A DNA stretch of 60,560 nucleotides. Source: Ferrimicrobium sp. (GTDB taxonomy: Bacteria > Actinomycetota > Acidimicrobiia > Acidimicrobiales > Acidimicrobiaceae). Under the pieces are notes generated by a model that saw only the letters and a list, made by a program, of their open reading frames with translations, had not been told where the DNA came from and ran no database searches. Positions 1-60,560 of the stretch are shown one piece after another (within the stretch, counting starts at the first letter, position 1; the number at the start of each line of letters is the position of its first letter). A program made the position numbers and the translations under genes. The stretch covers positions 1-60,560 of the forward strand of contig JALCZJ010000013.1 of assembly GCA_022690815.1 (NCBI GenBank), in the 5' to 3' direction.

Positions 1-1
1 T

Positions 2-181
2 GCGCTCGCCAACTCCATGTTAAACGTCGTCTGGCATCTCCTTACCAATGGAGAACTCTACCAAGATCTAGGGGCTGATTACTTCGAGAAGCACAACGAT
101 CCCGAAGCTCAGGTAAAGCGACTGGCTCAGCGGATCGAGGCTCTCGGGTTCGACGTCACCGTAACCGAGAGGGTCGCCTAG
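2..181 (+). pseudogene. IS110-family transposase, C-terminal end only
   Basis: The reading frame enters from the window edge and stops at 179-181. The visible tail contains HLLTNGELYQDLGADYF followed by a charged helix and a short TVTERVA end. This layout (hydrophobic helix, GE-Y-DLG-DYF, then a helix with an LG-x-x-VTV strand) is the characteristic C-terminus of IS116/IS110/IS902 transposases, the transposase IS110 domain that carries the catalytic serine further upstream. The upstream part is outside the window, so I cannot tell whether the copy is intact. It lies about 85 bases from a truncated integrase, so IS110 insertion may have removed the rest of that gene. Confidence 0.7.
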
Positions 182-265
182 CTCGAACGATTCACGAAAC
201 CTCTACCACTCTCGCATCGTGGGATGCTTAGGTCTTGTCGTCCCAATTCTCCAGGTGGTGGGGCA

Positions 266-526
266 TTACACTTTAGCACTCTCAACATCGACTGCGTTGA
301 GTGTTCGCATAGGCGCCTTGGACTCCCTTTTGATCTTTAGCCATGCACGATAATCACGTACCGCCCAGTCTCTTGCACTTGGGTCACCGTCAAGATCAGC
401 GCATGCCAGCCACGCGAGATATCCACCCACTCGTGACTCATAGGCACGGCTGGTGTTAGTCGAGAGCGGTGACTTTGTGAGAGCAAGGCGATAGGTTTCA
501 AGAGCAGCAGTCATAGGGGTGGTCAT
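266..526 (-). pseudogene. tyrosine recombinase/phage integrase, N-terminal fragment
   Basis: The 86-residue product looks like the SAM-like core-binding domain of a phage-type integrase: a helix ending in STNTSRAYESRVGGYLAWL, then DPSARDWAVRDYRAWLK and TLNAVDVES. No catalytic domain follows (no R, HxxR or Y motifs), and the frame stops at 266 next to the IS110 tail. It starts at the ATG at 526. It is best explained as the 5' remnant of an integrase truncated by IS insertion or deletion, suggesting that an older integrative element once occupied this site. Confidence 0.6.
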
Positions 527-560
527 AGGGGTTAGCGTAGTGCGAGGGTGTGACTCGTAA

Positions 561-656
561 TATCGGAAGGTGTTTTGGGTCCCAAGTGGTGGGGTTTTGT
601 CCCAGTATCGGAAGTTGGCACCGGGTCGAACTGCTGATACAGGTGATTATCGGAAG
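561..656. repeat. three spaced copies of TATCGGAAG
   Basis: The 9-mer TATCGGAAG occurs at 561-569, 606-614 and 648-656, about 45 and 42 bases apart, in the non-coding gap between the integrase fragment and the next gene. The middle copy follows TGTCCCAG directly. Regularly spaced short direct repeats suggest a protein-binding array (transposase-end sites, a partition-like site or an operator), but the sequence alone does not say which. Confidence 0.5.
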
Positions 657-666
657 GTTGGTCTAG

Positions 667-1560
667 CTACGGGAGTGTTCCTGCCTTGAAGATCGGAACA
701 AAGCCCAACTCACCGGCAAACTCTGCAAGTAATGGCTCAAAGTGGTGGGTATTGAAGAATCGATCAACAGCCCAGCCGGCCCAGGCACAAGCGCCGATGG
801 CGATCCAGAGGTCATACCGTATGAGAAAACTGTCCGCTTCGGAGGCATCGAGGTCGGGTGGGGTAGAGGCGTCTGCCTTTGGATAATCAAGAACGGCAGG
901 AAGCAGTACGCTAAAGAGTCCGGGGTGTAACCGCCCAGACAGCAACCCATACTCGTGGTAGATCCTTTCCCCTGTATCGAGTCGGTCACAGACTTGTTTG
1001 ATCTTCTGCGGCCAAGTTTCAGTATCCTGGCTATCGCCAGTGGGGATGAGTGATGCAATCGCCTCCACGACCTCACCTTCTGGCACGTCTTGTCCGCCAA
1101 CGAAGTCAAGTAATCTCTTTAATTCCTTGCGATGTCGAGACGTGATGCTATCAAAAATGGTTTCAGAGTCCTCCGTACTGGAAAAGGCCGACAATAAGAA
1201 GGCATGTTCCATCGCTGCTCGCACATTGGCAACTGCGATCCCCCCGAGTCCTTCTGATGCCAGCAGGAGGGAGGCATGCGCCTGGTGGAAGGTGGTTGTC
1301 AACCAACCCAGCGCAGTCAGATCATTGACATCTCCGTGGTTGGCAGAAGGTGGATCGTAACTCAAGAACGCCTGCCACAATCCATGTTCGTAGGTTGACA
1401 ACACAGCAGACGGGGGTATTGTTAGTACTCCGTGCATCATGTCGACCCACGCTTGGGGGCGTTCGGAGTCTGAAGTCGAAAAGACTCCATTGAGTAGAGT
1501 TCTTATCTGAGCGAGCCTTTCTCGGGGGCTCCCTCCCGATTCACCTGCGTCTTCGTTCAT
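667..1560 (-). CDS. hypothetical protein, mostly helical, 297 aa
   Basis: I do not recognise this protein. It is about 297 residues, soluble and alpha-rich in appearance, with hydrophobic stretches around residues 85-130 (AHASLLLASEGLGGIAV, then a RAAMEHAFLLSAF segment) and again near 245-265 (YDLWIAIGACAWAGWAV). The R-x-AMEH pattern followed later by YHEYGLLSGRLHPG is reminiscent of the DUF5677/HEPN-type helical bundles of unknown function, but this is only a resemblance. The ATG at 1560 is preceded by TGAGGAGTACAT, a good ribosome binding site. It is the last gene of a minus-strand accessory series and has no recognisable partner. Confidence 0.65.
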   Translation of the reverse strand: MNEDAGESGGSPRERLAQIRTLLNGVFSTSDSERPQAWVDMMHGVLTIPPSAVLSTYEHGLWQAFLSYDPPSANHGDVNDLTALGWLTTTFHQAHASLLLASEGLGGIAVANVRAAMEHAFLLSAFSSTEDSETIFDSITSRHRKELKRLLDFVGGQDVPEGEVVEAIASLIPTGDSQDTETWPQKIKQVCDRLDTGERIYHEYGLLSGRLHPGLFSVLLPAVLDYPKADASTPPDLDASEADSFLIRYDLWIAIGACAWAGWAVDRFFNTHHFEPLLAEFAGELGFVPIFKAGTLP

Positions 1561-1652
1561 ATGTACTCCTCAGCTTAACCACGGGTGAACGTGATCGGTC
1601 ATGGTATCAGTGCAATAGGTTCTGTCACACGTTTCAGAGTCGGGACCAACCG

Positions 1653-2603
1653 TCAGGTAGAGGGTGGTTCATTGCGCTCAAAGCAAGCCATAGTTCCAGC
1701 AGGTAGGCCAACCGTGGTCGTGGCCTCGAGGATCTCGGCGAGGCTGGCATCTTCGTTGGGGTGCCAGCTCACCCGACGATCCTTCGTTTGAGACACTGGA
1801 TCACAGAAGAAGGCATAGGCACCAAGATATTTGACACGATACTCGCCAAGGAGCCATAGCGATGAGAGCCTCTCCTGGGTGCCCGGGATTAGTGGGAGTC
1901 CGGAAAGTTCATCGGTGACATCTCGGCCATGAGGCTCCTCCTCACTTACGTGCAGATGCAGTGGTTGGGCTCCTGCCATGGATGGTTCTGGTGGTCCCAA
2001 ACGGAGCCAGCTGAGCTGATCAAACTTCCTCTGGTAGGTCGGCCAGCCGTCAAAGACCATACTGAGGATGAGGTCGGGGGGCTCTTCGAGACCGTGCTTC
2101 AGATAGCGGTTTTGTACACCTTCTGGAAAGTAGAAACTGGCCTCACCTGGTGGTTCATAATAATCAGAACTACCTCCCTCAAAACCCGGTCTCAGGTCCG
2201 GTGGTTCGTGAGAGAACCCGTCCTCGGCGGTGACACCCAAGGAATGGAGAACCTCTCGACCTGCACGAAGATGGGCCACGGTGGTGTAGGAGATGAAGAC
2301 AAGACACCAGGTGCGTGGGACGTTGCCGGTCGACTCTGGGTCAACAAAAACATGCGTCGTATCCTCTGGGTTCAAGGGGATTGGGTTGTCGAGCATGCAC
2401 GTCGAGAAGAAGCCGACATCATAGATGGCGAAACTACGGGTGAATCCCCCAAAGAGCGACAGCTTCAACGTGCATGCTATGTCCTCGTAGTAGCCCTCGT
2501 TCCCCTGATAGAGCACCTCTGCCGTGGAGACATTGCTGCACCGAAAGGTACAGGGTTCCCTAAAGTCATCGCGATGAGAGGGTGGTGTTCCACTCCACGG
2601 CAT
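1653..2603 (-). CDS. hypothetical protein, 316 aa
   Basis: This is an unknown soluble protein rich in aromatic residues and prolines, with no signal peptide or membrane segment. Segments such as TLKLSLFGGFTRSFAIYDVGF (residues ~47-67, beta-like) and LWLLGEYRVKYLGAYAFFCDP (near 248) suggest a beta-rich fold. It lies directly downstream of a set of related genes (2,971-4,343) on the same strand and may belong with them, but I see no firm homology. The start at 2603 is the first available; a later GTG or ATG is possible. Confidence 0.55.
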   Translation of the reverse strand: MPWSGTPPSHRDDFREPCTFRCSNVSTAEVLYQGNEGYYEDIACTLKLSLFGGFTRSFAIYDVGFFSTCMLDNPIPLNPEDTTHVFVDPESTGNVPRTWCLVFISYTTVAHLRAGREVLHSLGVTAEDGFSHEPPDLRPGFEGGSSDYYEPPGEASFYFPEGVQNRYLKHGLEEPPDLILSMVFDGWPTYQRKFDQLSWLRLGPPEPSMAGAQPLHLHVSEEEPHGRDVTDELSGLPLIPGTQERLSSLWLLGEYRVKYLGAYAFFCDPVSQTKDRRVSWHPNEDASLAEILEATTTVGLPAGTMACFERNEPPST

Positions 2604-2619
2604 AGGAGAGCTCCATTCT

Positions 2620-2970
2620 TTAGAAGATGTATTGACCTAAGAGGGGCAGTGCCGATTGTAGTACGTGATTGGATTTGGCGGATAGTCCACTCCAGCGCAA
2701 TAGGGCCGTGGGTAGGCCGACTGGGGCAGTGTTGGGGATCGAGTAGGGACCAACGTCACTTTGTGTCAACGCTACGATACGCACCTGCAGATTCACATCG
2801 TCGTCGGCGTTGTAGTGAAAGTCCCTGAGAACACCAGCATCGTTCGGATCTTCCGTACTAATACCGATTCCATCCAGGATTGGTTGCAAGTCGAGCTTAT
2901 GGTAGTAATAGGCCTTTGCCCAGCCAAATTGAAGACCGGGATAGTTGGGGTTGCGAGGCTCGTACAGGGG
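2620..2970 (-). pseudogene. headless paralogue of the two genes upstream
   Basis: The frame is open from immediately after the TAG that ends the 2,971-3,603 gene (it is in the same frame) down to 2620. It has no ATG, and the only internal start, a TTG at 2889, has no ribosome binding site. The translation resembles the C-terminal half of its neighbour: FGWAKAY against LGWASQPE, RDFHYNADDDV against DFDYHYDGDRYV, and VGLPTALL against YELPALLL. I read it as a third family member that lost its N-terminus. The alternative is a read-through extension of the upstream gene, but that gene's own end (PRLMLG) matches its paralogue's end (PRLLLPP), which favours a genuine stop. Confidence 0.45.
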
Positions 2971-3603
2971 CTAGCCGAGCATCAGTCGTGGTAGTCGTTG
3001 CAGTTCCAGGATGGCCTCTGAGTTGACGGGTTCAAACCAGAGGTCGCTAGCCTCAATACCCCGACCGCTCACGAGTAATAGCGCTGGGAGCTCGTACCAT
3101 AGTATCGACGCCCCAAAGGACCAGCTATCTCGATAGCGAACTCCTTCGGTGACGTACCTGTCGCCGTCGTAGTGATAATCGAAGTCGACCTCCTCGAGAT
3201 ATACTGGCGACATTTGGTTGCACCAAGGGTTGCCGTTCGCCGACCGCGCGCTCAGCTCGGGCTGCGACGCCCACCCCAGATCCGTTCTGCGGACAGTTTT
3301 AGCCCAGTAGGACATCTCGAAAGATTTCAGGCTCTTCCCTTGGGATGGCGGCTCAGGTATCCTCGTTTGGATCAACAAGGCCGGGGCTGTCCGAGGGATC
3401 ACCCCCTTCTCGGCGACGTCGCTCGGATATTGGCCGTTCGGTCCTTGGGTCCTCAACACGTAGCCAAGTTCAACGTTTGATTCCCGACCCTCTGACACCA
3501 TTGCTACAAGTTGATACATGTCGTCATGTTGATCACTGAGTCGGACAGCACCGACGGCGGCAGATGGCACTGCGCCAAAGCTGTCAATGACAAAGACCAT
3601 CCG
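2971..3603 (-). CDS. hypothetical protein, member of a tandem paralogous family
   Basis: The protein is about 210 residues from an ATG at 3603 (MVFVIDSFGAVPS). The frame stays open upstream to 3846, but that part overlaps the preceding gene and looks non-coding. Its C-terminal 70 residues align with the 3,669-4,343 product: shared NPW, a D-rich beta segment, LLLVSGRGIEASDL against ILAIRGNGASDL, and PRLML against PRLLL at the end. The function is unknown. Tandem diverged copies are a common pattern for immunity-protein arrays of polymorphic toxins, but no toxin is visible next to them, so that is only a possibility. Confidence 0.55.
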   Translation of the reverse strand, partial: RMVFVIDSFGAVPSAAVGAVRLSDQHDDMYQLVAMVSEGRESNVELGYVLRTQGPNGQYPSDVAEKGVIPRTAPALLIQTRIPEPPSQGKSLKSFEMSYWAKTVRRTDLGWASQPELSARSANGNPWCNQMSPVYLEEVDFDYHYDGDRYVTEGVRYRDSWSFGASILWYELPALLLVSGRGIEASDLWFEPVNSEAILELQRLPRLMLG

Positions 3604-3668
3604 AACTTGCTCCCTTCCCGAGCATTCACATGCTCCACAAAGCTCATCTACCGCGTTGTCTTTGTGCT

Positions 3669-4343
3669 CTACGGCGGTAGCAACAGACGAGGATACCCAC
3701 CAAACACGACATCCATGGGGTCCAGACGATACAAAGCAAGGTCGGATGCTCCGTTGCCTCGGATGGCAAGAATGACTACTAACTGGGAATCGTCGATGGT
3801 GATCAAGGTCGGAATCGAGACCAGTATCCTCCCCATAGTAAAGCAACGCAAGGTAACGTGATCATTACCCACAGGCAGGTCCAGGGGTGGGGCCTCTGTC
3901 GGTTCAGTTATCGCGCCCGGCCACCATGGGTTGGACTCCGCATCCTCGTGCCAACTTTGTAACTTGGCCTGTACCTTGGATAATGCAGTACGAGGATCAA
4001 TGGTCAACCCTTCGATTTCGCGGAGATAGAAGCGAAACACGACATCGAGGCGGTTGGCTACCACCCCCGCGACAAACAATGATCGATAGGGAAGTTGACC
4101 ATCGGAAAACTCCTTGGCATGCCTCGGGATCCAGGGATGCATCTGGATAGCGATCACCCCGGAATCGGACGACTGTAGTGTCGCTCTCGCGGACTCAGAC
4201 TGACCATTGTGCGTGCCTTGACCATAGAGCAACGTCAGGTACCCGCCTCGTGGATCATCCATGGCGATAAGCTCCAGTTGAGATGCTCTCAGGCCAACGT
4301 ATGTGTACTCCGTTCGAACGAAATCTACGGGATCAAAGGTCAA
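3669..4343 (-). CDS. hypothetical protein, first member of a tandem paralogous family
   Basis: The 224-residue protein starts at a TTG at 4343 that is preceded by AGAGGAG at good spacing. There is no signal peptide or membrane helix. Its C-terminal half is related to the product of 2,971-3,603 (NPW, ASDL and PRLL motifs in the same order), so the two genes are diverged duplicates in tandem with a 65-base gap. The middle carries LREIEGLTIDPRTALSKVQ, a likely helix. I do not recognise the family and assign no function. Confidence 0.6.
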   Translation of the reverse strand: MTFDPVDFVRTEYTYVGLRASQLELIAMDDPRGGYLTLLYGQGTHNGQSESARATLQSSDSGVIAIQMHPWIPRHAKEFSDGQLPYRSLFVAGVVANRLDVVFRFYLREIEGLTIDPRTALSKVQAKLQSWHEDAESNPWWPGAITEPTEAPPLDLPVGNDHVTLRCFTMGRILVSIPTLITIDDSQLVVILAIRGNGASDLALYRLDPMDVVFGGYPRLLLPP

Positions 4344-4418
4344 TGAGCAACTCCTCTATCCTCTAGCAGATACGAACTACCATGAGTTCAAGCCGTAATA
4401 AAGCTCCGGCGTGTTGAA

Positions 4419-4853
4419 TTAGCACCAACCGATACCCGTATCATAGACAAATCCGCTGAAATCAGGGCTAACATCGCCATACTGCTGATATGCCTCTATG
4501 GTAGGACTGTACGAAGACCATTCGAGTCCTCTTGGGTCAAAGTAGGTGCTTCCAACGTTATTCCCGACGTCATACGTCACTCTGAAGTCATCGGCATATT
4601 CGACTGGGGCGACCGAGTTTATCTCGACTTCCCAGCGGGTTGCAGTAGATGAGATAGAGGTTGCTGCTAGCGCCACAGTACCACATGCACCGCAGGACTG
4701 CACACTCGGACCATCACCCCCACCGAAGATATAGAGAGGCTCGGAGAACCCGGAAATCGAATGGGCTCTTGCGGACCCGATAAGTGGGTAGAACCCGATT
4801 CCAGAAGCTTCGGTGGGCATGTGATCGGCTGCCAATCCCATCCTAGTTCCCAA
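4419..4853 (-). CDS. hypothetical protein, probably the 3' part of an interrupted gene
   Basis: The 144-residue product (TTG start; an ATG lies four codons further in) has a Cys-x2-Cys (SCGACG) and a Tyr/Ser-rich C-terminus ending DTGIGWC. The frame is open upstream as far as a TGA at 4983. Within that extension lies a hydrophobic segment (AIVAASFGLASLGTRMGLA) that resembles a membrane or signal segment, which suggests translation originally began further upstream. The ORF before the TGA (4,983-5,258) is in the same frame, so the two may be halves of one gene split by a nonsense change. Confidence 0.45.
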   Translation of the reverse strand: MGTRMGLAADHMPTEASGIGFYPLIGSARAHSISGFSEPLYIFGGGDGPSVQSCGACGTVALAATSISSTATRWEVEINSVAPVEYADDFRVTYDVGNNVGSTYFDPRGLEWSSYSPTIEAYQQYGDVSPDFSGFVYDTGIGWC

Positions 4854-4982
4854 ACTAGCGAGACCAAAACTGGCAGCTACGATAGCCCCCCTCGAATCAC
4901 GTTCCGTACTCTCGTTATTACCCCCTCTATGGTAATCATCGCTACCAGAGTTATCTTCTGGTACAATTGAAAACCTAACACA

Positions 4983-5258
4983 TCATGGCGACGATTGCAC
5001 GACATTTGCAGTTATTACCGAAAGTTTATCATCTAGCAGGGAGTTTGGCAGGCCGTCTATGAGAGTGCTAGTTCCGGCCAGGAAGTGGTAATCGGATTGG
5101 CGAATGATTTGGCCGTGGCGAGAGAGTTGGACTGAGGAGTCGAGATCCAGCAAGTCTATGGGTGACCCGTTGAACCCTATGTGAGCCACCCACAATGTGA
5201 GAGGACGGACCAGAATAGATATGGGAGCTAAGTCCCTGTTGGGCCTGGTTGCACTCAC
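4983..5258 (-). CDS. hypothetical small protein, possibly the 5' part of an interrupted gene
   Basis: The 91-residue ORF starts at a GTG at 5258 and has no homology that I recognise. The sequence (LTLWVAHIGFNGSPIDLLDL, then a basic LSRHGQIIRQSDYHFL stretch) looks coding rather than random. Its TGA stop is in the same frame as the long open stretch that continues into 4,419-4,853. The two may be adjacent genes or one gene broken by a stop. The 260 bases upstream (5,259-5,520) hold no gene that I can support. Confidence 0.4.
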   Translation of the reverse strand: MSATRPNRDLAPISILVRPLTLWVAHIGFNGSPIDLLDLDSSVQLSRHGQIIRQSDYHFLAGTSTLIDGLPNSLLDDKLSVITANVVQSSP

Positions 5259-5520
5259 CAGATCAGGTCATCACACAACTCCATTAGGGTGATCGGATGC
5301 GCAAACGAGGGCAACACCATCGCTCGGGGCTGCTCGCAGCTTCGGTGTCACGGAGACGACCTGGCATCGGTGCAAAGAATACCTATGGGGGCACAAAGGC
5401 TAAGCACCGCATCCCATTCAATCCAGCCCCAACTCCGTCGTGCATCGAACGAGTATCGGCAAGGGTCTTCGAGTTCTCGTGGAAAGGGTGTTGGACTCCC
5501 AACCTAAGCATCCCTGGCCG

Positions 5521-6492
5521 CTACCAGAAGGGTCTTTGTCCCAGTTCCGGGAGACTCAAGGGTACCGACTCCCTGTAGTCTTGGACCTTCATCTTTTCCA
5601 GCTCGACAAAGCGCAGCGGGGTCACTGTTGCGCCGCCGACCTGTGACTTCAATAATGTTTTCACATCGCTGCTCTGGCGCCACTGGCGAAGGGGGTACAT
5701 CTGCTCGGCCTCGAACCGTCCATCAAGGGTGATCACAAACAACTCAAGTGTCTTTGGGTCAAGTAACGTGCCAGAGGTGGCGCGAACCCGCACTTGCTCA
5801 ACCCGATCAATCCAAGTCGCCCCAGACTGCCTGCTTGTTTTGATGAACTGATCTAAGCTCTGGGCCAGTTTGACGATGGCGTCATGTGCCGCGGCCCGTC
5901 GTACCTTTAGGGCCAGACGATCGGCGAAGGCGTATTCTTCCTGTGTTGTGCGAAAGGCCCTCGTCGGTTGTTGAGCAGCAAGAACGGACTTTGAAAGAGG
6001 TAAAGATATCCGCAGATCCGCCGCCCACTCCTTTGAGTCTGGCGTGTGGGTAATCAGGACCATGTCAACTGCACGCCCCTTGTCGACGGCTGCGGCACGG
6101 TCAGTTCCGATCTGAGAGAGCTGAACGAGTGGGGAAACTTGAACAGTAGGGTGTCGCCCTCCCGGTCCCGCTGCGACGACATCACATGTCTGCGAGGTGA
6201 TGATCGCCATGGGCTCTGGGGAGTTGTCATCGACCCCTAAACCGTTCGGATGCGCCCAGCGCTTGACACTCCACCCTCCATCGGAGCTAGTATCCATGTT
6301 CATACCGGTTAGACAGTCAAGACCGGATCCACTTCCCCAAAACAAGCGAATACCACGAACTAAATCGCCCTGTCGCCAATAGTCAAGTGAGTCCTTGAAG
6401 GGTGTAGCCTTCAACTTGTTGAGATCGAAGATGTCGTCCAGCTGATCTGTTATAGCCCACGGCAATGTCGGCTCCGACTCGATGGCGTCCAT
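5521..6492 (-). CDS. hypothetical protein with SQTCDV motif, third gene of a three-gene operon
   Basis: The 323-residue soluble protein has a conspicuous ITSQTCDVVAAGPG motif at residues ~97-110, followed by VQVSPLVQL. In my experience the SQTCD signature recurs in uncharacterised proteins of accessory islands; I know of no established function. The C-terminal half is charged and helical (residues ~190-260), then beta-like. It starts four bases after the stop of the helix-turn-helix gene, which in turn overlaps the TIGR04255 gene, so the three are almost certainly co-transcribed and functionally linked. A role in defence or toxin-antitoxin biology is a guess from context only. Confidence 0.65.
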   Translation of the reverse strand: MDAIESEPTLPWAITDQLDDIFDLNKLKATPFKDSLDYWRQGDLVRGIRLFWGSGSGLDCLTGMNMDTSSDGGWSVKRWAHPNGLGVDDNSPEPMAIITSQTCDVVAAGPGGRHPTVQVSPLVQLSQIGTDRAAAVDKGRAVDMVLITHTPDSKEWAADLRISLPLSKSVLAAQQPTRAFRTTQEEYAFADRLALKVRRAAAHDAIVKLAQSLDQFIKTSRQSGATWIDRVEQVRVRATSGTLLDPKTLELFVITLDGRFEAEQMYPLRQWRQSSDVKTLLKSQVGGATVTPLRFVELEKMKVQDYRESVPLSLPELGQRPFW

Positions 6493-6496
6493 GCAA

Positions 6497-7333
6497 TCAA
6501 CTCTGGCCTTGGTCGGCTGCCTCTATGGTTTGTACCCGGCTGGCCCGGCCTCGTCGGTGTCTACCAGGTTCGGTATCGTGGTCATCAATTACGATTTCGC
6601 CGCCGATTGCGGCTAACCTCGCATACTCCGGGGCTCCCACGAGCGATCGCGGTTGCGAAAGGAGCATCTCACGCAGTTCCGCAAAATGGCCGCTCATGAA
6701 GAGTTGCTGGCGAGCTTCGTCTGTTAGAAGCCACTGTTGGATGGGGAAGTCATGAACCTCAGTGAAATCTTCAACGAACTGGACCAACTCCCATAAACGA
6801 CCCTGACTGGCCAGCTGAGGCGTCATGACGCCCCCCGCCTTCCAGGAGTGGTATGTACTCTTTTTCACCCCAGCAGCAGCCAAGACGTCCTTAAGCGGGA
6901 GAGCAATTCGCCGCGAAGTCTCTTCGATTACCTCTACAACATTGTCGACACCAGAGACTGGAGAAGAATGCACGCGGCCAATCTCAGACGCTGGAGTATC
7001 ATCCGTTGTCAGACCCAATACAAGCAAGGTCACGATGCAGGTAGGCATGTGATCACTTAGCACGAGAGGGATGCGCTGTGGTTCCCACTTACCACAGGAT
7101 GGATCACTTGATTGTGATCGCGACGGATCCACTGCCATAGTCTCTCGAACAAACCACCGAGGCGCAGCGAGGGGTTCCCGAATTGCTTTATTAAACCCAT
7201 TCAGAACTTCAAGCAAGCCAGGGTTAGAAACGACCCCGATGTGAGTATGGTGGTCGTTCGTCTCCGCCTCGCATGCTGCAAGGTCCTCGTAGTCGCCGAG
7301 TGTAGAGCCAGTAGGCGTGAACGTTGCGGTCAC
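6497..7333 (-). CDS. helix-turn-helix DNA-binding protein, second gene of a three-gene operon
   Basis: The 278-residue protein contains a clear helix-turn-helix at about residues 145-170 (LPLKDVLAAAGVKKSTYHSW), typical of a sequence-specific DNA-binding domain that reads a promoter or element end. The N-terminal 120 residues have no recognised fold; the C-terminus is basic (GRHRRGRASR). The ATG overlaps the stop of the TIGR04255 gene by four bases (ATGA), a classic translational coupling. It probably regulates its own operon, though this is inferred from position only. Confidence 0.7.
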   Translation of the reverse strand: MTATFTPTGSTLGDYEDLAACEAETNDHHTHIGVVSNPGLLEVLNGFNKAIREPLAAPRWFVRETMAVDPSRSQSSDPSCGKWEPQRIPLVLSDHMPTCIVTLLVLGLTTDDTPASEIGRVHSSPVSGVDNVVEVIEETSRRIALPLKDVLAAAGVKKSTYHSWKAGGVMTPQLASQGRLWELVQFVEDFTEVHDFPIQQWLLTDEARQQLFMSGHFAELREMLLSQPRSLVGAPEYARLAAIGGEIVIDDHDTEPGRHRRGRASRVQTIEAADQGQS

Positions 7334-8010
7334 GTCGAGGCTCCTGCGTTGGACCGTTCCTCCACATCGATTGGCTGGAGGTGCTTCAGATAATCGGGCT
7401 TCAAGACCGCCTGAAACAAAGTGGCAGCAGTCCGACTCAACACTTCTATCCTTTCAATCACGTTAGCCTCACCTAAGCGTAGCGGTTCCGTGTCGAAGAC
7501 ATCGATATCTATGAGGTAGCTGGATGATCCCCCGACCGTGGCATCGAGAAAGGGGGCATGCCGCTCGAGAGCACCTTGAGTGTTGGAGAAGGCGAGCTCC
7601 ACCTGTTGCTGGGAGGTCCGCACATGAACACCGAGATCCTCATGACACAACGATCCAAGGAAGTGCTCATTGAGGTGCGGGATCCACGACTGTGCAGTCA
7701 ACGCGTTGGTGTCTACAAGACTATTCACATATCGGACACCGATGCGCATCACCAGGGAGGAGGGCTGCAACTCATTCATCGCAGTGACCATCGCCTTAAT
7801 TGTGGAACGCATCGTGACACTCCAGTGGTCGTATCTAGAGGTCTGGTACACCACAGCCTCTGGGAGCAACGGCATCTGTGTCGCACCATCAGCCGACACA
7901 AACAGCCATCCGTGAGTACCTAACTTTACCTGAGGAAAAGCTGCCACGCCTGCCTGCACTTTCAAGGACAGGCGCTGCTGCTGAATCGGCTCCATGCGAT
8001 CGAAGGTCAC
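7330..8010 (-). CDS. TIGR04255 family protein, 5' end possibly frameshifted
   Basis: The product matches the sporadically distributed TIGR04255 family: an internal strand-rich region with MRIGVRYVN (residues ~86-94), a DIDVFDTEPL strand pair and a helical C-terminus with an ERIEVLSRTAATLFQAVL segment. The called start is a GTG at 8010, but the frame is open to 8172, and the extension contains LAHPPLELAVAEFRTEP, which is how this family normally begins. No ATG, GTG or TTG lies in that extension; an ATG at 8176 is one frame off. A single-base indel near the start would explain this. The family's function is unknown. Confidence 0.7.
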   Translation of the reverse strand: MTFDRMEPIQQQRLSLKVQAGVAAFPQVKLGTHGWLFVSADGATQMPLLPEAVVYQTSRYDHWSVTMRSTIKAMVTAMNELQPSSLVMRIGVRYVNSLVDTNALTAQSWIPHLNEHFLGSLCHEDLGVHVRTSQQQVELAFSNTQGALERHAPFLDATVGGSSSYLIDIDVFDTEPLRLGEANVIERIEVLSRTAATLFQAVLKPDYLKHLQPIDVEERSNAGAST

Positions 8011-8210
8011 ACCGAGTTCACCAAGACGCTCCTTGAAGCGCAGAGCCGAGTCAGGCGACCACTCTTCCTCTCGGGGTTCGGTCCGGAATTCCGCAACAGC
8101 CAGCTCTAAAGGCGGATGCGCGAGTAAAGTGCGATCAGCCCCAAGCAGCCCAGCGAGCGGACGACTCTTGACTCATGATTCCAATACTCATTCCACCATC
8201 GATATCAACC

Positions 8211-8484
8211 TAGACTTTAGTTGGACTCTCTGACAAACGAGTAGCGGGGTAGCTGAACTGCCAACTCACGGGTGCACGATCTGTTCCCCTTTTGCTTTGA
8301 CATAAGCGGTGGGCTCCTTCATTGTCAATCGTGCGAGGGCCTAGACTCGCTCCTGTTAGCACTACGGCTCGCACATTTGCTCCCTCAAGGGGGTATTGAC
8401 ACCCCGCGCAACCAGCTTCTCGTTACTGAGAGTTTCCGGTCATTGACGTTCAATAATCACGTTCTTCGAGAATTTTACTGAGAT
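8211..8484. other. gap between three-gene operon and transposon
   Basis: I see no supportable gene in this stretch. It should hold the promoter of the TIGR04255 operon, which reads leftward, but no convincing -35/-10 pair stands out. It ends at a vestigial transposon end. Confidence 0.4.
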
Positions 8485-8508
8485 GATCAAGATGGGACAA
8501 CAGCGTTT
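8485..8508. repeat. shortened copy of the transposon right end plus flank, outside the left end
   Basis: The sequence GATCAAGATG (8485-8494) and the 16-mer GGGACAACAGCGTTTT (8494-8509) reproduce the right end and outer flank found at 26632-26665, lacking only nine bases in the middle (ATTGAGACG). It therefore looks like the right terminus of a second, related element abutting the left end of the intact one, or the product of a rearrangement between the ends. Confidence 0.65.
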
Positions 8509-8536
8509 TGTCATTTCTCAATCATCTTGATCATCC
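8509..8536 (+). repeat. left terminal inverted repeat and outermost TnsB site
   Basis: This is the left terminus, starting TGTC and containing TCTCAATCATCTTGATCA, which is identical over 18 bases to the right terminus in inverted orientation. The TGT...ACA terminal dinucleotide style fits Mu/Tn7-type DDE transposases. Confidence 0.85.
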
Positions 8537-8588
8537 AAAACGGTTGTGAGCTGGGAATTGGCGAGCAGATGCTTCGGCAGTGTATCCC

Positions 8589-8657
8589 AAAATCTCAATC
8601 ATGTTGATCATCCGTGTCCCAAAATCGGTTATTCATCTCAGTTTAGTTGATCACTTC
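8589..8657 (+). repeat. internal left-end repeats (two further TnsB-like sites)
   Basis: AAAATCTCAATCATGTTGATCATCC lies at 8589-8613 and a weaker copy, ATCTCAGTTTAGTTGATCAC, at about 8634-8653. Both resemble the terminal repeat. TGTATCCCAAAATC and GTGTCCCAAAATC also recur just before these two sites. Spaced repeats at the end opposite the tns genes parallel the three-site left end of Tn7. Confidence 0.7.
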
Positions 8658-8808
8658 GGCGCAAGTCCGAAGGGATTGAGTCTGGTTCGCCGGTTCGGTG
8701 TGACTCACGGATGTGAATACGCTGATGTTTGGTGCTTGTTGGGGCCGTCCAAGCGGGATGCTTTGGCCCGCATCAATAGGTGGCGGGCGCCGGGTGGTGG
8801 TGAGTTGG

Positions 8809-9789
8809 TTAGAGTGTGACCGGGGTGCCCCAAACTTCTGACAGAGATGTCAGGAGATCGGTTGGTAAGTGTCGCTGCCAGACGTCTACCAGAGCGAATG
8901 GGTCAACCGTCAGCCGTTCGAACACCAGTAGACATTCGGGCTGCGACAGAAGAACATTGCGATCATCCTCCGCGTAGTCAGCGAATATCTCGTCCAGCTT
9001 CTCGCGATGGGTCTCAACAAACGTGTCCAGCGTGCTCTTATAGTCACTGGCGTTATCGGAACCAATTAGAGGGAGCAGTACGGTGATGATCCGCTTTGAT
9101 AGATCGACGTCCGTTGGCCGTGCAACCAAGGTCCAGAATTGCTGCTCCAAGATAGTTAACATACGCGCCTCCTCGTAGCCGGGAAGCCGACGGATTTGAT
9201 CGCGACCCCGCTCGACTTCGCCATCAAAAAGTTCTAAGAGTGCCATCAGACGATACACCCCTCGAGCCACCTCACTGGGTGCTTCTTGAACTGGTTTATA
9301 TAACAATTCATGTGAAACTGTTGCCCAAAGATTTTGGGCCTGCGTATGCAACTGGATCTCGCAGACCAATTCGCCAGCATCCTCTGTGCTTCTTGGTGGG
9401 TTTCCCTCATCGGGGACAGATACCTCGAAATGAACTCCGAGATACCGCAATCTGTCCGGTGGAAGATCCCGTCGCTTATCCTCATAGTGGCGTACATGGA
9501 AGAGGTTTCGAATGATTTGCTCGACCTCGCTAGCATGAGATTGGTACAGTGTAATGACGCGCACGCCGGCTTTGTCGTGGATATCATCCCAGGGCGACGC
9601 GTAGTCCTTGCGAAGGGCTTTCTTGAGGAAGCTAGCAGTGTCCTTTGCGCGACCTTCGACACTGCATGGAAGCCCATGCTGGCGGGTGGCCGTATGTAGC
9701 TGTTGAACTACCGAGGCAGCGAGAGCCTGATATCGTGGTTGCTCGGCCTGGTAACGTTCTCGTAGCGCCATTAAGTCAATTGCGGTCAT
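8809..9789 (-). CDS. RelA/SpoT-domain nucleotide synthetase (small alarmone synthetase type)
   Basis: The 326-residue protein has a synthetase-only RelA/SpoT fold. Motifs in order: EGRAKDTASFLKKAL (R-x-K-x3-S, nucleotide binding), DDIHDKAGVRVI (metal-binding D and G-x-R), RYLGVHFEV (the G-x-H region) and CEIQLHTQAQNLWATVSHE (E-x-Q substrate motif; His replaces the usual Arg after the EIQ-x). There is no HD hydrolase domain, so it could make (p)ppGpp-like alarmones or, as in toxic synthetases such as CapRel/FaRel, pyrophosphorylate adenosine nucleotides or tRNA. The C-terminal ~120 residues are helical and unassigned. It starts six bases after the NdpA-like gene and is cargo of the Tn7-like element. 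Confidence 0.85.
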   Translation of the reverse strand: MTAIDLMALRERYQAEQPRYQALAASVVQQLHTATRQHGLPCSVEGRAKDTASFLKKALRKDYASPWDDIHDKAGVRVITLYQSHASEVEQIIRNLFHVRHYEDKRRDLPPDRLRYLGVHFEVSVPDEGNPPRSTEDAGELVCEIQLHTQAQNLWATVSHELLYKPVQEAPSEVARGVYRLMALLELFDGEVERGRDQIRRLPGYEEARMLTILEQQFWTLVARPTDVDLSKRIITVLLPLIGSDNASDYKSTLDTFVETHREKLDEIFADYAEDDRNVLLSQPECLLVFERLTVDPFALVDVWQRHLPTDLLTSLSEVWGTPVTL

Positions 9790-9795
9790 CGCAGG

Positions 9796-10832
9796 TTAGC
9801 CCGACATTTGTTTCAACAGGTCGGTTACCTCGACTTTGGCTTTGTTGTTTGCTAACTCGGTTATTATGACAGTGCTTCCTATACTTTTGGGTGGTGCAAG
9901 GACTACAACACCGCTCTCGAAACCTATATGAATCCGCCGGAGGTGACTCCGGACAAGGCGGATGTCCTTGTCGAAGCCGGCCGTGGGCAATCGTGCTTCG
10001 TCCATCTGTTCAATGAATGACGATCGATCGGTGGTGTCGAGATAGTTACTTGCAAAGTCTAAGAGAGAGACTTTGCCTCGGGTTGAGTTCAATTCAGCTA
10101 ACAATGACACCTGGTATCGGGCCTTGGTTTCCGGGTCAGCAATCTTATCATTGATAAATTCTCTGCAGCCCAGAAAAAACGTTGAGTGGTGATCTCTGGC
10201 TGCTCACGTAGACGGCAACCAAGAAACCGTTCCAGGAAGAAATGGGCGACGGTGCTGTCATAGCTGCGCTGAGTGTCGCAGACCCAACCATCGACGGAAT
10301 TCAGACCGGCTTCAGCCTGTACGAAGAGACCGACCTTAAATACCTTTGTACGCTTGGTTAGCATGAGGTCCTGGAGGTGCTGAACACTGAATGTACGCTT
10401 TCCGTCGGTCTCCCCGAGTTCTACGCGAGCTCCCTCTTCCTTCTCCAGCTTCAAGATAGCAATACCGCTCCTGTCGGCTACGCTAACGCCGCACACCGTC
10501 AGTAGTCCTTCTGGGCTATTCCCCGTTTGACAGCGATAGAGGTGGCGAGCCATCTCCTGGGACATCGCGACGAAGCCATTTGCTTTGGGAGCCAGGTTGT
10601 TGAGGATTAGGCGCGGCACTGGCGAGGGGGCTGAAGCATCCAATTCGACTTCGTAGGCGGCGGAGCCGAGGCTGCTAGCTATGCGTTCCTTGAAAAAGTT
10701 ACGTATAACCGGAGTGAGAGGACTGTCTACATCACTGAGTATGGGTTCGCCGCTGACCGCGCTGGCCAAGTGGTACGGCACCGCGTGGACTATGATCTTC
10801 TTCACTCGCAATCGCCCAAGATCCTGAACCAC
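9796..10832 (-). pseudogene. NdpA/YejK-like nucleoid-associated protein, frameshifted
   Basis: Two overlapping frames together encode a 37-kDa nucleoid-associated-type protein. The first (GTG at 10832, after GGAGG) carries KKIIVHAVPYH, a FFKERIA helix and GLLTVCGVSVADRSGIAILKL, the hallmark strand of the NA37 family. The second continues with REFINDKIADPETKARYQV, a FIEQMD helix and FESGVVVLAPP near the C-terminus. They join if one base is added to the A6 run at 10174-10179 (T6 on the coding strand). Either the gene is broken, or the run is a slippage site or an assembly error. It is directly upstream of, and tightly spaced with, the RelA/SpoT-type gene. Confidence 0.75.
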
Positions 10833-11141
10833 AGCCCCTCCGTACAGTCGCCTTAGAGTAGTGATCCTAGTCCAGGCGCGCACGGCTAGGGAGTCTTCAC
10901 TGAGAGGGGAAGTTTGGGTTGATGGGGTTGGGCCTGCCAAGGCACACGAGAAGTAGGTGATGCAGTGACGGCAAACAGTGGTGCGGGCAACGCAGGACTC
11001 CCAAAGGATGGGCAAATGTCGCGTGCTGAACCGCCACCGTCAGACTTAGCCACTGCACCGTCAGCCACCGCACTGACGGATTCACGACCTCCACACCGTG
11101 CTCCGTCTCTGGTAGGATGAACCATCAGAAGGGAGGCATGG

Positions 11142-11284
11142 ATGCTTATCATAACCCGCAAGGAGGGCGAGAGGATCGTCATCGACGATGACATCGTGAT
11201 CACAGTGGTGGAGGCGAAACGGGGTTCGTGCGGGTCGGGATCGACGCGCCGCCGGAGGTAACGAGCGCACGAGAAGACGCATAA
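11142..11284 (+). pseudogene. csrA: csrA, carbon storage regulator, frameshifted copy
   Basis: The ATG at 11142 (after GGGAGG) begins MLIITRKEGERIVIDDDI, then VITVVEAKRGS, an unmistakable CsrA N-terminus. After GGTTCG the frame shifts: restoring one G gives VRVGIDAPPEVTSARED and a TAA at 11282, while the actual frame runs to a TAA at 11259. CsrA binds ANGGA motifs in mRNA leaders. The break removes the beta4-beta5/helix region with the RNA-binding RVGI(D/E)AP element. It is transposon cargo, and a second csrA remnant lies at 14.1 kb. Confidence 0.8.
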
Positions 11285-11458
11285 CCGATTGGGGTCGAGT
11301 AATCCAGTGGTGCGCCCCACATGAGATTAGGTGGAGGGTAAATGGCTCCGAAACTTGCATATCCCAGGGCGAGACACAACCATCGAGCAGATGGCCTATC
11401 TATGGGAGCAAGGAGCAGCGCCAGCAGGATGGCCGAACTGACTGTGCCACATCTTTGT

Positions 11459-12400
11459 TCAAGCTCGAAGTGGGATTGCCGAATGCGTGATTGCCACATC
11501 ATCGTAGCCGGATGATCCGAGCAGCAGTCGGATTGAGCGCTCCGCAAGGCCGGGGTTCTGAGTTGGACCGATGACAATTTCTCCAATGGGGAGCCGAGAT
11601 GGGGATGTCGCACCGTATCCGTCGACCAGCACATACGGCACGGGACCAAGCGAGCCGGTGCGAAATCTAGGGAGACCGGCGTTGATCAGCTTCGCTCGAT
11701 TCAGCCGAACGATAATACGCCATTCCTTCTCTTCAGCAAATCCAGGATGCTTGTAGAGGAGTGCTTTGGAGCCGATGTCGCCGAAGTACCCGTCTTTGAA
11801 TGAGTTCCAAGCGTCAAAGAGAGCCTCGCAACTCTCTCCTGTGGGCTTATTGTGTCTCAGGGCTTTCTTCAGTTGTTTCTGGATCTCTGCTCTCTGCATA
11901 GTGGGGTCGTAGCCGACCCGCTCGAACTTCCAGGAAGTGGGCGGATAATCTGGAGCCAAACGTTCCTTCTCAATTCGCTTGAAACCGATAGCGAATCCCC
12001 CGGTCCCTCTCGCGTATCCACGCCATTGGCTCAGAAGGTCCTTTTCTTCACAAAAGCATGCGATGAAGAACGACATGTCATCGCGGAGTGAGTCGAGCGC
12101 AAGCTCTCTTGCAAATTCGATCATGCCCACGACTTCTGCTCTACCAGGAGGATACGGGTGGTCACTCTTTATGAGTCGTTGTAGTTCCTCGCGAATGAGT
12201 TCGAAGACGTAGGTGAACTCACTGGCATCGTTCAGGTAAAGCGCATCTGTTGCCCATAGTTCTGCAGTCGTGATGATGCCGACTAGGCCTGCGGCATCCG
12301 TGTAGTGGTATAGCAACTCTGGACCATCTCCCACGGTGGAACGTTTGCTCGGTGCAGGATCCGTATGCCGAAACCTAGTTTTGGTGCGCGATGAGGACAC
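11459..12400 (-). CDS. DUF2971 family protein
   Basis: The 313-residue protein has the DUF2971 layout: LLYHYTDAAGLVGII near residue 30, LWATDALYLNDASEF (residues ~48-62), a central FFIACFCEEKDLLSQWRGYA (residues ~109-129), and EEKEWRIIVR near 220. This family occurs widely in accessory islands. The YHYT...LWAT...LND...E signature recalls ADP-ribosyltransferase-like folds, but no activity is established. It starts at a GTG at 12400. It is convergent with the csrA remnant, and the 174-base gap between them holds nothing I can name. Confidence 0.8.
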   Translation of the reverse strand: MSSSRTKTRFRHTDPAPSKRSTVGDGPELLYHYTDAAGLVGIITTAELWATDALYLNDASEFTYVFELIREELQRLIKSDHPYPPGRAEVVGMIEFARELALDSLRDDMSFFIACFCEEKDLLSQWRGYARGTGGFAIGFKRIEKERLAPDYPPTSWKFERVGYDPTMQRAEIQKQLKKALRHNKPTGESCEALFDAWNSFKDGYFGDIGSKALLYKHPGFAEEKEWRIIVRLNRAKLINAGLPRFRTGSLGPVPYVLVDGYGATSPSRLPIGEIVIGPTQNPGLAERSIRLLLGSSGYDDVAITHSAIPLRA

Positions 12401-12428
12401 ATACTTACGCTAACATCCATGCCTTCCT

Positions 12429-12935
12429 ATGACTGCATTTCGTCTCGCCTTCAAGAACATCGCGGAGCTTCTTCGGCGCGACTGATCCCAAGATACTGGA
12501 CGCGCCGTCCTTCTTGCAAGCACTGTCGGTTCCGACGAGTTTGCGTCTCGCACACCCCAGCTCACGGTCTCCAGAGGCATCGGAACATCGCGCCTCAAGG
12601 AGATAGTGGACAGCCGACGGAATGCCATCCGCACTACCTCGACGCTCGTGCGTGAGCAGCCTCTAGCATCAATGGTTCTCCTCAGGCAGTTCTACGAACC
12701 CAACGTCAACGGCGACGACAAGCTGCGGGCGTATTCGCTTCAGTGTGAAAAGTCGAGGCTGATTGGACACGGCGAGGTTGCCAAGTGCGACCACTTCGTC
12801 AAGATCGACAGTAAGGAGACAGGACGCGTCTGTGGCTTGGTTGAGCAGGATCTGCCACAGGCATTGTCCGTTGCGAGACATGCCGAGTCATCGGGACCCG
12901 GTGCCGATGTGAACAGATCTGACAGCTGGCGCTAG
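12429..12935 (+). pseudogene. hypothetical gene interrupted by one in-frame stop
   Basis: From an ATG at 12429 the frame reads MTAFRLAFKNIAELLRRD, hits a TGA at 12483-12485, then stays open to 12935 (about 150 further codons), with G or C dominant in third codon positions as in real genes. The downstream part includes LRQFYEPNVNGDDKLRAYS and HGEVAKCDHFVKIDSKE. I do not recognise the family. One nonsense change would explain the break; a start within the downstream part (GTG or ATG near 12606-12672) is possible. Confidence 0.4.
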
Positions 12936-13064
12936 CTTTAGTGAGCCAAAACCGCCAGCCAACTTCGGGGAAGGTGATTTTTCTGAACTAAACTTGATTT
13001 TCTGCCATAAATGGACGATCAAAATGTCTTAGAATGTTGGCAGGTCGAAATTATGAGGGGCAAA

Positions 13065-13238
13065 ATGGAGGACATCTCGAATGGCGGCGCCTTGGCAGTG
13101 CCCGCTGGAGTAGATCCCAACTGGCAAGATAAAATTGCCAGAGCGAAGGAGGCGAGGGATGCCGCTCTTCAACGCCGTGAGGGGAAGCCAGTCATATTCT
13201 CTTCCGGGTGGACGATTTGCAATTCGAAGAACCAATAG
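13065..13238 (+). CDS. small hypothetical protein upstream of and overlapping the protease gene
   Basis: This is a small ORF of about 57 residues. An ATG at 13065 follows GAGGGG at four bases; the frame is open further up to an ATG at 13011. The product has a helical, Lys/Arg/Ala-rich centre (WQDKIARAKEARDAALQRRE) and then GKPVIFSSGW. It overlaps the serine protease gene by 31 bases in another frame. It may be a small partner of the protease or its displaced N-terminus. No family is recognised. Confidence 0.45.
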   Translation: MEDISNGGALAVPAGVDPNWQDKIARAKEARDAALQRREGKPVIFSSGWTICNSKNQ

Positions 13239-14080
13239 TCACTCACCCCACGCAGTCGCCTCTGTTCCATGCGGAGAATGCCGAGAGATATAGCCGTCAG
13301 ACGCTGATCGCCGAGTATGAAAGGATTCACGATTGCAGGCTGGTCGTTGTATTTGACCAGCTTATGCCTTATAGCGTTTCCTTTTTCGAAGAACTGATTT
13401 TTGACGCGAATCGAGAGGAAGACCTCCATGTCATGCTTGTTACTCCCGGAGGCGACGGAGAAACCGCAGTACGATTGGTGCGCTCCTGCCAGGAACGATG
13501 CAATCGTCTCACCGTTCTGGTTCCTGATCAGGCAAAGAGTGCCGGAACGATCTTCGCTCTGGGGGCGCATGGGATCGTCATGGGACCCACCAGCGATCTT
13601 GGACCAATCGATCCTCAACTGTCAGCGCCGAACAGAGCGCTCATATCTGCCAAGGACATCATTGCTGCGGTCGCAGAAGCTGAGGCAGCGGTGCAAGCCA
13701 AGCCTGAAACGTTTGCGCTCCATGCTGGCCTTTTGGCTGATGTTACCGCTTTGATGGTACAACAAGCGCGATCAGCTCTAGCGCGCAGCGCTGACTTGAT
13801 GAAAGAGGCAATCGCAAGCAATCCAGATCGCAGCAAAACCGAAGCAGATGAACTCTCGAAGAGGTTGCTCGATCCCCTCATCGACTCCCCAAGATTTCAT
13901 GGAGCCCTTCTTGGAGCAAATGATGCCAAAAGTATCGGATTGCCCGTTGAAAGAATAGATCCTGCATCTGACCAGTGGAAGCTCGTATGGCGATTATGGA
14001 CAAAGTACTTGACACTTCGCCACCGGATCTACGAGGGGGCACGAGCGTCGAAAATCGTTGCGCCGTGGCCAATAGATTAG
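13208..14080 (+). CDS. Clp-fold serine proteinase of the SDH/SppA-like group
   Basis: The 290-residue protein carries the ClpP/crotonase-type protease core: RLVVVFDQLM, MLVTPGGDGETAVRLVR (oxyanion-hole Gly-Gly), LVPDQAKSAGTIFALGA with Ser111 as the probable nucleophile, and MGPTSDLGPIDPQL, the strand that orients the active site. This matches the serine dehydrogenase proteinase (SDH) branch. There is no signal peptide, so it is probably cytoplasmic or peripheral. A GTG start at 13208 lies inside the small upstream ORF. As transposon cargo it may serve host fitness or defence; the target is unknown. Confidence 0.8.
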   Translation: MDDLQFEEPIVTHPTQSPLFHAENAERYSRQTLIAEYERIHDCRLVVVFDQLMPYSVSFFEELIFDANREEDLHVMLVTPGGDGETAVRLVRSCQERCNRLTVLVPDQAKSAGTIFALGAHGIVMGPTSDLGPIDPQLSAPNRALISAKDIIAAVAEAEAAVQAKPETFALHAGLLADVTALMVQQARSALARSADLMKEAIASNPDRSKTEADELSKRLLDPLIDSPRFHGALLGANDAKSIGLPVERIDPASDQWKLVWRLWTKYLTLRHRIYEGARASKIVAPWPID

Positions 14081-14136
14081 TGGGGAGCACCTCGGCATTC
14101 AGATGGACGGGGACAAACAATTAGACATCCATCCGC

Positions 14137-14247
14137 ATTGTGATTGCCGTGGTCGAATCAAAACGAGGCTCGGTGCGGATCGGGATCGAAGCCCCGCCAC
14201 AGGTGGCGATCGCACGACTTGGCGATCAACCCGTAGAGATTGAGTGA
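14137..14247 (+). pseudogene. csrA: csrA C-terminal remnant
   Basis: The frame reads VIAVVESKRGSVRIGIEAPP, then QVAIARLGDQPVEIE and a TGA at 14245. This is CsrA from beta3 to the C-terminal helix, including the RIGIEAPP RNA-binding strand. The N-terminal MLxLTRKxGE part is absent; upstream bases do not encode it in any frame. A GTG at 14140 is available, but a functional CsrA without beta1-beta2 is implausible. It is the second csrA relic in this element; it keeps the region that the first copy has frameshifted, and lacks the region that the first copy keeps. Confidence 0.75.
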
Positions 14248-14548
14248 CTATACGAGATACGGGGATCATGAGAACAGGTGTCGAGTGCATGACCCCGACA
14301 TTGGTGAGCAGAGCAGATGGCTGGTCCATGGGAGCAGAGAACACGGCCTGATCAGTGGGGTGATCAACTTTGCCGGAATTTTGCTCAAACCTGTTGGCCA
14401 AATCTACGACCGTGTCTTTGGGTTCGTCCGCTTCTCGGACGAGAACATACCAAGGCTTTGCTGTTTGTAGGTGTGTCTTGGCCAGGTCACATCGCGATAG
14501 AACGAGTGCCACCATGGATCAAAGAATTGGGGTGGTCTAGCCATCCCA
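14248..14548. other. gap downstream of csrA remnant
   Basis: The stretch has no recognised gene. A plus-strand frame (to about 14470, containing GLISGVINFAGILLKPVGQIYD) and a minus-strand frame (from 14515, MVALVLSRCDLAKTHLQTAK) both look faintly coding; I cannot choose between them. It may be gene debris. Confidence 0.3.
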
Positions 14549-14629
14549 ATGGGGTTCGCTTGCGAAGAGCTCGGTAACCAAGGCAGAGATTCGAGCGGTA
14601 AGATTACTCCAAGTTGGGGGTTGGTGTGC

Positions 14630-16135
14630 ATGGTAGAGAAACCAGACAACGAAGGTAGATTCGCTTGGATCCGTAATCCATCAAAACAAGGATCGATCTT
14701 TCAGCACTCACTGGTTGTTATAACCCCATTGGCAATACTCGCAATTGTCGCTCTGGTCTTTGGATTCATATTTGCTGGTGATAACTCAGGAGCCAGAGTG
14801 CGGATGATCGAAGCATCACTCGCAGTCATAGGCGGAGCAGGTGCAGCGGTAGCCCTAGTAGTCAACTACCGTCGCCAGCAAGTACTCGAGGAACAGAATA
14901 ACAGAGCTGTAGACCAGGAAGCATTCAATAGAAACGAAGTCCTGGCAAGGCGTGATATAGATCGTCAGGAAACTCTTACCAAGCACTTCTCTGACTTCAC
15001 CAACCAGCTAGCAGACGACAGAGTACCGGTCAAGCTCGCAGGGGTCTACTCGCTCTTTCGTCTAGCCGACGAGTGGAAGGAACACCGCCAGCAGATTATC
15101 GATGTTCTCTGTGGTTACCTGAGACTCCCTTGGCGAGATGAGGAAATTCTCGTTCTCATACCAGAGGAAGAGAGGCGAACAAAGGTCAACCCCGCATGGA
15201 CAACGGAGCACACGGTCCGCGAAACTATCCTTCGAGAGATGGTGAAGAGAATGCAACAAGGGGGGACTTTTGTGGAAGCCGCCTACGCTTATAACTACAG
15301 CGGTGCAACCTTCTCTGGGGACGCGTACTTCATGGGAGCTATTTTCTCCGGAGATGCCGATTTCACCGGTGCAACCTTCTCCGGGGATGCCTACTTCATG
15401 GGAGCCACTTTTGCGAGAGTGTCCTTGTTCGTTAAGACCACGTTTTCCGGGGACGCCCGCTTTGGAGCCATCGATGTCATCGGTGGTCCCGACAGCGATG
15501 GAGGCCCTGCAACCTTCTCCGGGGATGCCTACTTCATGGACTGCATGTTCGAAAAGAAGGCGCAATTCTGGAAGACTACCTTCTTGGGAAAGGTCTACGC
15601 CTTTAGAGCTATCTTCAATGAACGTGCTAATTGTACCAATGTTACTTTTGATCAGTCACTGGAAATGAATCTAGCAAAGTTCAAGGACGGGGTTGACTTT
15701 CACCGTGCTGACTTCCAGGGGGACGTTGAATTTATCGAGACGAAGTTCGAGAGAGGTGGAAAGTCTGTTTGGCGCGCTGCGATGTTTGATGACGCTAAGT
15801 TTAGAAGTACCTCAACGTTTGATGGGGCGGTCTTTGACGGCGTGAGCTTTTGTGGCGTGAAGTTGTGCAGTGGGGCTGATTTTACTAGAGCGTCTCTGGC
15901 TGAGGCTACATTCGCTGATGCTGCTCTTAGTGGCTACATCGATTTCACTAACAGTAGGTTCACGGGAGCCGCCAGCTTTACATCCGCCACCTTGAATGTG
16001 GATGTAAAGTTTAACCCTGCAAGTTTCAAAACATCCGCTGATCTCCAGGATATCAGCTTCAGTGATGGTTGCGTCTGGCCCACTGGCATCCCTAATCCTC
16101 CACCGTCAAACATCACCATCTCCATCCGAAAGTAG
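14630..16135 (+). CDS. membrane-anchored pentapeptide-repeat protein
   Basis: About 500 residues from the ATG at 14630 (an ATG at 14549 is in frame but lacks a ribosome site). The N-terminus has two hydrophobic helices (VVITPLAILAIVALVFGFI and ASLAVIGGAGAAVALVV), then a charged helical linker, then from about residue 220 a long run of A(T/D)FxG(D/A) five-residue repeats forming a right-handed beta-helix (e.g. GATFSGDAYFMGATF). The DNA itself is repetitive at 15301, 15369 and 15507 (near-identical copies of ACCTTCTCCGGGGATGCCTA), so the domain is still expanding or recombining. Similar membrane-linked pentapeptide proteins are common in actinobacteria, and their role is generally unknown. Confidence 0.85.
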   Translation: MVEKPDNEGRFAWIRNPSKQGSIFQHSLVVITPLAILAIVALVFGFIFAGDNSGARVRMIEASLAVIGGAGAAVALVVNYRRQQVLEEQNNRAVDQEAFNRNEVLARRDIDRQETLTKHFSDFTNQLADDRVPVKLAGVYSLFRLADEWKEHRQQIIDVLCGYLRLPWRDEEILVLIPEEERRTKVNPAWTTEHTVRETILREMVKRMQQGGTFVEAAYAYNYSGATFSGDAYFMGAIFSGDADFTGATFSGDAYFMGATFARVSLFVKTTFSGDARFGAIDVIGGPDSDGGPATFSGDAYFMDCMFEKKAQFWKTTFLGKVYAFRAIFNERANCTNVTFDQSLEMNLAKFKDGVDFHRADFQGDVEFIETKFERGGKSVWRAAMFDDAKFRSTSTFDGAVFDGVSFCGVKLCSGADFTRASLAEATFADAALSGYIDFTNSRFTGAASFTSATLNVDVKFNPASFKTSADLQDISFSDGCVWPTGIPNPPPSNITISIRK

Positions 16136-16351
16136 ACATAAATGGAGCGTGTATTTGGACATATTTCAGGCAAGGTAAAGGTGATCCACGATTTTAATGA
16201 TTATTGCCGATGGCGGTCAGCGCTCTCGCGCGTGGCAAGTTTCAGCGAGAGCAAATCGCGAGGCTCCAATTCGGAGACCGGCTGGATCGGTCAAGTGTTG
16301 GCGAGCACGGAGTTGTTGAATAGCAACAACAAGAAAGAAGGTTAGCACCAT

Positions 16352-17248
16352 ATGGATTCAGGACTTTTTGGCGAAGGGAGTATCCGGCTCGACTGGACCG
16401 ATGTCGATGGCTTTCCTGGATTGACCCCCCAGCTCATTCTCAAGGGGGAACTTACGGCCAAAGGGTATGGGGTCGGGGCTGTTGTACAGATTACTGCCGA
16501 AGTCACGGCTTGGGATATCGTTAGAACGCATGCATTCCTCGGAACGACAGCACCACGATCGTACGTTCTGAACTGGATCGACAACTACAGTTATGTCCAA
16601 CCGAATCCTGCTCCAAAGGATGAGAAAACTTGGAACGTTGAACTGAAGTTGCCGATGGCTCCTTCAGTCATCGAGGGACTCGAAGAGCGTCGCCAGGGCA
16701 AAGACTTCTCGCTGAAGATCGACACGACGGTGCTCCTTGTCGACGACGGTGAACCGAAGAGACCACGAACACAAAGCTATTACGCCACGCACCCAGTGAG
16801 GGGCTCTCAGGACCAAATTCGTATTGACCAGCACAAATGGGCTACAGTGCTCGAACGGTGGGAGCGAGGGGTGGGCATCCCTGTATTGGTGCCGCTCGTG
16901 GCGCTTGAGCCCAATGCAGACCGAGCGGATGTCATCCGCCACATCAAGTCAGCAAGACAGAAGATCGATGGTGCAGACTACTTGGGTTCATTCACCGAAG
17001 CCCGGCTGTCTTTGGAACTGCTTCGCAAACTGAGTCCTGTAACGGTATCGCTTCCGAGAGACCCGAAGAGCCGTGATCCTCTACAGCGAATTCATGGTGT
17101 GATCGATGCACTTCACAGCCTTGGGAGTGCGACGCTGCACACCGATCCTCCAATTAAGGACTTTGTACCGATGCGAGCCGATGCCGTTGCCTTGGTTGCT
17201 GGTACGGCAAGTGTTGCACAACAGGTCTTCGCCTGGCTCGATCGTTGA
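16352..17248 (+). CDS. hypothetical two-domain protein, helical C-terminus
   Basis: The 298-residue protein starts at an ATG at 16352 preceded by GAAGGTTAGCACCAT. The N-terminal ~140 residues look beta-rich (SIRLDWTDVDGF, PQLILKGEL, VVQITAEVTAW). The C-terminal third is helical, with a segment ADYLGSFTEARLSLELLRKL, an IHGVIDALHSLGSATLHTD segment and R-x-DAVALVAGTASVAQQV. A helical bundle with a late H-x-D and a closing R-x-DA helix recalls abortive-infection-type C-terminal domains, but no HEPN R-x4-6-H motif is certain. It is transposon cargo, standing alone. Confidence 0.6.
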   Translation: MDSGLFGEGSIRLDWTDVDGFPGLTPQLILKGELTAKGYGVGAVVQITAEVTAWDIVRTHAFLGTTAPRSYVLNWIDNYSYVQPNPAPKDEKTWNVELKLPMAPSVIEGLEERRQGKDFSLKIDTTVLLVDDGEPKRPRTQSYYATHPVRGSQDQIRIDQHKWATVLERWERGVGIPVLVPLVALEPNADRADVIRHIKSARQKIDGADYLGSFTEARLSLELLRKLSPVTVSLPRDPKSRDPLQRIHGVIDALHSLGSATLHTDPPIKDFVPMRADAVALVAGTASVAQQVFAWLDR

Positions 17249-17650
17249 TGTGGCAGGGAGCACCGTAGCTATCTGATGTGATATGAAATACCAGCTCGGC
17301 AGGCCACGGACCACATATCATAACAAAGGACAGTCGCTAAGTTAAGAGAGGATTATGCAAATTTCGGCGCTACTTTCGGGTAGGTCAACCTAGTTTCGCA
17401 AACGGCCCCCAGGTCAGGGCATGTGCCAACCCTATAGACCTGCAGGAAAACGCAACGGAGCCTACAAAGTGGCAATGGTGTCAGCGAAACGTGTGCCCTT
17501 TTAACCCTGCGGCCTTTGCAACGATTTAGCTCTCCACAAGTGTGGAAGGCCTTTTGGATTATGAGCGCCTGTCTCAGCTCTACTCTGCTCGCCCCTCTCG
17601 CATTTCAGGTGGATTATATAGTATTCACCACTCCAGTCCATTACTGATGA
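17249..17650. other. intergenic region inside transposon cargo
   Basis: There is no supportable gene here. A perfect short palindrome, TCCACAAGTGTGGA, lies near 17533-17546, followed by GGCCTTTT; it is a weak candidate for a hairpin terminator of the gene upstream. Confidence 0.3.
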
Positions 17651-17854
17651 GAGAGCCGTGTCCGTAAACTACGTGGTGTCGTCTTGTTTAAGGCCTATGT
17701 CGCACACCCAGAGCGATTGGCGTACACAATCTCCACATCGCCTGCGTTACCGATCGCCACTTGGAGCGCGAAACCGGCCAAAGAAGTAACTGATTCACTG
17801 AAATTATTCAAAAAGTATCTCGAACCACATGACACGCGTCGTGATGATGATTAA
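17651..17854 (+). pseudogene. IS3-family transposase (orfB) C-terminal remnant
   Basis: The frame (open from the stop at 17648) reads VVLFKAYVAHPERLAYTIST, then SPALPIATWSAKPAKEV and a TAA at 17852. The pattern (A-x-AHPERF, P-x-x-P-x-LP-x-A-x-W-x-x-P) is the C-terminal tail typical of actinobacterial IS3-type integrase-like transposases. The catalytic rve domain is missing, so this is a degraded leftover. It indicates earlier IS activity inside the element. Confidence 0.5.
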
Positions 17855-17913
17855 GATGTCGGTGTTAGCGGGGTCATTATCAATGATAACTCATAACCCC
17901 GACGTGGGAGGGC

Positions 17914-18747
17914 GTGATGCGCATAACGCACAGGAAACTGATCATGGTGGTTGCATCTCTAGTCTTGGTCTTCGCTGCAGCCGGGAGCTTCGCATTGACG
18001 AGGAGGTCTGCGCCGCGCCTTGTTCCACTCAAGTCAATACCGTCCTCTAAGAACACGGGGGGTCCACCGTGGGAGCCATCCCAGCGTGGAGGCGCGACTA
18101 GAAGTGCGGTGGTAAGCTCTCCACTTTGTACGTCGACGCAGCTTGAGACGCAGTACTGGACCAGCTTGCCGGGATTCGACAACCAGATGAGTGGCTTCAA
18201 TCTCATCAATAAGTCAGGTCAGGCATGTTCGCTGCCGGTGTATCCTTCCTCTCTGTATCTGGCAAATGCCGACGGCACCCCAGCGACGATGCCGCTGCTA
18301 CCTGGTCCGGCGGGGGAAAAGGGATCGAGTGACTTCTTGGCCTATGGGTCCGCTAAAGCTCCTGCGACATCATCATTTGCGATCCCTCTCAGCCCTGCTC
18401 CCATCACCCTCGCTCCAGGTGGTACGGCAGTAGACATCCTTTTCGGTACCGTCGGTGTCAATCAGCAACCAGGAGATCCCGCTTGTATTTCGACACCCGT
18501 CGGAGGTAGCATCGCCGTCTCACTGGGAAATGAGTCCCCGGTACACGTGTACATGCCCGCTAAAGCAGGGACGTCAAAGTCGCTGATTGATCCAACCGGA
18601 GCTCCCTTTTCGTCATGCACTGCAGTGGCGTTCTCCCCGTTTATCACCTGGAGTGAGGCGAGCAATCTCGTCGGTGCTCCGTATACCCGCACTAGTCAAG
18701 GAGATCTCCCGCTCAAGAACACCGCGGCCTTTATTAACGCGCCGTAG
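17914..18747 (+). CDS. exported DUF4232-like protein
   Basis: The 277-residue protein has an N-terminal signal anchor (residues ~8-28, KLIMVVASLVLVFAAAGSFA). After a Pro/Ser-rich linker comes a beta-sandwich of DUF4232 type: a Cys near the start (LCTSTQLETQYW), MSGFNLINKSGQACSLPVYP (N-x-s-x-x-C-x-L-x-x-YP), and a late conserved CTAVAF. It should act outside the cytoplasmic membrane, attached or released. It is first in a run of three exported proteins at the right part of the cargo. Its start is the GTG-ATG at 17914. Confidence 0.7.
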   Translation: MMRITHRKLIMVVASLVLVFAAAGSFALTRRSAPRLVPLKSIPSSKNTGGPPWEPSQRGGATRSAVVSSPLCTSTQLETQYWTSLPGFDNQMSGFNLINKSGQACSLPVYPSSLYLANADGTPATMPLLPGPAGEKGSSDFLAYGSAKAPATSSFAIPLSPAPITLAPGGTAVDILFGTVGVNQQPGDPACISTPVGGSIAVSLGNESPVHVYMPAKAGTSKSLIDPTGAPFSSCTAVAFSPFITWSEASNLVGAPYTRTSQGDLPLKNTAAFINAP

Positions 18748-18754
18748 GTGCCCC

Positions 18755-18794
18755 ATATACCATTCGGACCCCAGATATACCATTCGGACCCCAG
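18755..18794 (+). repeat. perfect 20-bp tandem duplication
   Basis: ATATACCATTCGGACCCCAG occurs twice head to tail (18755-18774 and 18775-18794) in the 96-base gap between two exported-protein genes. It lies 50 bases before the GTG of the next gene, so it may be a duplicated operator or a recent slippage product. Confidence 0.85.
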
Positions 18795-18843
18795 GTTTCT
18801 ACAGTGTGATTCAGCGGCAAGAGATCAATGAAAGTAGGCTCCA

Positions 18844-19725
18844 GTGATTGAACGATTCCTTCGGCGAATAGGCGGAACCCTAACGCTCCTGGTGTTAGCC
18901 GTTGCGGCGGTCATCGCACTTACCGGCACTGCAGCGTATGCTGGTGATACGCCAACAGGATATTGGTATGGCTCAGACGGCTCCGGGCCAGCCCCTCAGG
19001 GGACGGGAGTCGAGTACACGATGCCGAACTGTGGTGGGGCTTATGGCTCGTATACAGGCCAGCTCAACCAAGTGAGTAGCCCTTATAACGTTGCTTCAGA
19101 TTCGAATGCGGCTAATGCGAATCAAGCATCAGGATACGGCGTCGGAAGCCAGAACTCCTTTATGATTGCACCACCTCAGTCAGATCCTTCATACAACGGT
19201 ACAGCTACTGAAGCAACATTCTGGGGTGAGTCTCAAGGTAATGCTGCGATGGAAAACTGGGGTTCATTTTATGGTCAAAGTGGAATCAACTTACCGTCCA
19301 ACCCGATAATTTATGCTGATCTTGAGAACTCGCAGTACACCTGGAATTCGGGGACTACTTCACTAAATCGAGACGTGTTCAACGGATTCTGGAACGAGGT
19401 GCATCAGAAACTCGTCTCCATCAAGGGTACTCAACGGGAAATCTATGCTGGTGTCTACGCCACCGCAAACTTCTGGTCTAACTACATGACGGGCACTCTT
19501 GGCGGGACATATGAGTGGACTGCGCAGACATCCTATGGATCATACTCTTCAGGCAATTGTGCGAGTGGCTGGAAATCACCCGTTGGCTACATCGCGGACT
19601 TCTACGCAGGTTACAACCAGAATTCTGCATGTGCTGTGGCGTGGCAGTGGATTTCGGGGAAAGCTGACTATGACCAAGTCAATGGTTCTCAAATCGTAAG
19701 CGGTCAAGGCGGTGCTTGCAACTAG
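18844..19725 (+). CDS. secreted DUF1906 (glycoside-hydrolase-like) protein
   Basis: The 293-residue protein has a Sec signal peptide (basic MIERFLRRIGG, hydrophobic core, TAAYAGD cleavage region near residue 34). The mature part is Tyr/Ser/Asn-rich and contains NPIIYADLEN (strand with acidic D-x-E), NGFWNEVHQKL, a IYAGVYATANFWSNYM segment and VAWQWISG. These are the TIM-barrel-like landmarks of DUF1906/Rv2525c proteins, which resemble GH25 lysozymes and may act on cell-wall glycans. The GTG start at 18844 gives the signal peptide. Four Cys may form disulphides. Confidence 0.75.
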   Translation: MIERFLRRIGGTLTLLVLAVAAVIALTGTAAYAGDTPTGYWYGSDGSGPAPQGTGVEYTMPNCGGAYGSYTGQLNQVSSPYNVASDSNAANANQASGYGVGSQNSFMIAPPQSDPSYNGTATEATFWGESQGNAAMENWGSFYGQSGINLPSNPIIYADLENSQYTWNSGTTSLNRDVFNGFWNEVHQKLVSIKGTQREIYAGVYATANFWSNYMTGTLGGTYEWTAQTSYGSYSSGNCASGWKSPVGYIADFYAGYNQNSACAVAWQWISGKADYDQVNGSQIVSGQGGACN

Positions 19726-20184
19726 TTCGACATGGGTAGGTTCATAGGGCCTGTTATCCTGGGGAAATGAGGTTCTGCTTCGTTAGTGCAAGCTGCTGGC
19801 GGCGATGAACACGTCGAGTATGCCTCAGATGGCGGAAGTTGAGCACTGGGTTGTAATTGAGACGTGCTCGCACAGTTCCCTGACGAGGTGCGATGCACGG
19901 CGAAGACCTGGACTGCCTAGGCTGGATGGATTGCTTGTGGCGCAATATGTCGACTGGATGGTGGTGTTGTCCGAGTAGGACGCTGTTCGTGCTTGATGCT
20001 CAACGGGGAAGCCAGAAAGGAACCGTCGGCTGCTGCATTAAAGCGGAACGGGAACTAGCCCAAGTTGTAAAATAGTGAGGTTCTGGTGGTTCACTTTGCC
20101 TTATAGATTTGTTTGTAGTCTCACCATGTAGGTCAGTATGGAGCATGTTTTGGTCAGAATTGTGGTCGTGGAGGTCTCCTGGGG
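19726..20184. other. intergenic region between exported-protein genes
   Basis: I see no gene here. The upstream part is GC-rich with fragmentary frames; the last ~100 bases before 20185 are AT-richer and probably hold the next gene's promoter. Confidence 0.3.
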
Positions 20185-21171
20185 ATGATGAGCAAGACTA
20201 AAGTGTCGGTAGTATCAGCCGCTGTGCTAGTAGTTGTTCTCGTCATGGGAATAGTTATCTTCGGTAGGATCAATGGCAACACGACCAGACCTGGCGCAAC
20301 AGCCCCGAATGCCGTAGGTGGTGGATTACTTGTCGGGGTTGGACCATCACAAGGTGGAATATCTATCTACAGTCCGCTGTCCGGACGGCCACTCAGGGAA
20401 CTTACCGCACCCCCGTTTGGACATTTCCCTTTTCTCAGCCCCAACGGGAGTTCAGTATACTTCACCACTTCAACACCAGGTAGCGAGACCTGCGAATCTG
20501 ACATTGAGAAAAAGCTGATCGATGGCAAGAGCCATCCGATAGTCCAGGGCCAACAGATCAACGCCTTTACCATGACCTCGTACCGACACTGGGCACTCTG
20601 GCTCTCTTCAAGTGCGGGTTGTAACCCCAGACCTCCGTATGCGCTGCACAAGATGAATGTGAAGACCGGCCAGACGCAAGTGAAGAAATACCGTACTTTC
20701 GTCGAATCCATGGCCGTAACGGCCAACGGATCGGAACTTGCGCTCGAACAGCAAGCGTTAGCAGTCCCTTTGAGTCAATCAACTACGAAGATCTACCTTT
20801 ATGCATGGGCGAGCGCCACACCAGAGGCGAGTCCAGCGAACGTCTTGCCATGTCCCAAGGGCGCCTCTGAATGCACTCAGGCATCACCTGCCTTTACCCA
20901 GAACGGCGAGCTCTTCTATGTTGCATCTATCGGACCCCATGACGTAAACTGTGCCGATCGTGAATGTGCAACACAGAGGTTCATGCTCGTGCGTATCCAT
21001 CAGCACAAGGCGATCCAGGTCGCCTCTGTCGTCGCTCCGAGTTTCCAGACCTATCTGGCCGTCTCACCATCCGGCAACGAAGCAGTGTTGAGCATTGGTA
21101 ACCGGTCATACTTTTGGAAGGCAGGTCATGGGCTGGTTCACATAGCGAGGCTATATGAGGAGTCGTGGTAG
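20185..21171 (+). CDS. membrane-anchored beta-propeller-like protein
   Basis: The 328-residue protein begins MMSKTKVSVVSAAVLVVVLV, an uncleaved signal anchor or signal peptide, then a Thr/Pro linker. The extracellular part has blade-like repeats with phrases such as GISIYSPLSGRPLREL, FPFLSPNGSSVYF, MAVTANGSELAL and LAVSPSGNEAVL, a pattern seen in WD40/TolB-like propellers. Several paired Cys (CESDIEKK; CPKGASEC; CADRECA) suggest disulphides. Its binding partner is unknown. It is the last cargo gene before the transposition operon, which is convergent with it. Confidence 0.65.
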   Translation: MMSKTKVSVVSAAVLVVVLVMGIVIFGRINGNTTRPGATAPNAVGGGLLVGVGPSQGGISIYSPLSGRPLRELTAPPFGHFPFLSPNGSSVYFTTSTPGSETCESDIEKKLIDGKSHPIVQGQQINAFTMTSYRHWALWLSSSAGCNPRPPYALHKMNVKTGQTQVKKYRTFVESMAVTANGSELALEQQALAVPLSQSTTKIYLYAWASATPEASPANVLPCPKGASECTQASPAFTQNGELFYVASIGPHDVNCADRECATQRFMLVRIHQHKAIQVASVVAPSFQTYLAVSPSGNEAVLSIGNRSYFWKAGHGLVHIARLYEESW

Positions 21172-21897
21172 CAACGTGAGCAAGCATTTCATTCTGGTGG
21201 TGAGAGTTACGGACTGAGTATTTGCTACTTCCACTTGATCACTCGAACTAGGCGAGTCGGCACGCGATTGGATCACGAGGGGCCTCTCAATTCGCTTGAT
21301 GTAGTAGACGAAGTTGCACCGTTTGGTCCGAAGTGGCCGTTTGTTTTCAGCGGTTGGAGTTTGGGGACGGGCGCTGTAGGGGGAGAGACTTGTCAACGTA
21401 TCTTCACTCCACCGAATTGTTGCCACGCTGCTTTAGTTCAGAATGCAAGTAGAGGCGTGCACAAGCAAAGGGGCATTCCCGGTTGCGTCAGGGGAGATAC
21501 CGGGTTGCGAATGACTGTCTGTTGGATCGTGTAATCGCGCGCCTACCTTGCAGTTAGTCAAGAGCGTGGATGGGCCCTTGATCTCCGACCGAGGGTGGAA
21601 GGCCGCGTTCGGTTTCGGTCTGTCCGTGCAGATCCTTGTCGAAAGACCAAGTTTGTCAGCGCCAACGAGAGCCGCAATGTCGTTCCACGCTTCGTCCGCA
21701 TGCAGCCGGATCGCGATGACCTGCCGCCTGCTGTCGAGTGATCCTAGAGACGGACGGACTCCCGGTAGTCTGGCTGTGATGGGTGAGGTGGTTCACGAGT
21801 ACCGCAGTGAGGTACTGAGAAGTGGCAATCGGGTCGATAACAAAGTATGCGAGGGTTGAGGTGATGGTGCTTAGGGTGATTCAGCGGTGACCCCGCC
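21172..21897. other. gap between cargo and tniQ, with a possible decayed ORF
   Basis: There is no intact gene in this stretch. On the minus strand, from about 21785 down to 21440, an open frame with GC-rich third positions reads RRQVIAIRLHADEAWNDIA and onward. The opening strand plus helix resembles a ribbon-helix-helix protein, but no start codon is present. It is probably a remnant. Confidence 0.3.
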
Positions 21898-22761
21898 TCA
21901 GGCATGCTTGCCTAGAGATCTATCGGTCATGCGATGCTGGAAAATGCGCAGTTTGCGGTCGCGCGCGTCCCATGCCTCACCTAAGTTGCTTTCGAGCCGG
22001 TCGGAATAAAGTTTGAGTCTAGACGACACTCGTGTTCGTCCCTCGGACGATAACTCTGGAGGTATTATCTTCTCGATGTAGCGATAGCGTCGTGCTTTGG
22101 ATTCTCTGATAGGGGTGATACGCTTGATAAATGTCGGATCAGTGAAGAGCGAGACAAATTGGATCGTCTCGGGATAGGTGACGAGCGATGTAAGCTTTAG
22201 GCCAGTCGCAACCTCGCGCCTCGCGCACTGCTCCTCACCAATGCCGGCGAACGCCAATTCCTCGCATGTGCGATAGGTGGTAGTACCACAGATGTTCTCT
22301 CGTCCATTTGCTACTAGTTCTCGCAGATGATGTTCTGCGTTGATGATTTCTGGAATGGGGGAAAAGGCAACTGGTCGAGATCCTCGCAGCCAGAAGGCGT
22401 GCTTCGGGCAGACATATCCAGAGGTGGGATCTCTGACGTGGACGATCTCACCCGCTGAACATTGGAGACACATAACTCGTTCAGCAATCGTGCCATGATC
22501 CGGAGGAAGGTCGAGCGAGCGAGACCCAAGGTCACCAAGGATAGCGAGGGCATTGAGATATGCATTAGGGTAGGCAGTCGAAAAGTGAGCCTGACTCGGC
22601 GAAAGACCAACGCCGGCCCGCAGGTCTGCTCGATTAAGGTGGTTCGCATTAGCGAGCCGCATCTCGTATGATGTGGGTGTCTCCCATGGATAATACTTGA
22701 CGCGAATTGGGAGAGGTCTAAGCAGCCGCATCGTCTGCAGTTGAAGACGGTTCCCACACAT
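21898..22761 (-). CDS. tniQ: TniQ/TnsD-type target-selection protein
   Basis: This is the fourth gene of the transposition operon. The 287-residue product begins with LPIRVKYYPWETPTSYEMRL, the TniQ signature (P-x-RV...GE/T-x-x-SY-x-x-RLA). At residues 98-121 it has Cys-x2-Cys (MCLQC) and, 17 residues on, Cys-x2-His (VCPKH), the zinc finger that closes TniQ domains. The remainder is helical. It is short, like TniQ of Tn5053 or CRISPR-associated Tn7 elements, rather than like the long site-specific TnsD. It should link the ATPase to the target, which is unknown here. The start is at 22761 or 22731. Confidence 0.85.
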   Translation of the reverse strand: MCGNRLQLQTMRLLRPLPIRVKYYPWETPTSYEMRLANANHLNRADLRAGVGLSPSQAHFSTAYPNAYLNALAILGDLGSRSLDLPPDHGTIAERVMCLQCSAGEIVHVRDPTSGYVCPKHAFWLRGSRPVAFSPIPEIINAEHHLRELVANGRENICGTTTYRTCEELAFAGIGEEQCARREVATGLKLTSLVTYPETIQFVSLFTDPTFIKRITPIRESKARRYRYIEKIIPPELSSEGRTRVSSRLKLYSDRLESNLGEAWDARDRKLRIFQHRMTDRSLGKHA

Positions 22762-22768
22762 TCGCGAC

Positions 22769-23782
22769 TTACCTCGTCAGTTGAGGTGCATACTGGCGTT
22801 GCAGGTCTTGCACCGTTACTCTTTCCTTGCCAGTGAGAATCGCCTCAATCGCCGCCAGGACAAGGGTTTCTTTGAGGGTTCCGATGGAGTGGGGGAGCGG
22901 ACCCCCTCCCAGGATGTCCGACTCAAGGGGGATTGCGAAGATGTCCTCGGCTTTAGCGGCGAGTGTTCCTATTTCATGCTGGGTCAAACTCCCAAGCAGA
23001 TGATTTTCGAGGGTGCCAACTAGCCTTGCCCACGACAGGCGTTCAGACTTGGACCGGTTGGTGTATGGCTCCATTTTAAGGGTGTGGAAACGTCCGCGGA
23101 ATTGCGTTCCCATCTCGCCGGTAAACAGTGCCGTGGCGGGAAGATCGATGCCAGCGAGGACGAAAGTAGCATTGACATGCTCGGTAAGCCACTTCAGGGT
23201 TCCTGCCGCGCCATCCACCCCATGATTGTAAAGCCCAGTGATGTTGTGAACCTCATCGACGATGACAAGCGAGGTTCCAAGATCGTTCATCACGGCAGCA
23301 ACGGCTCTCCCGATATCGGTAATCGTGGCAGTCTTAGAAAATGCCAATCCGAGAAAGTCGCCAAAGGCCGCGAGTGCCATCTTTGGTGTCCGTGCAATGC
23401 CAAAGGAGACATAAACCGTCGGTTGGAAGTTTGGTCGATGCTCATTTCCCACCATCATCTTGCAATGGTGCTGGCGGCCTATTTCAAGGATCGCTGAACT
23501 CTTACCTACCGTACTCGGTCCGCTGAGCGCAAGACCGGTACGCGCCACGTATGAGGCATGAGCGTTGCGAATGAGAGCCTTGCGGGCGGCCAGCATGATA
23601 TGGTCCAGATCGGGAGTATGGATAAGATGCTCAGCACACAGAAAATTAATCCTGCGCGAGTTGTATTCCTCAGATGCCTCAGTCGAGAGGCGTTTTTGAG
23701 CGGTTGGAGTTAGACGATCTGGCGAATCCGGCAGTTCCCGTGCCATCATTTCCATCCAGGTCTTGCGATCGGAGGGAATCAC
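22769..23782 (-). CDS. tnsC: TnsC/TniB-type AAA+ transposition regulator
   Basis: The 337-residue AAA+ ATPase has a Walker A GPSTVGKS at residues 88-95, Walker B SLVIVDEVHN at about 171-180 and a sensor-type VLAGIDLPAT region. It matches the TniB/TnsC group that assembles on target DNA and activates the TnsA-TnsB transposase. The N-terminal helix region (residues 1-60) probably contacts the transposase, and the C-terminal tail binds TniQ, by analogy. It starts three bases after the tnsB stop, so the two are translationally coupled. Confidence 0.88.
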   Translation of the reverse strand: MIPSDRKTWMEMMARELPDSPDRLTPTAQKRLSTEASEEYNSRRINFLCAEHLIHTPDLDHIMLAARKALIRNAHASYVARTGLALSGPSTVGKSSAILEIGRQHHCKMMVGNEHRPNFQPTVYVSFGIARTPKMALAAFGDFLGLAFSKTATITDIGRAVAAVMNDLGTSLVIVDEVHNITGLYNHGVDGAAGTLKWLTEHVNATFVLAGIDLPATALFTGEMGTQFRGRFHTLKMEPYTNRSKSERLSWARLVGTLENHLLGSLTQHEIGTLAAKAEDIFAIPLESDILGGGPLPHSIGTLKETLVLAAIEAILTGKERVTVQDLQRQYAPQLTR

Positions 23783-23785
23783 TTG

Positions 23786-25837
23786 TTACCACCAACTGTG
23801 TTGGTTTCCAACCATAGGGTAGGGCTCCACCGTTGGCTCCTCGGACTCGACATCGACGGCTTGTTCGCCTTCGTCATCGCTTGCTTTTGGAGACAGCGGT
23901 GCAACGGAGTCCTCTGGTGAGGTGCGGACCGCCGGTTCGATTGATGTACGTGAGTCATGCCTGGCCCCTTGCTTGGAAGTACTGCGACGAGTAGTTGTTT
24001 TCGAATCTTCGGCGCATTGATTGGGGTTCTGTAGTTGTTTGATCACAGCGAGAATATCTGATTGCGTAGGCTCACGGTGAGTGAGCATCGCTTTCGCTGC
24101 TTGGAGAAGTTCGATACTGAAGCTGGTCGCGAGGTGTTCTGCGTAGACCCACTTTACTTCGATGAAGGACTCCTTATCTGGGACTTTTATCCAGATGGAG
24201 GTGAGGTCATAGGGATCATAACGAATCTCCCATTTACCCTTTTCACGCTTGTTGCCAGAGCGCATCTCACGGTAGGGGTGCAGCGCAGGGGAGTCGTAGC
24301 GCAAGCCATCATTCGTGACTCCATCGCGCTTAATCGTTCTGAATCTCACCGGTAGCAGGCCAACGTAGTCGTCCTTGGTAAAGGATACCGCCGCTTGAGG
24401 GAATACTTCAGAGAGGGTTGCGTACATCTGGTTGGGTGAGAGGCGCTTCTTCGGCATCAGTGGCAGTCGAAGTCCATCGTGTGGGCGGTTCTGGTATACC
24501 GTGATGACCCAGTACTCGAATAGAGATCGAACCTGATCGAGCGTCAAGATGGCTTCTGTCGTTGGGTCCTTGCCTTTGAAGGCAGGATTCTTGCCTACGT
24601 AACCAGGCAAACATTGGGTGAAGAGGGAGTTGATCGTTGCGAAGCTGCGTTCGATGTGTGGCTTGTCGGTGGGCGTATATGGCGATGCCTTGATGACTTG
24701 GATATTTAGGCGCGAGCACGCACGGAGGAACGTATCCGATATGAATACCTTCCCATGGTCAACAGTGATGCTCAAGGGCTTGATCACCGGTTTAGCAGCT
24801 ATGTCGACCGCGGAGTCACCGTCTGCAAGGAAGATGGTGTCAGCAAGGATAGAGCGAGTCAATGCCATTCGCTCGTCGGCGCCGGGCAGGAGAGGTAGCG
24901 GAGTCATGGCCCTCGCGAGAAGATCCACGGCATCAACTGCCTTTGTGCCACGTTGCTTGATAACCCACGAGCACAGTGATCTCGTCGCTACGTCAATCAC
25001 TGCAGTTAGTTCAGCCCGAGCGATCTCACCATCTGGGAGAATAATCATCACATCGAGTGGTGTTGAGTCTATCTCCACCGTCTCGCCAGGAAAGCGTGCG
25101 AGTCTTGGACGGTGGCCGACCGGCTTGGAGTTCGCGGTCGTTCGCCTTGTCATCGCGGAGCCAAAGGTGTGGTGCTTGTCGCCGAGTTGACTGAGCAGCC
25201 GATAGAGGGTCGCACGAGAGGGGAGTGGGGCGGTTATCCCCCGAAGTGCGACCTCGTGCGCGATCACCTCGACCATGTAGGACTTACCTCGCGTCGACGA
25301 CAGTGTCTGGGATGATATCAGTTCTTGTGCTAAACTAATAATTTCCTCAGGCACGCGCCCAGTTTCTGAGCTGGTACGTTGCTTGCGCGAATCGATCAGA
25401 CCGGTAATTCCGTGGTGCTTCAAGGCCTGCACCTTGCGTCGCATAGTAATTTGGGACACCTCGATACCATCGCGGCTGAGTTCCATACACTTGGCCTGGA
25501 TCCTTTGACCGAGCGACTTGTCGATGGCGTAGTCGGGCTTTGGACTTGCACTGTCAGGGAGGTTCGGGTTGCGACCGGTAATGATCTCCGTGACATGGCC
25601 GTACCAAAATCTTGTCACCTTGGCATCCTCATCAGAGAGTGTATCGAGGATTCGCTCTGCTGCGAACGTAGGCCCATCACCACCAACGCGGATACTCGTT
25701 AACAATTCACTGACGGTTGTCTCGAGCGTCTTGCCACTGACTAGGCTCCGGAGGATTACCTTACTGCCGGTGATCGCTTGCACTTGGTGGTCTTCACCGC
25801 GGAAGCGCACTGTATCGTACTGCTCAAGTGCTAGCAT
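23786..25837 (-). CDS. tnsB: TnsB-type DDE transposase (Mu/rve family)
   Basis: The 683-residue protein has an N-terminal region with helix-turn-helix elements (around residues 110-220, e.g. TLYRLLSQLGDKHH) for end binding. The integrase core follows, with catalytic D257 (TVEIDSTPLDV), D360 (SITVDHGKVF) and E396 (DKPHIERSF), a D...D(35)E spacing. A Mu-type C-terminal beta barrel follows (RFRTIKRDG..., around 500-570), and the tail from ~600 is charged and disordered, as in TnsB tails that contact TnsC. It cuts and joins the 3' ends of the element. Its start overlaps tnsA. Confidence 0.92.
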   Translation of the reverse strand: MLALEQYDTVRFRGEDHQVQAITGSKVILRSLVSGKTLETTVSELLTSIRVGGDGPTFAAERILDTLSDEDAKVTRFWYGHVTEIITGRNPNLPDSASPKPDYAIDKSLGQRIQAKCMELSRDGIEVSQITMRRKVQALKHHGITGLIDSRKQRTSSETGRVPEEIISLAQELISSQTLSSTRGKSYMVEVIAHEVALRGITAPLPSRATLYRLLSQLGDKHHTFGSAMTRRTTANSKPVGHRPRLARFPGETVEIDSTPLDVMIILPDGEIARAELTAVIDVATRSLCSWVIKQRGTKAVDAVDLLARAMTPLPLLPGADERMALTRSILADTIFLADGDSAVDIAAKPVIKPLSITVDHGKVFISDTFLRACSRLNIQVIKASPYTPTDKPHIERSFATINSLFTQCLPGYVGKNPAFKGKDPTTEAILTLDQVRSLFEYWVITVYQNRPHDGLRLPLMPKKRLSPNQMYATLSEVFPQAAVSFTKDDYVGLLPVRFRTIKRDGVTNDGLRYDSPALHPYREMRSGNKREKGKWEIRYDPYDLTSIWIKVPDKESFIEVKWVYAEHLATSFSIELLQAAKAMLTHREPTQSDILAVIKQLQNPNQCAEDSKTTTRRSTSKQGARHDSRTSIEPAVRTSPEDSVAPLSPKASDDEGEQAVDVESEEPTVEPYPMVGNQHSWW

Positions 25838-26577
25838 GTCCAGACCTTGGTTGCAGAACTCATCGCCGTCGAGAGATCGGCAGTCAGGCGGCGTTCCCAG
25901 AGCAACCGGAAGATCACTCCTCGAGCCTCACCGGCCGACAGATCGATCTTTTGGGCAGTACTCACGAGCTCATCGATGCTGGTTGGAACCTGTGCGAAGC
26001 CTAGCAGCGTTGCAATCTTGTCGTCGTCTCCAAGCTGGAAGGATGAGTACTCGCGAAACACCTTCAAGCTATTGATGAAATCAACCTGCGGGGTACCAAA
26101 AACACAATATCTCCAGCCAACCTGCTCACAGAGTCGTCTGGTTTGCTCAAACACCAGGTGGGCCTTATCGTCAATACGCTCCGCTGGGCGGACATCGACC
26201 ACCAAGCCATCGCCATTGCGCAGACGCACAAAGTAGTCTGGGGCATGGCTGATTGGTTGATCAGACTGCCAGTGAACCCAGAACGGCTGGGCAGCGATCG
26301 CAGTCGCCGTGTTCTCCCAATCTAGTTGCAGTAGGAACAAACTCTCAAGCAGCGATTCGAATCGCACCTGTAAGTCCAGATTTACGCACGCATAGAGGCC
26401 TTCGTAGTTCTTCTTGCTCCGATAGGACACAAAGCTCCGAACTGGTTGCGCCGTCTCAAAACTGACTCTGACCAGCTCTGATGCGCTCTGGAGCTCCAGA
26501 CGGTGATTTTGAGGGTCAAGATACTCCAGACTGGCAAATGTAACGTGCATAGGCCTTCTGATCGGCACGTTTATCAT
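25831..26577 (-). CDS. tnsA: TnsA-like heteromeric transposase endonuclease subunit
   Basis: The 248-residue protein is of the actinobacterial TnsA-like type. Landmarks: RFESLLESLFLLQLDW with Glu74/Glu78, AAQPFWVHW, HAPDYFVRLRNGDGLVVDVR with Asp114 and the D-x-R (residues 128-130) that replaces the usual E-x-K, and a C-terminal winged-helix-like region. TnsA nicks the 5' ends so that transposition is cut-and-paste. The ATG at 26577 falls inside a transposase-binding repeat; an ATG at 26547, preceded by AGAAGG, is an alternative start. It is the first gene of the operon, 78 bases from the transposon end. Confidence 0.85.
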   Translation of the reverse strand: MINVPIRRPMHVTFASLEYLDPQNHRLELQSASELVRVSFETAQPVRSFVSYRSKKNYEGLYACVNLDLQVRFESLLESLFLLQLDWENTATAIAAQPFWVHWQSDQPISHAPDYFVRLRNGDGLVVDVRPAERIDDKAHLVFEQTRRLCEQVGWRYCVFGTPQVDFINSLKVFREYSSFQLGDDDKIATLLGFAQVPTSIDELVSTAQKIDLSAGEARGVIFRLLWERRLTADLSTAMSSATKVWTC

Positions 26578-26631
26578 CTATATTGAGATTTTTCTTCATT
26601 TTCGCCCAATGATCATGTTTATTGAGATTTT
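26571..26631 (-). repeat. internal right-end repeats overlapping the tnsA start
   Basis: Two copies of the AAAATCTCAAT core, read on the minus strand, lie at 26611-26631 (AAAATCTCAATAAACATGATC) and 26571-26593 (with ATAGATGATAA). Together with the terminus they form a densely packed right-end array like that of Tn7. Because they cover the tnsA promoter and start region, binding of TnsB there would repress the operon. Confidence 0.75.
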
Positions 26632-26655
26632 GATCAAGATGATTGAGACGGGACA
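26631..26655 (-). repeat. right terminal inverted repeat
   Basis: Read inward on the minus strand it is TGTCCCGTCTCAATCATCTT, continuing GATCA. It matches the left terminus at 22 of 25 positions. The element ends at the GGGACA, 26650-26655. Confidence 0.85.
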
Positions 26656-27348
26656 ACAGCGTTTTACCGAGTAAAGTGTCGGTTTATTCGAGTGACTTTG
26701 TGCGCCGAGAATGGTAATTATGTCAAGTTCAGCTGAGATTAGCCAACGGCATGGCAAAGATCAGCAGTTACGATAGGTCGTCCGCCACCACAACACCGTG
26801 CGGCTGGGATTTCTCACGTGTCGGACTCTTGCTTCATCGAGGTTGATGCAGATAGGTCGGCAGACGAGCACAAGGTTAGCCCCTATCTGTACCCCTACCA
26901 TGGGCTGAGCGTATGCGACAGCCAGTTGGTATGTTTTGTCTTGCGGGTCAAAGTCAACTGTGGTAATGGGTTTTGGACATGGACCCGTGCGCCGTGGGTG
27001 CCCTTGTGTAGCGCCGACGCAGACGGCTCAACGTGATGACCAGGTCTTTCTATAGCCAATGGTGTACGGAATTGGGCTGCAGGTCTCGCCAGTGTTTGAG
27101 ATGATCGTTGGCAGACTCCGCCCTCCCCTTTCCGTTGGAGGACAATGTCGGAACACCCTGCAGCGGGTGACATTTTGCAATCGCGGTTGCCTCGTGCACA
27201 CAGCCATGTCTACAACGTTTGGTCGCGAATGCTGGGGAATTGTCCTCGATTGAACGACCTAACCCGAGGCACACGATACTGTTCGGTAAACGATCAACAT
27301 CCACTGCAGGTATCTCCGGTTTCCATGGCGCCATGCGCCTCTGGTTCC
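26656..27348. other. intergenic region outside the transposon right end
   Basis: I find no supportable gene, tRNA or repeat here beyond the ACAGCGTTT flank copy at 26656-26664. The first clear chromosomal gene begins after it, so the transposon sits in a non-coding region or in remnants of older insertions. Confidence 0.35.
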
Positions 27349-27531
27349 TCAGGGTAACAGTGTCGACGAAACGTGCACCAGCCCGGTGGTTACAGCTGCT
27401 CCCGGCGCATGATGGTTGGCCGCAGCAATAGCAAGCAGGACAATTGGAACGGTGACGATTAGCACCGCAACAATCAACACGATGCCAATCCACTTGCCGC
27501 TCCAGGTCCGCTCGCGACCGCTTGTTTGCAC
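27349..27531 (-). CDS. small single-pass membrane protein, 60 aa
   Basis: The GTG at 27531 is preceded by a strong AGGAGG five bases away. The product has a short polar N-terminus (VQTSGRERTWSGKW), one membrane helix (IGIVLIVAVLIVTVPIVLLA), and a short tail. No family is recognised. It follows the TIGR02206 gene by 40 bases on the same strand and may be co-transcribed with it. Confidence 0.5.
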   Translation of the reverse strand: MQTSGRERTWSGKWIGIVLIVAVLIVTVPIVLLAIAAANHHAPGAAVTTGLVHVSSTLLP

Positions 27532-27571
27532 GTCAACCTCCTGACACTTACAAGTGTAACCTGCAAGCTGA

Positions 27572-28363
27572 CTAAAGACCCAACCCGTCAGTTCGAGAAT
27601 AACTTTGTTTGAGTCCAACCATGGTTTCATTGGAGTGGGCTGCATCGTCTGGGTCCCGGTCAGCGAAGCTCCGCTGGTAGGGGGGGCTGCACCGACGGCG
27701 CATTAACCAGAATGGCGTGTTTAACAGCAAGAACAATCCAAATGCTACAATGCCGGCCACTATTAGATACCAGGGCCATGGGCCGAATAGGTTCAGCACA
27801 CTCCACGAGTGCGGCGTTCGTCGAAGGAACATGTAGTTGCCGCCGGTGAGAAGATCCACTACAGCGGTCATACCGGTAAAGAGCAAGGTGACTCCATAGA
27901 CTCGGAGGACTGCAAAGGGGCGAGGATAGATGCGCAGGCCAATGACCAGATAGAGTGCAGAGGCTACAATCGCCAGATGTCCTAGCGTGTATTGGAAGAC
28001 CAGGAGATGCGAAAGCGTCGGTGGTAGGTCTGGCGTGATCAGACCCCAGATGCATCCAGCTAGAGCCCAAAAATAGATGACTTCAACAAGAAACTTGCTT
28101 CTCCACCAACAGGCTGCCGCAGCAACAAAGACTGCGAAATCACAGAGGTACAACGGGAACCCATAGCTGGCGTGCCATGGGCCGTCAGTAAAAATGGTAT
28201 AGAACCACAGGGCACCCTTTGCGAGAAGGATCACGGACCCAGCTTTGGCGATCCAAACCCCCTTGCGAGTTGGATCCCTTCGCGCGTGGTAACACGCGAT
28301 GGCTGTCACAGCGACCGCAAACCCAATTCCCGAGAGGTACAAGATCAGGGTATCCTTGGTCAT
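27572..28363 (-). CDS. TIGR02206 family integral membrane protein
   Basis: About 263 residues from the ATG at 28363 (MTKDTLILYLSGIGFAV). There are seven to eight hydrophobic helices with the family's landmarks: FPLYLCDFAVFVAAAACW (P-L-x-LC-D), a WGLITPDLPPTLSHLLVFQY segment, MTAVVDLLTGGNYMFLRRTP and a GPWPWYLI loop. This is the YwaF/TIGR02206 group, integral to the cytoplasmic membrane and of unknown transport or structural function. The frame extends upstream to 28441, but the ATG gives the natural N-terminal helix. Confidence 0.8.
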   Translation of the reverse strand: MTKDTLILYLSGIGFAVAVTAIACYHARRDPTRKGVWIAKAGSVILLAKGALWFYTIFTDGPWHASYGFPLYLCDFAVFVAAAACWWRSKFLVEVIYFWALAGCIWGLITPDLPPTLSHLLVFQYTLGHLAIVASALYLVIGLRIYPRPFAVLRVYGVTLLFTGMTAVVDLLTGGNYMFLRRTPHSWSVLNLFGPWPWYLIVAGIVAFGLFLLLNTPFWLMRRRCSPPYQRSFADRDPDDAAHSNETMVGLKQSYSRTDGLGL

Positions 28364-28694
28364 TACCGCCACCTTATGCCAAGCTGGTCTTTGTTTGCCT
28401 TCAACGTTTTTGGTTTTCCTTATGATCGACCCTCGTCGCACGAGCCATCCTCATGGCGACTGTCCTCAGCGATCTTCAGAGCCGCCCAACGCTGAGCTGG
28501 ACCTTCGTGGTGTGCCGGTGGGGCCGATGGCCGAGAGGTGGGTGTATCAAGCGTTTTGGTGACCGTCGACATAAATCTCACCTGGAGCATCAGGTTTCCT
28601 GGCCAATGGTCCGATCCTTTTGTGAGAAACCCTAGAGTGAACCAAGTCAGGACAAACCTGAGACCAGATGGTTACAGGTGAGAGGAGCAAAACT
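28364..28694. other. divergent intergenic region
   Basis: This lies between the TIGR02206 gene (leftward) and the DUF4232 lipoprotein gene (rightward) and should hold both promoters. A plus-strand frame ending at 28562 contains LRGVPVGPMAERWVYQAF and may be a gene remnant. Nothing else is evident. Confidence 0.3.
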
Positions 28695-29345
28695 ATGCCG
28701 AAGAACTTGTTCCCCAGCGTGGGTATCAGGCCAAAGCGGCCGCTCGCTGCGACGGTGCTGATCGTGACGGCGGGCATCACTTTGGCGGCATGCGGATCGT
28801 CAAGCAGCCCCTCCTCAACAACGACGAAGTCAACCAGCTCCTCGTCGGTAAATGGCACCGCCAAGAAGACCTCGAAGAAGAGTACAACAACCTCCACATC
28901 CAAGGCTGATGGACGTTGCCGCTCGGCCGATCTGGTCGCGCACATGACCTCCGTACAGGGAGCAGCTGGGAGTGTGATCAGGACATACACGCTCACGAAC
29001 ACTGGAACGAACACCTGTACACTCGTAGGATATCCAGGGTTACAGATGCTCACCTCCTCTGGCGCCAAGCTGACCACCACGGTCGTAAGGACTCCAGACA
29101 CGGTGACTACCATCAAGATAGCCCATGATGTCAGTGTCGAGTTTTCAATGAAGTACGCCGCTCAGACCGGGTATGGCAGTGAGTCGTGTCCGACATCGAC
29201 CTCCTTGGAGATTACGCCACCGAACGATTATCACTATCTGACCGTCACAGGCCCCGCTGGCAAGCTACAACCCTACGGCGGCACAACACAGAATTTGCAG
29301 TGTGGCACGATTGACGTCGAACCGGTGGCGCCCATTCCTTCGTGA
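28695..29345 (+). CDS. DUF4232 lipoprotein
   Basis: About 216 residues from the ATG at 28695, which follows GAGAGGAG. It has a lipoprotein signal with lipobox ITLAACG (Cys near residue 33), a Ser/Thr/Lys-rich linker, and a DUF4232 beta domain: CRSADLVAHM, RTYTLTNTGTNTCTLVGYPG (N-x-G-x-x-x-C-x-L-x-GYPG), a SCPTSTSLEITPP segment and the closing LQCGTIDVEPV. It should sit on the outer face of the membrane. A distant relative is carried as transposon cargo at 17.9 kb. Confidence 0.85.
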   Translation: MPKNLFPSVGIRPKRPLAATVLIVTAGITLAACGSSSSPSSTTTKSTSSSSVNGTAKKTSKKSTTTSTSKADGRCRSADLVAHMTSVQGAAGSVIRTYTLTNTGTNTCTLVGYPGLQMLTSSGAKLTTTVVRTPDTVTTIKIAHDVSVEFSMKYAAQTGYGSESCPTSTSLEITPPNDYHYLTVTGPAGKLQPYGGTTQNLQCGTIDVEPVAPIPS

Positions 29346-29420
29346 GTCACGATTACTCCTTTGTCGGTAGCCGATTACTATCCTTAACGGAGGTTATTTC
29401 GTGTCGCCAAGGGAGATCTC

Positions 29421-29627
29421 ATGTCAGATGCTAACGAACTACGATCTCTGGTCTCGACCTATCGAGAACTCGCGGCGAGAGTCGAACACATTGAGCGTGC
29501 GTTGCTCGCAGTGAAGTTGGAGTCACCAGCACAACCACTGCGCCAGGTTGGAGCGCATTCACGAGCGATTGTTCGCGAACTCGAAGACGCTGTTCGTCGT
29601 CTTGAGCAACGCGGTCACACGGCGTGA
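29421..29627 (+). CDS. small coiled-coil protein, first gene of the MoxR/DUF58 operon
   Basis: The 68-residue, all-helical product has heptad-like Leu/Val spacing (ELRSLVSTYRELAARVEHIE; VRELEDAVRRLEQRG). The ATG at 29421 follows GGGAGATCTC. Its stop overlaps the next gene's GTG, so it is translationally coupled to it. The role is unknown, possibly assembly of the membrane complex encoded downstream. Confidence 0.6.
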   Translation: MSDANELRSLVSTYRELAARVEHIERALLAVKLESPAQPLRQVGAHSRAIVRELEDAVRRLEQRGHTA

Positions 29628-30520
29628 CCAAGCCGACTGGCTCTCGAGGTCAATGGACCCTCGGTGCCGCAATACTACTTCTGATTATTGGGATCGGTTT
29701 TGGCGGGATCGATAGCGTTGGATCATCCCCGACCCACTCGATCGCCCACAAGGCGCTCCTCGATGTCCTCGTGCGTGCACTCTTGAGCGGCGTCGTCGTC
29801 GTCTTTGTTGTTGGTGTCGGTGTTCTCATTGCGCTAGCACTTCGAAGTCCTGGTCGGCGCGGCGAACGTTTGCTGTTGCACCAAGATAACCCCTTCCCTC
29901 TTTGGCTTCGCCTCTTGGTCACCGCAGCCGCCATCTTTTTCCTAGTTTTCCTGGGCTTTGTCTTTGTCCTGCTGGCCCCTCGACGCAAACGTCAAAAGAC
30001 CGCCATCGAACACCTTGGCAACTCCTTATTCACCAAGTATGTGCCACCGCCTCGCGCACTCGACCATTTCAATTACCTTGTGCCGATCCTTATCGCGGTC
30101 GTGATTCTGATCGCCCTTGGAGCCGGAGCCCTCCTGCGCCAGCGGTTACTGCGAAAGCGTAATCTGGGCCTCTTGCGGCACTTAAGTCCTCGAGGTCCAA
30201 CGTCTCGAGTGACACAGGAGCTTGAGGACATATCGGCCATCGATGATCCACATGACAAGGTGTATGCCTGTTGGGACCACGTTGAGGCACGGTTTGGAGA
30301 TATCGGTTTGGCTCGCCATCCATTCGAGTCACCAACCGAGTTCGCTCAAAGGATTGCTCGCACGCTACCGTTCCCGGCGTTAGAGCTACAGACGATCGCT
30401 AGCCTCTTTGTTGAGGCTCGGTACTCGGACCACACTATCCAGGCCAAGGACGCCGACCTTGCCTACACGTTGACCGTCCTTTTGGATGCCGCCTGCGACC
30501 GGGTGACGGCTCATGCGTAA
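29624..30520 (+). CDS. DUF4129-domain membrane protein
   Basis: The 298-residue protein has membrane helices near residues 12-30, 48-70, 92-115 and 145-165, and a cytoplasmic C-terminal domain (VYACWDHVEARFGDIGLARH, then ESPTEFAQRIAR, and a late LFVEARYSD). The Y-x-x-x-x-x-x-...ar-p-x-E-T-P-x-E-f-a pattern followed by F-x-x-A-R-Y-S is the DUF4129 signature found next to transglutaminase, MoxR and DUF58 genes. Coupled GTG start. It probably works with the MoxR ATPase and DUF58 protein in a cell-envelope maturation system; the substrate is unknown. Confidence 0.75.
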   Translation: MTKPTGSRGQWTLGAAILLLIIGIGFGGIDSVGSSPTHSIAHKALLDVLVRALLSGVVVVFVVGVGVLIALALRSPGRRGERLLLHQDNPFPLWLRLLVTAAAIFFLVFLGFVFVLLAPRRKRQKTAIEHLGNSLFTKYVPPPRALDHFNYLVPILIAVVILIALGAGALLRQRLLRKRNLGLLRHLSPRGPTSRVTQELEDISAIDDPHDKVYACWDHVEARFGDIGLARHPFESPTEFAQRIARTLPFPALELQTIASLFVEARYSDHTIQAKDADLAYTLTVLLDAACDRVTAHA

Positions 30521-30965
30521 GTCAGTGCTCGTGCTCATCGCCTTGATCGCTGCTCTCTCAATTGCGCTTGCTTTTTTCCATATTGCGTCGACATCAGACG
30601 CGATCCGGGGAGGTACGGTCGCGATTTGCGTTCTCATCGTGGTCGCTTCGCTCCCTTCGGAAGTCGTGGCTTGGTTAGGACTTGGTGTCGCAGAGCACCA
30701 CAGCTTCGACCAACCAATCGGTAATGACCCCCTCGAGCTCCTGTTGTCAAGCTACTCGGTTGACAAGGGGGCCGAAGTTGCGCTTCGCAACACGTTGCTA
30801 GAGCTCGTGCGGGCTGCCCGGCTGCGCCACGACAGCGTGGCGATCGCAGAGCTCGAGGCCCAATTGACGCCTCAGGCCGACGACGACCCTGAGGTCCGCA
30901 GGCTTGACGCTGAGCTCGTCGAGCTGACACTTCGCAGATTGGAGGACAGTTGGCAACCACACTAG
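30513..30965 (+). CDS. hypothetical membrane protein of the MoxR operon
   Basis: The 150-residue protein has two N-terminal membrane helices (SVLVLIALIAALSIALAFF and TVAICVLIVVASLPSEVVAW), then a cytoplasmic helical part with repeating Leu/Glu (AEVALRNTLLELVRAARLRH; LDAELVELTLRRLED). It overlaps both neighbours by a few bases (start before the 30520 stop; end after the MoxR TTG), so it is co-translated. No named family is seen; position implies a small partner of the MoxR/DUF58 complex. Confidence 0.65.
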   Translation: MRKSVLVLIALIAALSIALAFFHIASTSDAIRGGTVAICVLIVVASLPSEVVAWLGLGVAEHHSFDQPIGNDPLELLLSSYSVDKGAEVALRNTLLELVRAARLRHDSVAIAELEAQLTPQADDDPEVRRLDAELVELTLRRLEDSWQPH

Positions 30966-31927
30966 GGCAATATCATCAAACGATCAAGGATGTCATAGAC
31001 GAGATGAATCGGGTGATCCACGGCAAGGATCAGGTGGTGAGTTTGGTCGTCTCCTCCATCATCGCTGGTGGACACATTCTCCTCGAAGATGTCCCGGGGG
31101 TTGCCAAGACACTGCTTGCACGGAGTCTGGCCACCGTGGTGGGGGTGGAGTTTGCCCGCATCCAGTTCACCCCGGATCTCTTGCCGAGTGACATCATCGG
31201 GATGAGCATCTGGGATCCCGAGAACCGCCGGATGAACTTTCAACGGGGTCCGATCTTTACCAACGTGCTATTGGCGGACGAACTCAATCGTGCCTCGCCA
31301 AAGACTCAGTCCGCACTCCTTGAGGCTATGGCTGAGTCCCAGGTAACGGTTGATGGGGTCACGTATCCGCTACCCGACCCATTTGTTGTCATCGCAACCC
31401 AGAACCCAATCGAGTTCGAGGGAACATACCCCTTGCCAGAGGCCCAAGTTGATCGCTTCCTTGCGTCAACAACCATCGGATACCCGAGCTCCCTCGACGA
31501 GCGCCAGGTCGTTATCGATCACTTGAGCACGGGAACCGCTAACGTACTCACGTCAAAAGTCATCGACAGGGACCAACTACTTGGCGCACGCCAAGTGCTG
31601 CAACAGATCTATGTTTCCGAGGCGATCATCGACTACATCGTGGCACTGACCCATTATAGCCGTGAGCGATCGTCGGTATCGTTGGGAGCTAGCCCTCGTG
31701 GCTCCATTGCTCTCGCACTGCTGGCTCGCGCCTGTGCCGCGGTGGCGGGCCGCGACTTTGTCACGCCCGAAGATGTCAAGGCTATGGCGGTTCCCGCCCT
31801 CGGACATCGAATGCGTCTTAGCCCCGAGGCATGGATCCGAGGGGTTCGTCGCGACAGCATCATCGCCGAGGCGATCCGATCGATTCCTGCGCCGGTCGCT
31901 GTCGAGGCGCCCAATAGCGCACGGTGA
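30950..31927 (+). CDS. MoxR-family AAA+ ATPase
   Basis: The 325-residue protein is a standard MoxR length. Walker A is LLEDVPGVAKTLLARS (residues ~46-61), Walker B VLLADELNRASPKTQSALLE, sensor 1 FVVIATQNPIEFEGTYPLPEAQ and sensor 2/arginine-finger region GASPRGSIALALLARA. The TTG start follows GGAGG at four bases. MoxR ATPases act as chaperones that insert cofactors or activate von Willebrand-domain proteins; the next gene (DUF58) is the usual partner. Confidence 0.9.
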   Translation: MATTLGQYHQTIKDVIDEMNRVIHGKDQVVSLVVSSIIAGGHILLEDVPGVAKTLLARSLATVVGVEFARIQFTPDLLPSDIIGMSIWDPENRRMNFQRGPIFTNVLLADELNRASPKTQSALLEAMAESQVTVDGVTYPLPDPFVVIATQNPIEFEGTYPLPEAQVDRFLASTTIGYPSSLDERQVVIDHLSTGTANVLTSKVIDRDQLLGARQVLQQIYVSEAIIDYIVALTHYSRERSSVSLGASPRGSIALALLARACAAVAGRDFVTPEDVKAMAVPALGHRMRLSPEAWIRGVRRDSIIAEAIRSIPAPVAVEAPNSAR

Positions 31928-33099
31928 TGCAGCGCCAGTATACGCGACGCTTTGGTGCAGTGCTCATTGGCGCATGGACCGCCCTTGTGCTCGGATCGCT
32001 GACTGGTCCTGCGGTCGTCGTCGCAGGAGCTCCGTTGATGGTCATCGCCGTCGTTGGCCTGCTCTGGCCCCGCGATAACGGCGGTACGGTCACCTATGCC
32101 CTGGATGACAAACCGATCTGCTTCGAAGGTGATGAGCTGCTTCTTCAGCTCGACATTACTCCGTATCGACGCTTGCGCTATCGGGTAGTTCTGCGGGATC
32201 GCGGTCTGCTCGTTGGATCCTTTGCCGTCACCGCTGCCACCAGCACTATCAGCTTTGCTCTTGCCCATTTTGGCAGCGTGGACCTATCGGGGAGTTCGCT
32301 AATCAGAGAGGGGCCTTTTGGCCTCTTTGAGGATACGATGCCCCTGCGCCTCGACGATGCTGTCAAGGTATTCCCTCCCATCGAGGAGGTCGCGCCAATT
32401 ATGCGAATGGTATCGGCACCCTACGCCGTTGGACGACATCGATCGACGGTCAAAAGCCACGCGGGCCTCGAGTTTGTGGACGTACGCCAGGCAGGTCCCG
32501 GTGACCCTTTGACCGACGTGAATTGGAAGGCCACTGCACGCACTGATGCCATCTGGCTCAATGAACGCAGTAGTGAGCTGCCGCTCGATCTGGTCATTTT
32601 CCTCGACACCTTCCCATCGGCTGATCTCGCACAGCGCACGAAACTCGCGTCGAACCTCGCCAGAGCCCACCTGCGCAACTTCGATCGGGTTGGATTGGTG
32701 GTGTTTGGAGGAACCATCGGTTGGCTTCCCCCGGCCACCGGACATTATCAAGAGCGCCTCATTGGCGAGCGATTGCTCCTCGTGAGGCCGTATGAAAGTG
32801 CCGCGGATAAGCGGATTGATCTGATTCCAAAGACCGCACTCCCCCGTGCAGCCACCGTCATGGTGGTAAGCGGTTTGGACGACCCCAGAATCGTGCAGGC
32901 GATTCGAGACCTCAAGTTCGCCGGTCATCCGGTGATTGTGGTGCGGCCGACGACCTCGCCGGTGCAGCCGTCGCCCAACCAAGTTGCGCGCCTTGGTCTC
33001 CTGATTCGACGGCAACTCTTGGCCGATATCGCCAATCTTGGCATCACGGTCATCGACCAAGACACCTGGCGAGAACGCACTGATGTCGATGTCTTCTAA
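31924..33099 (+). CDS. DUF58 protein, MoxR partner
   Basis: The 391-residue protein has two N-terminal membrane helices (residues ~15-50). The DUF58 core is GLEFVDVRQAGPGDPLTDVN followed by WKATARTD (the r-x-Y-x-x-GD-x-x-r-x-I-x-W signature in variant form). A von Willebrand-A-like domain follows with LVIFLDTFPSAD in place of the canonical D-x-S-x-S metal motif, so metal binding is doubtful. Overlaps moxR by four bases (ATGA). Confidence 0.85.
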   Translation: MMQRQYTRRFGAVLIGAWTALVLGSLTGPAVVVAGAPLMVIAVVGLLWPRDNGGTVTYALDDKPICFEGDELLLQLDITPYRRLRYRVVLRDRGLLVGSFAVTAATSTISFALAHFGSVDLSGSSLIREGPFGLFEDTMPLRLDDAVKVFPPIEEVAPIMRMVSAPYAVGRHRSTVKSHAGLEFVDVRQAGPGDPLTDVNWKATARTDAIWLNERSSELPLDLVIFLDTFPSADLAQRTKLASNLARAHLRNFDRVGLVVFGGTIGWLPPATGHYQERLIGERLLLVRPYESAADKRIDLIPKTALPRAATVMVVSGLDDPRIVQAIRDLKFAGHPVIVVRPTTSPVQPSPNQVARLGLLIRRQLLADIANLGITVIDQDTWRERTDVDVF

Positions 33100-33613
33100 C
33101 TCTACGCATGCGTCACGCGTCCTTGGCACGCTCTTGTTGGCAACGGGCGCCGCGCTTGGGGTGATCGCACCGTCGCACACCAGCCTCTTGTCAGGGGGTC
33201 TAGCTGGGGTTGGGATCATCAGCTGCGTGCTCGCAAGCTTGCTCCGTACGCGAGCTACGACGTTGCTCGCAAGCGTGAGCACCGTGTGTGACCTGGCCAT
33301 CGTGGCCGCGTCGCCACCGGTGCATGCAGCAGCCCTTATCATCATGGTACCGCTTGGACTCTGTATCACGCTTGGCCTACTGTTCATCACCTCGCAACAC
33401 TCGCCGGTCGCTAGCTTGTGGCCATTTGAATGGATACTCGTGCTCGGGTCGGGGGTGTTCGCCGCTCTTGTGGTGATTGTCGCACTGATCACGCAGTTGG
33501 CGGCGCTGCCTCGACAGCTTTTCGCCAGCGTGGGTACCATCGTCGTTCTCGGAGCCCTCTCCCGGCTTGCCTTCCAGGCAAGAAGTCCCGGGAGTCCAGG
33601 CACCGAGAACTAA
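33083..33613 (+). CDS. hypothetical integral membrane protein, last gene of the MoxR operon
   Basis: About 176 residues from the ATG at 33083, overlapping the DUF58 gene by 17 bases. It has five to six hydrophobic helices (e.g. VLGTLLLATGAALGVIAPSH; LIIMVPLGLCITLGLLFITS) with little soluble sequence. No family is recognised. Position suggests a membrane part of the same envelope system. No clear terminator is seen between it and the convergent pyruvate kinase gene. Confidence 0.65.
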   Translation: MSMSSNSTHASRVLGTLLLATGAALGVIAPSHTSLLSGGLAGVGIISCVLASLLRTRATTLLASVSTVCDLAIVAASPPVHAAALIIMVPLGLCITLGLLFITSQHSPVASLWPFEWILVLGSGVFAALVVIVALITQLAALPRQLFASVGTIVVLGALSRLAFQARSPGSPGTEN

Positions 33614-33685
33614 ACAACGCCACGTGCTTCGTAGGTAGGCAACAGCTCGCGCAACCCAGCTCGACGCTAGCTATGAGGGCAGTGA

Positions 33686-35161
33686 TCAGTCACTGGCAAA
33701 GCGTTCGTTGATGGTGAGGAAACCTTCGCCGACGATCTGAATCTTGATGAGATTGGTGGTTCCTCGCACACCGAAAGGAATACCAGCAACCAAGGCACAG
33801 ACATCCCCATTTTCACAGAGGTCGAGATCGATCGCTGCCTCGATCGCCTCCTGGATCATCACCTCGGTACTTGGTGACCGAGGGATCGTGATCGGGATGA
33901 CCCCATAGCTCAGCGTCAACGAACGCGCCGCAAAGGCATCGGGGGTGGCACCCACGATAGGTACCGTTGGACGATAGCGCGAGATCGTTCGTGCGGAATG
34001 TCCAGATTCGGTCACCGCGACCACGACCTTGAGTGAGAGATTACGGCTCAGATCAGCGGCCGCGAACCCGATGGCATCCGCCGTGGAGTGGATTGTTCTG
34101 GCTGGGTGTGTCAACAACGTCAGGCTCTGATCGGCAACGATCGCCTCGGTTGCTCGAGCGATCCGATCCATCTGACCGACGGCCTCGCTCGGATAGGAGC
34201 CGACCGCGGTCTCAGCAGAGAGCATGATCGCGTCGGTTCCATCGAGGATCGCGTTGGCGACGTCGGAGGCTTCAGCCCGCGTTGGGGTCGGTGCACTGAT
34301 CATCGATTCGAGCATCTGGGTGGCGGTGATCACCATTTTCCCTCTGGCGTTCGCAAGATGGATGATCCTCTTCTGCTCAATCGGGACCTCTTCCACGGGG
34401 ATCTCAACGCCCAAGTCACCACGGGCCACCATGACTGCGTCGGCAGCATCGATGATCTCAGCGATGCGGCCTAAGGCATCGCGACGCTCGATCTTTGCTA
34501 CGAGCCTGGGCGTGTTTGGGCCCTCAAGATTGTTGCGTATGAAATCCCGAGCCAACATCAAATCCTCGGCTACGCCAACGAACGAGAGGGCGATGAAGTC
34601 AACCTCCTGTTCGAGCAGGAAGAGGGTGTCCTGGTAATCCTTGTCGGTCATGGCAGGAATGCTCAGGTGTGAGTCGGGTAGGTTGACTCCCTTGCGAACG
34701 GAGAGCGATCCTCCTTGGGTCACCAGCACGCTGACCCCATGTTCGTCGCTGGCTTGGACAAGACCGCGCACGGCACCGTCGGCGAAGGCGATGCCATCTC
34801 CGGGCTCAACCTCTCCGAGGACACCAAGTGAGGTAATTGCGATCGCATCCGGTTGATCGGCTGGGTCACCCTCGGTAACGAGAAACTGGTCGCCAGGCTT
34901 GACCAAATGCAGCCGCGACGGGAGATCGGTAATCCTCAGTTTTGGCCCACAGAGATCGCCAAGGATCCCGATGGTCGACCCGGTTCGCAGCGCTGCGGCA
35001 CGGACATGTTCGATGGTCGCTCGATGTTCCTCGAAGGTGCCGTGTGACATGTTGATGCGCGCGACATTCATGCCCGCTTCGATCAGGGTGACCAACTGCT
35101 CCACCCCCTGCGAGGCGGGCCCAATACTACAGACGATCTTGGTACGTCGCGGTCCATTCAT
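33686..35161 (-). CDS. pyk: pyruvate kinase
   Basis: The 491-residue enzyme converts phosphoenolpyruvate and ADP to pyruvate and ATP, the last step of glycolysis. It begins RRTKIVCSIGPAS, has the MNVARINMSHG substrate loop, FIALSFVGVAEDL, LVAKIERRDAL with the catalytic Lys, MVARGDLGVEIPVEEVP, and ATQMLESMISAPTPTRAEASD before the C-terminal allosteric domain (VVAVTESGHSARTISRYRP). Length and motifs are complete. It is monocistronic, convergent with the MoxR operon. The ATG at 35161 follows GGAGTCTCT. Confidence 0.97.
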   Translation of the reverse strand: MNGPRRTKIVCSIGPASQGVEQLVTLIEAGMNVARINMSHGTFEEHRATIEHVRAAALRTGSTIGILGDLCGPKLRITDLPSRLHLVKPGDQFLVTEGDPADQPDAIAITSLGVLGEVEPGDGIAFADGAVRGLVQASDEHGVSVLVTQGGSLSVRKGVNLPDSHLSIPAMTDKDYQDTLFLLEQEVDFIALSFVGVAEDLMLARDFIRNNLEGPNTPRLVAKIERRDALGRIAEIIDAADAVMVARGDLGVEIPVEEVPIEQKRIIHLANARGKMVITATQMLESMISAPTPTRAEASDVANAILDGTDAIMLSAETAVGSYPSEAVGQMDRIARATEAIVADQSLTLLTHPARTIHSTADAIGFAAADLSRNLSLKVVVAVTESGHSARTISRYRPTVPIVGATPDAFAARSLTLSYGVIPITIPRSPSTEVMIQEAIEAAIDLDLCENGDVCALVAGIPFGVRGTTNLIKIQIVGEGFLTINERFASD

Positions 35162-35357
35162 AGAGACTCCAGTCCAGTTTCTCTATCACCCTAACGGGAC
35201 CGACAAGCCGACAAGTTGACCCGTGGCGCCCCATTTACGCCTAACTAGCAACAAGGTCCTTTCGCCACGGTGTCAAGCGAATTTGAGGGTTGGGCCAGCG
35301 CCTTCGGGTGCATCCCTTAACGGGCTTCACCCACCATGAGGCCCGTGTCACGCTCGG

Positions 35358-35867
35358 TCAGTTCGACTCCTGGAGCAACCGTGCAAGACGGAGGAGAAAG
35401 CCCCGGATACTCGAGTCAGCGAGGCGATGAAAGACCGCCTGGTCCATCAGCTGACCGGGTCGACCCAATGGGGCACGGTAGGTTCCCTCCAGCCATAGTT
35501 GACTCGCCCCTTGTTCGAGCCCTGAGACACCCAGCGTCCCCTCAAAGGTCGGCAACAGCCTTGACCGTGAAACTGGCGCCCAGGTGATCGGGAAGATGAC
35601 GCTATCGCGAGACCTTGACGGTGCAGCCAGCGTCACGACTACTGAGGCACCAAAGATCTTTGCCGCCCTCAGTCCCATCTTCGCCTGCACCGGGCTCTGG
35701 CTCAATCTTGTCCCAGTGATGAGCTCACCAAGCCAACTGGAGGGATGCTGGGTGATTTGCAGGGCCGCTGCCTCCCAGTCCATATCCAGGTCGACAAAAT
35801 CACGGACAAAACGAACCGGCTGGCTCTCGCCACCCAAGGCTGCGTCATTGTCTGCGTACTCAACCAC
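35358..35867 (-). CDS. hypothetical protein, possible SRPBCC-like fold
   Basis: The 169-residue protein has alternating strands and a closing helix: VVVTLAAPSRSRDSVIFPIT, the strand FEGTLGVSGLEQGASQLWLEG, the strand TYRAPLGRPGQLMD, then FHRLADSSIRGFLLRLARLL. The pattern of a final long amphipathic helix after several strands is what polyketide-cyclase/START-like (SRPBCC) proteins show. Identification is tentative. There is no signal peptide. It lies 80 bases from the EamA gene on the same strand. Confidence 0.6.
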   Translation of the reverse strand: MVEYADNDAALGGESQPVRFVRDFVDLDMDWEAAALQITQHPSSWLGELITGTRLSQSPVQAKMGLRAAKIFGASVVVTLAAPSRSRDSVIFPITWAPVSRSRLLPTFEGTLGVSGLEQGASQLWLEGTYRAPLGRPGQLMDQAVFHRLADSSIRGFLLRLARLLQESN

Positions 35868-35946
35868 GGCACTTCATCTCCCTCTCAATCGTAGGCAAAA
35901 CAGACGATCAGGACCCACAATGCCGATCGCGTGTGACTTTAGTCCC

Positions 35947-36873
35947 CTAAAAAGACGACTCTTGGGGTCCCTGTGTTCCAGGCTGAGCTCCTGGTTGCTC
36001 ATCACCGCGTGAACCCACCGAGATGAGAAGCATAGCCCCGACGATGATGGCACCGCCAATCCATCCGGAGAGCTGCTGATGTTGATGGAGGGCTACCAGG
36101 GCAACCAGCGCTGCGAAGACCGGCTCCATCGAGTAGATGATCGATATCTCGATGGAATCGAGCCAACGCAGCGACCAGGTCTGGGCGAGAAAACCGACCG
36201 CCGAAGCCCCAATCCCGTTGATGATAACCGTCAACCAGGCCTCACCGGAGGCGTGAGCGGGCCACAACCCTCCTTGACCCGGCACCAGCGTCACCAGCCC
36301 GGCGAGCACAGCGACCGTCACCATCTGGATCAAGGTAAACCGTGCTACCTGGACGTGATTGATAACAAACTCCACCACCACGAGCTGTATGGCGAAAAAC
36401 ATCGCGCACGCGAGCATCAGCGCTACACCCAACAGATGTCCTGCCCCCGTGGGGGCTGCGAGCAGGTAGAGCCCCGCAAGCGCTAGAATCGCCGCCCAAA
36501 TCTGGAGCTTGGATGGCCGACGATGGAAAAGAAGGAGCAAAATTGGTACCAAAATCACCGAGAGTCCGGTGAGAAAGCCCGACAGCGACGCCGAGATGAA
36601 CCGTTGACCCTCTGTCTGGGTCAGATAGCCGCCAAAAAGCAACGCTCCAGTTGCAACACCAGCTCCAACCTCCCTTTGGTCCAGATCACGCCAGAACGAC
36701 CGATGACGTCCGAAGATCACCAATAAGAACACCGATGCCAGCGCGAAGCGAAGGAAGGTCAATGTAGGAGCGGTAATCGAGTGAAGCGCAACCTCGTTAA
36801 GCGAGAACGTGGCTCCCCAAAGAGCGGTGATTGCGAGCAGGCTTGTCCGAGCTCGTCGGTGCCGGGAATTCAC
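35947..36873 (-). CDS. EamA/DMT-family transporter
   Basis: The 308-residue protein has ten predicted membrane helices arranged as two EamA halves (SLLAITALWGATFSLNEVAL at the start; IEISIIYSMEPVFAALVALV in the second half). The W-G-x-x-F and S-x-x-EP-V-x-A motifs are those of RhaT/YdcZ-like drug/metabolite exporters. It probably exports an amino acid or metabolite; the substrate cannot be read from sequence. It is divergent from the PsiE-like gene. Confidence 0.85.
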   Translation of the reverse strand: MNSRHRRARTSLLAITALWGATFSLNEVALHSITAPTLTFLRFALASVFLLVIFGRHRSFWRDLDQREVGAGVATGALLFGGYLTQTEGQRFISASLSGFLTGLSVILVPILLLLFHRRPSKLQIWAAILALAGLYLLAAPTGAGHLLGVALMLACAMFFAIQLVVVEFVINHVQVARFTLIQMVTVAVLAGLVTLVPGQGGLWPAHASGEAWLTVIINGIGASAVGFLAQTWSLRWLDSIEISIIYSMEPVFAALVALVALHQHQQLSGWIGGAIIVGAMLLISVGSRGDEQPGAQPGTQGPQESSF

Positions 36874-36920
36874 CGGATATGAACGCTCATCGCGATGCGG
36901 CCAGATATGCTACCCTGCAC

Positions 36921-37424
36921 ATGAGTAACTCCCCCCTCAATTCTTCACGAATAGCTGACTATGTCTCGAGTGTCGAGACGCTGTTCTACCTTATCGTAGC
37001 GCTGTTCCTGGCGGTGATGGCTGCGGCGGTGCTTTACCAAGCGGTCCATGGACTTATCGGCATTGACCTCAATGGCAATGTCACGCGAGCCCTGGTTGGT
37101 ACCTTGAATGAGATCCTGTTCGTGATCATCTTGTTGGAGCTGATGAGCACCGTCTACAACCACCTCAAGCACGGAGGCTTTCAGCTTCGCCCCTTCCTTA
37201 TCATCGGCATCGTCTCATCGGTTCGAAGGATCTTGGTACTTGGCGCCCAGCTCTCAACGCTACACGAGACGAGTTCAAGCGCCCCGCAGTTTCATGCGTC
37301 GATCATAGAGTTGTTGGTTGAGACGCTGGTGGTGTTCGCGTTGACCGTCGCCCTCTACCTCCATGCCCTTAGCCGCCGGAAAAGCAAGCAGCGTTCGGCG
37401 ACTAGTGACGTCCATCCTCAGTAA
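36921..37424 (+). CDS. PsiE-like phosphate-starvation-type membrane protein
   Basis: About 168 residues from the ATG at 36921 (an ATG at 36879 lies only six bases from the divergent gene and is less likely). It has four hydrophobic helices: FYLIVALFLAVMAAAVLYQA, a second with LFVIILLELMSTVYNHLKHG, a third IGIVSSVRRILVLGAQL, and a final ELLVETLVVFALTVALYLHA. LLELMSTV...H...L-P-F-L-I-I-x-I-x-x-x-R-x-I-L is the PsiE signature. It is integral to the cytoplasmic membrane; its function is poorly known. It ends inside the gcvPB gene on the other strand. Confidence 0.75.
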   Translation: MSNSPLNSSRIADYVSSVETLFYLIVALFLAVMAAAVLYQAVHGLIGIDLNGNVTRALVGTLNEILFVIILLELMSTVYNHLKHGGFQLRPFLIIGIVSSVRRILVLGAQLSTLHETSSSAPQFHASIIELLVETLVVFALTVALYLHALSRRKSKQRSATSDVHPQ

Positions 37425-38916
37425 GTATCGGATTCCTAGCGGCTCGAGCCTCATCGAGTCGGCGGACCGGCGTGTTTTGTGGCTGCGCCAAGACGACCCG
37501 GGGATCCTGCTTTGCCTGCTCTACGATCTCTTCAAAGGCACGAGCAAGCGCCTCCAAGGTCTGTGGTGACTCAGTCTCTGTGGGTTCGATCATGAGCGCC
37601 TCGTGTACGACCAATGGGAAATACACCGTCGGAGCGTGAAAGCCAGCATCGAGCAGGGCCTTCGCGACATCGAGTGCACGGACTCCAGTTCGGGTCTTGA
37701 GCTTCTCGGCCGAAACGACAAACTCGTGCATGCACGGTTGCTCGTAGGCGACGTCGAAGGTGCTGGCGATACGGGCCTTGAGCCAGTTGGCATTGAGAAC
37801 CGCAAGTTCGCTCATCCGCTTGAGACCGTCGCGGCCGAGATAGCGCATGAACGCGAGTGCTCGCGCAAGGACCACTGCGTTGCCATAATAGGCGTGGACT
37901 CGACCGATGGATCTGGGAGGGGTCACCCACAAATAGGTGGCGCCACCATCGAGCGATCGAGGAATCGGTCCTGGAAGGAAGTCCACAAGACGCTCGACGA
38001 CCGCCACCGGTCCGGCACCAGGTCCGCCACCGCCGTGAGGGGTCGCAAATGTCTTGTGGAGGTTTGAATGGACGATATCGAACCCCATGTCACCAGGTCG
38101 GGCCACACCGACGATCGCATTGAGGTTCGCTCCGTCATAATAGGCGAGCCCATCAACGGCATGAATCACCGCCAAGATCTCCTGGATCTCTTGCTCGAAG
38201 AGCCCAAGGGTGTTGGGGTTGGTTAACATGATGCCTGCGGTGTCATCGTCCACCAAGGCACGAAGCTTGGCAAGATCGACAAGCCCATTGGGTCCACTTG
38301 GTACCGTGACGGCCTCGAACCCAGCAAGGGAAACCGACGCAGGATTCGTGCCATGGGCAGAGTCAGGGATCACGATCTTCGAGGGGTTGCGACCGTTAGC
38401 GGCGTGATAAGCCCGCATAATCAACAAGCCAGTCAACTCGCCACTGGCCCCTGCTGGGGGCTGGAGCGTGGCTTGGGCCATGCCGGTCATTTCGCAGACG
38501 TAATGCTCGAGTTCGTTCAAGAGTCGAAGCCAACCCTGGATCGCCTCTGGCGGCGTCAAGGGATGGACGTTTGCAAGACCGTCGATCGACGCGATCTGAT
38601 CGGCAAACTTGGGATTGTACTTCATGGTGCACGAACCAAGCGGATAGGCACCAAGGTCAACCGAGTAGTTACGGCTAGCGAGGCGGGTGAAGTGACCAAC
38701 GAGATCACGCTCAGATACCTCGGGCAGGCCAACGGGCTCCTCACGGAGCCACTCGCCGATGCTCGTAAGATCCATCTCGGGCACCTCAGTGTCTCGGAGC
38801 GAATACGCCCGCCGATCGGCGACCGAGAGTTCAAAGATGGTTGGCTCTTCGGCGTCGCCGACTAACGGAGCCGAGGAGGCCTTGCCACCGGCTGCGCTGT
38901 GTGTTAGAAAGCTCAT
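37402..38916 (-). CDS. gcvPB: glycine dehydrogenase (decarboxylating) subunit 2
   Basis: The 504-residue protein is the catalytic subunit of the two-part P protein of glycine cleavage. It has YPLGSCTMKYNPK near residue 91, PDSAHGTNPASVSLAGFE, ITxNP-type LTNPNTLGLFE, and VHSNLHKTFATPHGGGGPG, where Lys288 should form the PLP Schiff base. With subunit 1 it decarboxylates glycine and loads the aminomethyl group on GcvH. Its start overlaps the gcvPA stop by four bases. Confidence 0.95.
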   Translation of the reverse strand: MSFLTHSAAGGKASSAPLVGDAEEPTIFELSVADRRAYSLRDTEVPEMDLTSIGEWLREEPVGLPEVSERDLVGHFTRLASRNYSVDLGAYPLGSCTMKYNPKFADQIASIDGLANVHPLTPPEAIQGWLRLLNELEHYVCEMTGMAQATLQPPAGASGELTGLLIMRAYHAANGRNPSKIVIPDSAHGTNPASVSLAGFEAVTVPSGPNGLVDLAKLRALVDDDTAGIMLTNPNTLGLFEQEIQEILAVIHAVDGLAYYDGANLNAIVGVARPGDMGFDIVHSNLHKTFATPHGGGGPGAGPVAVVERLVDFLPGPIPRSLDGGATYLWVTPPRSIGRVHAYYGNAVVLARALAFMRYLGRDGLKRMSELAVLNANWLKARIASTFDVAYEQPCMHEFVVSAEKLKTRTGVRALDVAKALLDAGFHAPTVYFPLVVHEALMIEPTETESPQTLEALARAFEEIVEQAKQDPRVVLAQPQNTPVRRLDEARAARNPILTEDGRH

Positions 38917-40241
38917 TGCAGTTCCTTTCCCAGGGTGTCGACAAAGCGGTCAATCTCGGCTTTGGTGCGGGCCTCGGTGACGGCCATGACGATCCGATCA
39001 TCGGTCTCTGGCGGGACAACGCCAGCCAAAAAGCCATGCGCCAACATGCGGTGGACGAGCTCGGTGGCGCTCATTGGAACGGGCACCGTAAATTCGCGGA
39101 CAAATCGAGTCGTGCTCGGGACGAGCCCGATCTCACCCAGTCGCGCCGCCAGATAGTGGGCACCGTCATAGTTGCGCCGTGCAAGCTTGGCAAAGCCAGC
39201 CTTACCGAGCCAAGACAGATGGATCGCAGCTTGGATCGCCATCAGGGTTTGGTTTGTGCAGACGTTTGAGGTAGCCTTCTCACGACGAATATCTTGCTCA
39301 CGGGTACGAAGGGTCGTCACAAAGGCTCGTCGATCATCAAGGTCGCGGGTCTCGCCAACAAGTCGGCCAGGCATTAGTCGGACGTAGTCTTGCTTAGCGG
39401 CGAACAGACCGAGTAGCGGGCCACCAAACGAGAGCGGTATGCCAAGCGATTGCCCTTCGGCCACGACGATATCAGCGCCCAGAGTTCCGGGCGACACAAG
39501 CAGCCCTAAAGCGATCGGGTCGGCGACAACGATCAATAGGGCCCCAAGTGAGGTTGCCAGTGCCCGAAATTCATGAAGATCCTCGATCGCGCCGAAATAG
39601 TTTGGATACCCGACGATCACCGCCGCCACCGGTCCGCCGGGCCTAGCCTCAGGGACGATGGTCGTATCGTCGGCACCAAGTTCAAGGGTGGCTACGTCGA
39701 TCTTGGTGCCCGCACCGAAAGTGGCGAGCGCCGCTCGATAGTTTGGGTGGACTCCCTTTGACACGATGACACGGTGCTGCTTGGTATAGCCCACCGCCAT
39801 ATTGACCGCCTCGACCAGGCTCGCCGCCCCATCGTAGAGTGAGGCATTGGCGATGGGGAGACCAAAGAGTCGGGCGATCATGGTCTGGAACTCAAACAAC
39901 GCTTGTAAGACGCCTTGGGCGACCTCCGGCTGATAGGGCGTATACGCCGTGACGAAGGCTGCTTGGGTGCCGAGATGTCGCGCTGCTGCAGAAAGATCAT
40001 GGTCGTAGACACCTCCCCCAGCAAAGCTGATTAGGGAGCTGCGAACCGCGCTGTTAGAGGCCCCGTAATGGACAAACTCCTCGATGACGTCGATCTCGGA
40101 GCGATCTTCGGGTAGATTCAGCGGTTCACTGCGCCGCAGTGCGATCGGAATTGACGCATACAGCTCATCCAAGGATGTCAGCTCAAGATCGGCCAGCATC
40201 TGACGGATCTCCTCATCGGTGTGTGGGGCAAAAGACGGCAA
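38913..40241 (-). CDS. gcvPA: glycine dehydrogenase (decarboxylating) subunit 1
   Basis: The 442-residue subunit has the usual length. It begins with FAPHTDEEIRQMLADL and has FAGGGVYDHDLSAAARHL, a FVTAYTPYQPEVAQGVLQAL segment, DGAASLVEAVNMAV and SNVCTNQTLMAIQAAIHLSW, all characteristic of GcvPA. It pairs with GcvPB to form an alpha2beta2 P protein, common in deep actinobacteria, archaea and Firmicutes rather than the fused form of mycobacteria. TTG start at 40241 after AAGGAGG. Confidence 0.95.
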   Translation of the reverse strand: MPSFAPHTDEEIRQMLADLELTSLDELYASIPIALRRSEPLNLPEDRSEIDVIEEFVHYGASNSAVRSSLISFAGGGVYDHDLSAAARHLGTQAAFVTAYTPYQPEVAQGVLQALFEFQTMIARLFGLPIANASLYDGAASLVEAVNMAVGYTKQHRVIVSKGVHPNYRAALATFGAGTKIDVATLELGADDTTIVPEARPGGPVAAVIVGYPNYFGAIEDLHEFRALATSLGALLIVVADPIALGLLVSPGTLGADIVVAEGQSLGIPLSFGGPLLGLFAAKQDYVRLMPGRLVGETRDLDDRRAFVTTLRTREQDIRREKATSNVCTNQTLMAIQAAIHLSWLGKAGFAKLARRNYDGAHYLAARLGEIGLVPSTTRFVREFTVPVPMSATELVHRMLAHGFLAGVVPPETDDRIVMAVTEARTKAEIDRFVDTLGKELQ

Positions 40242-40369
40242 ACCATCCTCCTTCTTCAGTGTCTCGTCAGTTACGTTCAGGCGAGTACGAAATCGGCTTT
40301 AGAACTCGACTGTGGCTCCGTTTGGATCTCAATCTTGTCACTTAGCCTCTCTCTCATCCTGCGCTGTAT

Positions 40370-40399
40370 GGTCTCGCGCTCATTGGTCTCGCGCTCATT
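40370..40399. repeat. 15-bp tandem repeat between gcvT and gcvPA
   Basis: GGTCTCGCGCTCATT is repeated exactly twice (40370-40384, 40385-40399), and a third imperfect unit begins GGTCTTGGG. It lies in the 249-base gap separating gcvT from gcvPA. I looked for a glycine riboswitch in this gap on the minus strand and saw no convincing aptamer. Confidence 0.8.
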
Positions 40400-40490
40400 G
40401 GTCTTGGGTAGCCGCACTGGCATCCCATGGTTTACAGGAGTCATGCTGGACGCAAAGGAACCTCTACAAAAGCACAACATTGCAACGTAT

Positions 40491-41540
40491 CTAAGTGAGT
40501 GCGGCAAATGGGTAGGCGCAGCGGGTAATCGGCACGCGAAGCTCTCCTCGATGAAGAACTAGTGCATCCGGGGCCCCAGCATCAAGGAATCCGAGGCCGA
40601 TTCCTTCTTTGCGCAGCGGAGAATAACCGCCACTCGACACCCAGCCAACCTCATCGCCATCAGCATAGATTCGCTCACCGGTTCGCAATGGAGCTCGGGT
40701 GCTGGTGGTGAGACCGTTCAAGAGTGGGGATACCCCGGCTTCGCGCTGGGCCAACAGCGCCGACTTGCCTGGAAAGTCGCCCTTATCAAACTTCACAACC
40801 CAATCGAGTCGCGCATTGAATGGCGTTAGGTTCTGGCCAAGTTCATGTCCATGGAGCGGAAGGCCGGCCTCAAGTCGAAGGGTGTCACGTGACCCAAGTC
40901 CACATGGTTGGACGCCAGCGCGAATCAGATCAAGGAAACACGCCTCAGCTCGTTCGTTGGGTATCGATAGTTCTACCCCATCGCTGCCCGTGTAACCCGT
41001 ACCAGAAATTACGATTGGGGCGTCTCGATAACGGCCCGTCACGATCCGGTTCTTGGACGGCAACTCGTTCACCTCAAGGACGGATCGGACGTACGTCCGA
41101 GCCTGGGGCCCTTGAACCGCAAGGATCGTTCGCTGATCTGTGACATCAACCCCACCGACACTGGCAAGGACGTTGGTTGTGTTGGCAGCGTTTGGCATGA
41201 CATCGAAGCCATCGCTCGTCAGCCACCAAACGATGATATCGTCAAGGACCGATCCTGTGTCGTCCAACAGATGGGTGTATTGGGCTCGGCCTGGTCCGAT
41301 GCGACTGAGGTCGTTAGTGAACACCGACTGCAGTCGGTCAAAGGCATCAGGCCCCTGTACCCTGACCGTGCCTAGATGGCTCACATCAAAGACGCCAGCA
41401 TCGTTACGGACCGCGAGGTGCTCGGCGATCGTCCCAGCAGGATACGCCAAAGGCATTTCATAGCCGCCAAATTGCGTCATTTTCGCACCGAGCCCCAGGT
41501 GGGTCCCATGCAGAGCAGTGGTCTTCATCACTTCTGACAT
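40491..41540 (-). CDS. gcvT: aminomethyltransferase (glycine cleavage T protein)
   Basis: The 349-residue T protein transfers the methylene group from aminomethyl-GcvH to tetrahydrofolate and releases ammonia. Landmarks: LHGTHLGLGAKMTQFGGYEMP, VRNDAGVFDVSHLGTV (Asp of the catalytic site), ILAVQGPQA, ISGTGYTGSDGVELSIP, GLGSRDTLRLEAGLPLHGHE and the C-terminal GWVSSGGYSPLRKEGIGLGF. Length is close to the E. coli protein. It stands first in the minus-strand gcv cluster, 19 bases after the upstream hypothetical gene. Confidence 0.95.
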   Translation of the reverse strand: MSEVMKTTALHGTHLGLGAKMTQFGGYEMPLAYPAGTIAEHLAVRNDAGVFDVSHLGTVRVQGPDAFDRLQSVFTNDLSRIGPGRAQYTHLLDDTGSVLDDIIVWWLTSDGFDVMPNAANTTNVLASVGGVDVTDQRTILAVQGPQARTYVRSVLEVNELPSKNRIVTGRYRDAPIVISGTGYTGSDGVELSIPNERAEACFLDLIRAGVQPCGLGSRDTLRLEAGLPLHGHELGQNLTPFNARLDWVVKFDKGDFPGKSALLAQREAGVSPLLNGLTTSTRAPLRTGERIYADGDEVGWVSSGGYSPLRKEGIGLGFLDAGAPDALVLHRGELRVPITRCAYPFAALT

Positions 41541-41560
41541 GCTAACGGCCCTCGGTAGCC

Positions 41561-41998
41561 TTACCCAACATTCTTGCTGGGCACCATCGAAAGCTCGACC
41601 TGTTCAGTGGTGTAAGTCCGGCAGAGCCGCAGCCGGTGGTCCATGTGGTTGAGTTCAACTCGAACACACGCTTGCTGAGCGCACCAGTTCTCCAAGCATT
41701 CAAGTACCTCTTGGGTAGTCCCAAAGGCCACAAATGTCCCCTGCGCCTTCGTCACGTCCTGAGCGGTGTGAAGGTAAGGCTGATACCCGATCAACAACGA
41801 CTCATCAGCACGCATGACGTTCGTGATCATCACCTCGGGCTCATAGGCCATGGTGGTAGCGATGTGGGTCGCATTGTATTGTGCTGCACGCTTGGCCCGA
41901 ATGGAGTTCATGAAGCGAGCGTGGCGTTTCCAGCCCACTAGAAAGGCTACGATGCCCATCAAGACGATGGTCGATGGGAAAACGACGAGCGAAAGCAT
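41561..41998 (-). CDS. hypothetical membrane-anchored protein upstream of gcvT
   Basis: About 145 residues from the ATG at 41998 (the frame opens at 42070). One N-terminal membrane helix (LVVFPSTIVLMGIVAFLVGW) is followed by a cytoplasmic part with a basic helix (KRHARFMNSIRAKRAAQ), a beta segment and two or three Cys (LENWCAQQACVRVELNHMDH). The family is unknown. It immediately precedes gcvT, so it may be in the same transcript; it is divergent from the phosphatidyltransferase gene. Confidence 0.6.
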   Translation of the reverse strand: MLSLVVFPSTIVLMGIVAFLVGWKRHARFMNSIRAKRAAQYNATHIATTMAYEPEVMITNVMRADESLLIGYQPYLHTAQDVTKAQGTFVAFGTTQEVLECLENWCAQQACVRVELNHMDHRLRLCRTYTTEQVELSMVPSKNVG

Positions 41999-42075
41999 GG
42001 ATCCCTGGGGCACGGCACCTATTCTACCCCACCCTAGGAAGGCTAGGGAGAATTCTGAAAATACCTGCAAGGTCT

Positions 42076-42675
42076 ATGCTAGAAGCCGTGAGCTCACGTC
42101 CTGTAGCATCCGTCATCGTCGCGGCGGTCCCCTCCGTTATCACGGCCATTCGGCTCGTGCTCCTCATCCCTGTCTGGATTCTCTTGCTACACGGTCGACA
42201 CGACGTAGCCGCGGCCATCCTTCTCGCCGTCATGGGCATCACTGATTTCCTCGATGGTTTTGTGGCGCGACGAACGGGTGCCGTCACGACCTTCGGAAAG
42301 GTCTTTGACCCCTTCTCAGACCGAGTGGTGCTCATCGTGATCGCCGTGGCGGCGTTGGTCGATCATCTCGTTCCGACGTGGCTTCTGATTATCGTATTGG
42401 TGCGAGAGCTTCTTGTAGCGATCACCGTCCTCGGCGACCTGGTCGTTCATCGTCATCGCAATGATGTCGTCTGGATCGGCAAGGCGGGTACCTTTGGCTT
42501 GCTGCTAGGCTTTCCATTGGTAGTTCTTGGCGATGGATTGAGTCAGGTGCTGATCAAGGATTTCGCGATCGTTGTTATGGTGGTCGCGGTTGCGTTCTTG
42601 TACGTCGCTCTCGCTCTCTATGCCCTAAACTTTGTGAGAACAGCTCACCGGAAGGAACTGCCAGAGTTGGACTGA
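42076..42675 (+). CDS. CDP-alcohol phosphatidyltransferase (PgsA-like)
   Basis: About 199 residues from the ATG at 42076. It carries the family motif D-x2-DG-x2-AR-x8-G-x3-D-x3-D as DFLDGFVARRTGAVTTFGKV then FDPFSD, which binds CDP-diacylglycerol and metal. Five to six membrane helices follow. Size and the early NxxTxxR-like SVITAIRLVL segment suggest a phosphatidylglycerophosphate synthase or a similar phospholipid head-group enzyme; the acceptor alcohol cannot be fixed. It is followed 30 bases later by the nucleotidyltransferase fusion gene. Confidence 0.85.
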   Translation: MLEAVSSRPVASVIVAAVPSVITAIRLVLLIPVWILLLHGRHDVAAAILLAVMGITDFLDGFVARRTGAVTTFGKVFDPFSDRVVLIVIAVAALVDHLVPTWLLIIVLVRELLVAITVLGDLVVHRHRNDVVWIGKAGTFGLLLGFPLVVLGDGLSQVLIKDFAIVVMVVAVAFLYVALALYALNFVRTAHRKELPELD

Positions 42676-42705
42676 CGTGGATTCGTTGTCCAAAGGGAGG
42701 CTTTC

Positions 42706-45222
42706 ATGCAGGCAGTCATTATCGCAGGAGGGGAAGGCACCAGGCTACGGCCCCTGACGAGCACCACGCCAAAGCCGATGTTGCCGATCGCAAACAAGCC
42801 GATGATTGGACATGTGGTGGAGCTGCTCGCTGCGCACAACGTCACCGATATCATCGTTACCGTCGCCTACTTAGGCAACGCGATCCGCAACTACCTCGGT
42901 GATGGCTCTGAGTTCGGGGTCTCGGTCCGCTATCTGCAAGAGGAGACACCGCTCGGCACTGCAGGAGCCGTTGCCCATGCACGGCATCTGCTACGAGGAA
43001 CTTTTCTCGTCCTGAGTGGCGATGTACTCACCGACGTCAACCTTACCGATGCCGTCCAGTTTCATCAACGCCGCAACGCGGCCGCGACGATGGTTCTCAC
43101 ATCCGTCGACGCCCCGACTGAGTTCGGCATCGTCGCTACCGGCGAGGGAGGGCGCGTCGAACAGCTGATCGAAAAGCCCAGCTGGGGAGAGGTCTTTACT
43201 GATACGGTTAACACTGGCATCTATGTGCTGGAGCCGGAGGTACTTGACGCTATCCCAACCGACCGTGCAGTCGATTTCTCCAGTGAGGTCTTCCCACGGC
43301 TACTCGACGAGGGTGAGGCGCTCTACGGGTATGTCTCTGAGGGTTACTGGGCAGATGTAGGAACCTTTGGAGGCTTCTTCCAAACAGGCAGAGATATCCT
43401 TGATGGCCGCACCCATACCCAGCTCCAGGGTTTTAGCTTCCAGGGTGGTGTCATGATCGGCAAAGACTGCAACGTCGATCCAACCGCCAAGATCGAGGGA
43501 CCTGCTTTGATTGGGGACTATGTCTACCTCGGTCCCGGGGTCGAGATTCGTCCATACACCGTCATTGGTGACAACGCTCGTATCGAGACAGGCTCGGTGC
43601 TCTCAGGCGCAGTGCTCTTCGACCATGTCTTCGTGGGAGAGGCCACTCGGATACGCGCGGCAATCCTTGGTCGAGGTGCTGAAGTCCGATCGCGCTCTGT
43701 GGTCAACGATGGGGTGATCGTCGCCGATGGCGTCTATGTCGGGCGTGAAGCGGTGCTCGCCCCGGACATCAAGATCTATCCGGCCAAGAAGATCGAAGCC
43801 CTCTCGACGGTCACCAACTCCATCGTGTGGGAGGCTGGATCGCCGAGAACGGTCTTCGGTCCCCTTGGCATCGCAGGCCTCGCCAACATCGATATCACGC
43901 CGGAGTTGGCCTGTCGTATTGCCATGGCTTATGGCTCGATGCTTCCACCGCACTCAGTCGTCATGGCAGCGCGAGACACCTCGCGCTCGGCCCGAGCGAT
44001 CAAACGGGCGATGATGGTGGGGTTCAACTCCGTCGGCATGGGGGTTGAAGACCTGGAGGTCTCCACCCTTCCGGTGTTGCGCCACCTGGTGGCCCACTCC
44101 GATAGCCTGGCAGGTGTTCGTGTCGCCCTCGATCCCGGTGAGCCGCAGGGACTCCTCATCCATCTCGTCGATGAAAACGGATGCGACCTCACCTCGAGTG
44201 CCAGGCGCAAGGTTGAACGTGCCCTTGAGCGGGAGGACTTCCGGAGAGTATCAGGCTCAGAGGTTGGAGATCTGCGCGCGTATCCGCGTTCGTTCGAAAG
44301 CTGGAAGGCAGAGATCAACGCTCGCCTACCGATGCAGCGGATACGCAGGCTTGGTGCAAAGATCGTGATCGACTTCTCGTTCGGTAGCGGCAATCTTTCT
44401 CTTCCACAGCTGCTGAGCTCGCTTGGGATGGATGTGCTGGCGGTCAACTCTTACCCGTCAACCATTCGCTCTATCACCCACGACTCCGCCAACCAACTCC
44501 AGACCCTTTCACGGCTGGTGGTTGCCTCATCGGCGCAGCTCGGTCTCCTGGTGGATCCTGGGGCGGAGCGAATCACCGTCGTCGACGACGAGGGCACTGT
44601 CATTAGCCATGCTGAACTTGCTGCCTTGCTCACCAAGCTTGTAATTCAAAGCGATGGCATCGAAGAGGTCATCGCCCCCGTCAACATGCCGAACACCCTC
44701 GAAACCCTGGCAAATGACGCGGGCGTTGAGTTTACCTGGGCAGGACTCGACCTCAATGACATCAGCACCAAGGTCCGATCGAGCGAGCGGCCAGCCCTTG
44801 GGGTTGGCGGTCAAGGCATCTTCCTCTTTTCGAACCTCACATCGGTACCCGACTCCGCTGTGAGCCTTGGTTACCTACTCTCCGGGCTTGAACATGTCCG
44901 ACAACCGCTCTCGCGTCTGCGCCGGTCGGTTACCGTACCAAAGGTTCATGTGGATGAGATTGCGGTCAGTTACGCGCAGATGGGCTACACCATGCGTGCG
45001 CTGCGTACGTGGGCTGAGGCCGACCCTCACGCCGAACTCATCGCCATCGACGGCATTCGGGTGTCTGACAAGGACCGCTTCTGGCTTATCGCCCCCGATC
45101 AGCTTGAGCCCTTGCTCAAGGTATGGGTCTGTGACAACGATGATGTTGCAGCAAGCGCGATGATTGCGACGCTCCACGAACGAGTCCGTGTCATTCGCGA
45201 TGCTGCACCGTATCCAAGCTGA
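42706..45222 (+). CDS. NDP-sugar (mannose-1-P type) nucleotidyltransferase / phosphomannomutase-like fusion
   Basis: The 838-residue protein has three parts. Residues 1-240: nucleotidyltransferase with AGGEGTRLRPLTSTTPKPML, SGDVLTDVNL and a DVGTFGGFF C-end. Residues 250-360: left-handed beta-helix hexapeptide repeats (KIEGPALIGDYVYLGPGVEI). Residues 380-838: a phosphohexomutase-like region (VVMAARDTSRSARAIKRAMM) in which the usual TASHNP phosphoserine loop is replaced by LDPGEPQGLLIHLVDENG. It therefore probably makes GDP-mannose or a related sugar nucleotide for glycans, with a non-catalytic mutase domain. Such fusions are known in actinobacteria. The ATG follows AAAGGGAGG. Confidence 0.88.
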   Translation: MQAVIIAGGEGTRLRPLTSTTPKPMLPIANKPMIGHVVELLAAHNVTDIIVTVAYLGNAIRNYLGDGSEFGVSVRYLQEETPLGTAGAVAHARHLLRGTFLVLSGDVLTDVNLTDAVQFHQRRNAAATMVLTSVDAPTEFGIVATGEGGRVEQLIEKPSWGEVFTDTVNTGIYVLEPEVLDAIPTDRAVDFSSEVFPRLLDEGEALYGYVSEGYWADVGTFGGFFQTGRDILDGRTHTQLQGFSFQGGVMIGKDCNVDPTAKIEGPALIGDYVYLGPGVEIRPYTVIGDNARIETGSVLSGAVLFDHVFVGEATRIRAAILGRGAEVRSRSVVNDGVIVADGVYVGREAVLAPDIKIYPAKKIEALSTVTNSIVWEAGSPRTVFGPLGIAGLANIDITPELACRIAMAYGSMLPPHSVVMAARDTSRSARAIKRAMMVGFNSVGMGVEDLEVSTLPVLRHLVAHSDSLAGVRVALDPGEPQGLLIHLVDENGCDLTSSARRKVERALEREDFRRVSGSEVGDLRAYPRSFESWKAEINARLPMQRIRRLGAKIVIDFSFGSGNLSLPQLLSSLGMDVLAVNSYPSTIRSITHDSANQLQTLSRLVVASSAQLGLLVDPGAERITVVDDEGTVISHAELAALLTKLVIQSDGIEEVIAPVNMPNTLETLANDAGVEFTWAGLDLNDISTKVRSSERPALGVGGQGIFLFSNLTSVPDSAVSLGYLLSGLEHVRQPLSRLRRSVTVPKVHVDEIAVSYAQMGYTMRALRTWAEADPHAELIAIDGIRVSDKDRFWLIAPDQLEPLLKVWVCDNDDVAASAMIATLHERVRVIRDAAPYPS

Positions 45223-45331
45223 GCCCAAGCAGCTCAACACGGTTGGTAAAACCTAACATTGTCCGGATACAACGCGGTTTTTTCTCCAGTGAGTGAGCAC
45301 AGTCGGCGCTGACCCGTTAGCCTTGGCAACT

Positions 45332-45712
45332 ATGAACTTTCCAGAGCATCTTCTCTATACAGCGGAGCATGAGTGGGTAGCCATCGTTGATGGCACGGCG
45401 ACGATGGGAATCACCGACTACGCACAAGACGCCCTCGGCGATGTCGTGTTCGTCGGGTTGCCCGAGGTCGGACGTCAGGTGTCGATCGGCGACTCGATCG
45501 CAGAGGTTGAGTCGACAAAGTCGGTCTCTGACATCTTCGCTCCTGTAACTGGCGTTGTTGGCGAAGTCAACGGTCGACTAAGCGAGAATCCCGAGCTGTT
45601 GAACACGGATCCCTACGGCGAGGGTTGGATCTGTCGAATCAGCGTCGAGGGTGAGAACACCGACCAGCTCCTTGACATTGCGGCGTATCGCAAGCTCCTT
45701 AACAGCGAGTAG
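45332..45712 (+). CDS. gcvH: glycine cleavage system H protein
   Basis: The 126-residue protein from the ATG at 45332 (MNFPEHLLYTAEHEWV) has the full H-protein fold. Lys in VESTKSVSDIFAPVTGVV is the lipoylation site; GITDYAQDALGDVVFVGLP and NPELLNTDPYGEGWICRI complete the family pattern. It shuttles the aminomethyl group between P and T proteins and L protein. It is separated by about 4 kb from gcvT/gcvP and lies three bases before the FHA gene, the order gcvH-garA known from mycobacteria. Confidence 0.95.
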   Translation: MNFPEHLLYTAEHEWVAIVDGTATMGITDYAQDALGDVVFVGLPEVGRQVSIGDSIAEVESTKSVSDIFAPVTGVVGEVNGRLSENPELLNTDPYGEGWICRISVEGENTDQLLDIAAYRKLLNSE

Positions 45713-45715
45713 TCC

Positions 45716-46192
45716 ATGTCCGTGTGCCCCCGATGCAATGAGGTCAACCCCCCGAGCGCCCACTTCTGCTCGGCGTGCGGTTCGAGCCTGTTTGAACGCC
45801 CCGACGAGACTACGGGCTCGATGGAGGTGCTCGATGCCACGCTCCTCGGGATCCGTAGTAAAGAGTCAGAAGGGATCGAGCCTGAAGGAGGCTACGGCTA
45901 CCTGATGATTCAGATGGGTCAAGAGGCCGGCTCCTGGTTTCAGCTAGACCGATCAACGATGAGCATTGGGCGGCACCCTGACAGTGATATCTTCTTGAAT
46001 GATGTGACGGTATCACGGCGCCACGCCGAGGTCACCCTCAAAGGTGACGACTACTACATCAAGGATGCGGGATCGCTCAACGGGACGTACGTCGATCGAG
46101 AGCGAGTTGAGGAGGAGAAATTGTGCCCGGGCAACGAGATACAGATCGGCAAATTTCGCATGCTGTTCCTTCGCCAGGAGCTGGACCGCTGA
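45716..46192 (+). CDS. garA: GarA/OdhI-like FHA protein with N-terminal zinc ribbon
   Basis: The 158-residue protein begins with a zinc ribbon (CPRCNEVNPPSAHFCSACGS, two Cys-x2-Cys pairs), then DETTGSMEVLDATLL, which corresponds to the phosphorylated ETTS segment of GarA/OdhI. It ends with an FHA domain: MSIGRHPDSDIFLNDVTVSR, RHAEV, DAGSLNGTYVDRE and EIQIGKFRMLFL. In mycobacteria GarA inhibits 2-oxoglutarate dehydrogenase and glutamate dehydrogenase when unphosphorylated. The second Thr is kept and the following Ser is displaced by Gly. The zinc ribbon is absent from mycobacterial GarA. Confidence 0.88.
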   Translation: MSVCPRCNEVNPPSAHFCSACGSSLFERPDETTGSMEVLDATLLGIRSKESEGIEPEGGYGYLMIQMGQEAGSWFQLDRSTMSIGRHPDSDIFLNDVTVSRRHAEVTLKGDDYYIKDAGSLNGTYVDRERVEEEKLCPGNEIQIGKFRMLFLRQELDR

Positions 46193-47013
46193 CAGCCCAC
46201 CCTCGTTGGGAGGTATTGCGGGGCGACTCGGAACGGGAATTTTCAATCAAAGAGGTCTTAGGGCTCCTGCAGGAAGAGTTTCCAGAAGTTACCATCTCCA
46301 AGATTCGTTTTCTTGAGAGCCAGGGCCTTATTGCACCTGAACGCAATGCTGCGGGTTATCGAAGGTTCTTTCAACCCGACATTGAGCGCCTCTGCGAAGT
46401 ACTGAGGCTGCAAAAATCCACCTACATGCCCTTGCGAAAGATCAAGGAGCACCTCGACGCAGACACACGCGTCGATCTGTTCTCACAAGAGATTGATGAA
46501 CCAGAGGTGGCAAGCGAACCACACCAGGACATCTCGAGCGACGCTGATGCTCCAAGTCAACGAGCATCAGTGCCAAGCTCACCTGCCTCCACCACCCGAC
46601 CGGAGCTCTTCCCGCTTGGTGAACTCGCGCGTCTGACCGGCGCCACAACGACCAGTATTGATGAGATGATCCGTAACGGCCTCATCGCCGGGGTGATGGT
46701 TGCCGGAGAACGACACTTTACGCCAACCGAGATCGAGATTGTTCGGGCTGTTCACTCCTTCTCCAAATTTGGGCTTGAACCGCGCCACCTGAGACACTAT
46801 CGAACCTCAACTGAGCGAGAGGCGGGCCTGATCGAACAGCTGCTTGCCCCATTGGTGCGTCAACGAAGTCCTGAAAGTCGGCACAGAGCGGCCGAGGAGC
46901 TTGAGGAACTCGTTGAGCTTGGAGCGGGGCTCAGGGGACTCTTACTCGATAACGCCATTGCTCAACTCAAGAAGTTAACCGACTACTCATCTGAGCGACC
47001 GCCTTCGTCGTGA
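46123..47013 (+). CDS. MerR-family regulator of the Rv1828/FtsR type
   Basis: The N-terminal winged helix (FSIKEVLGLLQEEFPEVTIS, KIRFLESQGLIAPERNAAGY RRF) matches the MerR-like regulators encoded after garA in mycobacteria (Rv1828) and FtsR of corynebacteria. A linker (residues ~125-165, Ser/Pro-rich) leads to a second MerR-like or helical domain (ELARLTGATTTSIDEMIRNG, LIAGVMVAGERHFTPTEIEI). The first start (GTG 46123) overlaps the FHA gene by 70 bases; a TTG at 46216, close after GGGAGG, is the more economical start. The C-terminus overlaps a convergent gene. Confidence 0.85.
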   Translation: MPGQRDTDRQISHAVPSPGAGPLTAHPRWEVLRGDSEREFSIKEVLGLLQEEFPEVTISKIRFLESQGLIAPERNAAGYRRFFQPDIERLCEVLRLQKSTYMPLRKIKEHLDADTRVDLFSQEIDEPEVASEPHQDISSDADAPSQRASVPSSPASTTRPELFPLGELARLTGATTTSIDEMIRNGLIAGVMVAGERHFTPTEIEIVRAVHSFSKFGLEPRHLRHYRTSTEREAGLIEQLLAPLVRQRSPESRHRAAEELEELVELGAGLRGLLLDNAIAQLKKLTDYSSERPPSS

Positions 47014-47297
47014 CCTTGATTGCTTGATTGCTCTTGGCGCGGATACTCGCTGCGCGTGTGCTGCTCCGTATGCGATGCGTTGTCATTTGATTGGGAATCA
47101 GGCACCGCTTCACCATAGGATTCGTAAAGTTCGTCTTCGGTCTGCAGTGGCGGCCGAGATAGCGCAATGCCAAACACGATCATGAAGAAGACCCCTCCGA
47201 TGATCGCTGCTAATCCGAGTGTCTTCGAGACGAAGAATGCCCCGATAATGCAGATGGCGAGAATTCCAGCGACGATCAGTAGTATCGGTTTGCGCAT
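46983..47297 (-). CDS. hypothetical small membrane protein with polar tail
   Basis: About 104 residues from an ATG at 47297, which follows AGAGGAG at good spacing. Two membrane helices (PILLIVAGILAICIIGAFFV; LGLAAIIGGVFFMIVFGIAL) are followed by a long hydrophilic Gln/Ser/Asn/Asp-rich tail. No family is recognised. It is convergent with and overlaps the MerR gene by 31 bases. Confidence 0.65.
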   Translation of the reverse strand: MRKPILLIVAGILAICIIGAFFVSKTLGLAAIIGGVFFMIVFGIALSRPPLQTEDELYESYGEAVPDSQSNDNASHTEQHTRSEYPRQEQSSNQGHDEGGRSDE

Positions 47298-47609
47298 GCG
47301 ACGTACTCCTCTCGTCAATCGAGCGTAGAACGCTCGACACAAAGGCCGTTGAAGCTGCCAATTTGCAAATTGTAGTAGCGAGCACTATCCAAACCTTGTT
47401 CGCCGCCTGCCCTCATCACATGGTAGCTCTGGAATATCGTGGGATGACAAGACCGGAAGACCTCTGGAGCATGGGAGGCGGTGCTAGCGGTTGCAACCAA
47501 ACTGAGAGCTTATGAGGTCTCTTGATCGTAGATACGCTGCAACGGGCGTCAACCATACGTCACGAGTGGGTTGTTAGACGACCTTACCCCGAAAAGCTAG
47601 CCCGAAAAG
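47298..47609. other. intergenic region upstream of small membrane protein gene
   Basis: There is no supportable gene. CGAAAAG is repeated near 47588, 47600 and 47614 around the end of the DUF151 gene. The stretch presumably holds the promoter of the 46,983-47,297 gene. Confidence 0.35.
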
Positions 47610-48125
47610 TCACTCCGAAAAGTCCTCCGGCTTGATGGATTTGAGGAAATCGCGAAACTCTCCTACGATCTCTTCTTGTTGGACGACCCCTCCTTCGGAA
47701 TCGGCCTGCGTGTCATCAAAGACGGTTCCCTCGGCGTTCATCACTGCCTCATCGATATAAATGATTGCGTTACTGCGAATCGCGAGTGCGACAGAGTCCG
47801 AAGGCCGGGCGCTGATGCGGTGTTCGATGCCGTTGGCCATTAGTGAGATCTCGGCGTAATAGGTTCCATTACGCACTTCGGTAATCGCTACTTGCGTGAT
47901 CTGGGCATCTAACTCTTCGAGGAAGAGGCAGGCGAGATCATGAGTCAGGGGCCGCGGGGGGTCAACATGAGCAATCGCCAGATCGATGGCATTGGCCTCT
48001 GGAACACCGATGAAGATCGGGACGACCCGAAATGGCGCTGACAACTCTTGCAACAAGAGCACCGGTGAATTCGAGCGAAGATCCACCTTAACGCCTGCAA
48101 CCTCGACCTCTACCATCGCTCCCAT
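47610..48125 (-). CDS. DUF151 (bifunctional nuclease family) protein
   Basis: The 171-residue protein has the DUF151 core: VEVAGVKVDLRSNSPVLLLQ, VVPIFIGVPEANAIDLAI, RPLTHDLACLFLEELDAQI, VRNGTYYAEISLMANG and DSVALAIRSNAIIYIDEAVM. Some family members show DNase/RNase activity in plants and Thermotoga, and Rv1829 is the mycobacterial counterpart. In mycobacteria it lies directly downstream of the MerR gene; here the same neighbour is kept but inverted, with a small membrane protein inserted. Confidence 0.88.
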   Translation of the reverse strand: MGAMVEVEVAGVKVDLRSNSPVLLLQELSAPFRVVPIFIGVPEANAIDLAIAHVDPPRPLTHDLACLFLEELDAQITQVAITEVRNGTYYAEISLMANGIEHRISARPSDSVALAIRSNAIIYIDEAVMNAEGTVFDDTQADSEGGVVQQEEIVGEFRDFLKSIKPEDFSE

Positions 48126-48212
48126 TCTAGCGCTACCTCATCGTCGCAACGAAGGATCTCGTCAACTCGCCAGGCACCAATCCAGGAGAAATCATCAGGA
48201 CTGGATCCATCG

Positions 48213-48995
48213 TCAACCCAGGCGATTAAGGACTGAGAGCCCAACTGCGGATGCCAAATCCTCAAGATGGGTCGTTATCCATGAGAACTGATTGAGCGCC
48301 ATCACGACGCCAAAGGTCAACAGAATCATTGCAGACCCTACGGTCACGACACGGTTGTGCCGCTTCAAGAACTGGATGGCCCCCATGGCTCGAGTAAAGA
48401 TGAGGCCTGTGGCCAAGAAAGGAATCGCAAGCCCGACGGAATAGGCCAACAACAAAAACATGCCTTTGAGCAGCAAGGATTGTGTTGCAGCAATCGCCAA
48501 CACCGAGCCGAGAATCGGTCCAATACAGGGTGTCCACCCAAAGGCAAAGGCCATCCCTGCCACCGGCGCAGCGAACTTACCAAAGCGTTGCAGTTGCGGA
48601 TGGAAGCGACGCTCCATGGCGAGTTGGGGTGCCGCGGTGAACTGGGTGAGGAGAAGAAACAGGGCCATGATAATGAGCACAACGCCACCGATGCGTTCAA
48701 TTGCCACGTGATCACGCGCTAACTGCTGCCCAAGTGCCGACGCGGTAAGGCCAAGCGCCGTGAAGACGACCGTAAAGCCAGCCGCAAACAACAAGGTCGA
48801 GGTGGTGACCCTTCGGAGCTGGAGAAGGCTCCCCTGGGCGAGCTCAGTAGCGTCGAGGCCCGAAACCACCGAAAGGTAGGCTGGAACCAAGGGAAGAACG
48901 CATGGGGAGAGAAATGAGATCACTCCTCCACCGAAGGCGATCACGTAGCTCCCAGCAATTCCCACAACGCCAGTATAGGAGTCAATCGCGTGCAA
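48213..48995 (-). CDS. ccdA: CcdA-type cytochrome c biogenesis thiol:disulfide transporter
   Basis: The 260-residue, six-helix membrane protein has the two redox-active cysteine motifs FLSPCVLPLVPAYLS (helix 1) and FGWTPCIGPILGSVL (helix 4), which pass electrons from cytoplasmic thioredoxin to extracellular apocytochrome c or resA-type proteins. The length fits CcdA. No ResA/CcsA partner is visible in this window, but a CtaG oxidase-assembly gene starts divergently within 200 bases, which suits a role in respiratory chain assembly. Confidence 0.92.
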   Translation of the reverse strand: MHAIDSYTGVVGIAGSYVIAFGGGVISFLSPCVLPLVPAYLSVVSGLDATELAQGSLLQLRRVTTSTLLFAAGFTVVFTALGLTASALGQQLARDHVAIERIGGVVLIIMALFLLLTQFTAAPQLAMERRFHPQLQRFGKFAAPVAGMAFAFGWTPCIGPILGSVLAIAATQSLLLKGMFLLLAYSVGLAIPFLATGLIFTRAMGAIQFLKRHNRVVTVGSAMILLTFGVVMALNQFSWITTHLEDLASAVGLSVLNRLG

Positions 48996-49177
48996 CCTTG
49001 AACCACCGCTAGCAATCTCTCATCATGGCGCTTTGGCACCGCGTTTGCGAGCCTGAGTGAGAGTCGGGAATCCGGTCTATCGCCCGATTCTCTGAGTTTG
49101 CCGGCAGTGGGCAGACTCACGTGTTGTCGTAGCTCGTGCCTTGACCTATCATGGTGATAACGAACGGAGGTGTGGTG

Positions 49178-50227
49178 GTGACGTTTCACTATCTTGGGCT
49201 GCTCACGGCATGGTCACTGAGTCCGTTTTCAGTCGCTGTACTCTTTGCGTTGGTGGCGCTGTGTGCCTGGTACCTCGATGGTGTGCTCAAAGTGCGTGCC
49301 AAGGGACGTACCTGGTCAAACGCTCGCGTCGCGGCCTTCCTCGGTGGTGCCTTGGCGATTGAATACGCCCTTGGCGGTCCGGTGTCGGTATATGTCATGC
49401 ACTACTTCACCGCCCACATCGCCCAGCATCTGCTGTTGATGATCGTCGCGCCAGGGCTCCTCTCGCTGTCGGCACCCGTGACCCTTGCCTTACAAACCAG
49501 CAGGCCCCGGGCCCGGAAGCTCATCGACGGCTTCCTACATTCAAAGTTTCTCCAGGCAATCACCTTCCCCCTCGTTGTCTTCATACTTTATTACGGCGTA
49601 ATGTGGTGGTTCTTCACCTCAACTGCTATCGGGTACGCGATGGCACACATGTGGCTCATGGACATCTTGAACCTCCTGTTCTTCGCCGGTGGAGTGCTCT
49701 TCTGGTGGCCATTGATCGGCAAGGACACAATCTTGCACTGGAAGCTCGGCTATGGAGGTAGGGTCCTTTCGCTCGCCATCGGGATACCCTTTGAGACCTT
49801 CTTGGGAATCACGATCAGCTCCAACAAGGTATCACTGGCTCCTGCGATTTACTCGCTTGGCGACTGGCATGCTGGAGGTCAGGTGCTTTGGGGGGCTGGC
49901 GAAGCGATGACGACCATTGGGCTCGCCATCGTCATCGGCAGCTGGATCGCCTCCGAAGATCGCGCACACCGGCGCATGAACGCAAGCCGCGATGCCTTTC
50001 CACTGTCAACGCGTGGTGAAGGAATGCCAAAGGAGTATTACTGGGCCCAACAGATTATCGCCCGCACTCCCGTTGACTCTCCTGTGCATCAGGAGGCGCT
50101 GGTGGTCTTGGCCCAGATCGCTCGCGAGCAGCACCAGGATGCTCTCTCGGGTACGAACGGAGCCGCGCAACCGGGGACCGAAGTCGACAATGTTACCGCC
50201 ACCACCCAGGTTGGGCCGCTCGATTAG
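49178..50227 (+). CDS. ctaG: cytochrome c oxidase assembly protein CtaG (caa3 type)
   Basis: About 349 residues from the GTG at 49178, which follows GGAGG at seven bases. Seven to eight membrane helices with the caa3_CtaG pattern: YFTAHIAQHLLLMIVAPGLL (conserved H-x-x-QH), SAPVTLALQTSRPRAR, AMAHMWLMDILNLLFFAGG and FETFLGITI. The last ~80 residues are a hydrophilic cytoplasmic extension beyond the usual family end. It is needed for copper/oxidase assembly in Gram-positive bacteria. The stop overlaps the convergent xerD stop. Confidence 0.9.
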   Translation: MTFHYLGLLTAWSLSPFSVAVLFALVALCAWYLDGVLKVRAKGRTWSNARVAAFLGGALAIEYALGGPVSVYVMHYFTAHIAQHLLLMIVAPGLLSLSAPVTLALQTSRPRARKLIDGFLHSKFLQAITFPLVVFILYYGVMWWFFTSTAIGYAMAHMWLMDILNLLFFAGGVLFWWPLIGKDTILHWKLGYGGRVLSLAIGIPFETFLGITISSNKVSLAPAIYSLGDWHAGGQVLWGAGEAMTTIGLAIVIGSWIASEDRAHRRMNASRDAFPLSTRGEGMPKEYYWAQQIIARTPVDSPVHQEALVVLAQIAREQHQDALSGTNGAAQPGTEVDNVTATTQVGPLD

Positions 50228-51165
50228 TCAGTTCGCGCATCTCCAGTGGCGCGGGGGTGCGCCGCGTTATAGACCTTGACGAGATGGGCGGTGGAGACTT
50301 TGGTGTAAATCTCAGTCGTGGCGATCGAAGCGTGCCCAAGCAGCTCTTGAACTACTCGCAGGTCAGCTCCAGCCTCTACGAGATGCGTTGCACACGAATG
50401 ACGGAGGGTATGTGGTGAAAAACGCCGGCCGAGCCCAACGACTTCAGCCCGTTGCTTTAATGCGAACCAGGCACCTTGGCGTGTCAACCTGGTCCCCTTG
50501 GCATTCACAAAGACGGCTCGCTCGAGCGGATGATGGCGAGTGAGGTAATGGCGTGGCTCGCCCATGTAACGTTCGATGGACTCGGCTGCCACCGGCGGAA
50601 TCGGCACCAGCCGCTCCTTGGCGCCTTTCCCGGTGACCGTCAGCCAGAACGAGACCGTGCGAAGGTCCTCAAGGTCCAGACTCACCAGCTCGGAAATTCG
50701 CATGCCGGAGGCGTACAGAAGCTCGAGCATCGCGCGATCGCGCGCGCCAATCGCATTCGTCGGCTGGGTGGACTCAAGTAGGAGTACCGTCTCTGCTACC
50801 GATAACGCCTTAGGAAGTGTTGGCACGACAGCGTGGAGTCGAATGCCCTCGGTGGGGTCCTGATCGAGGTGCTCGGCGCTGACGAGATAGCCATAGAACC
50901 CCCGAATCGCTGAGCCAGACCGCGCGGCACTCCGAGGAGAGGTCGCTCGACGATACGACTGAAGATAGGCATCGATATCTGAGCGATTTGCGGAGGTCAG
51001 CTCCCGACCGGTTCGGCGCAGGTATCTCTCGAGCGCCAGCAAGTCACGACGATACGCGGCAATGGTCAACTCGCTGTGCTCATGAACGGCGGCGAGAAAC
51101 ACAAGATACTCATCGACCAGCGGGGAGCTAAGGTCCTCGGGGGTTGGCTCAACCGACTCGCTCAC
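50224..51165 (-). CDS. xerD: tyrosine site-specific recombinase XerD
   Basis: The protein is about 313 residues from the GTG at 51165 (GGAGG three bases upstream, start overlapping the Nudix stop). It has a SAM-like core-binding domain (ELTIAAYRRDLLALERYLRR) and a catalytic domain with Arg in YASGMRISELVSL, Lys in VTGKGAKERLVPI, HTLRHSCATHLVEAGA (H-x-x-R), LLGHASIATTEIY (His and nucleophilic Tyr). With XerC it resolves chromosome dimers at dif. The gene order with the Nudix and pyrG genes is conserved in actinobacteria. Confidence 0.92.
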   Translation of the reverse strand: MSESVEPTPEDLSSPLVDEYLVFLAAVHEHSELTIAAYRRDLLALERYLRRTGRELTSANRSDIDAYLQSYRRATSPRSAARSGSAIRGFYGYLVSAEHLDQDPTEGIRLHAVVPTLPKALSVAETVLLLESTQPTNAIGARDRAMLELLYASGMRISELVSLDLEDLRTVSFWLTVTGKGAKERLVPIPPVAAESIERYMGEPRHYLTRHHPLERAVFVNAKGTRLTRQGAWFALKQRAEVVGLGRRFSPHTLRHSCATHLVEAGADLRVVQELLGHASIATTEIYTKVSTAHLVKVYNAAHPRATGDARTD

Positions 51166-51742
51166 GGACCTCCGGAGCGTCAGGGTAGCTGGTGGCATCG
51201 GCTGGGTGTTGAGCCAAGTACGTCTTTGCCATTAGGAGCCCAACGATCGACTTGGCGTCGGTGAGGGATGCAAGGGTTGAAAACTCGCCTAAACCCCCGA
51301 TATCGAAGGTACGTACCTGCATGTCAGCCTCCTCCAGGGACTGGGGAGCACTCTCGACTACCGAAAGGCCGAGGGCCAGCACCACATGGGTCTCCTCATC
51401 GGTAAACCCAGGTGAATTCAAAAACGATCCAAGTGGGACCAGTCGCGTAGCCTTGAGCCCGCACTCCTCTTGGAGTTCACGATCCGCCGTCACCAGGATG
51501 TCTTCTCCAACAACGTCACGCTTACCTGCCGGCAACTCCAGAAGGTGAGCCTCAATCGATGATCGGAACTGCTTGACCATCACCACTTCGGTTAGGCCGA
51601 TAATCGGGACGATCACCACGGCCCCAGGATGGGTCACGACGGTCCGTTGATAGACAACGCCATCGGCCTCAAATGACCGCTCAAGCATGGTCAAGAAGCC
51701 GTTGGTCATGAGTGCGCGCTCTCCGACCTTCTTGAACCCCAC
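51149..51742 (-). CDS. Nudix hydrolase (ADP-ribose pyrophosphatase type)
   Basis: The 197-residue protein has the Nudix box as G-x5-E-x7-RE-x2-EE-x-G: GKRDVVGEDILVTADRELQE followed by ECG, preceded by LLELPAGK and by VVMVKQFRSSIEAHLLELPA, as in ADP-ribose pyrophosphatases (NudF group; Rv1700 in mycobacteria). The box contains an extended or altered first part (V-G-E-D in place of a single Glu). It hydrolyses ADP-ribose or similar nucleoside diphosphate derivatives. It starts immediately after pyrG. Confidence 0.88.
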   Translation of the reverse strand: MGFKKVGERALMTNGFLTMLERSFEADGVVYQRTVVTHPGAVVIVPIIGLTEVVMVKQFRSSIEAHLLELPAGKRDVVGEDILVTADRELQEECGLKATRLVPLGSFLNSPGFTDEETHVVLALGLSVVESAPQSLEEADMQVRTFDIGGLGEFSTLASLTDAKSIVGLLMAKTYLAQHPADATSYPDAPEVRERVG

Positions 51743-53350
51743 TCAGTGCTCCTTTGCAAATGCTAGCGCAGCGCCGATCAACCCAGCGAACAGGGGGTGC
51801 GGACGGTTGGGTCGTGATTGAAACTCTGGATGCGCCTGGGTTCCAACCCAGAACGGATGGCCGGGAAGTTCGATATACTCCACCAGCCTTCCATCGGGTG
51901 AGAAGCCAGAGAGCGCGAGTCCAGTTGTACGGAGGCGGCCATGAAAACGCTGGTTGACCTCAAATCGATGGCGATGGCGCTCGTAGACAACCTCTGAGCC
52001 GTACAGGGCATGCACAAGCGATCCAGCCTCCAACCGTGCCGGATAGGTACCAAGTCTCATGGTCCCACCGAGGTCGGTCAGCTCACGCTGATCATCCATC
52101 AGGTCGATCACTGGAAAACTGGTCTCAGGATCAAACTCGGTGGAATGAGCATCTGGCATATCCCCGAGATGTCGAGCAACCTCCACAACCATGACCTGGA
52201 GGCCAAGACATATCCCAAGACAAGGAATGGCGCGCTCCCTGGCGACCATCGCGGCGCTGATCTTTCCTTCGATCCCTCGGGGTCCGAAGCCACCGGGGAT
52301 CACGACTCCATCGATGCCGTCAAAGAACGAATCCGCCATCATGGGAGTAACCTCCTCCGCGGAGATCCATTCGATGGCTACCTTGGCATCGTGATGCAAA
52401 CCACCATGGCGCAGCGCCTCCACCACCGAGAGATAGGCATCGGCATGATCGACATATTTCCCGATAATTCCGATGCGGACATCACGAAGTGGCGATGAAG
52501 CCCGGCGCGCCAAGTCAGCCCACTCCCCAAGCTCCGGTTGTGCTAGGCCATCGAGATGCAGCAACTCGACAAGATAGTCGTCGAGCCCTTGATCATGGAG
52601 TAGCAGGGGAACAGCGAGAAGATTGTCAATATCGATGGCGGTGACCACCCCTCGCTCCGGAACATCGCAGAACATGGAGATTTTCTGGCGTACCGATGTT
52701 GACATTGGCCGGTCCGAACGACAGACAATGATGTCGGGCTGGATGCCTCGCGAGCGCAACTCAGCAACGGAGTGCTGGGTTGGCTTGGTCTTCTCCTCTT
52801 GTGCGGGACCGATATGGGGGACAAGGGTGAGATGGACAAAGCAGGCTTGATCCCGTCCTATCTCGTTACGAAGCTGGCGGATGGCCTCGAGGAACGGTAG
52901 AATCTCAATGTCTCCAACCGTTCCTCCGATCTCCGTTATCACCACGTCGACATCGTCGGTAGCGAGTGCATGAATCCGAGCCTTGATCTCGTCGGTGATG
53001 TGGGGGATGACTTGCACGGTCTTGCCGAGATAGTCACCGTGGCGTTCCCGCTCGATCACGGTTTTGTAAATCGCACCGGTCGTGACAGAAGAACCGCGCC
53101 GGAGTTGAATATCGACGAAGCGCTCATAGTGACCGAGATCGAGATCTGTTTCCGCGCCGTCCGCCGTCACGAAGACTTCACCGTGTTCAAAGGGATTCAT
53201 GGTTCCAGGATCGACGTTGATGTATGGATCTAGCTTTTGCATGGTGACCCGCAGTCCACGGGCCTTGAGCAGTCGCCCAATCGAGGATGCCGTGATGCCC
53301 TTCCCCAACGAACTCGCAACGCCGCCAGTGACAAAAATGTGCTTAGTCAA
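51743..53350 (-). CDS. pyrG: CTP synthase
   Basis: The 535-residue protein is a complete CTP synthase, converting UTP to CTP with glutamine and ATP. The N-terminal synthetase domain has FVTGGVASSLGKGITASSIG (P-loop) and VITEIGGTVGDIEILPF. The C-terminal class I glutaminase domain has VIPGGFGPRG, CLGICLGLQVM with the nucleophilic Cys, and TQAHPEFQSRP with the catalytic His-x-Glu. It lies in the conserved tlyA-nadK-recN-pyrG-Nudix-xerD block. Confidence 0.97.
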   Translation of the reverse strand: MTKHIFVTGGVASSLGKGITASSIGRLLKARGLRVTMQKLDPYINVDPGTMNPFEHGEVFVTADGAETDLDLGHYERFVDIQLRRGSSVTTGAIYKTVIERERHGDYLGKTVQVIPHITDEIKARIHALATDDVDVVITEIGGTVGDIEILPFLEAIRQLRNEIGRDQACFVHLTLVPHIGPAQEEKTKPTQHSVAELRSRGIQPDIIVCRSDRPMSTSVRQKISMFCDVPERGVVTAIDIDNLLAVPLLLHDQGLDDYLVELLHLDGLAQPELGEWADLARRASSPLRDVRIGIIGKYVDHADAYLSVVEALRHGGLHHDAKVAIEWISAEEVTPMMADSFFDGIDGVVIPGGFGPRGIEGKISAAMVARERAIPCLGICLGLQVMVVEVARHLGDMPDAHSTEFDPETSFPVIDLMDDQRELTDLGGTMRLGTYPARLEAGSLVHALYGSEVVYERHRHRFEVNQRFHGRLRTTGLALSGFSPDGRLVEYIELPGHPFWVGTQAHPEFQSRPNRPHPLFAGLIGAALAFAKEH

Positions 53351-53380
53351 CCCCGCTCCCTTTTCGAACCAGTATACGTC

Positions 53381-54952
53381 TCAATCACGAGCAAAACGCG
53401 CGATCAGATCCTTGGCGTGCTCTTGGGCGGTCGGCGATGACGGGTGTCCAGAAAGCATCCGAGCGATCTCGAAGACCCTCGCATCGCCCTCGACGACCTG
53501 GAACTGGGTAGTGACCTGGTCAGCCGTCGTCGATTTTGACACCACGATGTGTTGGCTCGCGGCCGCCGCAATTTGGGCCAGGTGTGTCACGACGAGGACC
53601 TGATGCTCGTTGGCCATCGCCTTGAGAACCTCTGCGATCCGCAAGCCAGTTGCGCCACCGATCCCAGCGTCGATCTCGTCAAAGATCAGTGTCGGCGTTG
53701 TAGCACCGGCTACCCGGGCTATCGCGAGCATCAAACGCGAAAGCTCACCGCCTGAGGCCACCTTGGACAGCGGCATGGGTGCAATACCGGGGTTCGCCGA
53801 GAAGAGGAAGGTCGGTAGGGTCTCATCAACATCGCCAAACTCGATCAAGAACTCGGCATTTGTCAACGCCACCTCGGCCAGCAGCTCACGTACCTTGGCG
53901 GTCAGTTCGGCTGCGACACGATGACGAGCGTCGCGTAGCTGTTGACGCGCAACCTCAATCTTAGGCTCTAGCTCCGCGAGCTGGGCGACAATGTCACCCT
54001 CAGACAAAAGTGATTGCTCGAGCTGAGAGCGTTCGTCACGCAGGGCCTGTTGGGTAGCCAACACCTCGTGCAGCGTTCCTCCGAATCGGCGCTTCATCGA
54101 GACGAGAATGCCCAGACGTGCCTCGAGCTCAGCTAGCGCCTCGGGATCTTCAGCCTCAGACTCCAGAAGGTTGCGGCTCTCATGCGCAAGATCTTCGATT
54201 TCTTCGATGAGTCCTTCGAGGCGCGCACTCAACTGGGGCATGAGGACGCGAGCCTCTGCATCGATGTGAGCGAGTTGCTCTTGGAGGCCAGCATCACCAA
54301 CAAGCAGCGCGTGCAACGCGCTCAGAAGTTCCTGGCGATCACGGGTTGAGGCAAGTCGGCTAATCGCGTCCTCGACCCTACGATCCTCATCAGGGTCCTC
54401 GAGTTGCGCCCCATCGAGCAGCTCGAGCTCGTAGTTAATGAACTCGATCCGGCGCAGGCGCTCCTGTCCTCTGGTGCGAATCTCTTGAAGTTGGTCATTG
54501 AGTTGGCCAGCGCGACTGCGTAGATGCTTGAGCTCGCTGTCATCGCAACCCCCAAAACCATCGAGAATACGCAGCTGAGCGGCTGGTTGGGTCAGGGTAG
54601 CGGCGAGGTGTTGCCCGAAGATCTCGACGCCAGACGCGGTCGCCTCACCGAGCTCTCCCAGTGTTACTACCTCACGACCGATCCGCACTCGACTCCGACC
54701 GCTGGCCCCAATTTCACGACGCACGAGGAGCTCTCGATCCTGCTCGACAAGGACCGCAGCCACCCGGGCGACATCCCCACTCGGCCCAATGAGCTCAGGT
54801 GATCCTCTGGCCCCAAGCAAGAGACCGAGCGCCGTGGTGAGCAGCGTCTTGCCGGCACCGGTTTCACCGGTTACCACGACGAGACCAGGGGCGAACTCGA
54901 GCTCGCAATAGCCAATCACCCCCAGGTTCTCAACAACCAATGACTCAAGCAT
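53381..54952 (-). CDS. recN: DNA repair protein RecN
   Basis: The 523-residue SMC-like ATPase of double-strand break repair has an N-terminal Walker A VTGETGAGKTLLTTALGLLL, a central coiled-coil pair (residues ~150-370, Glu/Leu/Arg-rich), a signature KVASGGELSRLMLAIARV and a Walker B PTLIFDEIDAGIGGATG. The length is somewhat below the typical 550-590. It overlaps the NAD kinase gene by eight bases, so both are one transcript. Confidence 0.95.
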   Translation of the reverse strand: MLESLVVENLGVIGYCELEFAPGLVVVTGETGAGKTLLTTALGLLLGARGSPELIGPSGDVARVAAVLVEQDRELLVRREIGASGRSRVRIGREVVTLGELGEATASGVEIFGQHLAATLTQPAAQLRILDGFGGCDDSELKHLRSRAGQLNDQLQEIRTRGQERLRRIEFINYELELLDGAQLEDPDEDRRVEDAISRLASTRDRQELLSALHALLVGDAGLQEQLAHIDAEARVLMPQLSARLEGLIEEIEDLAHESRNLLESEAEDPEALAELEARLGILVSMKRRFGGTLHEVLATQQALRDERSQLEQSLLSEGDIVAQLAELEPKIEVARQQLRDARHRVAAELTAKVRELLAEVALTNAEFLIEFGDVDETLPTFLFSANPGIAPMPLSKVASGGELSRLMLAIARVAGATTPTLIFDEIDAGIGGATGLRIAEVLKAMANEHQVLVVTHLAQIAAAASQHIVVSKSTTADQVTTQFQVVEGDARVFEIARMLSGHPSSPTAQEHAKDLIARFARD

Positions 54953-55790
54953 CGTCGAGCCTTCCAGGGCGACCAGGAGCGTCGCTGAGGCGAAACTTAC
55001 GCTTTACGACCTCGTAGAACGGTAGATCGACCACCCGGATGAGCTGGATTGGATCGGGATGTGCCCCAATAGCAACCACTCCGGTTGGACACAAGGAGTG
55101 CACAACTTGACCATCAACCATTACCGAAGCGTTAGGACCCCGGTCAAGGCGAAAGCTGATCCTCTGGTCGACGTCGAGGACTAGCGATCGGTCAAAAAGC
55201 ATGTGTGGAGACAAAGGGGTTAAGATGATCGCCCGAAGACCCGGTGCCACAATGGGACCCCTCGCGGACAGATTATAGGCGGTGGAACCGGTTGGAGTTG
55301 CGATGATGAGACCATCGGCCTCATACCGGAGAAACTGGCGCCCTCCGAAGGCAACGTCGCCCCGGATGACGTGGCCAGAGACCTCTCGTTCTACCACCAC
55401 TTCGTTGAACGAGATCGCGCATCGATGGCCATCGTCGGTCTCGAATTCGGCGATCAACGCAAGGCGCTCCTCGATGCTGAACTCGCCGTCGACAATGGAC
55501 GCTAAGGCAGCGATCATCTCGCCAGGTTCAACCTCGGTCAGGTAGCCGAGCTGGCCAAGGTTGATCCCGAGGGCTGGTACCTGCTGGTGATGTGCACAGG
55601 CCATGGCCCGCAGCATTGTTCCATCACCACCGATGCTGACCACGGCATCGACCGGTGGCACCTGCTCCCCCGCTCCCGCGAGTTCTAAGGTTTTACAGCC
55701 ACGTGAAGCGAGATACGCAGACGCCTCGCGAAACAGCGTTGCGCTCTCGGCATGCGCGGGGTGCAGCACAAATCCCAAAGTCGTCATCAA
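54945..55790 (-). CDS. nadK: NAD kinase
   Basis: The 281-residue enzyme phosphorylates NAD to NADP. VVSIGGDGTMLRAM holds the GGDGT motif, NLGQLGYLTEVEPGEM follows, SFNEVVVERE is the NE-x-x-x motif, and GLIIATPTGSTAYNLSARGP is the second nucleotide-binding signature. The C-terminus ends in a hydrophilic DAPGRPGRLDDA tail. Position between tlyA and recN is conserved in actinobacteria. Confidence 0.95.
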   Translation of the reverse strand: MMTTLGFVLHPAHAESATLFREASAYLASRGCKTLELAGAGEQVPPVDAVVSIGGDGTMLRAMACAHHQQVPALGINLGQLGYLTEVEPGEMIAALASIVDGEFSIEERLALIAEFETDDGHRCAISFNEVVVEREVSGHVIRGDVAFGGRQFLRYEADGLIIATPTGSTAYNLSARGPIVAPGLRAIILTPLSPHMLFDRSLVLDVDQRISFRLDRGPNASVMVDGQVVHSLCPTGVVAIGAHPDPIQLIRVVDLPFYEVVKRKFRLSDAPGRPGRLDDA

Positions 55791-55799
55791 CGCAAGAGC

Positions 55800-56603
55800 C
55801 TAGTGCCCGCCAAGGGCTTGGGCAATGAAGGTCTGCCAGGGAGGATCCTCCGACTCGATGTTCATGAGCTGTCCACAGTGCAGATGAGCAAAGTACTCCT
55901 GGTTCCCCTTTGCACCCCGACGTTTTGATGGCAACACCGCTGTGGCGATCAGGCCGTATTGGGCTAGGCCGCCGAGCACGGTAGTGAGAACCTGTTCGTG
56001 CACGACGGTGTCGCGGATAACGCCTCGATGCTTCGATACAATGGCACGTTCGACCTCAAACTGTGGCTTGATAAGCACCAAGAGCTGGGTGTCAGGTCCA
56101 GCGAGTCGGCCGAGGGCATCTGCGATCTTCGTAACCGAGATGAACGACACATCGACGGTGATGAGGTCCGGTGGTGTGGCAAAGGGACTAATAAAACTGC
56201 GGATATCAGTCTGCTCGTAGACTCGCACCCGTTCATCGGTGCGCAGCTTGGCATCGAGTTGCGCGGTACCAACATCGACGGCCACCACGCACCGAGCTCC
56301 GGCATCAAGTAGTGCCTGTACAAAGCCTCCTGTAGAGGCCCCAACATCGAGACACTGCGCATCGGCGACGTCAAGCTGGGTTTCCTCCAAGGCTCCTTGA
56401 AGCTTGTCGTAGCCTCGAGAGCGCCATTGGCCAGCACCCGAGACCACGATGGCGTCGCTGGCAGCGACGAGATGGGCGGGCTTGAGCGCCACGGCACCGT
56501 TGACCGTGACCTGTTGATCGAGGATCAAGCGCTCAGCCTGGGCACGCGATCGGGCTAGGCCGAGACGGAGCAGCTCGCGATCTAAGCGCTGTCGACGTAC
56601 CAT
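55800..56603 (-). CDS. tlyA: TlyA family rRNA 2'-O-methyltransferase / hemolysin-like
   Basis: About 267 residues from the ATG at 56603 (MVRRQRLDRELLRLGLARSR). The frame extends upstream to 56783 with non-coding-looking residues. An S4 RNA-binding domain (residues 1-60) is followed by an FtsJ-like methyltransferase: YDKLQGALEE, CLDVGASTGGFVQALLDAGA (SAM loop), and VDVSFISVTKIADAL. TlyA methylates C1409 of 16S and C1920 of 23S rRNA in mycobacteria and sets capreomycin sensitivity. First gene of the block. Confidence 0.92.
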   Translation of the reverse strand: MVRRQRLDRELLRLGLARSRAQAERLILDQQVTVNGAVALKPAHLVAASDAIVVSGAGQWRSRGYDKLQGALEETQLDVADAQCLDVGASTGGFVQALLDAGARCVVAVDVGTAQLDAKLRTDERVRVYEQTDIRSFISPFATPPDLITVDVSFISVTKIADALGRLAGPDTQLLVLIKPQFEVERAIVSKHRGVIRDTVVHEQVLTTVLGGLAQYGLIATAVLPSKRRGAKGNQEYFAHLHCGQLMNIESEDPPWQTFIAQALGGH

Positions 56604-56793
56604 ATCGCCGTAGTTTACGCACCCCGCGGTAGCCGTGGTGTCTGAGATGGCGTTCCCGCTCGGATTGGACGAATAAGGGCCACCGCCCGCTCGCACTTTG
56701 GCCACCCTGGAAGGGGTACTCGATGCCGAGCGGTTGCCCAAAAAAAGCATGCTGGGGCCCGTTCGTCTAGGATAGAGGGGCAAAGGGGGTTAC

Positions 56794-57576
56794 ATGCAAA
56801 CTGATACTCGTCATCACGTCCTACTCGAGGTTGAAGGCGACTTCACCGTCATCACCATGAACAGGCCTGCAAAGCGCAATGCGCTTTCTCTTGCGCACAT
56901 GGAGGAACTCTGCGATGCCTTCAGCGAAGCGGCGACCGCAACCAGCCGAGGGATCGTATTGGCTGCCAACGGGCCGGTGTTTTCCGCCGGGCACGACTTT
57001 TCGGAGATGGCAGGACAAGATTACGCCTACATGCAACGACTGCTCGAGACCTGTACTCGTCTGATGGAGACTATTACTACGGTCCCTCAACCGGTGGTTG
57101 CGCGCGTTCACGGACTCGCAACCGCTGCGGGAGCCCAACTGGTGGCCACCTGCGACCTCGCGGTTGCCGCGACCACCGCAGGATTTGCCGCGCCTGGAGG
57201 CAAAGGTGGCTGGTTTTGTCACACACCCATGGTCGCAATTGGACATGCCATCGGCCGAAAGCGTGCGGCAGAGATGGCATTCACTGGAGACGTCATCGAC
57301 GCAGCTACGGCGCTTGACTGGGGGCTCGTCAACCGTGTCGTCGAACCTGAGGATCTTGATCGAGCGACGCTCGAGTTTCTGGACCGAGCCTCACGGGGTT
57401 CGCGCTACTCAAAGGCTCTTGGCAAGCGCACGCTCTATCGACAGCTTGATTTGCCAGTTCATGACGCGTATTCGGTCGCGGTCGCAGCGATGGCGGGAGC
57501 CTCGCAGACGCGTGACGCCCAAGAGGGCATGAGTTCGTTCCTTGAAAAACGCCCCCCAAATTGGTCCGATAGCTAG
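56794..57576 (+). CDS. crotonase-fold protein resembling ECHDC3, probably not a hydratase
   Basis: The 260-residue protein starts at the ATG at 56794 and has the enoyl-CoA hydratase/isomerase fold: ITMNRPAKRNALSLAHMEEL, VFSAGHDFSEM (oxyanion hole), VHGLATAAGAQLVATCDLAV and APGGKGGWFCHTPMVAIGHA. The two catalytic glutamates of crotonase are absent at the usual places (AGAQL in place of GG-x-E-L; G-K-G-G-W-F in place of the second Glu). The FCHTP signature is that of the ECHDC3 subfamily, whose reaction is unsettled. Divergent from tlyA. Confidence 0.82.
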   Translation: MQTDTRHHVLLEVEGDFTVITMNRPAKRNALSLAHMEELCDAFSEAATATSRGIVLAANGPVFSAGHDFSEMAGQDYAYMQRLLETCTRLMETITTVPQPVVARVHGLATAAGAQLVATCDLAVAATTAGFAAPGGKGGWFCHTPMVAIGHAIGRKRAAEMAFTGDVIDAATALDWGLVNRVVEPEDLDRATLEFLDRASRGSRYSKALGKRTLYRQLDLPVHDAYSVAVAAMAGASQTRDAQEGMSSFLEKRPPNWSDS

Positions 57577-58068
57577 TTCACTCACCAGCCGTGGGTTCCT
57601 GTAAATTCTTGGCGGGTCAGCTGCACAGATTGCCAACCTTGCGCAATCGCAACGTTGGGTTCGCCTGGGTGGGATCCGCCTGGGTGAAACTCTACTCCGT
57701 TGGCCTTTTGCCGCGTTCGATACGATCGTCGATAGCCCAGATACTGGCCGGGAGGTGCACGATCCCACCGAGAGTTCACGACGCTCGTCGGTGCGCTGGC
57801 ACAAGGCATACGGGCTGCTCTCTGGCACTTCCGTCAAGGGCGTTAGAACACGTCTCTCAGCGACGACAGGCGACCCGTAGAGGTCAACCCGTCCCGCGAC
57901 TGCAACGGGGCCACCCTGGATTGTCGTTGGCCGCGCCCATCGTTCGCCGTGGCGCTGACCTTGTGTGGATGACCCCGACTCCTCTCCACCGGCGATATCA
58001 CATGGCGTCGGTGGCATGGGTTAGTGCCATGGACGTCGAGCGTCACCGGCGCAGTGATTATCGTTAAC
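57577..58068. other. intergenic region between crotonase and PAP2 genes
   Basis: About 490 GC-rich bases with many open frames on both strands but no product I can support; the frames overlap and none has a motif or ribosome site. It may contain decayed sequence. Confidence 0.35.
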
Positions 58069-58689
58069 GTGGTGAGTCCATACCCAAGCAACTTCTTTGC
58101 AAACCCGCTCCAAGCGGTTCTCGGATTCGATCAGAAGGTCATCGATAACGTCAGTCCGCTCCATGCCCGATGGCCCTGGCTCGATCGATGTGCCACCGTG
58201 ATCACCACCAACGCGCCCCAGATCTACGCTCTGGGCTTTATCGCCACCTGGTACGGGCTCAATCCTCGTGATGGACAAGGGCGCGAACACATCGTTCGCT
58301 CTGTGCTCTCAGGGGCGGTGGCTGTCGTCACCGCTCGTGCAATCGCTGGGCTCATCCCTCGCACCCGGCCCTTTGCCGCCTCGACAGCGACGATTGAGCA
58401 TCTCGTCGAGCATCGTCCGTCTCACTCGTTCCCATCGACCCATTCTGCCGGTTCTACCGGCTTCGTCGCTGGCCTGGGATCATCTCCAGCGCCACTTGCG
58501 GCGGCATTCGTACCCCTCACCGTTGGTGTCGTGGTGTCGAGGATTTACTCCGGCCTCCACTGGCCGACCGACGTCATTGCTGGCTCGCTGGTAGGGTTGA
58601 CCGTCGGGAGAGCGCTCCAGCGTGTGGAGGCGCCAGCGATTGGTTGGCTGACCGCTCGCATCACGCGGCTCACGCCGCTACTTGATTAG
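58069..58689 (+). CDS. PAP2-family membrane phosphatase
   Basis: About 206 residues from the GTG pair at 58069-58074 (the frame opens at 58024). It has the three-part acid phosphatase motif: LIPRTRPFAAS (R-x-RP), HSFPSTHSAGSTGF (PS-x-H) and SRIYSGLHWPTDVIAGSLVG (SR-x5-H-x3-D), within a bundle of five to six membrane helices. It probably dephosphorylates undecaprenyl pyrophosphate or a lipid phosphate on the outer side of the membrane. The start is uncertain. Confidence 0.85.
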   Translation: MVSPYPSNFFANPLQAVLGFDQKVIDNVSPLHARWPWLDRCATVITTNAPQIYALGFIATWYGLNPRDGQGREHIVRSVLSGAVAVVTARAIAGLIPRTRPFAASTATIEHLVEHRPSHSFPSTHSAGSTGFVAGLGSSPAPLAAAFVPLTVGVVVSRIYSGLHWPTDVIAGSLVGLTVGRALQRVEAPAIGWLTARITRLTPLLD

Positions 58690-58728
58690 TCGTTGGCTCC
58701 CAAAGATTCAACAACGCTGGTGGCTCGA

Positions 58729-59919
58729 TCAACCGCGTGCGGCGATCTCATCTAACAACAACGAGCGGCCGATCATGATCGCGATGGCGGCGAGTACGGC
58801 GAGCAGCGCCGCAAAGCGCCACGCGTCAACGTAGCCGAGATGATCAACGATGACGCCAAAGATCAACGGACCAAAGACCGATCCAGCGAACGCCCCCGCC
58901 TGCGTAATGCCGGTAGCGTGCCCGGTCGCTTGCGGATGAGTAAGAGCAACGGCATAATTAAAGACTCCGTTCCAGCCCCATCCAGCCGCATACGCGAGAA
59001 CCGCGGCGACGACCACCAACGGGCGCTGACCAAGCGAGAGCAGTAGGTAGCCAATGGCACCCCCAGAGAGCATGACAGCGACTACGACGAAGTGGTTACC
59101 ACTCCGTCGATCTGCAAAGTAGCCAGAGCCAATCCGGGTAATGAGCGATGCGAGACTGCCAAGCGATGCCAGATATCCTGCCGTCCCCAGGGCGACCCCG
59201 ATGTGAGACGTAGAGCTGATAAAAAATGCACCAAGTCCATTCGCCGCTCCGGCGCCAAGCCCAATGCCAATCGCCAGGAAAACCAAGGGTTTAAGCACCA
59301 CCGTCGTTTTTTGTCTCTGGGCAGCGTTGCCCCCCTGACTTCGCTTAGTTTTCGGCAACATCAGCGTGACGCTCAGGGCAACGAGCGCGGCTCCGAGATA
59401 GGCGTAGCGCCAACCGAGATCAATGGCGATGAGTGGAACAGAAACCCCAGCCAACAACGTGGATACCGGTATCGCCGCTTGTTTGACCCCAAAGGCGAAT
59501 CCTTGGCGAGCGTGATGAACCCGACTGGTCAGGTAGAGATTCACCGCCGGCTGCATCGCACCGTTAGCAAGACCTGCCACCAAGAGGGCACCCAGGAGAA
59601 TGAAGAACGAGTGACCCACCGCGGCGATCACCAACAGTGCCAGTGTCGCGGCGGAACCGGCTACCTTCATAATCCGGGCGGCACCGACCAAAGCGACGCG
59701 CGGCGCAATAACCAGTGATGCCGGTACGGCAAAGGCGAAGAAGCCAGCCACCAGCAGACCGAGTTCACTGGAACTTAAGCCGAGGTGTCTTCGAATGATG
59801 ACGTCCAAAGCTCCCGTCAGGAAGACCGGCAGCGTCGTAATGGTGGTCGCCGCGATCGAGAGCACCAGCACCATCACGCTACCCTGATTAACCTCCCCAT
59901 CACTATGATCGGACCGCAA
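58729..59919 (-). CDS. major facilitator superfamily transporter
   Basis: The 396-residue protein with twelve hydrophobic helices has the MFS layout, including the central loop and the G-x-x-x-D-(R/K) motif as GSGYFADRRSGNHF between helices 8 and 9, and FGVKQAAIPVSTLLAGVSVP in the first half. It resembles CynX/NarK-like or nitrate/cyanate-type exporters only generally; the substrate is unknown. The TTG start at 59919 follows GAGGAAGG. Confidence 0.85.
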   Translation of the reverse strand: MRSDHSDGEVNQGSVMVLVLSIAATTITTLPVFLTGALDVIIRRHLGLSSSELGLLVAGFFAFAVPASLVIAPRVALVGAARIMKVAGSAATLALLVIAAVGHSFFILLGALLVAGLANGAMQPAVNLYLTSRVHHARQGFAFGVKQAAIPVSTLLAGVSVPLIAIDLGWRYAYLGAALVALSVTLMLPKTKRSQGGNAAQRQKTTVVLKPLVFLAIGIGLGAGAANGLGAFFISSTSHIGVALGTAGYLASLGSLASLITRIGSGYFADRRSGNHFVVVAVMLSGGAIGYLLLSLGQRPLVVVAAVLAYAAGWGWNGVFNYAVALTHPQATGHATGITQAGAFAGSVFGPLIFGVIVDHLGYVDAWRFAALLAVLAAIAIMIGRSLLLDEIAARG

Positions 59920-59942
59920 CGAGCACCTTCCTCGGAATAAAA

Positions 59943-59959
59943 CTTAAGAATTCCTTAAG
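59943..59959. promoter_or_regulatory. AT-rich palindrome upstream of the MFS gene
   Basis: CTTAAG-aattc-CTTAAG is a 17-base near-palindrome 24 bases before the MFS start and about 215 bases before the lipoprotein gene, in the divergent intergenic region. It could be an operator or a hairpin in the leader; there is no direct evidence. Confidence 0.4.
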
Positions 59960-60174
59960 CTTAGCGTAACCATAACTATACATACCAACGTAAACATCGC
60001 GCGTAGCTGCATACTTTTGCTCTGGTCCACCACATATCTTTAAAGTTTTGTGTGAAATCTCAAAGAAGCTGTCACGTTGATGGCACATTTCATGCACGAA
60101 TAGCGTAACATTACAACGATCCCTGCGCGAAGGTGTGCATGGGAACGGAATACATGGGAGGAATTGGGGAACCA

Positions 60175-60560
60175 ATGAAGAAGACAGCAAGACGTAAGAG
60201 CGTCGCAATTATCGGGACCACAGCAGCAGCGGCGATGTTGCTGGCGGCATGTGGATCGAGTTCATCCTCGACCTCGACTTCAAGTTCGAAGCCGTCTAGT
60301 ACCGCGGCGACAAAAGTCAAGGGTGGTGTTGCCTACTTCGCCGAGGGCCCTGGGGCGAACCCAAACTACATCTTTCCGTTGACTCCGAGTAGCGATTTTT
60401 CCGTTGACAACCTTTCTCAGTTCCAGATTTTGATGTACCGCCCTCTCTACTTCTTCGGTGTCGGCAACAAGGCTGAACTGAACCCCAGCCTCTCCCTAGC
60501 TAACCCACCGGTCTATTCCAACAACGACAAGACCGTCACCATCACCTTGAAGAAGTACAA
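60175..60560 (+). CDS. ABC transporter substrate-binding lipoprotein (family 5), partial
   Basis: The gene runs off the window. From the ATG at 60175 it has a lipoprotein signal (MKKTARRKSVAIIGTTAAAA, lipobox MLLAACG), a Ser/Thr linker, and then GGVAYFAEGPGANPNYIFP followed by LYFFGVGNKAELNPSLS, the start of an SBP_bac_5 peptide/nickel-type binding protein. GGGGAACC upstream serves as ribosome site; an in-frame ATG at 60139 would add a non-signal extension. An oligopeptide transporter operon may follow. Confidence 0.85.
   Translation, partial: MKKTARRKSVAIIGTTAAAAMLLAACGSSSSSTSTSSSKPSSTAATKVKGGVAYFAEGPGANPNYIFPLTPSSDFSVDNLSQFQILMYRPLYFFGVGNKAELNPSLSLANPPVYSNNDKTVTITLKKY

What the first reader, a model, noticed from the sequence alone, without database searches (positions are those of the whole stretch)
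8809..10832. RelA/SpoT-type synthetase paired with an NdpA-like nucleoid protein as transposon cargo
A synthetase-only RelA/SpoT protein with a His in place of Arg after the E-x-Q motif, and a long unassigned C-terminus, is encoded six bases after an NA37/NdpA-family gene. Toxic synthetases are known to be paired with antitoxins or phage-sensing domains (for example CapRel). I know of no described pairing with an NdpA-type protein, and carriage on a mobile element suggests defence or addiction. If the upstream protein senses or binds DNA, the pair could be a new alarmone-based system.
Basis: inference. Interest (0 to 1): 0.75.

Follow-up and report, generated by a model that had tools for sequence, protein, structure and literature searches.

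The report
Mobile alarmone-synthetase and YejK-like operon
A gene for an enzyme of the family that makes bacterial alarm nucleotides sits next to a gene for a DNA-associated protein on a jumping element, and the same pair, often with a membrane-protein gene, recurs in distant bacteria, which suggests an anti-virus or survival system, although the copy read here is damaged.

Summary
Partly confirmed and extended. The 326-aa RelA/SpoT synthetase (8809-9789, minus) is intact; its NA37/YejK-family neighbour is split by a frameshift, also present in a second copy of the transposon. The pair is no one-off: 11 of 12 distinct loci with this synthetase architecture have the NA37 gene directly upstream, and five more pairs occur in Pseudomonadota, including E. 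coli, Klebsiella and Neisseria. Of 32 synthetases without the C-terminal domain in the tree set, one has it. Fifteen of 16 linked rows fall in one supported clade; the partners' distances correlate (r=0.93). A membrane-protein gene is tightly coupled in 8 of 16 linked and 2 of 32 unlinked loci, SLATT/DUF4231 in E. coli and Klebsiella. Eight of 17 pairs were seen on mobile elements; one E. coli copy adjoins PsyrTA. Best reading: a mobile growth-arrest, probably anti-phage, operon whose YejK-like protein regulates an alarmone synthetase; sensor or antitoxin is open. The window copy is probably decayed. A YejK domain was validated in E. coli phage defence in 2026 (PMC13092281); its operon was not visible to me, so overlap is possible.

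The parts
8809..9789 (-). RelA/SpoT-family synthetase, 326 aa, intact
   Evidence: PF04607 E=6.5e-14; model pLDDT 88.5
9184..9762 (-). catalytic domain (residues 10-202), fold of small alarmone synthetases SAS1/RelQ and RelP
   Evidence: 5dec_B Z 19.1, rmsd 2.9 over 182 residues
8830..9174 (-). all-helical C-terminal domain (residues 206-320), found by profile in 12 distinct synthetase loci, in two stand-alone Streptomyces plasmid proteins and once upstream of the pair in L033
10098..10832 (-). NA37/YejK-like gene, 5' part, runs to a stop in its own frame (GTG start at 10832)
   Evidence: PF04245 E=1.3e-07
9796..10185 (-). NA37/YejK-like gene, 3' part, in another frame
   Evidence: separate match, E=4.0e-36 at 9799-10185
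10174..10179 (-). run of six T (minus strand) where the two frames meet; frameshift present in both copies of the transposon seen
8509..26655 (.). Tn7-like transposon that carries the pair, TGT...ACA ends; right end 300 bases from the synthetase stop
   Evidence: divergence from L026 starts at 8509; the other end is read from the sequence only
25831..26577 (-). TnsA-like endonuclease
   Evidence: PF08722 E=1.3e-4, below curated cut-off
23786..25837 (-). TnsB-like transposase
   Evidence: TnsB 5.2e-10; Mu-transpos_C 3.8e-10
22769..23782 (-). TnsC/TniB-like ATPase
   Evidence: TniB 1.3e-10; TnsC 1.7e-4
21898..22761 (-). TniQ-like target protein
   Evidence: TniQ 0.0019, below curated cut-off

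Best explanation
The synthetase and the NA37/YejK-like gene are two parts of one conserved, often mobile operon, frequently with a third gene for a small membrane protein. Shown by sequence: homology, tight linkage, co-divergence, intact catalytic motifs, mobile contexts in 8 of 17 pairs. Inferred: it is a conflict module that stops growth. The YejK-like protein would hold or switch the synthetase in response to a disturbance of DNA or nucleoid (phage infection, DNA damage, loss of the element); the active synthetase makes alarmone-type nucleotides or drains ATP/GTP; the membrane protein, where present, would be a second effector or target. The copy in this window is probably decayed: its NA37 gene is frameshifted and no membrane-protein gene was found beside it.
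For: NA37 gene directly upstream in 11 of 12 distinct loci with the C-terminal domain, plus five pseudomonadotal pairs and L083; gaps -20 to +43 bases in 14 intact pairs; 15 of 16 linked rows in one clade, support 95/84; NA37 and synthetase distances correlate, r=0.93, n=14, 0 of 10,000 permutations as high, also when permuted within strata; catalytic residues invariant in 12 of 12 rows; membrane gene tightly coupled in 8 of 16 linked against 2 of 32 unlinked loci, Fisher p=0.001; SLATT/DUF4231 in E. coli and Klebsiella, the SCU-102 one hitting PADLOC 2TM effectors at 4e-6; one E. coli copy beside PsyrT/PsyrA; window and SCU-102 synthetases hit PADLOC candidate PDC-S33; mobile contexts. A YejK domain is reported as validated in E. 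coli phage defence (PMC13092281).
Against: No phenotype, product or trigger was testable. No PADLOC model matched the NA37 proteins tried (window pieces and SCU-102). No membrane gene was found tightly coupled in 8 of 16 linked loci; for two of these (L027, L023) one lies nearby or split, for six (window element, L002/L084, L028, L033, L069, L070) none is directly coupled. The membrane proteins fall in families that look unrelated. The C-terminal domain of the pseudomonadotal synthetases is not found by the C-domain profile and matches only weakly by profile-profile (E=0.0019, probability 14.5%). NA37 relatives exist without the synthetase (L067/L086, L072). The E. coli pair was found in only 3 of 5,426 genomes by DNA similarity, which may miss divergent copies. 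Three of the 16 pairs (L071, L073, L074) were found through the NA37 protein or the pair's DNA, so they do not test linkage independently.
Confidence: 0.5

Rival explanations
1. Classical toxin-antitoxin pair: the synthetase is a toxSAS and the YejK-like protein is its antitoxin, carried for addiction.
For: Partner gene upstream, short gaps or overlaps, mobile carriage; toxSAS antitoxin pairs are known (PMC10440598 and PMC11782079, titles and abstract starts in listings).
Against: In the window transposon, in two copies at different sites, the partner is frameshifted while the synthetase is intact, which is hard to keep if the partner were needed against a lethal toxin (unless the truncated product still works). 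Catalytic fold is closer to SAS1/RelP (Z 18-19) than to CapRel (13.7) or FaRel2 (8.2). A third, membrane gene is not part of that scheme.
Confidence: 0.25
2. Not a conflict system: a regulatory unit of mobile elements in which the YejK-like protein controls transfer or expression and the synthetase couples this to stringent-response physiology.
For: NdpA2 is part of the control of transfer of the element PAPI-1 in P. aeruginosa (PMC8565334, title and abstract start in listing); chromosomal yejK is reported as an SOS locus in Salmonella (PMC8072944, two passages).
Against: The carriers seen are of different kinds: Tn7-like transposon, linear and circular plasmids, tRNA islands; a membrane partner and a PsyrTA neighbour fit conflict better.
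Confidence: 0.12
3. The operon is already catalogued: it is the validated DefensePredictor unit with the YejK domain. (This is about prior discovery and does not exclude the best explanation.)
For: PMC13092281 section 5 lists a YejK nucleoid-associated domain among ten domains newly validated in defence; its Fig. 3 legend explains transmembrane parts.
Against: The partner genes are only in the figure and supplements, which I could not read; term searches of the text showed no alarmone, ppGpp, pyrophosphokinase, SLATT or DUF4231, and no RelA gene among the passages shown. The strains used were primarily ECOR; the three E. coli carriers found here do not bear ECOR names.
Confidence: 0.35

Closest known systems
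CapRel (fused toxin-antitoxin tRNA pyrophosphokinase, anti-phage)
   Same: RelA/SpoT-type catalytic domain with a C-terminal extension; Foldseek and VIA hits 7ztb, 9erv
   Different: the VIA alignment stops at residue 195 of 326, so no likeness of the C-terminal part was seen (it was not searched alone); separate partner gene of the NA37 family and often a membrane gene; closer in sequence to SAS1/RelQ
Small alarmone synthetases SAS1/RelQ and SAS2/RelP
   Same: same catalytic fold and motifs (Z 19.1 and 18.7; best profile match E=5.1e-21)
   Different: added helical domain of about 115 residues, operon with an NA37 protein, mobile carriage
toxSAS toxin-antitoxin pairs (FaRel/FaRel2, PhRel)
   Same: synthetase encoded in a tight two-gene unit on mobile DNA (for the known pairs: recalled and abstracts)
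   Different: partner family differs; toxicity untested; FaRel2 fold match weak (Z 8.2)
E. coli YejK / Pseudomonas NdpA (NA37 family)
   Same: best structural hit of the partner model is YejK 9be2, E=1.4e-10 over 348 columns; Pfam NA37
   Different: 16% identity, TM-score 0.46 and rmsd 13.1 in that match; accessory and operonic with a synthetase
CBASS and SMODS/SLOG-SLATT nucleotide-signal systems
   Same: nucleotide-making enzyme encoded in an operon with a SLATT/2TM membrane protein in E. coli and Klebsiella; SLATT predicted as nucleotide-responsive pore (PMC7159879 passage)
   Different: the enzyme is of the RelA/SpoT family, not a CD-NTase, and has an NA37 partner

Membership tests
RelA/SpoT synthetase (small alarmone synthetase type) | synthetase domain with conserved catalytic residues, no hydrolase or TGS/ACT domains | tested here: met
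   PF04607 the only Pfam family; R47, K49, S53, K57, D72, R77, Y116, H120, E144, Q146 invariant in 12 rows; fold Z 19.1 to SAS1
RelA/SpoT synthetase (small alarmone synthetase type) | makes (p)ppGpp or related nucleotide | not testable with these tools
   no assay
toxSAS toxin-antitoxin system | adjacent partner gene that recurs | tested here: met
   11 of 12 loci with the C-terminal domain, five further pseudomonadotal pairs
toxSAS toxin-antitoxin system | synthetase toxic alone and neutralised by partner | not testable with these tools
   frameshifted partner with intact synthetase in the window argues against but does not decide
CapRel | C-terminal pseudo-zinc-finger antitoxin/phage-sensing region (recalled) | tested here: inconclusive
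   alignment to CapRel ends at residue 195; the C-terminal domain was not folded or searched alone
NA37/YejK nucleoid-associated protein | Pfam NA37 above curated cut-off over most of the profile | tested here: met
   window 5' part 31.8 bits, cut-off 24.6, profile 24-207 of 325; intact L040 60.7 bits over 9-303 of 325; the distant L083 protein has no Pfam hit
NA37/YejK nucleoid-associated protein | binds DNA/nucleoid | not testable with these tools
   no assay
CBASS-like nucleotide signalling with membrane effector | SLATT/2TM effector in the operon | tested here: inconclusive
   annotated or matched in E. coli and Klebsiella (the Pfam SLATT match of L074 is below cut-off); other membrane proteins in actinobacteria; none found in the window
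CBASS-like nucleotide signalling with membrane effector | CD-NTase/SMODS cyclase | tested here: not met
   enzyme is PF04607 RelA_SpoT
Tn7-like transposon (carrier) | TnsA, TnsB, TnsC, TniQ and TGT...ACA ends with repeated TnsB-site-like motifs | tested here: met
   TnsA and TniQ matches lie below Pfam cut-offs

The most novel reading that the evidence does not exclude
A further kind of nucleotide-signal immunity: a YejK-like sensor of DNA or nucleoid state switches on a RelA/SpoT synthetase, and the alarmone made gates a SLATT-type or other membrane effector, so that an alarmone plays the part that cyclic oligonucleotides play in CBASS.
Probability: 0.22. Interest if true: 0.9.

Novelty: new variant of a known kind. 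Interest (0 to 1): 0.62.

Why it matters
If the operon defends against phages, it would join alarmone synthesis, a nucleoid-associated protein family of unclear function and a membrane effector in one often mobile unit spread over four phyla. It would give YejK/NA37 proteins a testable role as infection sensors, and it would show whether an alarmone can act as an immune messenger to a membrane protein rather than only as a stress signal or poison. E. coli and Streptomyces copies make this directly testable in laboratory strains.

Tried and rejected
Viral contigs: three scans (synthetase alone, NA37 alignment, synthetase alignment) found no relative. Phage records: 3 with a synthetase match to the Klebsiella protein; two were looked at and show no NA37 gene beside it. 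Programmed frameshift in the window NA37 gene: the T-run resembles a slippery heptamer (motif recalled), but the RNA downstream folds no better than shuffles (z=-0.10), and the relatives' genes are open through this point, so decay is preferred. Sequencing error as the cause: unlikely, as a copy at another site has the same break, but both are draft assemblies and could share a sample. His after E-x-Q as loss of function: rejected. Class-wide search with the synthetase alignment: 139 of 296 genomes matched, most listed rows being open frames over 600 aa (long Rel type); in that draw only the window genome scored like this family (467 bits, next 84). A family draw of 301 genomes around G050 gave 2 matches at 1e-30, without NA37 in the flanks held. 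The C-terminal domain: no Pfam family, no PDB match outside the catalytic part, but it was not modelled alone, so a known fold is not excluded. One chromosomal search each in plasmids, phages and E. coli cannot show absence elsewhere. Papers: in the rows listed (top 10 to 20 of up to some thousands) I saw none that pairs NA37/NdpA/YejK with a RelA/SpoT synthetase, but only titles, abstract starts and term counts were seen for most; a term search inside PMC11782079 found no nucleoid or membrane-protein mention; Burroughs 2015 on SLATT is not held and is cited through a passage of PMC7159879; supplements could not be read.

Counts and rows left out: distinct loci whose synthetase has the C-terminal domain by profile = window element (L001, L026, L038, L039, L043, L066, L068 counted once), L002 (=L065, L084), L023, L027, L028, L029, L030 (L031 near-identical, counted once), L032, L033, L034, L040 (=L085) and the degraded orphan L041; 11 of 12 have NA37. 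Further pairs: L069, L070, L071, L073, L074 (five) and L083; so 16 linked loci and 17 pairs with L083. H48/H69 (E. coli KFu023, near-identical to L073) and H43 (second gonococcus) were not fetched. The script printed L027 as unlinked because its stop-to-stop frame begins far upstream; its NA37 gene ends two bases before the synthetase start, so I count it as linked. L069 was not put in the tree because its synthetase is in two pieces. Several unlinked loci have under 1.5 kb of upstream sequence (as little as 467 bases). Membrane calls rest on a hydropathy window only, and related loci are not independent in the Fisher tests.
Full report
Observation. The synthetase ORF at 8809-9789 on the minus strand encodes 326 aa and matches Pfam RelA_SpoT at 6.5e-14. 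Upstream, separated by six bases, lies an NA37/NdpA (YejK) family gene. It is not one open frame: the 5' part, 10098-10832, matches NA37 at 1.3e-07, and the 3' part, about 9796-10185, lies in another frame and matches the family separately. The frames meet at a run of T (10174-10179). The locus L026 (a metagenome bin titled Actinomycetes bacterium; a 2,890-base stretch of genome G332, another genus of the family, is identical to it) holds 8,281 bases of the same transposon with 41 mismatches and no gaps; 39 of the 41 fall in 15349-15708, and the frameshift is shared. So the break is in both assemblies.

Carrier. L026 and the window diverge exactly at 8509, where TGTCATTTCTCAATCATCTTGATCATCC begins; related motifs occur at 8518, 8595 and 26628 (3 matches against 0.02 expected), and an end in ACA is read at 26655. 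TnsA-, TnsB-, TnsC- and TniQ-like genes fill 21898-26577. The pair is the cargo nearest the right end of an 18.1-kb Tn7-like element. Between the synthetase and that end the hydropathy scan gave only one short opposite-strand frame with a single hydrophobic stretch, and nothing upstream in 10700-11700, so no membrane-protein gene of the kind seen elsewhere.

Recurrence. Relatives were sought in genomes, plasmids and E. coli chromosomes. Of 12 distinct loci whose synthetase has this C-terminal domain by profile, all of them found by synthetase searches, 11 have an NA37 gene directly upstream on the same strand. They come from Actinomycetota (the window genus, genome G061, Streptomyces, Streptomonospora), and by record title Planctomycetota (L028) and Dormibacterota (L033). 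The exception, L041, is a truncated synthetase with an internal stop; a transposase-like gene lies before it (read by eye). Five more pairs are pseudomonadotal: an Ochrobactrum plasmid (L070), a Klebsiella conjugative plasmid (L071), two E. coli islands (L073, L074) and Neisseria gonorrhoeae (L069), where the synthetase gene is itself in two frames. L069 and L070 were also hit by the synthetase search; L071 was found through the NA37 protein, and L073 and L074 through the pair's DNA, so these three do not test the linkage. In 14 intact pairs the gap is -20 to +43 bases. Of 32 synthetases without this C-terminal domain in the tree set, one (L083, a Rhizobium conjugative plasmid) has an NA37-like gene beside it (profile E=9.3e-17, overlap of 4 bases; no Pfam NA37 hit) and 31 do not, some with short flanks. 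In plasmid records, 5 of 6 with an NA37 match to the L040 protein have the synthetase next to it by coordinates; the sixth, a Clostridiaceae plasmid, does not.

Phylogeny. In a tree of 48 catalytic domains, 15 of the 16 linked rows fall in one clade of 16 (support 95/84) whose only unlinked member is L041; L083 stands apart on a long branch. The label needs 3 changes, against a mean of 13.7 in shuffles (0 of 500 as low). NA37 and synthetase distances correlate at r=0.93 for 14 pairs (0 of 10,000 permutations as high, also when permuted only within Proteobacteria and the rest; r=0.89 for the 10 non-proteobacterial pairs). The two genes have travelled together for a long time.

The proteins. The synthetase model (pLDDT 88.5) matches small alarmone synthetase SAS1 (5dec_B, Z 19.1, rmsd 2.9 over 182 residues) and RelP (6ewz_A, Z 18.7) better than CapRel (7ztb_B, Z 13.7) or FaRel2 (8pu3_C, Z 8.2); the sequence profile also places CapRel entries far below SAS1-type ones. 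R47, K49, S53, K57, D72, R77, Y116, H120, E144 and Q146 are invariant in 12 aligned members. Residues 206-320 are helical in the model. This region also occurs without the synthetase: 26 of the 40 plasmid rows listed start at query residue 202 or later; two of these Streptomyces proteins were examined (L024, L025), and one such frame lies upstream of the pair in L033. The pseudomonadotal synthetases have an extension of similar length; the C-domain profile does not find it, the full-length profile aligns to position 320 in L073 and L074, 303 in L071 and L069 and 207 in L070, and a profile-profile comparison of the C-terminal parts alone is collinear but weak (103 columns, E=0.0019, probability 14.5%; N-terminal parts 1.5e-25). 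The NA37 partner, modelled from the intact L040 relative (pLDDT 76.8), has E. coli YejK 9be2 as its only strong structural match (E=1.4e-10, 348 columns, but TM-score 0.46 and rmsd 13.1).

A third gene. In Streptomyces and Streptomonospora loci and in L040/L085 a gene for a protein with two to four hydrophobic segments overlaps or touches the synthetase stop; in E. coli and Klebsiella a SLATT/DUF4231 gene lies directly upstream of the NA37 gene. With one rule for both sets, such a gene is tightly coupled in 8 of 16 linked loci and 2 of 32 unlinked ones (Fisher p=0.001; with at least two segments 7 of 16 against 0 of 32, p=1.6e-4). L027 has a 63%-identical relative of the L040 protein about 190 bases downstream, and L023 has the Streptomyces one in two frames, which the rule did not count. 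The SLATT protein of E. coli SCU-102 hits PADLOC 2TM effectors at 4e-6; its Pfam SLATT match is below the curated cut-off, while the Klebsiella DUF4231 match is above it. SLATT proteins were predicted to be nucleotide-responsive pores (PMC7159879, passage).

Context. Mobile carriers were seen for 8 of 17 pairs: a Tn7-like transposon (window), a linear plasmid (L023), a small plasmid (L070), conjugative plasmids by PLSDB typing (L071, L083), integrase islands at tRNA-Thr (L073, L074) and a tRNA-Val site with an integrase-like and an HTH-like gene (L084; genes read by eye, tRNA). The wider context of the other nine was not worked out. In L074 the neighbouring genes are PsyrA (7.3e-170) and PsyrT (E printed as 0, 1045 bits) by PADLOC. 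By DNA similarity the pair is in 3 of 5,426 complete E. coli genomes; more divergent copies could be missed.

Interpretation. Linkage, co-divergence, mobility, the membrane partner and the PsyrTA neighbour make a conflict function, most likely phage defence by growth arrest, the best reading. The role of the YejK-like protein is inferred. If it were an antitoxin against a lethal enzyme, the frameshifted window copy with an intact synthetase would be hard to explain; a sensor or activator whose loss silences the system fits better, though a truncated protein might still neutralise. The window copy itself is probably inactive.

Literature. A 2026 study validated 42 E. coli defence units and names ten defined domains new to defence, one being a YejK nucleoid-associated domain (PMC13092281; section 5 and the figure legends read, further passages seen). 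The parts I saw do not say what else that unit encodes. It may be this operon. In the rows listed by the full-text searches made here I saw no paper describing the NA37-RelA/SpoT pair. The novelty call is therefore a new variant of known alarmone-synthetase conflict systems, with real uncertainty about prior discovery.

Noticed in passing
window 8480-8508: Directly left of the transposon end at 8509 lies what looks like the ACA end of another, related element (to 8499), followed by ACAGCGTTT; the same nine bases follow the far end at 26655. This suggests two related transposons inserted in tandem at one site.
   Followed up: partly
window 15349-15708: 39 of 41 differences between the window transposon and its L026 copy fall in the pentapeptide-repeat part of the 14549-16135 gene, a sign of local recombination or fast change.
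   Followed up: partly
window 11142-11280 (+): A short frame resembling the start of CsrA (resemblance recalled, not searched) that runs out quickly; probably a remnant.
   Followed up: no
window 11459-12400 (-): DUF2971 protein in the same cargo, with weak matches to PADLOC candidates PDC-S31 (8.4e-06) and AbiGi (0.033).
   Followed up: no
L044:1186-3636 (genome G345, same class): RelA_SpoT domain in one protein with TPR repeats, a TPR-S match and an LSDAT/SLOG match (the last two just below Pfam cut-offs): another synthetase in a nucleotide-signal-like architecture.
   Followed up: partly
L024, L025 and further Streptomyces plasmid rows: The synthetase's C-terminal domain occurs without the catalytic domain; in the two loci examined in proteins of 268 and 266 aa near a DUF6292 protein.
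   Followed up: partly
L067 / L086 (genome G274): An NA37 relative without the synthetase, overlapping a protein with one hydrophobic segment, near an integrase-like frame (by eye) and a tRNA-Val gene.
   Followed up: partly
L083:1170-2929 (Rhizobium leguminosarum plasmid): A distant NA37-like gene overlapping a short RelA/SpoT gene of 203 aa, near a DarT-family gene; possibly an independent or very old pairing.
   Followed up: partly
L069:6001-8047 (Neisseria gonorrhoeae): The pair is present with the synthetase gene in two frames; the record is filed as a plasmid in PLSDB but has chromosome size.
   Followed up: partly
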